Assembly: GCA_018894435.1 (NCBI GenBank)
Contig: JAHIPI010000012.1
Location: 1-42,899 of the forward strand
Source: Candidatus Omnitrophota bacterium
Lineage (GTDB): Bacteria; Omnitrophota; Gorgyraeia; JAHIPI01
Direction of reading: 5' to 3'
Length of the DNA stretch: 42,899 nt
Below the pieces are notes generated by a model that was not told the origin of the DNA, made no database searches, and saw only the letters and a program-made list of their open reading frames with translations. Shown piece by piece: positions 1 through 42,899 of the stretch. How positions within the stretch are numbered: the stretch's first letter is position 1; the number at the start of each line of letters is the position of its first letter. The position numbers and the translations under genes are program-made.

Positions 1-1
1 A

Positions 2-703
2 AAATTCGATAATCCCTATGAGATAATACGAACATTTGATAGGTTTATCAGGCCGGATGAGGGATTCTTCCTTCTCTGTGAACAAAATGGGCTATATATT
101 CCTTTTTTGAATTGGAATGAAAAACCGCCCGTTCCGCCGTTTCCCCCAAAGCCGCCGTTTGAGGAAAGAGTAAGCTACACTGGGAAACTTGATATGGTTT
201 GCGGCATACCGGAAAATATGCCGCCATATGAGTTTGCTATTTTTCCGTATAACGAAAAAAAAGCTATATCGTTGATGACAACAACAGACGATGTTAAGGC
301 GCAGTTGTCCGCGATTTACCAGGCTGAAGACCTGTGTACGGTAGAAGGGGTAATGAAGCACATACGTTGGGGCGGATACTGGCCAGGAGAGTCATCGCAT
401 GAAGAGGATGTTTTGATGGTTAACACGGTTAAAAAAGTATATTCCATGGATCCGGTGATGGCTGAGCTGAAGGCAAGAGAATACCTGGCCGGGCTATTAG
501 GCGTAGATCAGGGCGAGATAACGATAGTCGGCTCTTACGATGCTACAATACAAAAGGACGGAGAAATAGAGCGCAGAATAGTAGGAGTTGCAATCAGAGT
601 AGTAACATTAAAATATAATGAGCGCGAATATCTTGTCAAGACAACGTGTGCTATATATCCCGGCGCTGAATGGGGCAGCTTCCAGGTTCTGCTGTTCCTT
701 TAA
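2..703 (+). CDS. Hypothetical protein, 5'-truncated by the window edge
   Basis: I do not recognise this protein. The reading frame is open back to base 2 with no stop, so the gene starts outside the window and only its last 233 codons are visible. The visible part has a proline-rich stretch (about residues 39-50 of the fragment, PPVPPFPPKPP) followed by a mixed, apparently globular domain of about 180 residues with no motif I can name. It ends at TAA (701-703), and that stop overlaps the Shine-Dalgarno of the next gene, so the two are probably co-transcribed. A TTG at 107 could be read as a start, but coding sense continues upstream of it (NPYEIIRTFDRF and onward), so internal initiation is unlikely. 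The proline linker suggests a multidomain protein; location and function are unknown. Confidence 0.7.
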   Translation, partial: KFDNPYEIIRTFDRFIRPDEGFFLLCEQNGLYIPFLNWNEKPPVPPFPPKPPFEERVSYTGKLDMVCGIPENMPPYEFAIFPYNEKKAISLMTTTDDVKAQLSAIYQAEDLCTVEGVMKHIRWGGYWPGESSHEEDVLMVNTVKKVYSMDPVMAELKAREYLAGLLGVDQGEITIVGSYDATIQKDGEIERRIVGVAIRVVTLKYNEREYLVKTTCAIYPGAEWGSFQVLLFL

Positions 704-716
704 GGAGATGATTAAC

Positions 717-1271
717 ATGAAAAAGAACTGGATCAAGATTATTTTGATCGCCATATTTGTCGTGACTAACGTCGCTACCTTCATCTTCGCGCAGGGCAAG
801 ATCAAAATTGTAGAGAAGATTGTGACGATATACAAGGAAATCGGAACGAAGAACGCGGCATTGCCGGTAGATGCGGGTCAGAAAAAGACGGAAGTTGCAT
901 TTGCGGGCTCGGGTGCACTGAAAAAAACCACGCTTAATTTTAACGATGCCGATTATCTCATTGATAGCAAAGAATCAGAAGAAACCGGACGAACGCAAAA
1001 TAAAGAAGGCGGAATGGTGAAAGATTCTGCCAGCCAGGATGAGCCGGATAAGAAAGTAACGGCAACATTAAGTCCTTCCGATACACAGGAGTTTTATGAT
1101 TTCAGCAGTGATTATGAAGTTTATAGTGAACCCTCAGCGGAAGCGGTGAGGGTTGCCGGCGAAAGTATCCCTATACCGCAATTGCCGCTTTTTGATACGG
1201 ATTTTGAGTCAAGCGTTGATGTAGGCGGATATGAGGATATTGCGTTGCCACAACTACCTGATCTTAGTTGA
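717..1271 (+). CDS. Hypothetical exported or membrane-anchored protein
   Basis: I do not recognise this 184-residue protein. It opens with MKKNWIKIILIAIFVV and a hydrophobic stretch to about residue 25 (TFIFAQG), which is either a cleaved signal peptide or an N-terminal anchor. The rest is hydrophilic and acidic, of low complexity, with two PQLP motifs near the C-terminus (IPQLPLF and LPQLPDLS), and looks largely disordered. The start at 717 is chosen because AAGGAG at 702-707 lies 9 bases upstream; ATG 708 touches the Shine-Dalgarno, and the longer reading from 618 runs through the previous gene. It follows the previous gene after 13 bases. A secreted or periplasmic role is inferred from the signal alone. 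Confidence 0.65.
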   Translation: MKKNWIKIILIAIFVVTNVATFIFAQGKIKIVEKIVTIYKEIGTKNAALPVDAGQKKTEVAFAGSGALKKTTLNFNDADYLIDSKESEETGRTQNKEGGMVKDSASQDEPDKKVTATLSPSDTQEFYDFSSDYEVYSEPSAEAVRVAGESIPIPQLPLFDTDFESSVDVGGYEDIALPQLPDLS

Positions 1272-1327
1272 GTTATAACAAATGTGTGCGAATTAAGTTA
1301 GTATTAAAAAAAGTTTGATATTTGCCC

Positions 1328-1356
1328 TTGTTTTTATTGGAGTTTAATGGTATACT
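1328..1356 (+). promoter_or_regulatory. Possible sigma70-type promoter, extended -10
   Basis: TATACT at 1351-1356 is preceded by TGG (extended -10). TTGTTT lies 17 bases upstream and is a weak -35 match (three of six). It would drive the gene at 1468 with a leader of about 100 bases. The rest of the 1272-1467 gap is AT-rich and shows nothing else I can name. Confidence 0.4.
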
Positions 1357-1467
1357 TGTACGTAGTAGGCTAACATATTATGGTAGTAGCAATTATGAGG
1401 TATTAAAGGCGGTTTTTTTTATTCATCTTTCTTCAGCGATTTAAAAAGTTTTACAACAGGTGAGATT

Positions 1468-2775
1468 ATGTATTACGCTTGGAAAATGAAAAAGATATAT
1501 TTAAGGGTAATCTTAGTCATCCTCATTTCGGGATTACTATGCCCTCAGGCCCTATTGGCCGAGGAGCAGCCTTATGAAGTCAGAGAGGGAGATGAAAAGC
1601 CGTTGGTCTCTTTCGACGAGTATGAAAACTTGAAATTACGGGAAGAAGAGCTTCTTACGGAGAAGCAAAATGTGGAAGTTGCAGAGGAAACTTTGATAAG
1701 CGAAAAAATCCAGAATATCATAACGGCTATTGAAACTGATAAGTATTTTATAACAAGAGAAGAATATTCAGATAAAATAATGAAAATTGTCGTACACTCC
1801 AAAGAAGATGATGAAAAAAACATAAATATTGAATTTAACGAAAATAAGGTGAACACACTCAGCGAGACAAGAATAGAATATAAAGGAATTGTGTTTTTAG
1901 TATATTTAAAGTTAGGCAATAAAGAAGCAGAACAACTTCCCGCTACGTTGGATGAAAATATCGATGACCTGTTCCATTTCCTCGATAAAGCTATAAATGC
2001 ATCTAGCGCAACTACGTTATCCGAGTCAAGTGGCAGCACAACAATGTCGCAACAAGTTGAATCAGCCACTCACCCAAGCAAAACGTATGAATCTAAGCTA
2101 GACAGCAGTCCAAACGTACCGGGTGAATTTGGATCTCTTACTTTTCCCGACCTGTCGCCATTACTTAATAACTTATTTGCCGCTTTAGATCAATCTTTTA
2201 ACGACGCTCCTGTTGCGGAAACGGAATCTACCGATAATAATAGCGATTCCATATTTAAAGCGCCGGAAATTAAGGATAGTAAAAGCGAAACAGCCGCGTT
2301 TGTAAGAAAAGAGATCGGCAAGCTGGCGGAAGCGCACAATTTGGCCAAAAGCGCATTTTATAAGAAGACAGCAAAATATTACAGTAAGCTTGCGTCAGCT
2401 CTCGAAAAGGCGCATTGGCTTTGGATGGCGCAAGGGTTAGATATACGTTTATACATTAACGCTGAAGGCGAATTCATAGATTCTGAGGAGGCAAGGAAAA
2501 TAATCGAAGGGGCCGTAGATTATCTATACGGGAATGTTCCGACTGCGGAAAGGGAGCTGGCTTTAAGGGGCGAAATATTTGAACTTGAAAAAACGCTTAG
2601 AGCTGAATATATAGACCCGGCGCTGGAATCTTACAAGGACAAAATCCAGAAAGCATCCATGGAATGTTACGATTCCATTAATGAAGAAATAAAAGTTCTT
2701 ATAAATCCCTCCATTAACTACGTAGATGGCGCAGTGGAAGTAATAATCATCCTCCCCGAAGAGTCTGCAAAATAA
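1468..2775 (+). CDS. Hypothetical secreted protein with coiled-coil-like segments
   Basis: I do not recognise this 435-residue protein. A signal peptide is clear: a basic start (MYYAWKMKKIYLR), a hydrophobic core, and a likely signal peptidase I site after ALLA, before EEQ. The mature part has charged, helix-prone stretches (about residues 50-90 and 280-320, the latter KLAEAHNLAKSAFYKKTAKY), a low-complexity Ser/Thr-rich middle (about 175-260) and a helical C-terminal half. ATG 1468 has AGGTGA at 1458-1463; ATG 1486 (MKKIYL) is an alternative that keeps the signal. The gene is visibly richer in A and T than the downstream housekeeping genes. It ends 13 bases before a repeat. It is probably periplasmic or surface-exposed; function is unknown. 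Confidence 0.65.
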   Translation: MYYAWKMKKIYLRVILVILISGLLCPQALLAEEQPYEVREGDEKPLVSFDEYENLKLREEELLTEKQNVEVAEETLISEKIQNIITAIETDKYFITREEYSDKIMKIVVHSKEDDEKNINIEFNENKVNTLSETRIEYKGIVFLVYLKLGNKEAEQLPATLDENIDDLFHFLDKAINASSATTLSESSGSTTMSQQVESATHPSKTYESKLDSSPNVPGEFGSLTFPDLSPLLNNLFAALDQSFNDAPVAETESTDNNSDSIFKAPEIKDSKSETAAFVRKEIGKLAEAHNLAKSAFYKKTAKYYSKLASALEKAHWLWMAQGLDIRLYINAEGEFIDSEEARKIIEGAVDYLYGNVPTAERELALRGEIFELEKTLRAEYIDPALESYKDKIQKASMECYDSINEEIKVLINPSINYVDGAVEVIIILPEESAK

Positions 2776-2788
2776 TTCCCTGCATAAT

Positions 2789-2843
2789 ATTGGGGTCAGA
2801 CCCTCGTTATGTTAACTACAAGTTATTGGGGTCTGACCCCAAA
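2789..2843. repeat. GGGGTCAGACCC palindromic repeat, left copy
   Basis: About 55 bases bounded by GGGGTCAGACCC and GGGGTCTGACCCC, so the ends can pair in either strand. Bases 2790-2821 are identical, in inverted orientation, to 3447-3478. It lies in the 74-base gap between the convergent genes at 2775 and 2850. Confidence 0.85.
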
Positions 2844-2849
2844 TGCTTC

Positions 2850-3416
2850 CTATCTAAGCGCTACTTCATGCAAGATAGTATATATCGCACCTTCTCGCAC
2901 AAGGATGCTTTGAAATAGAGTGATTTTCGAAGCGGCCATCGCAAGAGGCGGAACTTTTAAAGAAGCAAAAGCATTCTTTAGCGCATTCTTATCCTTCAAA
3001 AAATCTATCCTGCCCAGCGTGAGATGCGGATGAAAAGCCCGGCCTTCTTTTTCTATACCAAATTCTGAAACCTTATCATCAATAGCGTTAGCAAGCGCCG
3101 TACTTTCCCCGCTGCCTTTATTTATCCCTATCCATATTACCCTTGGCCGCTCAAGGGTCGGGAATGCGCCGAGAGAGGAGAGGCCTAGGATAAAAGGTTT
3201 CGCGCTTTGCGTGATCGCCGCTAAAACGGTTCTTACCGATTCCACCGCGTGGGTGTCTATATGGCCGAGAAATTTAAGGGTAAGGTGGATGTTGTCGGGC
3301 TTTACCCACTTTACTCCGAAGATTTTGGGTTTGAGTTCGTCCTCGATTTGTTGGAGGGCAGCCTTTATTTCCGGCGAAAGTTCTATTGCTATGAAACTTC
3401 GTATCGTCTCGCTCAT
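2850..3416 (-). CDS. thpR: RNA 2',3'-cyclic phosphodiesterase (ThpR/LigT family)
   Basis: This 188-residue protein of the 2H phosphoesterase superfamily would hydrolyse 2',3'-cyclic phosphate ends of RNA to 2'-phosphates in the cytoplasm. Both signature HxT motifs are present: HLTL at residues 44-47 and HLTL at 131-134, the latter in HPHLTLGR. Their separation and the total length match the family. ATG at 3416-3414 is used; no good Shine-Dalgarno is visible because a repeat lies 10 bases upstream. The gene sits alone between two inverted copies of that repeat, on the same strand as cinA and 23 bases from the cinA stop, so it may be read through from cinA. Its cellular substrate in bacteria is not settled. 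Confidence 0.9.
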   Translation of the reverse strand: MSETIRSFIAIELSPEIKAALQQIEDELKPKIFGVKWVKPDNIHLTLKFLGHIDTHAVESVRTVLAAITQSAKPFILGLSSLGAFPTLERPRVIWIGINKGSGESTALANAIDDKVSEFGIEKEGRAFHPHLTLGRIDFLKDKNALKNAFASLKVPPLAMAASKITLFQSILVREGAIYTILHEVALR

Positions 3417-3425
3417 GTTGACATA

Positions 3426-3479
3426 ATTGGGGTCAGACCCTAACCATTGTAGTTAACATAACGAGGGTCTGACCCCAAA
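3426..3479. repeat. GGGGTCAGACCC palindromic repeat, right copy
   Basis: Inverted partner of 2789-2843; 3447-3478 matches 2790-2821 base for base on the opposite strand. It overlaps the 3' end of cinA and supplies that gene's last codons and stop. The pair brackets thpR. The shape resembles REP-like elements mobilised by Y1 (RAYT-type) transposases, but no transposase lies in the window. Confidence 0.85.
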
Positions 3480-4711
3480 GCCTTTCTCAAGATATCCAGT
3501 GCCGCAATTGAAACCTGTAACTTGACGTCAAACCGGTTTCCAATAAAACGGCGTTCTAAGCAGACAACCTTGCGACGATTTGCAAGGGCTATATAAACAA
3601 GTCCGACAGGTTTTTTCTTCGTACCTCCGGTAGGCCCTGCTATACCGGTGACTGCAAGCGCGAAATCCGTGCCTGCCTTGGCACGTATACCTTTTGCCAT
3701 GGCGACGGCGACAGGACGGCTTACGGCCCCGTATTTTCTTATTAAATCAACAGGCACGCCTAATTCAACCATCTTTGACGCGTTGCTATATGTTATCACG
3801 CCCATCTTAAAATAACGCGAACTTCCCGGGACATTGGTGATGCGGTTTGCGATGAGCCCGCCGGTGCATGATTCGGCAGTCGCTAAGGTAAGGTGTCTTT
3901 TGGTAAGGATTTTACCTATTACTGATTCCAGAGTATCGTTGTCAAAACCATATACTATATCGCCTAACACGCTGACTATGCGTACTTCGGCCTTTCTTAT
4001 CTTTTTAAGCGCTGTGCTCTCATTCTTTGCCTTTGTAGTAATCTTTATATCGACCTCACCGAGCGAAGCGTATATGCCGACTGTGACATTGCCTTTCATC
4101 TCAAGAAAGCGCCTCACTTTTTTGTTTACCGCAGATTCCGGCGCGCCTGCAGTTCTTACGGTCCTTGTAAATATTACCGCGCGCCTTTTATATTTTTTCC
4201 TTAGATACGGGATCACCGAGTTTTCAAAAATAGGTATCAGTTCCCGAGGCGGGCCGGGAAGGGCGATTATGCTCTTTTTACCGTATTCGATTATTGAAGC
4301 TGGAGCTGTTCCGACGAGGTTCAGTATAGCGGTAGCGCCTTTAGGGATATGGGCCTGCCGTTTATTGTCCGGAGGCATCTTTATGCGCCTTTTTTTAAAA
4401 TGGCTTTCTATGCTGCGGAGCACCTTTTCGTCAAATACGAGAGGCACCGAAAGCGCAGAAGCTATCGCGTTGATTGTTACGTCGTCAACAGTGGGGCCTA
4501 GGCCGCCGGTCGTTATGATTATATCAGATCGCCCAAACGCCGTATGCACCGCCTCGGAAAGGCGGCCGGGATTGTCGCCAACCACCGATTGATAAAATAT
4601 ATCTATACCTTCGGCTGCGAGCTTACGCGCCAGATAGGAGGCGTTAGTATTGACAATATGACCCAGCAACAGTTCGCTGCCCACACATATTATTTCGGCG
4701 GAAATTGCCAT
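3440..4711 (-). CDS. cinA: CinA-like protein (MoCF-domain plus C-terminal deamidase domain)
   Basis: This 423-residue protein has the standard two-domain CinA layout. The N-terminal molybdopterin-binding-like domain (about 1-170) carries GSELLLGHIVNTN and TTGGLGPTVDDVT. The C-terminal domain (about 265-415) carries AESCTGGLIANRIT, with the catalytic serine, and AVTGIAGPTGG. In characterised members the C-terminal domain is NMN deamidase and the N-terminal domain an ADP-ribose pyrophosphatase; either or both may apply. ATG at 4711-4709 is chosen over the longer start at 4786 because a good promoter (4767-4739) lies between them and the family begins at the IICVGSELL segment. The last eleven residues (GSDPRYVNYNG) come from the repeat and are not part of the family fold. 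It is divergent from recA. Confidence 0.9.
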   Translation of the reverse strand: MAISAEIICVGSELLLGHIVNTNASYLARKLAAEGIDIFYQSVVGDNPGRLSEAVHTAFGRSDIIITTGGLGPTVDDVTINAIASALSVPLVFDEKVLRSIESHFKKRRIKMPPDNKRQAHIPKGATAILNLVGTAPASIIEYGKKSIIALPGPPRELIPIFENSVIPYLRKKYKRRAVIFTRTVRTAGAPESAVNKKVRRFLEMKGNVTVGIYASLGEVDIKITTKAKNESTALKKIRKAEVRIVSVLGDIVYGFDNDTLESVIGKILTKRHLTLATAESCTGGLIANRITNVPGSSRYFKMGVITYSNASKMVELGVPVDLIRKYGAVSRPVAVAMAKGIRAKAGTDFALAVTGIAGPTGGTKKKPVGLVYIALANRRKVVCLERRFIGNRFDVKLQVSIAALDILRKALGSDPRYVNYNG

Positions 4712-4738
4712 TTTTACTCTTTCGGTTCCATTGGTATG

Positions 4739-4767
4739 ATTATATACTAACCCCGTGTATTGCACAA
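4739..4767 (-). promoter_or_regulatory. Predicted cinA promoter
   Basis: Read on the minus strand, TTGTGC (4767-4762), a 17-base spacer, then TATAAT (4744-4739). A start near 4732 would give a short leader before ATG 4711 and would exclude the upstream ATG at 4786. Confidence 0.6.
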
Positions 4768-4865
4768 GAATTTTGTCATTCGGCACATTTTATAAGATTT
4801 TTTGAAAGAAAAGTGCCGTCCCATTCGTATATATAGGTGGGAGGTGTAAAAATGGCCTGTTCGAG

Positions 4866-4897
4866 TGTCAAGTCTGAGCGTAGTCGAAGGGTTGACA
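4866..4897. repeat. CTGAGCG-AGTCGAA hairpin repeat overlapping the recA promoter
   Basis: TGTCAA (4866-4871) and TTGACA (4892-4897) form a perfect 6-base inverted repeat around CTGAGCGTAGTCGAAGGG. That core matches the repeat at 38215-38243 in 16 of 18 positions. The right arm is also the -35 box of the recA promoter. Confidence 0.6.
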
Positions 4898-4920
4898 AAG
4901 CAGGCCGCAAAAGGTATAAT
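4892..4920 (+). promoter_or_regulatory. Consensus sigma70-type promoter for recA
   Basis: TTGACA (4892-4897), exactly 17 bases, then TATAAT (4915-4920): a perfect match to the sigma70 consensus. Transcription would start near 4927, about 100 bases before recA. I see no LexA-like inverted repeat around it, so strong constitutive expression is more likely than classical SOS control. It is the only strong promoter seen upstream of the gene string that ends with trpF. Confidence 0.75.
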
Positions 4921-4936
4921 GAAACTCTAACTATGC

Positions 4937-5023
4937 AGTCCCTCGCGTTGCTTCCCTAGATGACCTCGGGACTCCCGTTGGTCGCGGGACGAATTACAGG
5001 TAAGCGATAGAGGGAAAATTCGG
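4937..5023 (+). promoter_or_regulatory. Structured leader element upstream of recA
   Basis: The recA leader can fold into a closed structure: TCCCTC (4939-4944) pairs with GAGGGA (5010-5015), GCTT (4950-4953) with AAGC (5002-5005), and an inner TCCCG/CGGGA hairpin spans about 4972-4988. It starts AGTCCCTCG and ends AGGGAAAATTCGG, features shared with 25986-26082. GGAGG at 5022-5026 overlaps its end, so folding could affect recA translation. I do not recognise it as a known riboswitch. With the two promoters and the hairpin repeat, this accounts for most of the 319-base gene-free stretch 4712-5030. Confidence 0.4.
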
Positions 5024-5030
5024 AGGCAAT

Positions 5031-6062
5031 ATGACGAAGGCAATTAAGGAAGAAGAGACGAAAAAGACGGAAAAGAGCGAAAAGAGCGATAAGGCTAAGG
5101 CGCTCGATTTAGCTATAGAACAAATCGAAAAACACTTCGGAAAGGGTTCCATCATGAAACTTGGCGCGGATTATCACGTTAATATTCCCGCTATTCCGAC
5201 GGGCTCCATCGGAATAGATGCCGCGTTAGGGGTAGGCGGCGTACCGAGAGGCAGAGTCATAGAAATATTCGGGCCGGAGGCGAGCGGTAAGACGACTTTG
5301 ACGCTTTCCATAATCGCGCAGTCGCAGAAACAAGGCGGCCAGGCAGCTTTTATAGATGCCGAACACGCGTTTGATTCCACTTACGCAAAGAAGATAGGCG
5401 TCAATCTGGACGACCTTCTGATCTCTCAACCGGATACGGGAGAACAGGCGCTGGACATAACAGAGACGCTGGTGCGCAGTAATGCCGTTGACGTAGTAGT
5501 GATAGATTCTGTTGCGGCACTTACGCCGCGCGCCGAAATAGAAGGCGAAATGGGCCAATCGCATATGGGACTTCAAGCGCGCCTTATGAGCCAGGCACTT
5601 CGAAAGCTTACGGCTGCTATAAGCAAATCTAAGACATGCGTGATTTTCATAAACCAGATAAGAGAAAAGATAGGCGTCATGTTTGGTAACCCCGAGACGA
5701 CGACCGGCGGCCGGGCCCTTAAGTTTTATGCATCAATAAGAATAGATTTAAGGAGGATAGCATCGCTCAAAAAGGGCGAAGAGGTGGTGGGAAACCGAGT
5801 CCGGGCCAGCATAGTGAAGAACAAAGTCGCCCCGCCTTTCAGAAAAGCAGAATTCGATATTATGTACGACGAGGGCATATCGCGCGCGGGTGGAGTGCTT
5901 GACGTGGCAGAGGCGATGGAGATCATCAAAAAGACCGGCACATGGCTATCCTATGGCGACGACAAGATAGGCCAGGGGAAAGAGAATGCGCGTATTTATT
6001 TAAAAGAAAATCCGAAAGTGCTTGAGAAGATAGAAAAGGAAATTAGAGAAAAAATCAAATAA
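5031..6062 (+). CDS. recA: Recombinase RecA
   Basis: RecA, 343 residues, is the ATP-dependent strand-exchange protein of homologous recombination and the co-protease that triggers LexA-type repressors. Walker A is GPEASGKT (residues 81-88). The Walker B strand ([10 protein letters not shown]), the [14 protein letters not shown] segment and the DNA-binding loop region [20 protein letters not shown] are all intact. The first 20 or so residues are an unusually Lys/Glu-rich extension; the C-terminus ([11 protein letters not shown]) is short and basic rather than the usual acidic tail. ATG 5031 follows GGAGG by 4 bases. It opens the long gene string and lies 2 kb upstream of recX, its usual regulator. 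Confidence 0.98.
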
Positions 6063-6077
6063 GCGAGGTGGAATAAT

Positions 6078-7634
6078 ATGTTCAGCTGGATAAAAAGACA
6101 TAAGATCGGTTCGCTGGCGCTGGTACTAGTCCTTGGTATTATAGTAGGCCTGGTTATTGCCGCTAAATTCAATTTACCTTCAAGGTCAGATGCAGCCTCG
6201 CCTGAAAAGGCAGCGCTTAAAGCCGTTACTGTAACGGGGGAGATCGACATACAGAACGCGTTCATAAATGTTGCGGAGACTGTGGGGCCGGCGGTGGTGA
6301 GCATTGTAACAGAAACGACGCAGAAAGTCCCGGCGCAGCGCTTTCAATTTGGTACGCCGAAACAATTTGCGGGCCCTCACGCCGAAGAGTTTAATAAGTT
6401 TTTCAAGGACTTTTTCGGCGATGTCCCGGAACGCGAATTTAAACAGCAGGGGCTTGGTTCCGGTGTAATAATAGATGAAGAAGGCTATATAATTACCAAT
6501 GACCATGTGGTAAGCGGCGCGAGTAAAATAAGTGCGATTCTGCCTGACGGAAGGCGCTTTGATGCCGAGCTGAAAGGAACCGACCCCAGGAGCGACTTAG
6601 CCATTATAAAGATAAAAGCGAAGGACCTGCCCGTGGCATTATTCGGAGATTCCGATTCGCTTAAAACGGGCCAGTGGGTAGTTGCGATAGGAAATCCGTT
6701 TGGTATTGCGGTAAATAACCCAAAACCGACAGTTACAGTAGGTGTTATCAGCGCTTTGCACAGGTCTCTTCCGCTGGGCGGCGTTCAACAAAGCAGGAAT
6801 TATATAGACCTTATTCAGACGGATGCTGCCATAAACCCCGGCAATAGCGGCGGACCGCTTTGCGACCTGAATGGCCGCGTAATAGGGCTGAATGTAGCCA
6901 TATATTCCACAACAGGCGGATATCAGGGCATCGGTTTTGCTGTGCCGGTCAATGCGCTTAAAAATATTTTGGATGACCTTATTGAGGGAAGAAAGGTCTT
7001 ATACGGCTGGCTCGGAGTCACCGTCCAGGAGATATCTCAGGAGATGGCCGAATATTTTAAGATCGGAGATAGAAAGGGCGTGATAGTTGCGGAGGCCATA
7101 AAAGACGGCCCTGCCGATAAGGGCGGCGTAAAATCGGGCGACATAATAATGAAATTCAACGGAAAAGTCATAGACAGCGTTCAGATGCTTTTGAAATTTG
7201 TCGGCGAGGCAAAAGTGGATCAAAGGGCCCAGCTCGTTATTATGCGGGACGGCAAAGAGCTGGCCGTAGATATAGTATTGGGAGAAAGGCCGGCAGAAGA
7301 AGTCCTCGCAAAAGGCAAGGGCGCCGAAGAAGAGGCCGGCGAAGCCCTCACTAGCACAGAATGGCGCGGCATGCAGGTAACTGACATCACTGACGAAATC
7401 GCCGCGCAGCTTAACGTTGCGAAGGGAGACGGCGTTGTGATAATAAAGATGGATGATGATAGTCCGGCATATGAGGCGGGCCTCAGAACCGGGCTTGTGA
7501 TAAAAGAGATAAATAAGGCCGCTGTAAAAAATGTGGCCGATTATAATAAAGCCGTCCAAGGCGCGAAGGGCAATGTCCTTGTGAGGACTAATAAGGGCTT
7601 TGTTATATTAAAAGAACCCGAGAAAAAAGATTAA
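6078..7634 (+). CDS. DegP/DegQ-type (HtrA) serine protease with two PDZ domains
   Basis: This 518-residue periplasmic quality-control protease is anchored or exported by the hydrophobic segment at residues 11-30. The trypsin-like domain has the complete triad: His143 in TNDHVV, Asp173 in DPRSDLAII and Ser257 in GNSGGPL. Two PDZ domains follow, about residues 305-400 (YGWLGVTVQEI onward) and 428-512 (WRGMQVTDI onward). The segment before the catalytic domain includes a flexible Phe- and Gln-rich LA-loop-like region (about 85-125). The layout fits DegP/DegQ/MucD; the sequence does not decide which. ATG 6078 follows recA by 15 bases with GAGGTGG upstream, so it is probably co-transcribed with recA. 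Substrates are misfolded envelope proteins by family analogy. Confidence 0.93.
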   Translation: MFSWIKRHKIGSLALVLVLGIIVGLVIAAKFNLPSRSDAASPEKAALKAVTVTGEIDIQNAFINVAETVGPAVVSIVTETTQKVPAQRFQFGTPKQFAGPHAEEFNKFFKDFFGDVPEREFKQQGLGSGVIIDEEGYIITNDHVVSGASKISAILPDGRRFDAELKGTDPRSDLAIIKIKAKDLPVALFGDSDSLKTGQWVVAIGNPFGIAVNNPKPTVTVGVISALHRSLPLGGVQQSRNYIDLIQTDAAINPGNSGGPLCDLNGRVIGLNVAIYSTTGGYQGIGFAVPVNALKNILDDLIEGRKVLYGWLGVTVQEISQEMAEYFKIGDRKGVIVAEAIKDGPADKGGVKSGDIIMKFNGKVIDSVQMLLKFVGEAKVDQRAQLVIMRDGKELAVDIVLGERPAEEVLAKGKGAEEEAGEALTSTEWRGMQVTDITDEIAAQLNVAKGDGVVIIKMDDDSPAYEAGLRTGLVIKEINKAAVKNVADYNKAVQGAKGNVLVRTNKGFVILKEPEKKD

Positions 7635-7651
7635 ATAAGGGAGGCCTGAAC

Positions 7652-8098
7652 ATGACAAAGACAAAAGAAAGACGCAGGCAGTATCTGGTAAATAAGAAAC
7701 TGCAGCTTGAATTTGTCAGATTACTTATCATGCAGGCGGCCGTACCTATAATAGTGCTCGGCGCGTCGCTGTACATAGTAAATAATATGTATCTTTTGCG
7801 TATGCAGGCCATAGTAGGCAGTTCAATCATATCGGATGCCGAGATACGGGGCATATTGAACTTTTCTATATTTGCGATGCTCGCGCTTTTGGTAATAACA
7901 GCCATTTTGCTATGGTATCTTGGTATAAGGTTTTCTCATCAAGTAGCGGGGCCCCTCCACAAACTTGAAAAGAGCATGGATAAGCTGGCGAGCGGGGAAA
8001 AGGTAGAGCTGATACATTTCCGAAAGACCGATATCATAAACGGCCTCGGCGATAAATTTAATGCCATTGCCAAAAGGTACAATCTGATCAAACAATGA
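7652..8098 (+). CDS. Small two-TM membrane protein with HAMP-like C-terminus
   Basis: This protein has 148 residues. A basic N-terminus (MTKTKERRRQYLVNKK) precedes two predicted membrane helices, about 27-48 and 68-92, separated by a short loop that would face the periplasm. The C-terminal part (about 95-140: HQVAGPLHKLEKSMDKLASGE) has the proline-glycine turn and amphipathic heptads of a HAMP linker. No kinase, cyclase or methyl-accepting output domain follows, so this is a stand-alone TM-HAMP protein of unknown partner. GGGAGG lies just before ATG 7652. It is 17 bases downstream of the protease gene and overlaps recX by the ATGA junction at 8095-8098, so all are probably in one transcript. 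Confidence 0.7.
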   Translation: MTKTKERRRQYLVNKKLQLEFVRLLIMQAAVPIIVLGASLYIVNNMYLLRMQAIVGSSIISDAEIRGILNFSIFAMLALLVITAILLWYLGIRFSHQVAGPLHKLEKSMDKLASGEKVELIHFRKTDIINGLGDKFNAIAKRYNLIKQ

Positions 8099-8577
8099 AA
8101 ACGGATGCCGGCGAGCTCAGAAGAGCAAGACAATCCGCATATGGACTGTTAAAATATAGAGAGAGAAGCCTAAAAGAGATCGCCGACAGGTTGAAAGAGA
8201 AAGGGTTTTCTCCCGATATTTGCGCTAATGTGATAGCCGAGCTTCAAAAGCTCGGCTATCTAGATGATGTGCGCTTTGCGAACGCGCTGGCGCAGGATAT
8301 CCTGAAGTTTAATCCGGCAGGTGTAAGTTTTATACGTTCAAAGCTTTATTCGAAGGGTGTCCCGGCCGGGGTAGCCGATGCAGTAATCTCCGCCATTAAA
8401 GAAGATTATAACGAAAACGAAACCGCGCGCAGATTAGCGGTAATGAAAGCTAAAAGGCTAGAAGACATAGAGCCGCGTAAGGCGAAGCAGAGGATTTATG
8501 GCTTCCTCACGCGCCGTCGTTTCAACCATGATATAATATTAGATGCGCTAAGTGAGATCTTTAAAGATGACAGGTAA
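8095..8577 (+). CDS. recX: Regulatory protein RecX
   Basis: RecX, 160 residues, binds RecA filaments and modulates strand exchange. The protein is all-helical with the three RecX three-helix repeats. The first holds ARQSAYGLLKYRERSLKEIADRL, where the family shows its A-x-LL-xxR-xxS-xxEL pattern. The second has ELQKLGYLDDVRFANALAQD, matching the typical GY(I/L)DD-RFA signature, and the third lies around KRLEDIEPRKAKQRIYGFLTRRRF. The length is normal. ATG 8095 overlaps the upstream stop (ATGA). The gene shares an operon with recA but is separated from it by a protease and a membrane protein, instead of following recA directly. Confidence 0.9.
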   Translation: MKTDAGELRRARQSAYGLLKYRERSLKEIADRLKEKGFSPDICANVIAELQKLGYLDDVRFANALAQDILKFNPAGVSFIRSKLYSKGVPAGVADAVISAIKEDYNENETARRLAVMKAKRLEDIEPRKAKQRIYGFLTRRRFNHDIILDALSEIFKDDR

Positions 8578-11185
8578 TGAGATAAGAAATAAATACTTAA
8601 AGTTTTTTGAATCCAAAAAGCACAGGATAATCCAAAGCGATTCGCTTGTCCCCGCAAATGATTTCTCCGTCCTATTCACTTCCGCAGGCATGAGTCAATT
8701 CAAAGAACAGTTTATGGGGCTGAACATAACTTTCAAAAGGGCCGCGAGCTCGCAGAAGTGCCTTCGGACAGGAGACATTGAAAAGGTCGGCAAGACCGCA
8801 GGGCACCATACTTTTTTTGAGATGCTGGGCAATTTTTCTTTCGGAGATTATTTTAAGAAAGAAGCCATTGCCTGGGCGTGGGAATTTATGACTTCCGAGC
8901 TTAAGCTTCTGCCTGAGAAACTCTGGGTGTCGGTATATAAAGACGACGATGAGGCTTGCAATATATGGAAGAACGACATAAAGATCCCGGTAGAGAGGAT
9001 TAAAAGATACGGCGCGGACGATAATTTCTGGCCGCAAAATGCTATTAGTGACGGCCCTGACGGGCCTTGCGGCCCTTCGAGCGAAATATTTTATGACAGA
9101 GGCGAGGATGTGGGGTGTAAGACCAGGCATTGCGAGCCGTCCTGCAGCTGCGGCAGGTTTGTAGAGGTGTGGAATCTTGTATTTACGCAATTTAATCGGG
9201 CCGGAAAGAATAAAGTTACTCCCCTCAAAAACAAGAATATAGATACAGGGATGGGGCTCGAGAGGATAGCAAGCGTTATGCAGGGTGTTCGGACCAATTT
9301 TGAAACGGACCTTTTTATCCCCATAACAGATGCTATATGCGGATTATCGGATAGCGGAAATAGGGAAAAAGTTAATGCGATTGCCGACCATATGAGGGCG
9401 GCAGTCTTTATGATATCGGACGGTGTACTGCCATCCAATGAGGAGAGAGGCTACGTTTGCCGGATGTTGATAAGAAGGGCGTTCACTTTTGGAAAAGAAC
9501 TGGGCATAGAAACACCTTTTCTTTATAAATTGGCGCAGCCCGTAGCAAGGGTCATGAAAGAACCTTATCCTGAAATCGAAACCATGAGAGAAAATATCGC
9601 CGATGTCATTTTAAATGAAGAGAAGAAGTTTGAAAAGACGTTGGCGGAAGGCGAAAGGATTATTCAGGGAAAAAAGATCATCACGGCCGAGGACCTTTTC
9701 AATTTATATGATACTTGCGGCGTCCCTTTTGGGATAGCCAAGCGAAGCGCGGAAAAAAAAGGAATCCCCGTAGAAAAGGGCGCGCTGGAGGGGGCAAAAG
9801 AGTTTATGGAGCGACAGAGAGAGCTTGCCAGGTCTAAAAGCAAGATGAGCAAATCAATATTTGATGATTCCAAAAGCGAAGATACAATTAAGAAACTTTC
9901 GGAGTCATTGAAAAAGACCGTTTTTCTGGGATATTCCGGCCTTGAGACTGGCGCAAAGGTCCTGGCGATCGTTAAGGGGGGAAGTAAGATCAAATCCGCG
10001 AAAAGCGGCGATAAGGCGGAGATCATACTGGATGAAACGCCATTTTACGGCGAATCGGGCGGACAGATAGGCGATTCCGGAGAGATTGCCGGCCGTTCAG
10101 GTAAGGCGCGTGTTCTGGGTACTAAAAAAGTCGGGAACGTGACTGTTCACATCGCTGAAGTTACAAAAGGTGAAATAAAAGAAGGCAGCAGTATTAAGGC
10201 GCTTGTTGATAAGGACACACGGCTGGATATTGCGCGAAACCACACCGCGACGCACCTGCTTCATTATGCCCTCAGGGAAGTTTTGGGAAAACATGTCAAG
10301 CAGTCGGGATCGCTCGTGGCTAAAGAGAGGCTGCGGTTCGACTTTACCCATTTTAAAGCGGTGGATAGAAGAGAGCTTGACCGCATAGAAGAGATAGTCA
10401 ATGAATTGATAAGAGAGAATATTAAAGTTAAATCAGAGAATCTTTCGCAAGGCGAGGCAAAGAAGAAGGGCGCCATAGCGCTCTTTGGAGAAAAATACGG
10501 AAAGAAAGTCAGGATGATTTCCGTTGGAGAATGCTCTAGAGAGCTTTGCGGCGGGACACACCTTGACTATACAGGCCAGATAGGACTTTTCAGGATAGTA
10601 AGCGAGGGTTCGGTAGCAAGCGGCATGCGGCGCATAGAAGCGATTACAGGAAGGCGCGCATACAAGAGCGTTCGGGACGATGAAGAACTCATATCGGATA
10701 CAGCGTCCCTTTTAAAGACGACAAAAGCAAATCTTAAAAAGGCGGCGGAAGAGGCAATACTTAAAGCTAAGAGCCTTACAAAAGAAGGGGTCAAAGAAAA
10801 TAAGGTAGCTGCTCTTGATATTGAAGGTTTAATCGCAAAATCAGAAGATATGGATGGCATAAAAGTCGTATCGGCCGATATTGCGAATGCCGACATAACG
10901 GTGCTTAGGGATATAGCCGATGACATAAAGAGAAAGGCCGGATCATCCCTAGTAGTACTCGGTTCGTCAGTCGAAGGAAAAGTATCGCTTGTCTGCTCTG
11001 TCAGTGACAAAGCGGTAGCCAGAGGCCTTGACGCGGGAAATATAATCAAAAAGGTCGCCTTTATAGTAGGCGGTTCGGGCGGAGGTAGGCCGACATTTGC
11101 CCATGCGGGCGGCAGGGACGTCAATAAGCTGAAAGAGGCGCTTAGAGAGGCCTTAAATATAGTTCGGAGGGAGATCAAAAAGTGA
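8567..11185 (+). CDS. alaS: Alanine--tRNA ligase
   Basis: AlaRS, 872 residues, charges tRNA-Ala and hydrolyses mischarged tRNA. The class II catalytic core fills about residues 1-240 (FTSAGMSQFKEQF, HHTFFEMLGNFSFGDYF, DGPDGPCGPSSEI, DTGMGLERIASV), followed by the tRNA-recognition helices. The editing domain (about 550-700) has the zinc motifs HTATH and CGGTH, and the C-terminal C-Ala domain has GGSGGGRPTFAHAGG. A Cys-rich loop (GCKTRHCEPSCSCGRF) lies in the catalytic domain, as in many bacterial AlaRS. The start is set at ATG 8567, 11 bases inside recX; GTG 8552 is an alternative. The stop overlaps hisD by GTGA. No T-box leader precedes it, consistent with an internal operon position. Confidence 0.97.
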   Translation: MTGNEIRNKYLKFFESKKHRIIQSDSLVPANDFSVLFTSAGMSQFKEQFMGLNITFKRAASSQKCLRTGDIEKVGKTAGHHTFFEMLGNFSFGDYFKKEAIAWAWEFMTSELKLLPEKLWVSVYKDDDEACNIWKNDIKIPVERIKRYGADDNFWPQNAISDGPDGPCGPSSEIFYDRGEDVGCKTRHCEPSCSCGRFVEVWNLVFTQFNRAGKNKVTPLKNKNIDTGMGLERIASVMQGVRTNFETDLFIPITDAICGLSDSGNREKVNAIADHMRAAVFMISDGVLPSNEERGYVCRMLIRRAFTFGKELGIETPFLYKLAQPVARVMKEPYPEIETMRENIADVILNEEKKFEKTLAEGERIIQGKKIITAEDLFNLYDTCGVPFGIAKRSAEKKGIPVEKGALEGAKEFMERQRELARSKSKMSKSIFDDSKSEDTIKKLSESLKKTVFLGYSGLETGAKVLAIVKGGSKIKSAKSGDKAEIILDETPFYGESGGQIGDSGEIAGRSGKARVLGTKKVGNVTVHIAEVTKGEIKEGSSIKALVDKDTRLDIARNHTATHLLHYALREVLGKHVKQSGSLVAKERLRFDFTHFKAVDRRELDRIEEIVNELIRENIKVKSENLSQGEAKKKGAIALFGEKYGKKVRMISVGECSRELCGGTHLDYTGQIGLFRIVSEGSVASGMRRIEAITGRRAYKSVRDDEELISDTASLLKTTKANLKKAAEEAILKAKSLTKEGVKENKVAALDIEGLIAKSEDMDGIKVVSADIANADITVLRDIADDIKRKAGSSLVVLGSSVEGKVSLVCSVSDKAVARGLDAGNIIKKVAFIVGGSGGGRPTFAHAGGRDVNKLKEALREALNIVRREIKK

Positions 11186-12402
11186 AAGTACTCAAGCTTA
11201 CCGGAAAGCAATTTGAGAAATTAAGCCGGAGAAATCTCGCAAGAAATAAAAGGGTAATCAGCAGTGTCGAGAAGATACTGGAGGACGTGAGGCAGGCAGG
11301 CGACGAGGCGGTCCTTAAGTATACACGAAAATTCGATAAGGTCAAGCTTTCGGCAAAAGAGTTGAAGGTATCGGAACGCGAAACGAACGGCGCGTATCAG
11401 GATATAAGCCCCGATTTTGTGAATAATCTTAAACTTATAATCGACAACATAAGCAAATTCTACAAGAGGCAATTTAAGAAATCGTGGAAGATTTTGGATG
11501 AGGACGGCGTAATGCTCGGAGAGAAGCATGAGCCGCTTGATACGGTGGGCGTATATGTCCCGAGCGGAACAGTGCCTTTGATATCAAGCGTATATATGAC
11601 GGTACTTCCGGCGCGGCTTGCGGGAGTGAAACGCATAATACTCGCAACCCCGCCCAATAAATATAAAAGCGTCGACCCCCATATTTTGGTCGTAGCAAAT
11701 TTGCTTAAAGTGGATGAAGTCTATAAAGTCGGCGGCGCTCAGGCCATAGCGGCACTTGCGTTTGGGACGAAGACGATACCCAGGGTTGACAAGATAATAG
11801 GCCCGGGCAATCAATATGTAACGGAAGCAAAGAGGCAGGTATTCGGATATTGCGATATAGATATGATAGCGGGGCCGAGTGAGGTAGTAGTTTTGGCAAA
11901 CCAGAACTCAAACCCGGAATATGTAAAAGCGGATCTTCTCGCGCAGGGTGAACACCACATGGGCCTGGCTATTTTAGTTACGAATTCAAAGAAGCTTGCG
12001 CGTATGATGCGTCGCGAAGTCGAAAAAGGATATATAATCCTCGTAAGGAATATGGAAGAGGCGGTTTCGGTAATAAACGATATTGCGCCTGAACATCTGG
12101 AGATACAAATAAAAAATGCCCAGAAGGTCATAAAAAAAATAAAGAATGCCGGCGCTATATTTATAGGGCCTTATTCGCCTACAGCCGTAGGAGATTATGT
12201 TGCGGGGCCTTCGCATGTTCTCCCGACCGGCGGGACTGCCCGTTTCTTTTCAGGGCTAGGCCTTTCGGATTTTGTAAAGAGCATCCATGTGATAAGTTAT
12301 ACGAAAAAAGGGCTTGAAAAAGCGCGTGCCAGCTTGGAAAAATTAGCGGAAATGGAAGGCCTGCCGAAGCACTTGGAATCGGTTAGGGCGCGTTTTAAGT
12401 AA
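11182..12402 (+). CDS. hisD: Histidinol dehydrogenase
   Basis: HisD, 406 residues, oxidises L-histidinol to L-histidine in two NAD-dependent steps (last steps of histidine biosynthesis). The family blocks are present: YVPSGTVPLISS, GPGNQYVTEAKR, AGPSE, IAPEHLE (catalytic Glu-His), and VGDYVAGPSHVLPTGG with a zinc-ligand Asp. The C-terminal His in GLPKHLESVRARF is kept. The zinc-ligand segment reads AQGEHH where most enzymes have AQAEHD or similar; the Gln and first His ligands are conserved. It is slightly shorter than the usual 430 residues. It starts with GTG at 11182, overlapping the alaS stop. A 150-base gap carrying a hairpin and an 80-base repeat separates it from hisB. Confidence 0.95.
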   Translation: MKVLKLTGKQFEKLSRRNLARNKRVISSVEKILEDVRQAGDEAVLKYTRKFDKVKLSAKELKVSERETNGAYQDISPDFVNNLKLIIDNISKFYKRQFKKSWKILDEDGVMLGEKHEPLDTVGVYVPSGTVPLISSVYMTVLPARLAGVKRIILATPPNKYKSVDPHILVVANLLKVDEVYKVGGAQAIAALAFGTKTIPRVDKIIGPGNQYVTEAKRQVFGYCDIDMIAGPSEVVVLANQNSNPEYVKADLLAQGEHHMGLAILVTNSKKLARMMRREVEKGYIILVRNMEEAVSVINDIAPEHLEIQIKNAQKVIKKIKNAGAIFIGPYSPTAVGDYVAGPSHVLPTGGTARFFSGLGLSDFVKSIHVISYTKKGLEKARASLEKLAEMEGLPKHLESVRARFK

Positions 12403-12416
12403 GCCATAGAAGCCGT

Positions 12417-12439
12417 AACCAGAAGCGATAAGTCTGGTT
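12417..12439 (+). other. Hairpin after hisD
   Basis: AACCAGA (12417-12423) and TCTGGTT (12433-12439) form a perfect 7-base stem with a 9-base loop. No T-run follows, so it does not look like an intrinsic terminator; it may be a processing or stability element at the hisD 3' end. Confidence 0.45.
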
Positions 12440-12450
12440 GTAATGCCATA

Positions 12451-12530
12451 CGGCGGGACATGTTCCGTGGTACTAATCTGGCAATTCTAACCAGGTTAGA
12501 TTTGTCAGGTTGCGAGGAACGTGTCCCGCG
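12451..12530. repeat. 80-base hairpin repeat, copy 1 (GGGACATGTTCC family)
   Basis: An 80-base element identical in length and matching 71 of 80 positions to 21537-21616. The ends GGGACATGTTCC and GGAACGTGTCCC pair, and the centre (TGGCAATTCTAACC against GGTTAGATTTGTCA) extends the fold into one long imperfect hairpin. It lies between hisD and hisB, 22 bases before the hisB start. It is open in the hisB frame but is not part of the protein. Confidence 0.85.
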
Positions 12531-12552
12531 TCAACGCAAGACGGAGAAAAAT

Positions 12553-13164
12553 ATGAAAAAGAGAGAAGCGCCTATAGACAGGAAGACCAAAGAAACAGCG
12601 ATAACCGGTAAATTGATCATAGACGGCGGGGGAAAGACAGATATAAAAATCAAGGTAGGCTTTTTAAAACATATGCTTGATTTATTTGTCTTTTGGGGTC
12701 ATTTTGATTTAAATCTAAATGTAGAAGGCGACTTAGAGGTTGATCAGCATCACACGAATGAAGATGTAGGAATATGTTTAGGTAAAGCGTTTAAAAAGGC
12801 GTTGGGCGATTGCACGGGTATTAACCGTATGGGTTCCGCCGAGGTTCCAATGGATGAAGCACAGGCTAAAGTTGTGATTGATATTAGCGGGCGGTACGCG
12901 TTTAGCAAAAAAATTTTCACAGAAGTTCAATCAGCATCAACCGCTTGGTTAAAAGAAGAAGGATATTCATTTAATGATGGTATGGATTTTATAGATAGTT
13001 TTGCAAAAAATCTTAATGCAAATATACATGTAGACATATCTTCTGGTGATGATTTGCACCATATATTAGAGGCCGTTTTCAAAGCATTTGGAAAAGCGCT
13101 GGATCAAGCAACACAAATTGATCCGCGGCGCAAAGAAGTTCCCTCAACAAAAGGGATAATTTAG
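12553..13164 (+). CDS. hisB: Imidazoleglycerol-phosphate dehydratase
   Basis: HisB, 203 residues, is a single-function IGPD that converts imidazole-glycerol phosphate to imidazole-acetol phosphate. Metal-binding histidine clusters are in place: HHTNED in the first repeat and HHILEA in the second, plus KHML, GHFDL and the C-terminal PSTKG phosphate site. Departures from consensus are GFLKHML (Asp usual before His) and HHTNED (HHTVED usual). The start at ATG 12553 follows GGAGA by 5 bases; the frame runs further upstream through the repeat but has no homology there. The gene is AT-richer than its neighbours, and leucine is mostly TTA (7 of 14 codons) against mostly CTT in hisH. That hints at transfer or replacement. 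No histidinol-phosphatase domain is fused. Confidence 0.92.
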   Translation: MKKREAPIDRKTKETAITGKLIIDGGGKTDIKIKVGFLKHMLDLFVFWGHFDLNLNVEGDLEVDQHHTNEDVGICLGKAFKKALGDCTGINRMGSAEVPMDEAQAKVVIDISGRYAFSKKIFTEVQSASTAWLKEEGYSFNDGMDFIDSFAKNLNANIHVDISSGDDLHHILEAVFKAFGKALDQATQIDPRRKEVPSTKGII

Positions 13165-13769
13165 TGATAGCAGTAATCGACTACGGAATGGGAAACCTGG
13201 GCAGCGTATCCAAGGCCCTTAAAAGTTTAGGCGCTGAAGTCAAAGTAACTGCGGCGTGTGCCGATCTGAAAAAAGCGGATAAAATAGTTTTGCCGGGCGT
13301 AGGCGCTTTTAAGGACACTATGGACGCCCTTGCAAGGCTTGGGCTTTCGGAGGCGCTTAAAGACGTGATTCTTTCAAAAAAACCGTATCTCGGTATATGC
13401 CTTGGGCTCGAGATTCTTTTTGAAGAAAGCACAGAAGGCGGAAAAAACGACGGGCTTGGTATTTTAAAGGGCGATGTGGCCAGGTTTGAAGACAGCATTC
13501 TTAAGGTGCCGCATATAGGATGGAATCAGATAAGGCAGAAGAAGGCCGCTTGCCCCTTATTGAAAGGGATATTGGACGATGCCTTTTTCTATTTTGTTCA
13601 CTCCTATTATGTGCGGCCTAAAGATAAAGACGTGGTGGCTTCTGTGACTGATTACGGCGTCGAATTTGCGTCTTTTGTATGGCAGGACAATATATACGCG
13701 GTTCAATTCCATCCCGAAAAAAGCCAGGAAAACGGCATAAGATTTTTGGAGAACTTTATAAGGTTATAG
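13164..13769 (+). CDS. hisH: Imidazole glycerol phosphate synthase subunit HisH
   Basis: HisH, 201 residues, is the glutaminase subunit that passes ammonia to HisF for imidazole ring formation. This class I glutamine amidotransferase has its nucleophile at Cys79 in GICLGLEIL and the dyad His183/Glu185 in QFHPEKSQ. The N-terminal DYGMGNLGSV and PGVGAF segments are typical. It starts with GTG at 13164, sharing one base with the hisB TAG, and ends one base before hisA. The partner hisF is two genes downstream, the usual order H-A-F. Confidence 0.96.
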   Translation: MIAVIDYGMGNLGSVSKALKSLGAEVKVTAACADLKKADKIVLPGVGAFKDTMDALARLGLSEALKDVILSKKPYLGICLGLEILFEESTEGGKNDGLGILKGDVARFEDSILKVPHIGWNQIRQKKAACPLLKGILDDAFFYFVHSYYVRPKDKDVVASVTDYGVEFASFVWQDNIYAVQFHPEKSQENGIRFLENFIRL

Positions 13770-13770
13770 C

Positions 13771-14502
13771 ATGAAAGTAATTCCGGCAATAGACATTAAA
13801 AACGGCAATGTCGTACGCCTTGTAAGGGGCGACTACGAGCAGATAACAGTATATTCTGCCGATCCGTCGGACATGGCAAGACGATGGCATTCGCAGGGCG
13901 CGAGTTTATTACATGTGGTCGATCTTGACGGCGCCCTTTTGGGCGAGCCGAAGAATATGGATTTTGTATCCATGATAGTAAAATCCGTAAGTATACCGGT
14001 TGAGCTGGGGGGAGGTATCCGGAGCCTGGAGTCCATAAAGTGGGCATTTAATATAGGAGTCGCAAAGGTTATTTTAGGCACAAAAATAGTTGAAGATATG
14101 GAGTTTATATCGACTGCCATTAAGCGGTACGGCGAAAAAGTGGTAGTTTCTATAGATGCCAAAAGCGGCTTTGTGATGATGCAGGGATGGACCAAGACAT
14201 CGACCATAAACGCCATAGATATGGCCAGGCGCATGGAGCACCTGGGCGCGTCTTCCGTGATTTATACCGATGTGACCGCAGACGGGACCCTGTCGGGGCC
14301 CAATCTTACGAGGATAGATAATTTTATGAATAACGTCAATATTCCTGTTATTGTAGCCGGCGGCATATCCTCGGTGGACGACCTTAGAAAATTGTGCGCG
14401 CTTAACAGAAAAAACCTAGTGGGCGCCATAGTAGGTAAGGCACTTTATGAAGGCGATGTAAACCTCAGGGAGGCGATATCCGCATGCTTGCGAAGAGAAT
14501 AA
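13771..14502 (+). CDS. hisA: ProFAR isomerase HisA
   Basis: HisA, 243 residues, isomerises ProFAR to PRFAR in histidine biosynthesis. It is a (beta-alpha)8 barrel with the catalytic aspartates Asp8 (PAIDIKNG) and Asp129 (SIDAKSG) and phosphate-binding segments GGGIRS and AGGISS. The residues after the second aspartate ([12 protein letters not shown]) match HisA rather than HisF, where the gene could otherwise be confused. HisA and TrpF activities are sometimes combined in PriA, but a separate trpF lies downstream, so single function is likely. The 3' end overlaps hisF by 19 bases, which suggests coupled translation. Confidence 0.96.
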
Positions 14503-15248
14503 TACCCTGTCTGGACGTTAAAGAAGGAAGAGTCGTCAAGGGCGTAAATTTTGTAAAATTGCGCGATGCGGGCGATCCCGTTGAGCACGCAAAGCTCTAT
14601 GATAAAGAAGGCGCGGATGAACTCGTATTTCTGGATATAACTGCTTCGCACGAGAAAAGAAAGACGATGGTGGATGTAGTAAGCCGCATAGCGGAATGCG
14701 TCTTTATGCCGTTCACCGTCGGAGGCGGGATAAGCGAGCTCGAAGATGTAAGAAAACTTTTAAATGCCGGATGCGACAAAGTATCCATAAATACCGCAGC
14801 CGTAAAAAAACCTGATTTTATAAAAGAATCATCCGCTAAATTCGGAAGCCAGTGTATAGTTTTGGCGATAGATGCAAAACTGAAGCAGGGGGCGAAGGAT
14901 AAATGGGAAGTATATATAAACGGCGGCAGGGATAATACCGGTATAGACGCGCTGGATTGGGCGAAGAAGGGTACTCGCTTAGGCGCCGGCGAGATACTTT
15001 TGACAAGCATGGATTATGACGGTACCAAAAACGGTTATGACATAGATCTGACGCGCACCATATGCGAAGCGGTCAGCGTGCCGGTCATAGCGTCCGGCGG
15101 CTGCGGCAATTTGGAGCATATGTATGAGGTGCTGACAATGGGATTGGCGGCTGCGGCGCTTGCGGCTTCCATATTTCATTTTCGCGAATATTCAGTACGC
15201 CAGGCGAAGGAGTATTTGCGCGACAAGGGCGTACCTGTTCGGACTTGA
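14484..15248 (+). CDS. hisF: Imidazole glycerol phosphate synthase subunit HisF
   Basis: HisF, 254 residues, is the cyclase subunit that combines PRFAR with ammonia from HisH to give imidazole-glycerol phosphate and AICAR. The catalytic aspartates are Asp11 ([10 protein letters not shown]) and Asp130 (LAIDAKLK). [22 protein letters not shown] and ASGGCGN are standard HisF blocks. ATG 14484 lies within the last codons of hisA. The long overlap and the absence of a better downstream start support coupled translation. Its product feeds HisB, encoded upstream. Confidence 0.97.
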
Positions 15249-15257
15249 AAGGATATT

Positions 15258-15635
15258 ATGAAATTTATAAACGATTTAAAATTTAACGACAAAGGATTGA
15301 TGCCCGCTATAATACAGGACTATAAATCGGGCAAGGTGCTGACGCTTTGCTATATGAACCGGCAGGCGCTAGAAAAGACGCTGGAAGAAGGGAAGGTCTA
15401 CCTTTTTCGAAGGTCAAAGAACACGCTCATGATGAAGGGCGAAACGTCCGGCCACATCCAGATAGTGAAAGAAATCTTTATCGACTGCGAGGGCAATTCC
15501 ATCCTCCTTAAGATAGAGCAGAAAGTCGCTGCCTGCCATGCAGGGTATTTTACATGCTACTACAGAAAAGCATCCTCTGACGGCGCGCTTTTGGTTACGG
15601 AAAAGAAGATATTCGATCCAGAGAAAGTCTATTAA
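15258..15635 (+). CDS. hisI: Phosphoribosyl-AMP cyclohydrolase (HisI, single domain)
   Basis: HisI, 125 residues, opens the adenine ring of PR-AMP, the third step of histidine biosynthesis. The YMNRQAL, TSGHIQ and zinc-ligand segments (DCEGNS, ACHAGYFTCYYR) are present. The metal region reads DCEGN where the best-studied enzymes have DCDxD, a substitution to keep in mind but within what I expect of family variation. The protein ends without a PR-ATP pyrophosphatase (HisE) domain, so HisE, like HisG and HisC, must be encoded outside the window. GGA at 15250 precedes ATG 15258 by a normal distance. The stop is one base from trpE, fusing the his and trp gene runs. Confidence 0.94.
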   Translation: MKFINDLKFNDKGLMPAIIQDYKSGKVLTLCYMNRQALEKTLEEGKVYLFRRSKNTLMMKGETSGHIQIVKEIFIDCEGNSILLKIEQKVAACHAGYFTCYYRKASSDGALLVTEKKIFDPEKVY

Positions 15636-15636
15636 G

Positions 15637-17100
15637 ATGTATTACCCGTCAAAGAAAGATTTCATAAAACTCGCCAAGCGCGGCAATCTGATACCTGTCT
15701 ATAAAGAGATAGAAGCCGACCTTGAAACCCCTGTTTCGTCTTTTCTAAAAATAGACGAAGGGGATTATTCCTATCTTCTCGAGTCAATAGAAGGCGAGGA
15801 GAACATAGCGCGGTTCTCGTTTCTCGGCGCCAACCCTTCGCTTGTATTCAAAAGCAAGGGCCGCCGCATAGAGATTACGGAAAATAAACGTACGAAGCGT
15901 TTTGTCACATCCCGAGATCCTCTTTCGGAAATAAAGAAAATAATGAAACAGTTTAAATTCGTAAAGGTAGACGGCCTTCCGCGTTTTTCCGGGGGATTGG
16001 TGGGCTATCTTGGATACGATATGATCCGGTTCTTCGAAGAGATCCCCGATGAGAATCCGGACGACCTTAAGGTCCCGGATTCCGTATTTATGCTTACGGA
16101 TACGCTTCTCATCTTTGACCATCTTATGCATAAGATAAAGATAGTCTCAAATGCCCATATTTCCGACAATGCCCGGCTTGCATATGATACAGCGGTCCGG
16201 AAGATAGAGAAGATATCAAAGATGCTTTCCAAAAAGGCGCTAAAATCAGAAAAGAGAACAAAGGCCAAAAAGAACGCGAAAATAAAATCCAATTTTACAA
16301 AAAAGGGATTTGGGCGTATAGTAGAAAAAGCAAAAAAATACATAAAAAACGGCGATATCATACAGGTGGTACTTTCGCAGAGGCTTTCCACCGAGCTTGG
16401 CGGAAAAGATCCATTCAATATATACAGGAGCCTGCGCTCCATAAATCCGTCACCTTATATGTATTACCTTAAGTTTAAAAATATGCGGCTTATCGGCTCT
16501 TCTCCAGAGATAATGGTGCGGTGCGAAGATAAGAAGATAGAGTTAAGGCCCATAGCAGGCACAAGGCCCAGGGGGAAAAATGAAGCGGAAGACATTAAAT
16601 TTCAAAAAGAACTTTTGGCCGACCCGAAGGAGAGGGCAGAGCATATAATGCTTGTGGATTTGGGCAGGAACGATATAGGCCGGGTAGCCGATTTTACGAG
16701 CGTAAACGTACTGGAGCTTATGAGGATAGAAAAGTATTCGCATGTCATGCACATAGTGAGCGACATCATAGGCAAGTTATCAAAATCAAAAGACGAGTTC
16801 GATCTTATAAGGGCATCTTTTCCGGCGGGGACTGTTACAGGCGCGCCCAAGATACGCGCGATGGAGATTATAGACGAGCTGGAGCCTGTAAGGCGCAGTA
16901 CTTACGCGGGCTGTGTAGGCTATTTCAGTTTTTCCGGAAATATCGATACGTGTATTACGATACGGACGATCCTCGTCAAAGATAATAAGGCCTATGTGCA
17001 AGCGGGCGCCGGCATAGTAGCTGATTCAAAGCCCGATAAGGAATACCAGGAGACATTAAACAAAGCCAGGGCTCTTATCAAAGCCATTGAAGAGGCATGA
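15637..17100 (+). CDS. trpE: Anthranilate synthase component I
   Basis: TrpE, 487 residues, converts chorismate to anthranilate using ammonia supplied by TrpG. The C-terminal chorismate-binding domain carries [42 protein letters not shown] and [20 protein letters not shown]. The N-terminal domain keeps YLLESIEG; the LLES motif is the tryptophan feedback site, so allosteric inhibition is probably retained. A Lys-rich linker (about 195-220) joins the halves. The start at ATG 15637, one base after hisI, is chosen because the longer frame runs through hisI. It is followed after one base by trpG. Confidence 0.96.
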
Positions 17101-17101
17101 A

Positions 17102-17665
17102 ATGATACTCGTTATAGACAATTACGATTCTTTCACTTATAACCTCGTCCAGTATCTCGGCGAACTGGGCGCGGAACTTAAGGTCTTCCGCAATGACAAA
17201 ATAACATTGCAAGAGATAGAAGGCCTTAAGCCGGAAAGAATAATCATCTCTCCGGGGCCGGGATATCCTTTGGATGCGGGCATTTCAGAAGAATTGATAG
17301 AGAATTTTGCCGGGCGTCTGCCAATTTTGGGTGTTTGTCTTGGGCATCAGGCAATAGGAGAGGTCTTTGGGGGCAGGATAGTAAAAGCGCTCAGGCTTAT
17401 GCACGGTAAGACATCACTTGTTTACCATAATGGCGAGGGTATATTTAAAGGCATTAAAGACCCATTTGAGGCGACACGCTACCATTCACTTTTAGTAGAT
17501 AGAAAATCGCTGCCGGATTGCCTGGCAATAACAGCCGAGACAAAAGAGAAAGAGATCATGGCCCTTAAGCATAAGAAATATGATGTCTACGGCGTCCAAT
17601 TCCATCCGGAATCGATTCTCACAAAAGAGGGCATGAAGCTTCTCAATAATTTTCTAAAAATATGA
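17102..17665 (+). CDS. trpG: Anthranilate synthase component II (glutamine amidotransferase)
   Basis: TrpG, 187 residues, is the glutaminase partner of TrpE. The triad is Cys79 (GVCLGHQ), His168 and Glu170 (QFHPESI), with [10 protein letters not shown] at the N-terminus. Proteins of this type can also serve aminodeoxychorismate synthase (PabA) in folate synthesis; location directly after trpE favours the tryptophan role, and dual use is possible if no separate pabA exists. ATG 17102 is used; the longer frame from 17087 lies in trpE. The stop overlaps trpD by ATGA. It is not fused to trpD as in enterobacteria. Confidence 0.95.
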
Positions 17666-18672
17666 TAAAAGAAGCCACAGAAAAGATCTTAAAAAAACAC
17701 GACCTATCGCCGTCAGAGATGGAAAACGTCTTTGAAGAGATAATGAATGGCGATGCGGCGAAGGAAGACGTTAAACGTTTTTTGGTATCCCTTGCCGCAA
17801 AACCCGAGAGCCCCGAAGAGATAGCGAGCGCGGCAGCGGTTATGCGGAGGAAAGCAGTCAAGGTCGCTGTCTCTCCGGAGAAGCTGATAGATACATGCGG
17901 CACAGGCGGCGCCCGGGTAAACGATGTAAATGTGTCGACTATTTCAGCTATCGTCTTGGCCGGCTGCGGCCTACGGGTAGCAAAGCACGGCAATCGTTCC
18001 TTTACAGGTAAATGCGGCAGCGCAGATCTTCTGGAAGCCCTCGGCGTTAATATAGATCAAAAACCGGAAAGAGTAGCCGAATTGATCGAGAAAATAGGCA
18101 TAGGGTTTATGTTCGCGCCTAATTTTCATCCGGCCATGAAAAATGTCATGGAGGCGAGAAGGGAATTGAAGGCGAGAACTATCTTTAATATACTTGGCCC
18201 TTTGTCTAATCCCGCCGGAGTCAAGATGCAGATAATAGGCGTCTATAAACCGGAGCTTACAGAGATTATGGCGGAGGCATTGAATAGGCTGGGTTCGGAG
18301 AAAGCATATATTGTGCACGGCTTGGAGGGCCTTGACGAGATATCGATTAAGGGCGAGACAAAAATTTCCGAGCTGAAACATGGTAAAATAACGACATACC
18401 GCCTTATGCCGGGTGATTTTGGAATAGAAGAGGGCTCCCTTCGGGAAATAGCGGGAGGCCTGCCCGCGCATAATGCGGATATCGCATTAGCCGTTTTAAA
18501 CGGCCAAAAGAATGCAGTTCGCAATACAGTTCTCCTAAATGCCGCCGCCGCTTTAAAAATGGCCGGCGAAGTTTCCGACTTTCAAAACGGAGTCAAGGCA
18601 GCTCGCGAATCCATCGATTCGGGGCGCGCGCTTCGGAAATTGAACGCACTAAAGGACATGAGCAGCAAATGA
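17662..18672 (+). CDS. trpD: Anthranilate phosphoribosyltransferase
   Basis: TrpD, 336 residues, transfers phosphoribose from PRPP to anthranilate. The glycine-rich PRPP loop DTCGTGG, the KHGNRS block, [11 protein letters not shown] and the [10 protein letters not shown] segment are all present. The KHGNRS block continues FTGKCGSAD where most family members have VSSKSGSAD, a local divergence next to the PRPP site. The start overlaps the trpG stop (ATGA) and the end overlaps trpC (ATGA), so translation of the three is probably coupled. Confidence 0.96.
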
Positions 18673-19451
18673 TTTTGAATAGCATATTAGAAGAGAAGAA
18701 AAAAGCGATAGATTTAGCCAAGAAGAATGTCCCACAGAATAATCTGCTTGAGGAGATCGATAAGAAGGTAAGCCATTCCAAGCCCCATTTTTTTAGACAT
18801 TCCATCGACAAACATAATCACATGCACCTTATAGCAGAAGTCAAAAAGGCCTCGCCATCGGCCGGAGTCATACGGGAAGACTTCGATCCTTTAAAAATAG
18901 CCCTCACCTATGAAGCGTCGGGCGCCGCCGCTATTTCCGTCGTGACAGACGAAAAATTTTTTAAAGGAAACATGTCTTATCTTGTGAAGATCAAAAAGAA
19001 CGCGCGCATACCGGTACTCCGGAAAGATTTCATAATAGACGAATACCAGATATACGAGTCAATAGCAAGGGGCGCGGACGCGGCACTTCTCATAGCCGAT
19101 CTCTTATCCGAAAAAGAATTGAAGAATTTCCTCGCAATAGGCAGGGAGCATAATTTAGATTTTCTGGTGGAGGTTCACTCCGAAGAGGACGTCCAAAAGG
19201 CCATAGCGGCAGATTGCGATATAATAGGCATAAACAATAGGGACCTCCATACTTTTAAAGTTGATATCCATACCACTACACGCCTCGTCAAACTAATACC
19301 CCGCGATAAGCTGATAGTTTCCGAGAGCGGGATAAGAACGCGGGAAAATATATTATATTTTAAATCGTTAGGCGTGAATGCTGTTCTGATAGGCGAGTTT
19401 CTTATGCGAAGTGATAATATCGGCGCTACTATTAAGGAATTAATGGCTTAG
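18669..19451 (+). CDS. trpC: Indole-3-glycerol phosphate synthase
   Basis: TrpC, 260 residues, closes the indole ring to form indole-3-glycerol phosphate. This single-function barrel enzyme shows IAEVKKASPSAG (catalytic Lys region), PVLRKDFI with the catalytic Lys, LVEVHSEED, GINNRDLHTF and SESGI. The N-terminal helix typical of the family (ILEEKKKAIDLAKK) is present. It starts inside trpD and ends one base before trpF. Its product is the substrate of TrpA, encoded about 14 kb downstream. Confidence 0.96.
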   Translation: MILNSILEEKKKAIDLAKKNVPQNNLLEEIDKKVSHSKPHFFRHSIDKHNHMHLIAEVKKASPSAGVIREDFDPLKIALTYEASGAAAISVVTDEKFFKGNMSYLVKIKKNARIPVLRKDFIIDEYQIYESIARGADAALLIADLLSEKELKNFLAIGREHNLDFLVEVHSEEDVQKAIAADCDIIGINNRDLHTFKVDIHTTTRLVKLIPRDKLIVSESGIRTRENILYFKSLGVNAVLIGEFLMRSDNIGATIKELMA

Positions 19452-19452
19452 C

Positions 19453-20070
19453 ATGCTCATAAAGATCTGCGGCATAACCAATCTGGAAGATGCCCAAAAT
19501 GCGGCTTTATTCGGCGCAAATGCCATAGGTTTTGTGTTTGCCAAGAGTCCAAGGCAAGTTAGCCCCGAAAAAGCGAAAGAAATAATAGAGCGAGTAGAAA
19601 AGAATGTCATGAAAGTCGGTGTCTTTGTTGATGAAGGGCTTGAAAAATTGGAAGAGACCTCGCTCTTCTGCGGCCTGGATCTAGTTCAGCTGCATGGCAA
19701 TGAAAACCCCGATTATTGCTCAAAGATTAAAAGAGGCAAAGTCATAAAAGCGTTTCGGGTTAAAGATAAGGCGGTCCTGCCTTCCATGAACGGCTATGAT
19801 ACCGTTTTTGCTTATCTTCTTGACACGTTTTCCAGTGAGGGATATGGCGGAACCGGCAAATATTTTGATTGGCGGGTCGCAGTGAAGGTGAAGGCCCTGG
19901 GTAAGCCTGTAATACTTTCAGGAGGTATAGGTTTGGGCAATGTCGCGGATGCCATAAGAGCTGTAAAGCCTTATGGCGTAGATATATCCAGCTCTATAGA
20001 GGTAAAGCCGGGCAAAAAAGACCCTGTTCTCATGAGGCGCCTGATCGAGTCTATAAAAGCCCTTGACTAA
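19453..20070 (+). CDS. trpF: Phosphoribosylanthranilate isomerase
   Basis: TrpF, 205 residues, isomerises PRA to CdRP. The N-terminal KICGITNLEDA holds the catalytic Cys, and the catalytic Asp lies in LLDTFSSEGYGGTGK; ILSGGIG and DISSSIE close the phosphate site. It is the last gene of the first trp block. The normal next genes, trpB and trpA, are missing here and reappear at 33475. The trpF stop region (CCTTGACTAA) doubles as the -35 of the promoter for the next locus. Confidence 0.96.
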   Translation: MLIKICGITNLEDAQNAALFGANAIGFVFAKSPRQVSPEKAKEIIERVEKNVMKVGVFVDEGLEKLEETSLFCGLDLVQLHGNENPDYCSKIKRGKVIKAFRVKDKAVLPSMNGYDTVFAYLLDTFSSEGYGGTGKYFDWRVAVKVKALGKPVILSGGIGLGNVADAIRAVKPYGVDISSSIEVKPGKKDPVLMRRLIESIKALD

Positions 20071-20091
20071 TAAGCAAAGATATGCTATATT
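20063..20091 (+). promoter_or_regulatory. Promoter of the glycan locus, overlapping the trpF stop
   Basis: TTGACT (20063-20068), 17 bases, TATATT (20086-20091), with TGC just before the -10 (extended -10). Transcription would begin near 20098. It gives the carbohydrate genes, and possibly trpBA behind them, a start independent of the his-trp run. Confidence 0.65.
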
Positions 20092-20100
20092 ACATTTTCG

Positions 20101-20133
20101 TTGTATCTGTATCAATATGATACTGTTATACAA
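20101..20133. promoter_or_regulatory. Candidate operator: dyad downstream of the promoter
   Basis: TTGTAT...GTATC-AATAT-GATAC...ATACAA: two nested arm pairs around a 5-base centre, starting about 3 bases after the predicted transcription start. The inner arms are exact; the outer arms are offset by two bases. The position is right for a repressor site controlling sugar genes, but no regulator gene is adjacent. Confidence 0.45.
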
Positions 20134-20181
20134 GTCATAAGAGGGTAAAAGGAACTAAATCTGAAAAAAAGAGGGGCAAAA

Positions 20182-21483
20182 ATGAAAAATTTTTATGCCA
20201 ACAAAAAGTCAGCAGCATTTTTTATATCAGCTCTTTTTATATCTCTTTTTATTACTTTTCTCGCCACCGGCTGTTGTCCCAGAGAGACAAGGCCCACTTT
20301 AAAAATAGCCATATGGGGAGGACCCAACGAAATAGATATCATAAATAAGCTTGTCAAGGAATGGCAGAAGGATCACCCTGAGGTTATTGCCAAAGTAGAA
20401 CATACGCCGGCGGGCTCGTATACGAATAAACTTCTTATAAGGATTGCCGGAGGGACGGCACCCGATGTAATGTTTGCGGAGGGCAATATCTTTGTAAACT
20501 TCTTCACTATAGACGCCTTTATGGATTTGACGCCGTTTATAGAGAAGGATGACGGATTTGAACTGTCGGACTTTTTCCCCGAAGGGCTCGAGCGCTTTAC
20601 GCGTAACGGAAAAGTGTATTGCATACCGAGAGATGTTGCTCCCTTTGCCTGCGTATATTACAATAAGCGTCTCTTTGATGAAGCGGGCCTCGCTTATCCT
20701 GATAATGATTGGGATTGGAAAGACATGCTTGAGAAAGCTCAAAAACTCACAAAAAAATCGCCGGCGGGGAAGGTAAGCCGCTACGGCTTTTACGGCTGGA
20801 CGTGGCAGAATTTTATATATTCAAACGGCGGTAGCATAGTTGACAACGTAGAAAATCCCAAAAAGTTCACCATGACGGGCGATAAAGCGGTGGACGGATT
20901 GCAATTTTACGCCGACCTTATAAATAAGTATAAAGTCTCGCCGAGCCCGGTGACTTTAGGCGACCTCGGAATGGGCGCTCAGCAGCTCTTCATGTCTCAG
21001 AAACTTGCTATGTACCAGTCCGGTTATTGGGAAAGCAATGTCTTTAGGGATATAAAGGATTTTGAATGGGATGTAGCTATGTTTCCGAAAGGGCCGTCCG
21101 GCATAAGGAGATTTGGCACGGGCGGTTCGGGCTATTGTATATTAAAGACTACAAAACATCCGGAACTGGCGTGGGAAATAGTCAAGCTTTTGACTGGAGA
21201 AAAGTCCCAGATAGCTCTTGCCGGAATAGGGCTGACGCAACCGGCTATTGAGTCTATAGCGGAAGGCCCTTATTTTGCCGAATCGCCGGCGCTGCCCAAA
21301 AATAAAGCGATGTTGAACGAAGCGATACAATATGTAGTGTATGAGCCGTTTCATCCGAAGTGGCGTGAAATAAACGAACTTTACCTTGTGCCCGAACTTG
21401 ACCTTGTGTTTAACGGTACAGAAACGGCCAAGGATGCTGCAATGAAAATAGCACCCGAAGCGAACAGGTTACTGAAAGAATAA
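20182..21483 (+). CDS. Extracellular sugar-binding lipoprotein (ABC solute-binding, family 1)
   Basis: This 433-residue protein would capture a sugar or oligosaccharide at the cell surface or in the periplasm for an ABC importer. A type II signal is clear: lysines, a hydrophobic core, and lipobox LATGC with lipidated Cys31. The mature protein has the family 1 start (LKIAIWGGPNEIDIINKLVKEWQKDHP), PDVMFAEGNIFVNFF and a later SGYWESNVF with aromatic ligand-site candidates. GAGGGG precedes ATG 20182. Unusually, no permease or ATPase gene is adjacent; the next gene is a phosphorylase. The transporter core must be elsewhere, or the protein may act as a surface sugar-binding component. Substrate cannot be read from sequence; neighbours suggest a beta-linked oligosaccharide. 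Confidence 0.88.
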   Translation: MKNFYANKKSAAFFISALFISLFITFLATGCCPRETRPTLKIAIWGGPNEIDIINKLVKEWQKDHPEVIAKVEHTPAGSYTNKLLIRIAGGTAPDVMFAEGNIFVNFFTIDAFMDLTPFIEKDDGFELSDFFPEGLERFTRNGKVYCIPRDVAPFACVYYNKRLFDEAGLAYPDNDWDWKDMLEKAQKLTKKSPAGKVSRYGFYGWTWQNFIYSNGGSIVDNVENPKKFTMTGDKAVDGLQFYADLINKYKVSPSPVTLGDLGMGAQQLFMSQKLAMYQSGYWESNVFRDIKDFEWDVAMFPKGPSGIRRFGTGGSGYCILKTTKHPELAWEIVKLLTGEKSQIALAGIGLTQPAIESIAEGPYFAESPALPKNKAMLNEAIQYVVYEPFHPKWREINELYLVPELDLVFNGTETAKDAAMKIAPEANRLLKE

Positions 21484-21536
21484 TCGACAGCCATTGCAGA
21501 TGAACCGATAGCGTAAAGAATGCACCAAAAGCCACA

Positions 21537-21616
21537 CGGCGGGACATGTTCCGCCGTACTAATATGGCAATTCTAACCTGGTTAAATTTGCCAGATTAGG
21601 AGGAACGTGTCCCGCG
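21537..21616. repeat. 80-base hairpin repeat, copy 2 (GGGACATGTTCC family)
   Basis: Same orientation and length as 12451-12530, differing at 9 of 80 positions. The outer arms GGGACATGTTCC/GGAACGTGTCCC and inner arms TGGCAATTCTAACC/GGTTAAATTTGCCA fold together. It occupies most of the 145-base gap after the sugar-binding gene, 12 bases before the GH94 start; the Shine-Dalgarno (GGAGA, 21621-21625) lies just outside it. Confidence 0.85.
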
Positions 21617-21628
21617 ACAAGGAGAAGC

Positions 21629-24052
21629 ATGAAGTACGGTAATTTCTCAAAAGACGGATTGGAATATATTATAACTGATCCCAATACTCCCCGACCGTGG
21701 ATAAACTATCTGACGAACGAAAACTATTGCTCTGTAATATCCCAATGCGGCGCGGGCTACAGTTTTTACAAAGACTGCCGCACCGACAGGATAACCAGGT
21801 GGAACCCCGAAAGTTATCATTATAACAGGCCCGGTAAGTTTATCTATATCAAAGACAATAAGACAAAAAAGTATTGGGGCGCGACTTACCAACCGGTAAT
21901 GGCCAAGCCTTCTAAATTTGAGGCAAGGCATGGCCTGGGTTATACAACGGTGAAGACGAAGTATTACGGCATTGAATCCGAAGTCACATATTTTGTGCCG
22001 ATGGAGGATGCATGCGAAATATGGCTGGTTAAGATTAAAAACGGGACCTCTAAACCAAGGGACCTGACTATTGTGCCTTATATAGAATGGCTTATAGGCG
22101 ATTACCATATGGAGCTCAGGTATCGGAATATAATGAACCTTTATGACAGGTTCTGGTTTGATAAAGAAAGTGAAATTATATTCGGCAAAAAGACGGCGAT
22201 ATGGGAATCTTTCAATATACAGCCATTTCGCTCTTTAGCGTTTTTCTCTTCAAGCCTCACTGCGCGCGGCGCCGCGACCCGGAAGGATACCTTTTTCGGG
22301 AGGTATAAGAATGAAACGGCCCCGGAGTCTATATCGGGCGATTTTGTTGATTCCGCGGCATGCTCAGGAGAAGACGGCATAGCGGCCCTTCGGCATATAT
22401 TGAGATTGAATCCGGGCGCGTCAAAGGAGTTCGTAGTAATATTGGGGCAGACGGAAAACAGAAATAAGGCCACCGAGATAGTCTCCAAGTACCGTGATCT
22501 TGTGAACGCCAAAGCGGAGTTTGAGCGGGTAAAAAATAGTTGGCGGGATAAGATAATAAATAACATTATGATTAAGACCCCGGACAGAGATTTTGACCTC
22601 ATGATCAATATATGGGTGAAGTATCAGATCTACATATGCAATATGTGGTCGCGATCACCGTCGTTTTATCATGAAGGCTCAGGCGGCCGCGGATACCGCG
22701 ATTCGTGCCAGGACGCGGAAGGTATTATGGCATTTAATCAGGAACACGCCCTTTCAAAGATAAGGACTATAGCCGGACTCATAAGACGAGATGGTTCCTC
22801 GGCGCCTGGATGGTCTGAAACACGCGGGCCCGCAAATCATAGGCCCAATAAAGACCATCCTGTCTGGCTGGTCTATACGGTTTCCGCTTATATAAAGGAA
22901 ACGGGCGATACGAATATTCTTTTTGAAAAACTGCCTTACATAAAAGACGGATGGATAGAAAAGGCGACAAAAAAGGATATCCATTGGCATAAGGGCGTGA
23001 TAAAAGACGGCGAAGGGACGCTCTTTGAACACCTGGAGAAGAACCTTAATTTTACATTTACCGATGTCGGCAAAATGGGCCTTCCATTAATAGGGCACGC
23101 AGATTGGAATGATGCCATAGACGCCGCGGGAAAACGCCTGAAAGGCGAAAGTGTCTGGCTGGCTATGGCGCTTGTCCGCTCCTACAAATTTTTAGTCGAG
23201 CTGGCAGATATAGCCGGTTATGCGGCAAAGGCGAAGGAATTCAGAAAACGGGCAAAGGTCATGACTGAACGCATCAATAACTCGTCATGGGACGGCGATT
23301 GGTACCTGAGAGGATTTACCGACTTTGATACCGTATATGGTTCTCACAGAAACAGGGAAGGAAAGATATTTGCTAACACGCAAAGCTGGGCCGTTCTTAG
23401 CGGCGTAATAGAAGGCGAGAAGCGCGATAGAATGTTCAAGGCGGTTGACAAATACCTGGACAAGAAACACGGTATCGCCCTTTTTTATCCGGCATATTCT
23501 AATTATGACCCTAAACTCGGCAGAATAACGATGTTTTCAGAGGGTACCAAAGAAAATGCGGCTGTCTTTTGCCATGCGGCTACTTTCATGGTAGTGGCTG
23601 ATTGCATGGCCGGCCGCGGTAATAAGGCGTACGAAAGCATGAAGAAGATCATGCCAAATAGCCAGAAGGATATGGACCTATACAAAACCGAGCCATATGT
23701 CTACGCAGAATACCTGATAGGGCCGGAACATCCTTACCGCTACGGTGAAGGGGCATTTACATGGACAACTGGAACCGCCGCCTGGAATTTCCTGGCAGCG
23801 ACGGAATATCTCCTCGGCGTCCATCGCGAATTTACGGGCTTAAGGATAGATCCCGCTATACCATCATCCTGGAAGAAATGTTACATTAGAAGGCACTTTA
23901 GGAAAGATATATATGAGATAACGATTAAAAATCCGAAAGGTGTCCAAAAAGGGGTTAAGCACATAAAAGTAGACGGCATTGAACAGAAGCATAATCTAGT
24001 GAGAGTAAGAAACGATAACAAGGTTCATAAAGTAGAAGTTTTGATGGGTTGA
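21629..24052 (+). CDS. GH94 family glycoside phosphorylase (cellobiose-phosphorylase-like)
   Basis: This 807-residue protein has the length and layout of GH94 enzymes, which use phosphate to cleave beta-glucosides and release sugar 1-phosphate. The N-terminal beta-sandwich shows the hallmark NTPRPWINYLTNENYCS and GYSFYKDCR. The (alpha/alpha)6 barrel has GYRDSCQDAEG and ADWND, with the general acid Asp495. There is no signal peptide, so it acts in the cytoplasm on imported sugar. Variations from the cellobiose phosphorylase pattern are ADWND (usually GDWND) and KENAAVFCHAATF (usually KENGG-F-HAN), which suggest a different acceptor or linkage. Substrate is therefore open: cellobiose, laminaribiose, sophorose-type or another beta-glucoside. 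The glucose 1-phosphate would feed a phosphohexomutase such as that at 38903. Confidence 0.9.
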   Translation: MKYGNFSKDGLEYIITDPNTPRPWINYLTNENYCSVISQCGAGYSFYKDCRTDRITRWNPESYHYNRPGKFIYIKDNKTKKYWGATYQPVMAKPSKFEARHGLGYTTVKTKYYGIESEVTYFVPMEDACEIWLVKIKNGTSKPRDLTIVPYIEWLIGDYHMELRYRNIMNLYDRFWFDKESEIIFGKKTAIWESFNIQPFRSLAFFSSSLTARGAATRKDTFFGRYKNETAPESISGDFVDSAACSGEDGIAALRHILRLNPGASKEFVVILGQTENRNKATEIVSKYRDLVNAKAEFERVKNSWRDKIINNIMIKTPDRDFDLMINIWVKYQIYICNMWSRSPSFYHEGSGGRGYRDSCQDAEGIMAFNQEHALSKIRTIAGLIRRDGSSAPGWSETRGPANHRPNKDHPVWLVYTVSAYIKETGDTNILFEKLPYIKDGWIEKATKKDIHWHKGVIKDGEGTLFEHLEKNLNFTFTDVGKMGLPLIGHADWNDAIDAAGKRLKGESVWLAMALVRSYKFLVELADIAGYAAKAKEFRKRAKVMTERINNSSWDGDWYLRGFTDFDTVYGSHRNREGKIFANTQSWAVLSGVIEGEKRDRMFKAVDKYLDKKHGIALFYPAYSNYDPKLGRITMFSEGTKENAAVFCHAATFMVVADCMAGRGNKAYESMKKIMPNSQKDMDLYKTEPYVYAEYLIGPEHPYRYGEGAFTWTTGTAAWNFLAATEYLLGVHREFTGLRIDPAIPSSWKKCYIRRHFRKDIYEITIKNPKGVQKGVKHIKVDGIEQKHNLVRVRNDNKVHKVEVLMG

Positions 24053-24057
24053 TCAAA

Positions 24058-25146
24058 ATGAAAAATAGAGAAACATTTTCGCTGTTATTTATTTTAGGCT
24101 TTTTGCTCTTGGTTTTCAGCGCAAGCTTTGTTTATTGCCAGGACGCTGGCGATTCGGCATCTTTTCAAAAGCCCCTAAAGGTTACCTGTGACGAAAGAAA
24201 TATTTACGTGGACGGCAAAATATTTTACGTAAAAGGTGTCTGTTACAGCCTGAACTACGGGCCGAAACAGTCCTTTCAGAATATTCCGCCAGATGTCTGG
24301 GAGAAGGATTTTAAGATGATGAAGGAAGCGGGGATAAATACTATACGTACTTATGAGCCGCTCCCTCCGCCGATATTGGATCTTGCGCATAGATACGGCC
24401 TAAAAGTTATAGAGAATATATGTTACCCCTCAGAGAAGACAGACTATTCCTCAAAAGCCGACTTGGAAAAATTAAAGCGGATAGCCCTGACATATGTAGA
24501 GAGAGATAAAAAGCATCCCGCAATTTTGATGTGGTCGATATGGAATGACATGCCTTTCAGATGGAGTAAAGAAGGGTCCATCCTTAATAAATATGATATG
24601 GCTACCATCCGCTCATTCCTCAAAGAATTGTACGACGCTATTAAGGATGCGGACAAAGATCATCCCGTAACAGGTTCAAATATATTGGGAAAGAGCGGCG
24701 AAGAGATAGGGTTTGATTTTCTGGATGTATTGAGTTATAACGCCTTTTTGGGGATCTCGGATTGGTTTTCCGGTAAGTTTGATCTGAAATTGGCGAAGAG
24801 CCAGATAGATAAAATAGAGAGCATAACGTCATTGAAGCACAAAAAGCCCGGTCTTATTATGGAGACGGGGTATAGCACCTATTGCAAAACAAATGATCAG
24901 GGCAGAGTAATAGACGCGCAGATTAAAGTCGCTGATTCCAAAGTAGCGGGAGTAATAATATTCCAGTGGTCGGATGGCTGGGAAAAAGCCGGTAACGCGC
25001 GGATTCAAGACGATCACATAGAAGAGCACTGGGGGATCGTGGATGCTTATCGGAACAAAAAGAGCGGTTACAGCGCCGTTTCGCGGATTTTTGGGATGAT
25101 TCCCACTAACTCCAGGGGTTATAGGGGCAGCATTGTCAGATTTTAA
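24058..25146 (+). CDS. Secreted GH-A-like TIM-barrel protein with Asn-Asp in place of Asn-Glu
   Basis: This protein has 362 residues with a signal peptide (hydrophobic core about 8-24, cleavage near FVYC-QD). The mature part is a (beta/alpha)8 barrel like the catalytic domain of GH2 and GH5: FYVKGVCYSLNYG, FKMMKEAGINTIRTYEP, HPAILMWSIWND and MMETG-type nucleophile strand LIMETGYSTY (Glu269). The acid/base position reads Asn163-Asp164 instead of Asn-Glu. The paralogue at 26958 has the same change, so it is not a sequencing slip. It may be a retaining enzyme with altered chemistry, a transglycosylase, or a binding protein. ATG 24058 is chosen; TTG 24049 overlaps the GH94 stop. It follows GH94 directly. 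Confidence 0.8.
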   Translation: MKNRETFSLLFILGFLLLVFSASFVYCQDAGDSASFQKPLKVTCDERNIYVDGKIFYVKGVCYSLNYGPKQSFQNIPPDVWEKDFKMMKEAGINTIRTYEPLPPPILDLAHRYGLKVIENICYPSEKTDYSSKADLEKLKRIALTYVERDKKHPAILMWSIWNDMPFRWSKEGSILNKYDMATIRSFLKELYDAIKDADKDHPVTGSNILGKSGEEIGFDFLDVLSYNAFLGISDWFSGKFDLKLAKSQIDKIESITSLKHKKPGLIMETGYSTYCKTNDQGRVIDAQIKVADSKVAGVIIFQWSDGWEKAGNARIQDDHIEEHWGIVDAYRNKKSGYSAVSRIFGMIPTNSRGYRGSIVRF

Positions 25147-25154
25147 ATGAGCAC

Positions 25155-25198
25155 ATAACTTATGGAGCTCAAATACAGTTTATAGCGACATAAGTTAT
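25155..25198. other. Perfect 10-base inverted repeat
   Basis: ATAACTTATG (25155-25164) and CATAAGTTAT (25189-25198) are exact reverse complements with 24 bases between. It lies 8 bases after the TIM-barrel stop. No T-run follows, so it could be an operator, an mRNA 3'-end structure or a repeat remnant. Confidence 0.5.
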
Positions 25199-25210
25199 AA
25201 GTGCGAATTC

Positions 25211-25247
25211 ATCCTGAGAACGCGATGAGCAAGAGCGTTCGAAGGAT
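25211..25247. repeat. ATCCTGAG-CGAAGGAT hairpin repeat
   Basis: ATCCT (25211-25215) pairs with AGGAT (25243-25247) and AACGC (25219-25223) with GCGTT (25235-25239). This is the general pattern of the dispersed TCCTGAG...CGAAGGA palindromes seen in many bacterial genomes, and is related in style to 4866-4897 and 38215-38243. With the preceding inverted repeat it fills the gap 25147-25281. Confidence 0.6.
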
Positions 25248-25281
25248 CTCAACAAAAAAGAATATAACAGAGGAGGGAAGC

Positions 25282-25974
25282 ATGAAAAAGAGTGCGTTGG
25301 TAGTTCTGTTTTTGGCATTGTTGACCGTTGCCTGCTCCGGAGGAGTATCGGCCGAGGACGCTCAACAGGCGATGCCGCAAGATATAACACAGGAGGTTAT
25401 AATAGCCGATTTTGAGGGCTGGCCCAATAATCTGGGCGGAGAAGTCGGTGTTTACGGGGCACTGGAGCCGAATTGGGATGATATCACTTCAGTTCCTTAT
25501 TCTTGGGTCTATGAAGCCATAACGCCCGGTTATAACCCCGAAAACGTGCACAGCGGCAAGCAGGCTTTCAGGCTGGTAAACGGCCTTGGTTCAAATCCGG
25601 AGGTTGCGTGGGGAAGCTTTGCTATGGATCTTGGCCCTACAACCGACCTTACCGTTATACCTAAGAAAGTTGAGTCGTTCGATGCTTCCGGTTTTCAATA
25701 CATCACGTTCTGGGTAAAAGGGGATAAGGGCGGAGAGAAGATGGAATTTTTGGTAAGGGATGCGCACGCCTTAAATTACATGCCGCAAGTAAAGTTAAAG
25801 CTTTCTGATGTCACAACAGAATGGCAGAAAGTGGTAATACCGCTTTCAGATATATCCGGCAAGATAGACCTTACGGCCCTTGACAATATAGGGCTTGCTT
25901 TCGGAAGGGATGTAGGAAATTTAAAAGGCGAAGTCATTTACATAGATGACGTTATGTTAACAAATACGCAGTAG
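25282..25974 (+). CDS. Exported carbohydrate-binding-like protein, copy 1
   Basis: This protein has 230 residues. The signal sequence (MKKSALVVLFLALLTVACSGG) could be lipidated at Cys18, although Thr at -3 is not ideal, or cut after VSA by signal peptidase I. The remaining roughly 195 residues form one beta-rich domain starting IIADFEGWPNNLGGEVGVYG and ending VIYIDDVMLTN, a pattern like CIA30/CBM jelly rolls (ADFE start, WGSF, FWVKGDKGGEKMEFLVRD, IDD end). No catalytic domain is fused. Function as a sugar-binding surface or periplasmic protein is inferred. ATG 25282 follows AGGAGGGA (25271-25278); the longer frame from 25201 runs through a repeat. The next gene is a close paralogue, so a tandem duplication is evident. 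Confidence 0.75.
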   Translation: MKKSALVVLFLALLTVACSGGVSAEDAQQAMPQDITQEVIIADFEGWPNNLGGEVGVYGALEPNWDDITSVPYSWVYEAITPGYNPENVHSGKQAFRLVNGLGSNPEVAWGSFAMDLGPTTDLTVIPKKVESFDASGFQYITFWVKGDKGGEKMEFLVRDAHALNYMPQVKLKLSDVTTEWQKVVIPLSDISGKIDLTALDNIGLAFGRDVGNLKGEVIYIDDVMLTNTQ

Positions 25975-25985
25975 CATAAATAGGT

Positions 25986-26082
25986 AGTCCCTCGACTTTC
26001 CGCCAGAGGCGGACCCGCCGATGAGTTGTGGCGGGCGCTCGGAACGATTTGCCAACGGGTGGAGTCTAGGGGATAAATTCGG
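25986..26082 (+). promoter_or_regulatory. Structured intergenic element between the duplicated lipoprotein genes
   Basis: It begins AGTCCCTCG and ends AGGGGATAAATTCGG, like the recA leader element 4937-5023. TCCC...GACT at the left can pair with AGTC...GGGA at the right. Inside are two hairpins: TCCGCC/GGCGGA (25999-26013) and CCCGCC/GGCGGG (26014-26035). It ends 23 bases before ATG 26106. Class unknown; it could be a leader RNA or a dispersed repeat. Confidence 0.4.
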
Positions 26083-26105
26083 CACGCACGAACTTGGAGG
26101 CTAAA

Positions 26106-26948
26106 ATGCACTTCAAAAAATATCTCAGCATATTTTTTGTTATCTTTATTTTCGCAATTTCCGGGTGTGGTCAAAATACGACTCAAAAACAATCGCTTAC
26201 GAAGGAAGAACCGGCCGAAAAAGGTATCACGCCGGTCAATGTCGTAAAGAATGAGGCCGGGTATTCCCCTGCCGCTCCGCCAATTCCTGCGGGACCCGGT
26301 GTAGGGGAACCTGTGGCCGCGAAACCTCCCGTATCTGAAGTTACCGGTGCCGAATCGGCGGAGGGAGATCTTATAATAGCCGATTTTGAGGGCTGGCCCA
26401 ATAATCTGGGCGGAGAAGTCGGTGTTTACGGCTCGCTTGAACCCGACTGGGAAAAAGTAAACCAGGGGCCCGTATCGTGGGTATATGAAGCTACATCGCT
26501 AAATTATAATCCTGAAAATGTTCATTCCGGGGCAAACTCCTTCAGGCTGGTAAACGGTACAGGCCTGAAGCCGGAATACACCTGGGGAAGTTTTTCAATG
26601 GACCTGGGCCCTACGCGGGATATTACCTCAGTTCCTAAAAAAGTAGAATCTCTTGACGCGTCGGAATATACGTATCTGGTATTCTGGGTAAAAGGAGAGA
26701 AGGGCGGAGAAAAGATGGAGCTTTTGGTAAGAGATGCCCACGCCCTCAATTATTTGCCGCAGGTTAAATATAAACTTTCCGACGCCTCCCGGGAATGGAA
26801 GAAGATAGTGGTCCCTTTAAGCGACATCAGCGGAAAAGTAGATATTGCAAAACTGGACAATATAGGCGTAGCCTTCGGTAAGGATGTGGGAAATTTAACA
26901 AATGACACGATTTATATTGATGATTTTGCATTTACCAATAACCCGTAA
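26106..26948 (+). CDS. Carbohydrate-binding-like lipoprotein, copy 2
   Basis: This 280-residue lipoprotein has lipobox ISGC (Cys21). A Pro/Ala-rich, probably flexible linker (about 25-90, AAPPIPAGPGVGEP) leads to a domain of about 190 residues that is closely similar along its length to copy 1 (IIADFEGWPNNLGGEVGVYG, YNPENVHSG, LLVRDAHALNYLPQVK, VDIAKLDNIG). Copy 2 differs in the long linker, which would hold the domain away from the membrane. A 61-base tract (26371-26431) is identical in DNA to copy 1. ATG 26106 with GGAGG at 26096-26100 is preferred to TTG 26094. It is 9 bases from the next gene. Ligand unknown; a role in holding the polymer processed by its neighbours is inferred. Confidence 0.78.
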   Translation: MHFKKYLSIFFVIFIFAISGCGQNTTQKQSLTKEEPAEKGITPVNVVKNEAGYSPAAPPIPAGPGVGEPVAAKPPVSEVTGAESAEGDLIIADFEGWPNNLGGEVGVYGSLEPDWEKVNQGPVSWVYEATSLNYNPENVHSGANSFRLVNGTGLKPEYTWGSFSMDLGPTRDITSVPKKVESLDASEYTYLVFWVKGEKGGEKMELLVRDAHALNYLPQVKYKLSDASREWKKIVVPLSDISGKVDIAKLDNIGVAFGKDVGNLTNDTIYIDDFAFTNNP

Positions 26949-26957
26949 GAGGATGAT

Positions 26958-29267
26958 ATGCGTAAGCCAAATAACGACGAAAGAAAAAAAAGAAAAAAAT
27001 TGTTTATGAATTTTATTAAAGGATTCCTGGCCGCGCTTTTGGCCCTTGTATTTATAATCCTTTTATTTTTTCTTTTATTGCCAAAAAAACCCGACATCAT
27101 AAAAGGCGTGACATACGACCTCAAGTACCCCCGCATCAGCCATTATTCGCAGATATCGGTCGATGTATTTGAAAAGGACTTCAAGATGATGAAGCGGGCC
27201 GGCGTAAACACTATAAGATTATACGGGGTGCCGCCTGAATTCGTCCTCGACCTGGCAGATAAATACAAGATAAAAGTCATTGAGACGATAGTCTTCCCGG
27301 GAGATTGGACAGATTTTAATTCTCCGTATCAACTTCAGGCGCTTAAAAGAGAAGCCGTGCGCAATATAGCCAGGGATATAAACAGGGAGTGTATCTACGC
27401 CTGGAGCATCTGGAATGATGCGCCCTGGACATATGGTTCCGGAAAGGGTGACGTTATAAGAGCTTACGGAAAAGAACGTGTAGAAAAATTTTTGAAAGAG
27501 TTATACGAATGCGTGAAGAAGCATGATCCTCTCAGGCCGGTTACTGCCGCCACGTTAACGCTTAATGATGAGGCAAAAAGATTGGGCACAGATTTTCTTG
27601 ATATCCTGGGTTACAATATTTATCTCGGTGTAACTGATTGGAAGGACGGAAGTTATAGCTCCGAGGTATCAAAAGAGATGGTCGATGGCCTCGTAGCGCT
27701 TTCGCGTGAATACAAAAAGCCCGTGCTTATAACGGAAACCGGATACAGCACGTACTGGAAGGCCGATGAGCAGCGGCATGTAGTAGGCGATCAGATAGAG
27801 AAAGTAGATAAAAAATTGGCCGGTCTTATAATATTTCAATGGGCGGACGATTGGTCCAAAGCAGGCGATGTAAAAAAGCAGGCCGATGATGTAGAAGAGC
27901 ATTGGGGCATAGTGGACGGCGAAAGGAAGCCGAAGGGCGGTTATTATGCCGTGGAAAAGTCGTTTAATAACAGCGCCTACGATACGGTAATGTACCGAAT
28001 AGCGGATTATTTCAGGGGAGGCTATTTTGCGGCAAAAAAGCACGCTTTGAAGAAAAGATGGAAAGAAAATATAATAGTAGACAGGGAGATAGACGACCTG
28101 GAAAACCAGATGAATACGAGAGCGTCTACGGAAGAAATACCATTGATCCTTGACAAGCTTTCGGCAAGGTTCTTTGAAAAGAAAGGATTTGACCAATTCA
28201 GTTCTTTTCTAAGAGAATACAGCGCCTCTCATAAAGAATCGAAATACAAGGCCCTCTTGGGTTACTATATCGCTCTTTCAAATTGGAACAAACTGGAGTA
28301 TCTGGCAAAAAACAATATGTGGGATACCTATTACGCCGAAAAGACAAGATCCATGAAGAATATAATAAAGCAGCTTGAATCCGCCCGGAAAGATGCGGAA
28401 GGCAAAGATGGGTATCTTGATATTTTATATCTAGAGTGGGTTATACAGGATGATCTTCTTGAGGGAAGGGAAAATATGGCACTTAAGCGCCTGGAAGATG
28501 AGATAAAACGATATGCCGCGCAATATAAGGATGTAACGCCTCTCATGGCTTATTCCAAGCTTTTGCTTGATAAGGGCCAGCGCCAGGTTTCCGAGAGATT
28601 ATTGCGGGAATACGCCGGTAATGTCGGCACCTTTATGCCTAAAGAGGAAGCGGTATTATTGTTAAAAGATAGAGCTGAAAACGCTCTTAATGGTGGTGAT
28701 GCAGGCAGGGCAAAGATATTGTATGACGCCTATATTACTATTCTTTCGAAAAATGCCACGGAAGAAGATGCCTGCTTCGCGATGCTGGATGTGGCGTCTC
28801 TTTACAGGCGCAAGGGCATGTTTGACGAATCCGTCGCCGTATGTAATAGGTTATTGTCGGAATTTCCTAATAGCGAGCTTGCCGACGACGCCAGTTATGC
28901 CATAGGTGCGGCTTACAAGGAGCAAAAATCCTACAGTAAGGCCGTAAAGGCATTTCGCGATTTTATAGCGACATACCCTGAAAGCGCGCTTACCAAGAGC
29001 GCCATAAAAGAAGTCATAAGTATTTTTACGGTATATGGAAAAGGGACGAGGGCCGAAAAGACAGTGACATTTATGAAAGAGATTGTAGCATTATATCCCG
29101 AAAGAGATTTTACGGTAATGGCGCGTTTTGAACTTGCTTCTTCGCTTGAGTCATTAGGAAAAAGGGACGAGGCTATCGCAGAATATGAATTTATCGTTAA
29201 GAATTTCGCCGGTTCCGAATACGCCGGCTATGCAAAGAAGAGTATGGAGTCCTTACAGAGAAGATAA
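26958..29267 (+). CDS. Membrane-anchored GH-A-like TIM barrel with TPR-rich C-terminus
   Basis: This protein has 769 residues. A Lys/Arg-rich start and one membrane helix (about 20-41) anchor it, with the rest outside. Residues about 45-340 are a (beta/alpha)8 barrel paralogous to the gene at 24058: FKMMKRAGVNTIRLYG, AWSIWNDAPW with Asn153-Asp154 in the acid/base position, and ITETGYSTYW with the nucleophile-type Glu260. From about 390 to the end it is helical with tetratricopeptide-like repeats, clearest at 615-765 (AVCNRLLSEFPNSELADDA; AVKAFRDFIATYPES; AIAEYEFIVKNF). This barrel-plus-TPR build suggests a scaffold that may bring envelope proteins together around a glycan. Whether it hydrolyses anything is doubtful given Asp for Glu. 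It follows copy 2 by 9 bases. Confidence 0.78.
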   Translation: MRKPNNDERKKRKKLFMNFIKGFLAALLALVFIILLFFLLLPKKPDIIKGVTYDLKYPRISHYSQISVDVFEKDFKMMKRAGVNTIRLYGVPPEFVLDLADKYKIKVIETIVFPGDWTDFNSPYQLQALKREAVRNIARDINRECIYAWSIWNDAPWTYGSGKGDVIRAYGKERVEKFLKELYECVKKHDPLRPVTAATLTLNDEAKRLGTDFLDILGYNIYLGVTDWKDGSYSSEVSKEMVDGLVALSREYKKPVLITETGYSTYWKADEQRHVVGDQIEKVDKKLAGLIIFQWADDWSKAGDVKKQADDVEEHWGIVDGERKPKGGYYAVEKSFNNSAYDTVMYRIADYFRGGYFAAKKHALKKRWKENIIVDREIDDLENQMNTRASTEEIPLILDKLSARFFEKKGFDQFSSFLREYSASHKESKYKALLGYYIALSNWNKLEYLAKNNMWDTYYAEKTRSMKNIIKQLESARKDAEGKDGYLDILYLEWVIQDDLLEGRENMALKRLEDEIKRYAAQYKDVTPLMAYSKLLLDKGQRQVSERLLREYAGNVGTFMPKEEAVLLLKDRAENALNGGDAGRAKILYDAYITILSKNATEEDACFAMLDVASLYRRKGMFDESVAVCNRLLSEFPNSELADDASYAIGAAYKEQKSYSKAVKAFRDFIATYPESALTKSAIKEVISIFTVYGKGTRAEKTVTFMKEIVALYPERDFTVMARFELASSLESLGKRDEAIAEYEFIVKNFAGSEYAGYAKKSMESLQRR

Positions 29268-29289
29268 AATAGCTTTAAGTCAAAGGAAA

Positions 29290-31092
29290 ATGATGAAAAT
29301 TCTGAAAATACTTTTGGCGATGGTTTTAATTACCTTCGGCATAATCATGCTGATACCCGTTTCGCAAGATTTTTTATCTAGCGTTGGGCACAAAGAGTGG
29401 TCCGATACGGAAAAGGCATATCAGTGGCTTCGGGCCGGCCAAAGGACTAACAGGGTATTCTTTCTTTTCCACACCGGGCTCATACCCAGTCTGGAAAAAT
29501 GGGAAGATTGCTTTGTGTATGATGAGGCATTGGCTGCCATGGCCTTTACGCATAAGGGAGATTACGAAAGGGCAAGAGCACTATTCGATTTTTTTGACAG
29601 CGTGCGCAAGCGTCACATAGAAAAAAACGGCGGATTTTTGGGTTTTACAGATGTTTATAAGCGAAACGGCAAAGAGACCGAGACGCGCGCGGCAGGCCCC
29701 AACGCCTGGGTTCTTATGGCGCTCAACTATTATTACGCGAAAACAGGCGACGAAACCTACCTTCCGCTTGCAAAAGATATCGCAGAATGGCTAGTGTCCC
29801 TTCAGTCAATAGAAGGCGGCATAATAGGCGGCTATTACGGCAACGGCAAACCAATGACATGGATTTCAGTCGAACACAATTTTGATTGCTATTCCGCTTT
29901 CAGGGACCTGGGGATATTAACGAATGACGAAAGGTATCTTAAGTTAGCGAAAGAAGTGAAAAAATGGCTTATCGATGATACTTGGGATAAGAAAGCCGGC
30001 AGATTTTTCCTGGGGCGCCGCAACAAAAATTTTGCGACTGACCTTTCGAGCTGGGCAGTACTCAGTTTAGGCAAAGATTGGGCCCCGAGCCTTGCGTTTG
30101 CGGAAGAAAAGAGTAGAAATACCCAGCTTTATAAGATAAAGAATGTCGAAGTGGACGGTTTTGATTTTGGCTCCACCTATAAGACATCACCTTTCCCGGA
30201 CAAGGATGCGGTGTGGTTTGAAGGTACCGCGCACATGGTACTTGCGTATGAGGTGGCGGGCATGAAAGAAAAGAGGGATTATTTCATGGCCGAGCTCGAC
30301 AAATGCCTTACCGCGAGCCCCGTATTTCCGTATACGGCAGGCCTTCCTTATGCCAGCAATGAGGGAACACCTGTTTACGACAGCTGGCTCATGCAGGATA
30401 AACCGCTATGCATTTCAAGTACGGCATGGTATCTATTCGCAAAAAATAGCTTTAATCCCTTCTCGGCATCGAGCGATATGGATGCTTCAAACAGAAGGAT
30501 CGGCGAGTTAAAGTACGAACCGTCTTATCAGTTTGGACCTATTGTCGATGATTTTGAATATACCGACATAAAGTTTCACACCGCTTATCCGGATGACCTT
30601 ATGCAGCTAAACAAGTCCGAGATAGCGCTTGATTGGACCGATGAGCTTGCTTTTGACGGCAATCATTCTATGAAGATAGTGTTTACGCCGAATAAAGACG
30701 CTAAGACCGCAAGCGCTACTGTCAGGCGCCCTTTTCTATACCCGCAGGACTGGAGCTCGTATGACAAAATAAATGTGGAAGTCTATTCCAACGGCACCAG
30801 AGGCCGCGGCAATAATACAGCGAATATCAGCGCGAGAGACGGCGAAGGCGAGACCTATGATTCCGGGCCCATTTTCCTAAATAGGAGCGGGTGGGCAAAG
30901 TATACCTTCAATTTACCGAAGGACTTTTCCAGAAACCCTTTTGACGGCGTCACATACGGAAATAATATATTCGACCTTTCGAAGATAATAGAAATATCTT
31001 TTAATATAAAGTCCAAACATCCTGTAGAGAGCTGTACGATTTACGTAGACAGGATAGAGCTGGAAGGGGCACTGACATATGAAAAGGAATAA
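29290..31092 (+). CDS. Membrane-anchored helical-toroid protein with C-terminal sugar-binding-like domain
   Basis: I cannot assign a family with confidence. The 600-residue protein has an N-terminal anchor or signal (about 4-24). About residues 35-440 are helix-hairpin repeats with small and aromatic residues, like (alpha/alpha) barrels of glycoside hydrolases and polysaccharide lyases: FVYDEALAAMAF, GGFLGFTDVY, GPNAWVLMALNYYYAKTGDETY, WISVEHNFDCYSAF and VWFEGTAHMVLAYE. Asp and Glu in these segments are candidate catalytic residues. Residues about 445-597 are a beta-rich domain (IVDDFEYTD start, IYVDRIELEG end) like the two lipoproteins upstream. ATG 29290 is chosen because AAAGGA lies just before it; the longer frame is inside the previous gene. 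It overlaps GH35 by 14 bases. Confidence 0.7.
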   Translation: MMKILKILLAMVLITFGIIMLIPVSQDFLSSVGHKEWSDTEKAYQWLRAGQRTNRVFFLFHTGLIPSLEKWEDCFVYDEALAAMAFTHKGDYERARALFDFFDSVRKRHIEKNGGFLGFTDVYKRNGKETETRAAGPNAWVLMALNYYYAKTGDETYLPLAKDIAEWLVSLQSIEGGIIGGYYGNGKPMTWISVEHNFDCYSAFRDLGILTNDERYLKLAKEVKKWLIDDTWDKKAGRFFLGRRNKNFATDLSSWAVLSLGKDWAPSLAFAEEKSRNTQLYKIKNVEVDGFDFGSTYKTSPFPDKDAVWFEGTAHMVLAYEVAGMKEKRDYFMAELDKCLTASPVFPYTAGLPYASNEGTPVYDSWLMQDKPLCISSTAWYLFAKNSFNPFSASSDMDASNRRIGELKYEPSYQFGPIVDDFEYTDIKFHTAYPDDLMQLNKSEIALDWTDELAFDGNHSMKIVFTPNKDAKTASATVRRPFLYPQDWSSYDKINVEVYSNGTRGRGNNTANISARDGEGETYDSGPIFLNRSGWAKYTFNLPKDFSRNPFDGVTYGNNIFDLSKIIEISFNIKSKHPVESCTIYVDRIELEGALTYEKE

Positions 31093-33466
31093 AATAGAGA
31101 TAAAAGATACAAAATTTTTGCTTAACGGAGAACCGTTCTTCGTCTATTCGGGAGAGATACATTACTTTAGGATCCCGAAGGATAAATGGGTGGACAGGCT
31201 CAGGAAGGCGAAAGAAGCGGGGCTCAACACAATAAGTACTTATATCCCATGGAGCTGGCATGAAACAAAGGAAAATGAGTTCGATTTTACCGGAAAGACA
31301 AAACCCGAAAAGGATATAGCCTCCTTTATAAAAATGGTTAACAATGCCGGTCTATTCCTTACGGTCAGGATAGGCCCGGTATCTAATTCTGAGATAAAAG
31401 GCGAAGGCATACCCGTATGGCTTCTCGAGAATTATCAGGATGTGCGGGCAAAGAATCAGAAAGGCGGTAACGCGCTTCACGAAGCGATGGTCTCCTATAT
31501 GAATCCGGTCTTTCAGAACCATTTATCCAAATGGTATGCCAGGATATGCCCTATGGTAGTTAAGAATATGGTACAAAAGGGCGGACCTATCATAATGGTG
31601 CAGCTTGATAACGAAATAGGTATGATGAACTGGGTTATGAACTCACCCGATTATAATGAGGCAACGACCCGCATGTACCAAAAATATCTCGAGGAATATT
31701 ACAAGGGTAACATAGCGGCGGTTAATGAAAAGTACTATACAAACCATACGAGGTTTGACGAAATACCGCAGCCCAAGGGCGATGTTGACGAAGAGGGCGT
31801 GATAAGATGCTGGGACTGGGTCCATTTTTATACGCACTTTTACGCCAAGTATTACCAGTCGCTTGTGGAAAGGGCCAAAGATCAAAAGATCAATCTTCCC
31901 TTTGTAGCCAATATCCCGATGTTTTGGGATTACAACATCTGCGCTAGGGGAAATTTCGGGTTGATGACGATACTTCAATACAGAGATTTTATAAAATTTA
32001 CGCCCAATGTAATATTCGGAGGAGCTTATCAGATGCGGAACCTCAATTTTGATAATTTCCACGACGCCATACTTATGACAGAGGGCATCAATATGATAAG
32101 CGATAATGTCGCGCCGAAGATATGCGTGGAGACGCAGGTGGGGGGAATGAACGATAAGCCCCGGATATACCCTCCAGATATAAATTTGCTTTTGAGATAC
32201 GCTATGGGCCATGGCCTTAACGGTTTGAATTTCTACATGTTCTGCGGCGGCACCAATGATATAGATTTTGGTTTCAGGGGGACATATCACGAATGGCAGG
32301 CACCCATTGACAGCCATGGCAAGAAGACGCCGCGAATAAAGCCGCTGGAAGACGTAGGGGAAACCGTAAAGACGTTCGGTTCTCAGATAGCCGATACGAA
32401 AAAAGAGTATGATTTCGCCATAGGCCTTTACGCGCCGTATTATGAAACAAGCTATCTAAAGGGTTCTGTCTCGGATAACATGTTATTCATGAGGGATAAA
32501 TTCTTCTTTGATGGCATCGCACGGCTCTTAACGGTCAACGGCTATAATTATAAGCTCGTGGACATTGAAAGAGCGAAAGAAAAGGATTTGAACGAAATCC
32601 CTGCCATGTGGGTCTTCGCGCTGGATTATATGGACCAGAAGACACAGTCAAAGCTGGCGGAATACGTGAAGCGAGGCGGCACTGTTATAATAAGCCCTAC
32701 CGTTCCGACGAAGGACATGGGCCTTTTGAGGGATGAGACGTTCCTGCGCGAGATTGGGGTCAGTATAAGCGAAACAGTCAAGGATAACCTCGTATTTGTG
32801 GGCGGCAGGGATTATTACGTGGACAGCGAAATCAAGATATTTGATTCCAAGAAAAGAAGGATAGTGGCGAGGACGCGCGATAAAAAGCCGTGCGGCATAC
32901 TAAAAAAAGTAAAGAAGGGCAAAGTCCTGTTGCTGGGTTTCGGCGTTACGCACCTCTTGGATTACTATATGGGCCTTGTGTCGCATTTTATGGAGATCCT
33001 TAACATTGAGCCGCGCATAAAATTGACACCGAAAGATGTTCATGCCGTGGTAAGGTCTAACAGGAAATATGCCTTCCTTTTTCTTTGCAACTTCAACGAC
33101 GATCCTCGGGAGGTAACGGTAAACCTTAGGATCCCGGGCTTAAATAAAGCCGTTACAATTCCTCAGGACGCAAAGATACTTCTTCCTAATAGAAGCGCCT
33201 ATATATTGCCGCTTAATGTCCCGGTTTCAAATAGGGCACGAATACGGTATTCAACGGCGGAAGTGCTTCGCGTCTTCAGCACAGACAAAGACTTAAAGCT
33301 GGCGTTTCACGGAGGAGCAGGTTCTTTATGCGAGATGCTTCTCGAAATAAGAAGGCCTCACAGCGTAAGCCTGGACGGGAAAGAGATACCCTTTAAACAC
33401 AAAGACGGACTTTTGAAGTTATCCTTTGAACTAACCGGAAAGACGCAGAATTTAACGATCATATAG
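31079..33466 (+). CDS. GH35-type beta-galactosidase-like glycosidase
   Basis: This 795-residue protein without a signal peptide is probably cytoplasmic. The N-terminal barrel has the GH35 opening ([25 protein letters not shown]), [13 protein letters not shown], and QLDNEIG with the acid/base Glu179. The nucleophile is probably Glu351 in ICVETQVGG. The binding-loop segment reads [18 protein letters not shown] where typical members have GPY--AEW--GG-P-WL, so substrate preference may differ from simple beta-galactosides. After about residue 430 comes a glutamine-amidotransferase-like fold as in GH42 and some GH35 enzymes ([23 protein letters not shown]), then beta domains. The start lies inside the upstream gene (GGAAGGGG upstream), and the stop is 8 bases before trpB. 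Confidence 0.85.
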
Positions 33467-33474
33467 AGGTAAAG

Positions 33475-34653
33475 ATGTTACCGGACAAGAAAGGGCATTT
33501 TAAAGATTTTGGCGGTAAATTTGTTCCTGAGACGCTTATGGCAGCTCTTTGTGAGCTGGAGTCCGCTTATTTGAAAGCCAAAAAGAGCCTGGCATTCAAA
33601 AAAGAACTCAATTACTATCTTACAAATTACGCCGGCAGGCCTACGCCTCTTTATTTTGCGGGTAATCTTACAAAAAAAATCGGCGGGGCCAAGATATATC
33701 TAAAGAGAGAAGACCTTCTGCATACCGGCGCTCATAAGATAAATAATACGTTAGGCCAGATAATACTTGCTAAAAAGATGGGTAAGCGCCGGATAATAGC
33801 CGAAACCGGAGCCGGCCAGCACGGCGTCGCGACTGCTACCGTGAGTGCTCTGTTTGGGCTCGAATGCTCTGTTTATATGGGAGAAGAAGATATAGAACGG
33901 CAGGCGCTCAATGTATTCAGGATGAAATTAATGGGAGCAGAAGTCATACCGGTCGGGAGCGGCTCAAAGACACTTAAAGATGCGATAAACGAAGCGCTTA
34001 GGGATTGGGTGACCAATATAAGGACTACGCATTATATAATCGGCTCCGTAGTAGGGCCGCATCCTTATCCGATGATAGTAAGAGATTTTCAGGTGGTAAT
34101 AGGAAAAGAAGCGCGAAATCAGATACTTAAAGCCGAAGGGAAGCTGCCGCGCGTACTTATTGCCTGCGTAGGCGGCGGAAGCAATTCTATAGGCCTCTTC
34201 CATCCTTTTTATAAAGACAAGGTGGAATTTATAGGGGTAGAAGCGGGGGGGCTCGGCCTTTCATCCGGCAAGCACGCCGCATCTCTTTTATTAGGCAAAA
34301 CCGGAGTATTGCATGGCAGTAAAAGCCTGATACTTCAGGATGAGAACGGCCAGATCCTTACAACGCACTCGGTAAGCGCGGGACTGGATTATTCGGGAGT
34401 CGGGCCGGAACACTCGTTTTATAAAATAACAGGCCGCGCCAGGTATGCGGCGGTTTCGGACAAAGAGGCGCTCCTGGGTTTCAAAATGCTTTCCGAGATA
34501 GAAGGTATAATCCCGGCACTGGAACCGGCTCACGCCGTATATTACGCCTCAAAAGTCGCGCGCAAACTGAGAAAAAGCGATATCATAATCATCTGCCTTT
34601 CAGGACGGGGTGATAAGGATATAGATATTGTAAGAAAATACCTGCATTTATGA
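33475..34653 (+). CDS. trpB: Tryptophan synthase beta chain
   Basis: TrpB, 392 residues, is the PLP-dependent subunit that joins indole to serine. The PLP lysine is Lys88 in [24 protein letters not shown], the cofactor phosphate loop [10 protein letters not shown], and [13 protein letters not shown] near the active site are all present. This is the TrpB1 type that pairs with TrpA, not the stand-alone TrpB2. AGAGGT overlaps the GH35 stop and precedes ATG 33475. The gene thus sits at the tail of the glycan locus, 13.4 kb from trpF, and overlaps trpA by ATGA. Confidence 0.97.
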
Positions 34654-35450
34654 ACCGCATAGATAAAAAATTCAAAGAGCTTAAAAAGAAAAAAGGCAAG
34701 GCCTTTATAGCCTACATAACGGGCGGTTATCCCGGGATGGCTGCGACCGAAAAACTGGTATTGTGCCTTGAGAAATCCGGAGTGGACCTGGTAGAGATAG
34801 GTGTGCCATTTTCGGATCCGATGGCAGACGGCCCTATAATCCAATACTCCTCAGAAGTAGCGCTCGCGCATGGCGCGACGCTGAAAAAGCTTTTAAGAAG
34901 TGTAGAAAATATCAGGCAGAGAAGTGCCGTCCCAATAGTATTCATGAGTTATTATAATCCTATATATAGATATGGCGTAGAAAAATTTGTCAACGATGCC
35001 TCAAGGTGCGGCGTTGACGGCGTGATAATACCGGATCTTCCGCTTGAAGAGGCCGCCATATTGACAAACGCCGCAAGCGGTAAAAAGTTTTCGGTCATAT
35101 TCCTAGCCGCGCCCACCAGCACCCGGGAAAGATTAAAAAAGATAGCGAAAAAATCTCGCGGCTTCATATATTATGTGTCTTTGACCGGAGTTACGGGCAC
35201 AAGAAGGCGCCTTGCGCCGGACATAACTAAAAATATAAAGAGTATTAAGGCACTTACCGATAAACCGGTCTGCGTGGGGTTCGGGGTTTCTAATGCGAGC
35301 CAGGCAAAGCTTGCGGCCCGTGTCGCGGACGGGGTTATAATAGGAAGCGCTATCATAAAGATTATAGAAGGATTACCTGCGGGTCAAGCGTTCGAGGGCA
35401 GAGTCGGCAGATTTGCCGCAGGACTCGCAAAGGCCATACATGGAGCATAA
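34650..35450 (+). CDS. trpA: Tryptophan synthase alpha chain
   Basis: TrpA, 266 residues, cleaves indole-3-glycerol phosphate and channels indole to TrpB. The catalytic residues are at their classic numbers: Glu49 ([10 protein letters not shown]) and Asp60 (MADGPIIQ). The [25 protein letters not shown] and GFGVSN blocks are complete. It starts inside the trpB stop codon region (ATGA), which suggests coupled translation. It completes the tryptophan pathway in the window. ruvX follows 4 bases later. Confidence 0.97.
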
Positions 35451-35454
35451 TGTT

Positions 35455-35889
35455 ATGCGTATACTTTCTCTAGACGTCGGAGAAAAGAGGATAGGCATGG
35501 CGCTTAGTGACGCGCTCGGCATTATAGCCCAACAGCTGGATACCCTCACGCGCAAAAATGAAGAAAGCGATTTCAGGCTGATAAAAAATATATTAAAAGA
35601 AAAAGAGGTCGCGGAAATAGTAGTCGGGTTTCCTCTGAACATGGACGGCACGGCCGGCCCCAAAGCCGAAGAGATCAATAGGTTTGTAGAAAAGTTGAGA
35701 AGACAATGCGATATACCCGTAAAGCTATGGGATGAAAGGCTTACTACAAGACAGGCAGACAGGCTATTGCGGGAAGCGGATGTGAGCAGGAGAAAGCGTA
35801 AAAAACTGGATGATAAATTGGCCGCGCAACTTATTTTGCAGAGCTATATGGATTCCGTAACGGCCAATAAGGATAGAGATAATGTATAA
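35455..35889 (+). CDS. ruvX: YqgF/RuvX-type nuclease
   Basis: A 144-residue RNase H-like fold protein of the YqgF family, linked to pre-16S rRNA 5' processing and proposed as a Holliday-junction resolvase. Motifs are ILSLDVGEKRIGMALSD (first metal Asp), VVGFPLNMDGT, LWDERLTT (metal Glu) and DDKLAAQLILQSY (last Asp). The start at ATG 35455 is chosen because GGAG (35442-35445) is 9 bases upstream and the conserved MRILSLDVG begins there; ATG 35440 lies inside trpA. It overlaps the next gene by 8 bases. Confidence 0.93.
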   Translation: MRILSLDVGEKRIGMALSDALGIIAQQLDTLTRKNEESDFRLIKNILKEKEVAEIVVGFPLNMDGTAGPKAEEINRFVEKLRRQCDIPVKLWDERLTTRQADRLLREADVSRRKRKKLDDKLAAQLILQSYMDSVTANKDRDNV

Positions 35890-37159
35890 ATACGATTTAA
35901 CGACATTAGATAACGGGCTGAAAGTCGCCTCCTATACGATGCCGCAGGCAAATTCCGTAGCATTGGGCGTATGGGTAGCCACGGGCGGCAGATACGAAAA
36001 TATGAAGAATAGGGGCATAAGCCATTTTGTCGAGCATATATTGTTTAAGGGCACAAAGACAAGAACAGCAGCCGATATAAAAAATTCCATAGAAGGAATA
36101 GGCGGCGTATTAAACGGTTTTACTTCGGAGGAACTCACTTGTTACCTTGCGAAAGTACTGGGGAGGCACATTGATTTGGGAATTGATGTCTTAAGCGATA
36201 TGGTGCTGAATGCGCGCTTTGACGTGCGCGATATCGAAAGGGAAAGATTTGTCATCCTCGAAGAGGTAAAGATGTATAGGGACCATCCCGACCAGTATGT
36301 TTACGAGCTTCTCGGCGGCCTATTATGGCCGGGCAAGACACTCGGGATGCCGCTTATAGGGACATTTGAAACTATAAAGTCGTTAAAGAGAGAAGATCTG
36401 ATAAGGTATAAGGAAAAGTCGTATAATCCCTCAAACGTGACAGTAGTGGCATGCGGCAATGTAAAACATAGTGATTTTGTAAAAACATGCGACAGGATAT
36501 TCAAAAAAAAGAGGCCGCGGACATTTGGCGCCTACAAGAAAATGAGGTTCTCGCAGAAAGATTTCAAGGCACACATCTTCAAAAAAGCGACAGAGCAATC
36601 GCATATCGCTATCGGTTTTCACTCTATATCGAGGAAGAGCCCTTTCAGATATGCGGTGGAGCTCTTGAACATAGCGCTTGGCGCAAATATGTCATCAAGG
36701 CTCTTCCACGAACTCAGGGAAAAGCGGGGCCTTGCGTATGCCATAAGTTCGCACGTAAGATATTATTCGGACGGCGGCGTCTTAACTATAGAAGCCGGCG
36801 TAGACAATAAGAAAATAACAAAAGCTATGGAACTTATACTGAAGGAACTTTCCAAGATCAGGAAAGAGCCGATAACGAAGAAGGAATTCAATAGAGCCGT
36901 AGAGTACTATCAGGGCCATCTGGCATTTTTAGTGGAAGATACTACCGATCATATGCTTTGGCTCGGAGAAAAAATAGTGACAAAAGACGACCTCATAGAC
37001 ATAAATCTTATATCCGACAATATAAGGAAGGTCAAACTGGACGATACGCTCGCGATCGCATCCGAAATATTTAAGAGGGCGAACCTTAATATAGCCATCG
37101 TAGGCCCGATGGAAGAAAAAGAGAAAAGAGCTATTAACGCACTAGCCGAAGGATTTTAA
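35882..37159 (+). CDS. M16 family zinc peptidase (processing-peptidase-like)
   Basis: This 425-residue protein of the insulinase/mitochondrial-processing-peptidase family has the inverted zinc motif HxxEH at residues 48-52 (HFVEH) and the third ligand region ERFVILEEVKMY further on, so it should be active. Both M16 halves are present: the N-terminal catalytic domain (about 1-210) and the C-terminal inactive domain (about 220-425, with RGLAYAISSHVRYYSDGG). There is no signal peptide. The family often sits beside a site-2 protease or polynucleotide phosphorylase; here the next gene is an M50 protease, 3 bases downstream. Substrate unknown. Confidence 0.92.
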   Translation: MYKYDLTTLDNGLKVASYTMPQANSVALGVWVATGGRYENMKNRGISHFVEHILFKGTKTRTAADIKNSIEGIGGVLNGFTSEELTCYLAKVLGRHIDLGIDVLSDMVLNARFDVRDIERERFVILEEVKMYRDHPDQYVYELLGGLLWPGKTLGMPLIGTFETIKSLKREDLIRYKEKSYNPSNVTVVACGNVKHSDFVKTCDRIFKKKRPRTFGAYKKMRFSQKDFKAHIFKKATEQSHIAIGFHSISRKSPFRYAVELLNIALGANMSSRLFHELREKRGLAYAISSHVRYYSDGGVLTIEAGVDNKKITKAMELILKELSKIRKEPITKKEFNRAVEYYQGHLAFLVEDTTDHMLWLGEKIVTKDDLIDINLISDNIRKVKLDDTLAIASEIFKRANLNIAIVGPMEEKEKRAINALAEGF

Positions 37160-37162
37160 TAG

Positions 37163-38218
37163 ATGAGAGGGTCCATCAAATTATTTGAGGTCTTTGGCAT
37201 ATCCGTTAATATACACATAACGTTCTTATTGCTTCCGGTGCTTTTTTTCTTTATGTCGGGGATTAACGGCGTCATCCTCGTAATAATAGTCTTTGCATGC
37301 GTCACATTTCATGAATTGGCGCATAGCGTCGTAGCCAAAAGATTCGGTATAGAAGTGCGGAACATAACGCTCTTGCCTATAGGCGGCGTCGCTTCTATGT
37401 CCAAGATGCCGGAGAACCCTAAAGAGGAATTTCTTATTTCCGTCAGCGGGCCCTTATCCAACATTTTTTTGGCAGCCGTTCTATTTTTTATTTTCTATTA
37501 CACACCGTGGATACCAAAGGAAGTTTTATTTAATCCGCTTCGCGGCGAAAGCCTCATATATACCGTGGCCTGGCTGCCATGGGCGAATGTTATGTTGGCT
37601 CTTTTTAATCTTTTGCCTGCATTCCCGATGGACGGCGGCAGAATCTTGAGGGCAATACTGGCGCTCCGGATGGACTATGTAAAGGCCACAAAAATAGCCG
37701 TAGGCATAGGCCATATATTCGCCATATTTTTTGGATTTTGGGGATTGATGAACGGGAATATCATTCTTATATTGATAGCCATGTTCATCTACATAGCGGC
37801 CTCATCAGAGGAGACGCAGGCCAGCCTGACAGCGACGCTGAAGAGTTTTAAGGTAAAGGACATACTGAACGACCATTTTATTACCATAGAAAAGAATACG
37901 CCGATATCAAAAATCCTCGAGCTTATATTCCACAGCCGCCAGGAAGATTTTCCTGTTATGGAAGAAGACCGTTTTTTGGGGTTTGTGACGAGAAGCGATG
38001 TAATAGCCGCGACTCATAAATTCGGGCCCGATAAAAAAGCTGGCGATATAATGCGCACCGATTTGCCCGCGGTGAAACCGGAAGAGAAGCTGCTTAAAGC
38101 CCAGAAAATAATGGAAGAGAACGAAGTCAGGGCCTTACCGGTAATGTCAGACGGGCACCTTAAAGGCATAATTACGCTGGAAGACATATTCAGGGCTTAT
38201 TCAGTATTATCACGTTAA
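37163..38218 (+). CDS. M50 site-2 protease with tandem CBS domains
   Basis: This 351-residue intramembrane metalloprotease has zinc motif HELAH (His50, Glu51, His54) in a membrane helix and NLLPAFPMDGGR with the third ligand Asp157. About six hydrophobic segments lie in residues 1-215. Two CBS motifs follow (about 228-285 and 290-350, VKDILNDHFITIEKNTPI and AGDIMRTDLPAVKPEEK), which in such proteases bind adenine nucleotides and modulate activity. This is the SpoIVFB/S2P type III layout, not the PDZ-containing RseP type. It follows the M16 gene at 3 bases. A signalling or membrane-protein-turnover role is inferred. Confidence 0.93.
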   Translation: MRGSIKLFEVFGISVNIHITFLLLPVLFFFMSGINGVILVIIVFACVTFHELAHSVVAKRFGIEVRNITLLPIGGVASMSKMPENPKEEFLISVSGPLSNIFLAAVLFFIFYYTPWIPKEVLFNPLRGESLIYTVAWLPWANVMLALFNLLPAFPMDGGRILRAILALRMDYVKATKIAVGIGHIFAIFFGFWGLMNGNIILILIAMFIYIAASSEETQASLTATLKSFKVKDILNDHFITIEKNTPISKILELIFHSRQEDFPVMEEDRFLGFVTRSDVIAATHKFGPDKKAGDIMRTDLPAVKPEEKLLKAQKIMEENEVRALPVMSDGHLKGIITLEDIFRAYSVLSR

Positions 38219-38243
38219 CCCTGAGCGAAGTCGAATGGGTTAA
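38215..38243. repeat. CTGAGCG-AGTCGAA hairpin repeat before rpe
   Basis: TTAACCC (38215-38221) and GGGTTAA (38237-38243) form a perfect 7-base stem; the loop region carries the CTGAGCGAAGTCGAA core also found at 4874-4890. It covers the last bases of the protease gene, including its TAA stop (38216-38218), and most of the gap to rpe. Confidence 0.65.
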
Positions 38244-38256
38244 TACGGAGCGAGGC

Positions 38257-38901
38257 ATGAAAAGAAAGATTCTTGTAGCGCCGTCAATATTGGCAGCTGA
38301 TTTCAGTTCTCTAAAAACAGAGATTGAAAAGATAGAGCATGCCGGCGCAGATATGATCCACATAGATGTTATGGACGGCCATTTTGTCCCCAATATAACC
38401 ATAGGCCCTCTTATAGTGCGCGATACGCGAAAGCTGACGAAACTGCCGCTCGATGTGCATCTTATGATACAAGAGCCCGAGAAGTATATAGATGAGTTTA
38501 GAAAAGCGGGAAGCGATATAATCACTATACACGCCGAGTCAAAGGGCGATATTAAAGCGCTTTTGGAGCGCATAAGGAGTTTCGGTTTAAAGGCGGGTGT
38601 CTCTCTTCGGCCAAAGAATAAGCTTGATTTAATAAAAGATTACCTCAATGATGCCGACATGGTTCTAATGATGACCGTAGAGCCGGGTTTTGGCGGGCAG
38701 AAGTTCATGAAAGAGGTGCTGCCGAAGATAAGGAAGCTAAGGACACTTTACAGTAAAGACATTGAAGTGGACGGCGGGATAAATAAAGAGACCGCAAAAG
38801 ACGCTATAGATGCCGGGGCGAATGTATTGGTGGCCGGCACATTTGTGTTTGAAAGCAAAGACGTGAAACAGGCGATAAAAGATCTAAGAGGAGGAAAGTA
38901 A
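38257..38901 (+). CDS. rpe: Ribulose-phosphate 3-epimerase
   Basis: Rpe, 214 residues, interconverts ribulose 5-phosphate and xylulose 5-phosphate in the pentose phosphate pathway. The TIM barrel carries VAPSILAADF, HIDVMDGHFVPN (metal-binding His and Asp), LDVHLMI, VEPGFGGQKF and VDGGIN. The length is normal. ATG 38257 is used, behind GGAG and GAGGC. It is one base from the phosphohexomutase gene, a grouping that fits sugar-phosphate supply. Confidence 0.96.
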   Translation: MKRKILVAPSILAADFSSLKTEIEKIEHAGADMIHIDVMDGHFVPNITIGPLIVRDTRKLTKLPLDVHLMIQEPEKYIDEFRKAGSDIITIHAESKGDIKALLERIRSFGLKAGVSLRPKNKLDLIKDYLNDADMVLMMTVEPGFGGQKFMKEVLPKIRKLRTLYSKDIEVDGGINKETAKDAIDAGANVLVAGTFVFESKDVKQAIKDLRGGK

Positions 38902-38902
38902 A

Positions 38903-40324
38903 GTGAGCGGTATTAAATTCGGCACAGACGGCTGGAGGGCTATAATAAGCGATGATTTTACCTTTGATAATGTAAAAATAGTGGCGCAGGCCGTGAGCGA
39001 TTTTTTAAACGAAGAATATAAAAACGAAAAGGCGATAAAGACAGTGGTCGGTTACGACCCGCGCTTTATGTCTGAAAAATATGCCGAGATCGTGACGAGG
39101 GTATTTATAGCAAACGGTATAAATGTTGTGCTGACCGACAGGCCAAGCCCTACGCCTGCCGTTGCGTATGCTATAAGAAATAAAAAATTAAACGGTGGCA
39201 TCATGATAACCGCGAGCCACAATCCGCCTTATTATAACGGCATAAAATATAAGGCCTTTTACGCCGGCTCAGGCGACCCCCAGATAATAGGAAAGATAGA
39301 GGCAAAACTCCAAAAGAATCCTGTGAAGATAGTATCTTTGGACGAGATGAAGGCGTCAAAGCTTTTCAAGTACGAAGACGTGTGCCCGGCCCATCTTAAA
39401 TTTTTATCGGCATATCTCGACTGGAAGGTCTTGAAGAAGGGAAAGTTTAAGGTTCTCGTGGATGTCATGCACGGGGCTGCGGATCACTTTGCGGAAGAGC
39501 TTCTCGCGAAGACCAAAAACAAGGTCGTTACAATAAGAAGTGAGCGCGACGCCTATTTCGGCGGCGTAAATCCGGAACCGGTCCGCCAAAACCTTGCCGT
39601 AAGCATGGCCAAAGTCAAAAAAGAAAAATTTGATGTCGGCATCGTGACAGACGGCGATGTGGATAGGATTGCCATAATAGGGCCGGACGGGAAATTACTT
39701 ACGGGGCATAAGGTCATAGCGCTTTTACTATTGCATCTTCTTGAAGACAGGAAAATGAAAGGCGAGGTAGTGCAGACGATATGCGGCACAGGGCTTATCG
39801 ACAATATCTGCGAAAAGAATGGCCTCAAGATGCACGAAACTCCCGTCGGTTTTAAGTATATATGCGACCTTATGAGGACGCGCGATATACTTATAGGGGG
39901 CGAAGAGGCCGGGGGCATTGGCTATAAAAATTATATACCGGAAAGAGACGGCATTCTTTCGGGCCTTCTCATACTGGAAATGATGGCCTATAGGAATAAG
40001 TCGCTTCTCACCATATTGAAGATAATCGAAAAAGAATACGGCTCGTTTCACTACCGGCGCATAGATATAAAATACCCGGACGAGCTTAAGCCTAAGCTGA
40101 TGTTGATGCTTAAAACGAACCCGCCGAAAGAGATAATGGGTAAACGCGTCATAGATAGTAAGACCTACGACGGCGTGAAACTTATTCTCGAAGACAAGAG
40201 CTGGCTTTTACTGCGGCTTTCAGGCACAGAGCCGATTTTAAGGATTTATGCCGAATCATCTACCGATCGAAAGGCACTAGAGATGCTCGAGATAGGTAAG
40301 AAAATAGCATTAGGCATAAAATAG
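38903..40324 (+). CDS. Phosphoglucomutase/phosphomannomutase family protein
   Basis: This 473-residue alpha-D-phosphohexomutase moves phosphate between C1 and C6 of hexoses. The phosphoserine loop is [11 protein letters not shown] (Ser105). The metal loop is TDGDVDR, the sugar-binding loop GGEEAGGIG, and the C-terminal phosphate site [15 protein letters not shown]. The N-terminal [15 protein letters not shown] is typical of a bacterial subgroup acting on glucose or mannose phosphates; exact specificity cannot be read. It uses GTG at 38903 with GAGGA 7 bases upstream. It could convert glucose 1-phosphate from the GH94 enzyme to glucose 6-phosphate, a link I infer from pathway logic only. Confidence 0.92.
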
Positions 40325-40332
40325 ATCCCAGT

Positions 40333-42135
40333 ATGAGTAAAGATAATATAAGAAACTTTTGCATAATAGCCCATATAGACCACGGCAAGTCCACACTGGC
40401 GGATAGAATTTTGCAGATAACCCGGGCCATAACGGAGAGGGAATTTCACGCGCAGATGCTGGATGATATGGACCTGGAGCGCGAACGCGGTATCACTATA
40501 AAATCCAGCGCGGTCAGGCTTAATTACAAATCCAAAGACGGTAAAGAATACCTTCTTAACTTGATAGATACGCCGGGACATGTCGATTTTACCTACGAGG
40601 TCTCTAAGTCCATTGCCGCCTGCGAAGGCGCGATTTTAGTAGTGGACGCCGCTCAGGGCGTCGAGGCGCAGACGGTCGCAAATCTATATATGGCGCTGGA
40701 ACATAAGCTTGTCATTATACCGGTAGTTAATAAAATAGACCTCGCCAGCGCCGAACCGGAGTCGACCGCCCGCCAAATCCTCGGCATATTGAAAAATATA
40801 AAGGAAGAAGACATATTATTTGCCAGCGCCAAAGAAAATATAGGGATATATGAGATAATAGAAAGCATTATAACTAGAATTCCTCCTCCGCGCGACAGTG
40901 GATCGAGTCCCCTCGCAGGACTGATATTTGATTCAAGTTACGACATCTATAAAGGGGCGATAATATACATAAGGATAATGAGCGGCAGTGTCCAAAAAGG
41001 CGACAATATACTTATGATGCGTACCGGCAAACGTTATGAAGTGCAGGAAGTCGGAGTATTTACTCCCAAGGAAAAGAGTATAGGCCGCCTCAATTGCGGC
41101 GAAGTAGGTTATATGTCCTGCAATATAAGAGATGCTGCCGAAATACAGATAGGGGACACTGTTACTTTAACGGCAAACCCCGCTAAGGAGGCCCTTCCCG
41201 GATACAGAGAATTGCGGCCGATGGTATTCAGCGGTATATATCCCGTAAACAGCAAAGATTTCGTCAACCTTAAAGACGCGATAACGAAGTTGCGGCTTAG
41301 TGACGCTTCATTTCAGTATGAGCCGGAAAGCTCAGCCTCGCTCGGTTTCGGATTCAGATGCGGTTTTCTGGGCCTTCTGCATATGGAAATAATACAGGAG
41401 CGCCTGGAAAGGGAATACAACTTAAACCTTGTAGTAAGCACGCCGAGCGTGATTTATAAAGTACGAAAAACGGACGGCGGAGTCGTCCTTGTGGACAACC
41501 CTTCCAAAATGCCGCCGGTAAATATAATACAGGAGATAGACGAGCCCTATGTAATGGCCTCTCTGATCACTCCCAATGATGTCATAGGCACTATAATGCA
41601 GCTTGCCGAGTCGAGAAGGGGCAAGTATGTAAGCACGGAGTACATCGGAGACGATAGGGCGAAGCTTATATATCAGATGCCTCTCTCGGAGATCATAGTG
41701 GATTTTTATGATAAGATCAAATCGATTACGCGCGGCTACGGTTCGCTCGATTACGAGTTTCTGGATTACAGGGAAGGCGATGTCATTAAGCTGGACATAC
41801 TATTGAACGGCGAACCGTTAGATGCCATGTCGTCAATAGTGTATCGCGATAAGGCGCAGGCAAAGGGCAGGGCGATCGTGGAGAAATTGAAGGAACTGAT
41901 ACCAAGGCAGTTATTCGAGGTGGCGATACAAGCGGCTATAGGCGGCAACATCATATCGCGCTCTACCGTAAAGCCGTTAAAAAAACATGTCACGGCCAAG
42001 TGCTACGGCGGCGACATTACGCGCAAAAGGAAGCTCTGGGAAAAACAGAAAGAGGGTAAGAAGAAGATGAAACAGTTCGGAAAAGTCGAGATACCGCAGG
42101 AGGCATTTATTGCCGCCTTAAAGGTGCAGTCATGA
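40333..42135 (+). CDS. lepA: Elongation factor 4 (LepA)
   Basis: LepA, 600 residues, is a translational GTPase related to EF-G that acts in ribosome assembly or back-translocation. G motifs are AHIDHGKST (P-loop), RGITIK, DTPGH and NKID. The LepA-specific segments are complete: [15 protein letters not shown], the GYGSLDYE region, and the C-terminal domain with [24 protein letters not shown] 40333 is used. It overlaps the signal peptidase gene by ATGA, the classic lepA-lepB pairing. Confidence 0.98.
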
Positions 42136-42710
42136 AGCCCCACACCAAGATGATCATAAGAGAGTGGGTAGAGTCTATTTTAATAGCGGTAATTCTCGCG
42201 TTATTTATACGGACTTTCTTCATACAGGCATTTAAAATACCTTCGGGCTCAATGCGCCCTACGCTTCTGGAGGGCGATAAGATAATGGTAAATAAGCTTT
42301 TATATGGCCCTAAGATACCTTTTATTAATTACAAGCTGCCCGGGCTAAGAGAGCCCATGAGGGGCGATATAGTGGTATTTGAATACCCCGAGGACAGAAA
42401 GAAAGATTTTATAAAACGTCTTATAGCGGTCGGCGGCGAGACAATAGAGATATCAAACGGCAATATCGTTATAAATGGCAAACCCATTGAGGGGCCTCCG
42501 GAGATCCTTAAGGCCTATTATTACGACAGGGGTCATTACGGAGTGGAGGGCAACGCGGTAGTTGTGCCGGAGGACTCTTATTTTGTCTTAGGCGATAATA
42601 GCGCCAGCTCAAGAGATTCGCGCTATTGGGGATTTGTTTCCAGGGATGATATTATAGGACGGGCCATGTTCATATGGTGGCCGCCATGGCGAATCCAGAA
42701 ATTAAAATGA
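42132..42710 (+). CDS. lepB: Signal peptidase I
   Basis: LepB, 192 residues, removes signal peptides from exported proteins at the membrane. One N-terminal membrane helix (about 13-32) precedes the catalytic Ser40 in PSGSMRPTL; the general-base Lys95 is in KRLIAVGGE, and [14 protein letters not shown] is the conserved box E. It is short, as in many bacteria with a single membrane segment. It starts within the lepA stop and overlaps the next gene (ATGA). The many signal peptides in the window are its expected substrates. Confidence 0.96.
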
Positions 42711-42899
42711 TTACACAGATTATAATTAGATTACACAGATTAAAGAGGCTTTTCGGCGTACTGTTAATTTATAGTATTGCCTTAACATCTGTTTCCGCCG
42801 AAGAGGTGCCGGATGCTTCGAAAGTAATCATTAAAGTAGATTCGGACGGCCTTCGGGCGGAGATCATAGTTACGGGAAGAGCGGCACTGCCGGAAGGGC
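42707..42899 (+). CDS. Exported protein, 3'-truncated by the window edge
   Basis: A reading frame from ATG 42707 runs open to the end of the window (64 codons seen). It begins [16 protein letters not shown], then a hydrophobic stretch LFGVLLIYSIAL, and a likely signal peptidase I site after SVSA before EEVPD, so an exported protein is predicted. The following residues (KVIIKVDSDGLRAEIIV) give too little for family assignment. The start overlaps the lepB stop by ATGA, which supports it. The first codons lie in a tandem GATTACACAGATTA repeat, so the N-terminus may have been created or altered by the repeat. Confidence 0.7.
   Translation, partial: MITQIIIRLHRLKRLFGVLLIYSIALTSVSAEEVPDASKVIIKVDSDGLRAEIIVTGRAALPEG
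42709..42742. repeat. Two direct copies of GATTACACAGATTA
   Basis: Identical 14-base units at 42709-42722 and 42729-42742, 6 bases apart (period 20). They overlap the lepB stop and the first codons of the next gene. The period is not a multiple of three, so copy-number change would shift the frame. Confidence 0.8.

What the first reader, a model, noticed from the sequence alone, without database searches (positions are those of the whole stretch)
20182..33466. Candidate undescribed envelope glycan-processing system
The locus joins an orphan solute-binding lipoprotein, a cytoplasmic GH94 phosphorylase, a secreted barrel, two beta-domain lipoproteins, an anchored barrel-TPR protein, an anchored toroid protein with the same kind of beta domain, and a GH35 enzyme. 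There is no SusC/SusD pair and no adjacent permease. The parts suggest a surface assembly that holds and trims a beta-glycan, scaffolded by TPRs, with phosphorolysis inside. I know of no standard locus with this composition.
Basis: inference. Interest (0 to 1): 0.7.

Follow-up and report, generated by a model that had tools for sequence, protein, structure and literature searches.

The report
Omnitrophota beta-glucan scavenging gene block
Eight genes in an uncultivated Omnitrophota bacterium, set inside its tryptophan operon, most likely trim a beta-linked glucan in the cell envelope, import the pieces and split them with phosphate; the layout is unusual, and close relatives of its parts sit on receptors that look controlled by the signal molecule c-di-GMP.

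Summary
The eight genes and their order are real. The block lies exactly between trpF and trpB. It is kept gene for gene, at the same trp site and with a matching promoter, in a second genus, and nearly complete in a third genome. More distant relatives, some in bins labelled as other phyla, keep toroid, barrel and beta-domain genes as neighbours beside LacI regulators. So the genes belong together. The 'orphan' reading fails at genome level: there is one carbohydrate-type solute-binding protein (this one), one MalF/MalG pair (between cysS and tmk, also in the second genus) and one MalK-type ATPase beside a ROK kinase. Best explanation: an ABC-import and phosphorolysis system for a beta-glucan, with glycan processing in the periplasm. 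GH35 is closest to a beta-1,2-glucosyltransferase; GH94 specificity cannot be assigned. The two GH-A barrels carry a conserved Glu-to-Asp change at the predicted acid/base. Most Omnitrophota relatives of the toroid read PilZ, membrane helix, coiled coil, toroid, and one lineage has a barrel there: predicted transmembrane c-di-GMP receptors with periplasmic glycan-enzyme outputs, on which I found no paper in the library searched. The window's copies lack PilZ. A surface-displayed assembly is not supported.

The parts
15538..20070 (+). trpE, trpG, trpD, trpC, trpF: upstream half of the tryptophan operon (context, not part of the system)
   Evidence: translations; orthologues in the same order in G137
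20063..20091 (+). predicted sigma-70 promoter between trpF and the block, TTGACT-17-TATATT; TTGACT-17-TATAAT at the same place in G137
   Evidence: the scan alone is at chance level, the evidence is the matching site in another genus
20182..21483 (+). CUT1-type solute-binding lipoprotein, the only carbohydrate-type SBP of the genome (the other hit is PstS)
21629..24052 (+). GH94 glycoside phosphorylase, no signal peptide; catalytic DWND motif kept; acceptor specificity not assignable
24058..25146 (+). secreted GH-A barrel (GH2_C-like), acid/base position Asp (WND), predicted nucleophile Glu kept
25282..25974 (+). lipoprotein with CBM30/CBM11-like domain
26106..26948 (+). second, paralogous lipoprotein with CBM30/CBM11-like domain
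26958..29267 (+). N-terminally anchored GH-A barrel (WND type) with C-terminal TPRs
29293..31092 (+). N-terminally anchored (alpha/alpha)6 toroid with C-terminal CBM11-like domain; invariant E194, N196, D250
31079..33466 (+). GH35 without signal peptide; nearest solved structure IaSGT beta-1,2-glucosyltransferase (7vkw)
33475..35450 (+). trpB and trpA: downstream half of the tryptophan operon (context)
38903..40324 (+). phosphoglucomutase/phosphomannomutase, could take glucose 1-phosphate into glycolysis (context; link inferred)

Best explanation
The block encodes a beta-glucan scavenging system of the ABC-import and phosphorolysis kind. In the periplasm, two GH-A barrels (one secreted, one membrane-anchored with TPRs), an anchored (alpha/alpha)6 toroid and two CBM11/30-like lipoproteins bind and process a beta-linked glucan. 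The solute-binding lipoprotein delivers oligosaccharides to a MalF/MalG permease and MalK-type ATPase encoded elsewhere in the genome. In the cytoplasm GH94 splits the sugar with phosphate and GH35 trims or transfers beta-glucosyl units; the products enter glycolysis through phosphoglucomutase and a ROK sugar kinase. Shown by sequence: the families, the conserved block, the single matching transporter parts, the predicted anchors and signal peptides. Inferred: the substrate (beta-1,2-glucan or sophoro-oligosaccharide is the leading guess), the catalytic activity of the barrels and toroid, and the flow between the parts.
For: Same eight genes, same order, same trp site in G137, 56-79% identity; seven of eight at the same trpB-trpA junction in L082; matching promoter in two genera. 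One CUT1 SBP, one MalFG pair, one MalK-type ATPase next to a ROK kinase in the genome; the MalFG pair is between cysS and tmk in both genera. An SBP-GH94-GH35 core recurs in families f5 and f13, with CBM-like lipoproteins in most cases and the SBP 52-55% identical. A related, common Omnitrophota cluster has SBP-MalF-MalG next to barrel-lipoprotein-barrel genes and ROK and LacI regulators. GH35 is closest to IaSGT, with E176, E343, Asn175, Glu102 and Tyr378 matched. Full-length GH35 and WND barrel occur in the same genomes: 6 shared of 7 and 8 among 237 (family-level p 5e-4).
Against: No endo-glucanase of known family was identified in the block and no GH144 (PF10091) in the genome. GH94 cannot be tied to beta-1,2 linkages; its core scores 76-87 bits against cellobionate, chitobiose, cyclic-beta-1,2-glucan and cellobiose enzymes alike. 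IaSGT Arg349 is not conserved. The barrels may not be active hydrolases. The pairing of SBP and distant permease is by elimination, in a 95% complete assembly.
Confidence: 0.6

Rival explanations
1. Envelope glycan turnover: the barrels, toroid and lipoproteins remodel a glycan that the cell itself makes, and the importer and GH94 recycle the trimmed pieces.
For: Membrane anchors and TPRs; relatives of both toroid and barrel are fused to PilZ and a membrane helix, which suits signal-controlled envelope remodelling rather than feeding; GH94-containing open frames of about 2100-2200 aa, the size class of glucan synthases with a GH94 domain, exist in two relatives.
Against: No glycosyltransferase in the block; LacI and ROK regulators and MalFG in related clusters point to uptake of food sugars; the window's proteins have no PilZ.
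Confidence: 0.22
2. A synthase-dependent exopolysaccharide export system (Pga, Alg or Pel type) in which TPR proteins and glycosidases process a polymer during secretion.
For: TPR plus glycosidase plus lipoprotein resembles PgaA/PgaB and AlgK parts (established knowledge); relatives add PilZ proteins and long predicted outer-membrane barrel proteins.
Against: No synthase, no outer-membrane porin in the block; presence of an SBP, GH94 and GH35, which serve import and breakdown.
Confidence: 0.08
3. Sub-hypothesis on one step: the barrels with Asp at the acid/base site are glycan-binding or glycosyl-transferring proteins, not hydrolases, so the envelope part captures glycan and the toroid alone cuts. 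It can hold together with the best explanation.
For: Asp in all 19 loci scored that carry the window type, always with the second Glu kept; Glu in the 65 other barrels scored (the search that fetched the loci used WND patterns, so counts are biased).
Against: Asp can act as an acid/base, and the rest of the pocket is conserved.
Confidence: 0.3
4. The eight genes are unrelated neighbours that happen to sit in the trp operon.
For: None beyond the mixed families.
Against: Conserved order in three genomes, recurring subsets in bins labelled as other phyla, shared phylogenetic profile.
Confidence: 0.02

Closest known systems
Ignavibacterium album beta-1,2-glucan gene cluster (IaSGT GH35 IALB_1185, GH94 IALB_1177, Sopn-binding protein IALB_1187, GH144; PMC8861115)
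   Same: GH35 of the IaSGT kind, a GH94 and an ABC-type binding protein in one cluster; cytosolic GH35
   Different: No GH144, GH3 or TonB-dependent transporter in the window; WND barrels, toroid-CBM11 and barrel-TPR are not in the description I read of that cluster; GH94 type unresolved
Listeria innocua Lin1839-Lin1841 (1,2-beta-oligoglucan phosphorylase, GH3, Sopn-binding SBP; described in PMC12369401)
   Same: ABC binding protein plus GH94 phosphorylase for oligosaccharides
   Different: Gram-positive; GH3 in place of GH35; no envelope barrels, toroid or CBM lipoproteins mentioned in the passages read
Cellodextrin ABC import with cellobiose phosphorylase (3qde, cellobiose phosphorylase, as nearest full-length GH94)
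   Same: CUT1 importer logic and GH94 phosphorolysis
   Different: The window GH94 lacks the acceptor-side insertion of CBP after DWND and no cellulase was identified in the block
Alg44-type PilZ membrane proteins of alginate synthesis (for the relatives, not the window; from established knowledge)
   Same: Cytoplasmic PilZ, one membrane helix, periplasmic domain
   Different: Periplasmic part is a toroid or GH-A barrel; the window copies have no PilZ

Membership tests
GH94 glycoside phosphorylases | Supersandwich plus (alpha/alpha)6 catalytic domain with catalytic Asp in DWND | tested here: met
   PF06165 and PF17167 above cut-off; ADWNDAID aligned with ADWND of CBP
GH94 cellobiose phosphorylase subgroup | Acceptor-site segment after the catalytic Asp as in CBP | tested here: not met
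   CBP insertion absent; core segment scores CBAP 87, ChBP 82, CGS 77, CBP 77 bits
GH94 1,2-beta-oligoglucan phosphorylase / cyclic glucan synthase subgroup | Specific subfamily placement | tested here: inconclusive
   No clear preference; no activity data
GH35 | GH-A barrel with acid/base and nucleophile Glu | tested here: met
   PF01301 E 6e-50; both Glu aligned with E176 and E343 of IaSGT
GH35 IaSGT-type beta-1,2-glucosyltransferase | Asn before the acid/base (not Asp as in glucosaminidases), Glu102, Tyr378, Arg349 and activity on Sopn | tested here: inconclusive
   Asn, Glu102 and Tyr378 match; Arg349 does not (also not conserved in many homologues, PMC8861115); activity not testable
CUT1 ABC importer | SBP, two MalF/MalG permeases, MalK-type ATPase | tested here: met
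   One of each in the genome at three loci; physical pairing not tested
SusC/SusD polysaccharide utilisation locus | SusC/SusD pair | tested here: not met
   None in the block by Pfam
GH-A (clan A) glycosidase barrels | Two catalytic Glu, acid/base after Asn at strand 4 and nucleophile at strand 7 | tested here: not met
   Acid/base position is Asp in the window type; the second Glu is kept; the fold match itself is clear
CBM11/CBM30 | Pfam score above cut-off, beta jelly roll, glucan binding | tested here: inconclusive
   First lipoprotein above CBM30 cut-off (30.4 vs 27), second just below (25.8); toroid domain matches CBM11 fold 6r31; binding not tested
Synthase-dependent exopolysaccharide system | Membrane glycosyltransferase synthase and outer-membrane porin in the cluster | tested here: not met
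   Neither is in the block

The most novel reading that the evidence does not exclude
The window block is the PilZ-less branch of a family of glycan systems common in Omnitrophota in which cytoplasmic PilZ domains, through a membrane helix and coiled coil, let c-di-GMP switch periplasmic glycan enzymes (toroid or barrel) on or off, coupling a second messenger directly to periplasmic glycan processing and import.
Probability: 0.3. Interest if true: 0.72.

Novelty: new variant of a known kind. Interest (0 to 1): 0.5.

Why it matters
Omnitrophota are widespread and hardly studied; the paper read here infers their sugar uptake only in general terms (PMC8542988). The block gives a concrete, testable uptake route with three protein types of unknown biochemistry: GH-A barrels with Asp at the acid/base, a toroid with a CBM11-like domain, and a barrel-TPR. 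The relatives with PilZ on the other side of the membrane suggest that c-di-GMP may act directly on periplasmic glycan enzymes, which could be tested with one purified protein.

Tried and rejected
First AlphaFold run of the toroid with two sequences failed (pLDDT 41); the 51-sequence run worked. Rfam found no RNA element in the window. Promoter and terminator scan counts are at chance; only the trpF-SBP site repeated in G137 was kept. The G000 C44 permeases, considered as a sugar pair, are PstC/PstA; C74 and C11 are oligopeptide-type. A toroid-barrel fusion suspected in L046-L048 turned out to be PilZ-helix-coiled coil-barrel. No paper found for PDB 9fz9, the nearest single-domain relative of the barrels. 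I considered a chance cluster, a SusCD locus, exopolysaccharide export and cyclic glucan synthesis; the last has no PF10091 support in the genome.

Full report
WHAT IS THERE. The window (G000:C12) is one whole contig of a 1.57 Mb, 96-contig assembly, 95% complete. Its nearest relative with the same block, G137, matches a public record titled Candidatus Omnitrophota bacterium isolate BS750m-G14 (contig length 68403 in both), so the window is taken to be Omnitrophota. The eight ORFs of the finding are present, on one strand, with short gaps or overlaps except for gaps of roughly 110-160 bases before the SBP, after it and before each lipoprotein. They lie exactly between trpF and trpB, behind a his operon and trpE-G-D-C.

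CONSERVATION. In G137, another genus of the same family, all eight genes occur in the same order and at the same trp site. Identities to the window are GH94 74-79%, GH35 73%, toroid 72%, barrel A 68%, SBP 67%, the lipoproteins 56-66% and barrel-TPR 59%, against 61-77% for the trp genes. A third genome (L082) keeps seven of the eight, without barrel A, with trpB-trpA following. The trpF-SBP gap holds TTGACT-17-TATATT in the window and TTGACT-17-TATAAT in G137, so the block probably has its own promoter.

MORE DISTANT RELATIVES. Loci L072 and L079 (bins labelled 'bacterium' and 'Spirochaetes') carry a full toroid with beta domain, a window-type barrel and CBM-like proteins side by side with a LacI regulator and a predicted outer-membrane protein. 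An SBP-GH94-GH35 core recurs in families f5 and f13; CBM-like lipoproteins lie between or beside them in L180, L184 and L185 but not in L182. The GH94 there is only 34-35% identical while the SBP is 52-55% identical. Full-length GH35 and WND barrel share 6 genomes (7 and 8 carriers among 237); because the genomes are related, the family-level figure (p 5e-4) is the fair one. A broader cluster in Omnitrophota has SBP-MalF-MalG, a TPR barrel, one or two beta-domain proteins, an anchored barrel, a TPR protein, and ROK and LacI regulators, sometimes with GH94, GH116 and a PilZ-toroid. Its beta-domain family is homologous to the window's lipoproteins (hhalign probability 98.2, E 5.5e-14).

THE MISSING TRANSPORTER. 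A search for permease domains in the genome gave PstC/PstA, oligopeptide-type permeases and one MalF/MalG pair, which lies between cysS and tmk with no SBP. The same pair sits at the same place in G137. The only CUT1 SBP is the window's; the other hit is PstS. One MalK-type ATPase exists, next to a ROK-family kinase that is likely a glucokinase. A complete importer can therefore be assembled by elimination.

THE ENZYMES. GH35: best match is the beta-1,2-glucosyltransferase IaSGT (367 bits; the next, glucosaminidase-type enzymes, about 250). The two catalytic Glu, Asn before the acid/base, Glu102 and Tyr378 match; Arg349 does not. GH94: overall nearest to cellobiose phosphorylase (479 bits) but without its insertion after DWND; over the catalytic core it scores almost equally against cellobionate, chitobiose, cyclic-beta-1,2-glucan and cellobiose enzymes (that 4zle is cellobionate phosphorylase is from memory). 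Barrels: nearest single-domain structure is 9fz9; the residue after the conserved Asn is Asp in all window-type sequences, the second Glu is invariant. Toroid: (alpha/alpha)6 fold like MmpH, cellobiose 2-epimerases and GH76; C-terminal domain like CBM11; invariant E194, N196 and D250, near-invariant E310 and D291, so probably an enzyme. A related barrel is fused to CBM11, a PF10091 (GH144-type) domain and dockerin in L091, which fits a beta-1,2-glucan link but is one case and of the other barrel type.

PILZ RELATIVES. About 40 of the 51 aligned toroids have about 125 N-terminal residues before a single predicted helix at about 130-180, then a coiled coil and the toroid. PilZ was found by Pfam in the three of these that were scanned; one is below the family cut-off (19.4 vs 22.5 bits), so the PilZ call for the whole group rests on alignment. 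Three proteins of family f5 have the same front end joined to a WND barrel. The window, G137 and L082 toroids start with the helix only, and the window's genome has no PilZ in an ORF longer than 300 aa. No paper on this was found in the library searched.

HOW IT LIKELY WORKS. Periplasmic binding and cutting by barrels, toroid and CBM lipoproteins; capture by the SBP; MalFGK import; GH94 and GH35 in the cytoplasm; then phosphoglucomutase (window 38903-40324) and the ROK kinase. Families, order, anchors and the single transporter set are shown from sequence; substrate, activities and flow are inferred. Topology rests on hydrophobicity and lipobox reading, not experiment.

LIMITS. Gene starts are chosen by eye. 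Relatives are metagenome bins whose labels may be wrong. Barrel counts come from a search that used WND patterns. The absence of other SBPs or permeases holds for a 95% complete assembly.

VERDICT. A real, conserved locus, undescribed as far as I could find, of a known general kind, with unusual parts and a stronger lead in its PilZ relatives than in the window itself.

Noticed in passing
A6 alignment; e.g. L028:10013-11941, L033:8717-10891, L042:7619-9646: Widespread Omnitrophota proteins with PilZ-like front end, one membrane helix, coiled coil and periplasmic toroid: candidate transmembrane c-di-GMP receptors with a glycan-enzyme output.
   Followed up: partly
L046:8274-10379, L047:10714-12813, L048:10388-12487: PilZ, membrane helix, coiled coil and WND-type GH-A barrel in one protein, with other genes around than in the window.
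   Followed up: partly
L091:1982-5380: Archaeal-labelled bin with one 1132-aa protein joining a GH-A barrel, CBM11, a Glycoamylase (PF10091, GH144-type) toroid, CBM11 and dockerin.
   Followed up: partly
L043:8618-10647: In another class of the phylum a distant toroid-like gene (24-25% identity) also lies directly after trpF; may be coincidence.
   Followed up: no
G107:C2:86618, G100:C6:27940, G075:C5:50285: Toroid-like matches inside open frames of 70450, 57099 and 33383 aa in Omnitrophota genomes.
   Followed up: no
L005:4446-14177 (G000:C69): 3243-aa RHS-repeat protein of the window's own genome that also contains a toroid-like stretch, a CBM30-like domain and dockerin.
   Followed up: no
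L050:9914-12187 (G000:C4): A second GH2_C barrel protein of the own genome, with CBM9 and canonical NE motif, beside chorismate-binding (TrpE/PabB-like) and class-IV aminotransferase-like genes.
   Followed up: no
G000:C90:5565-6773 and G137:C16:55369-56577: A second GH94 gene (about 777 aa) outside the block in both genera; neighbours not examined.
   Followed up: no
L031:10772-13981, L033:10958-14182: About 1070-aa proteins in the related clusters with only a trace of GH94 similarity; possibly a new phosphorylase-like family.
   Followed up: no
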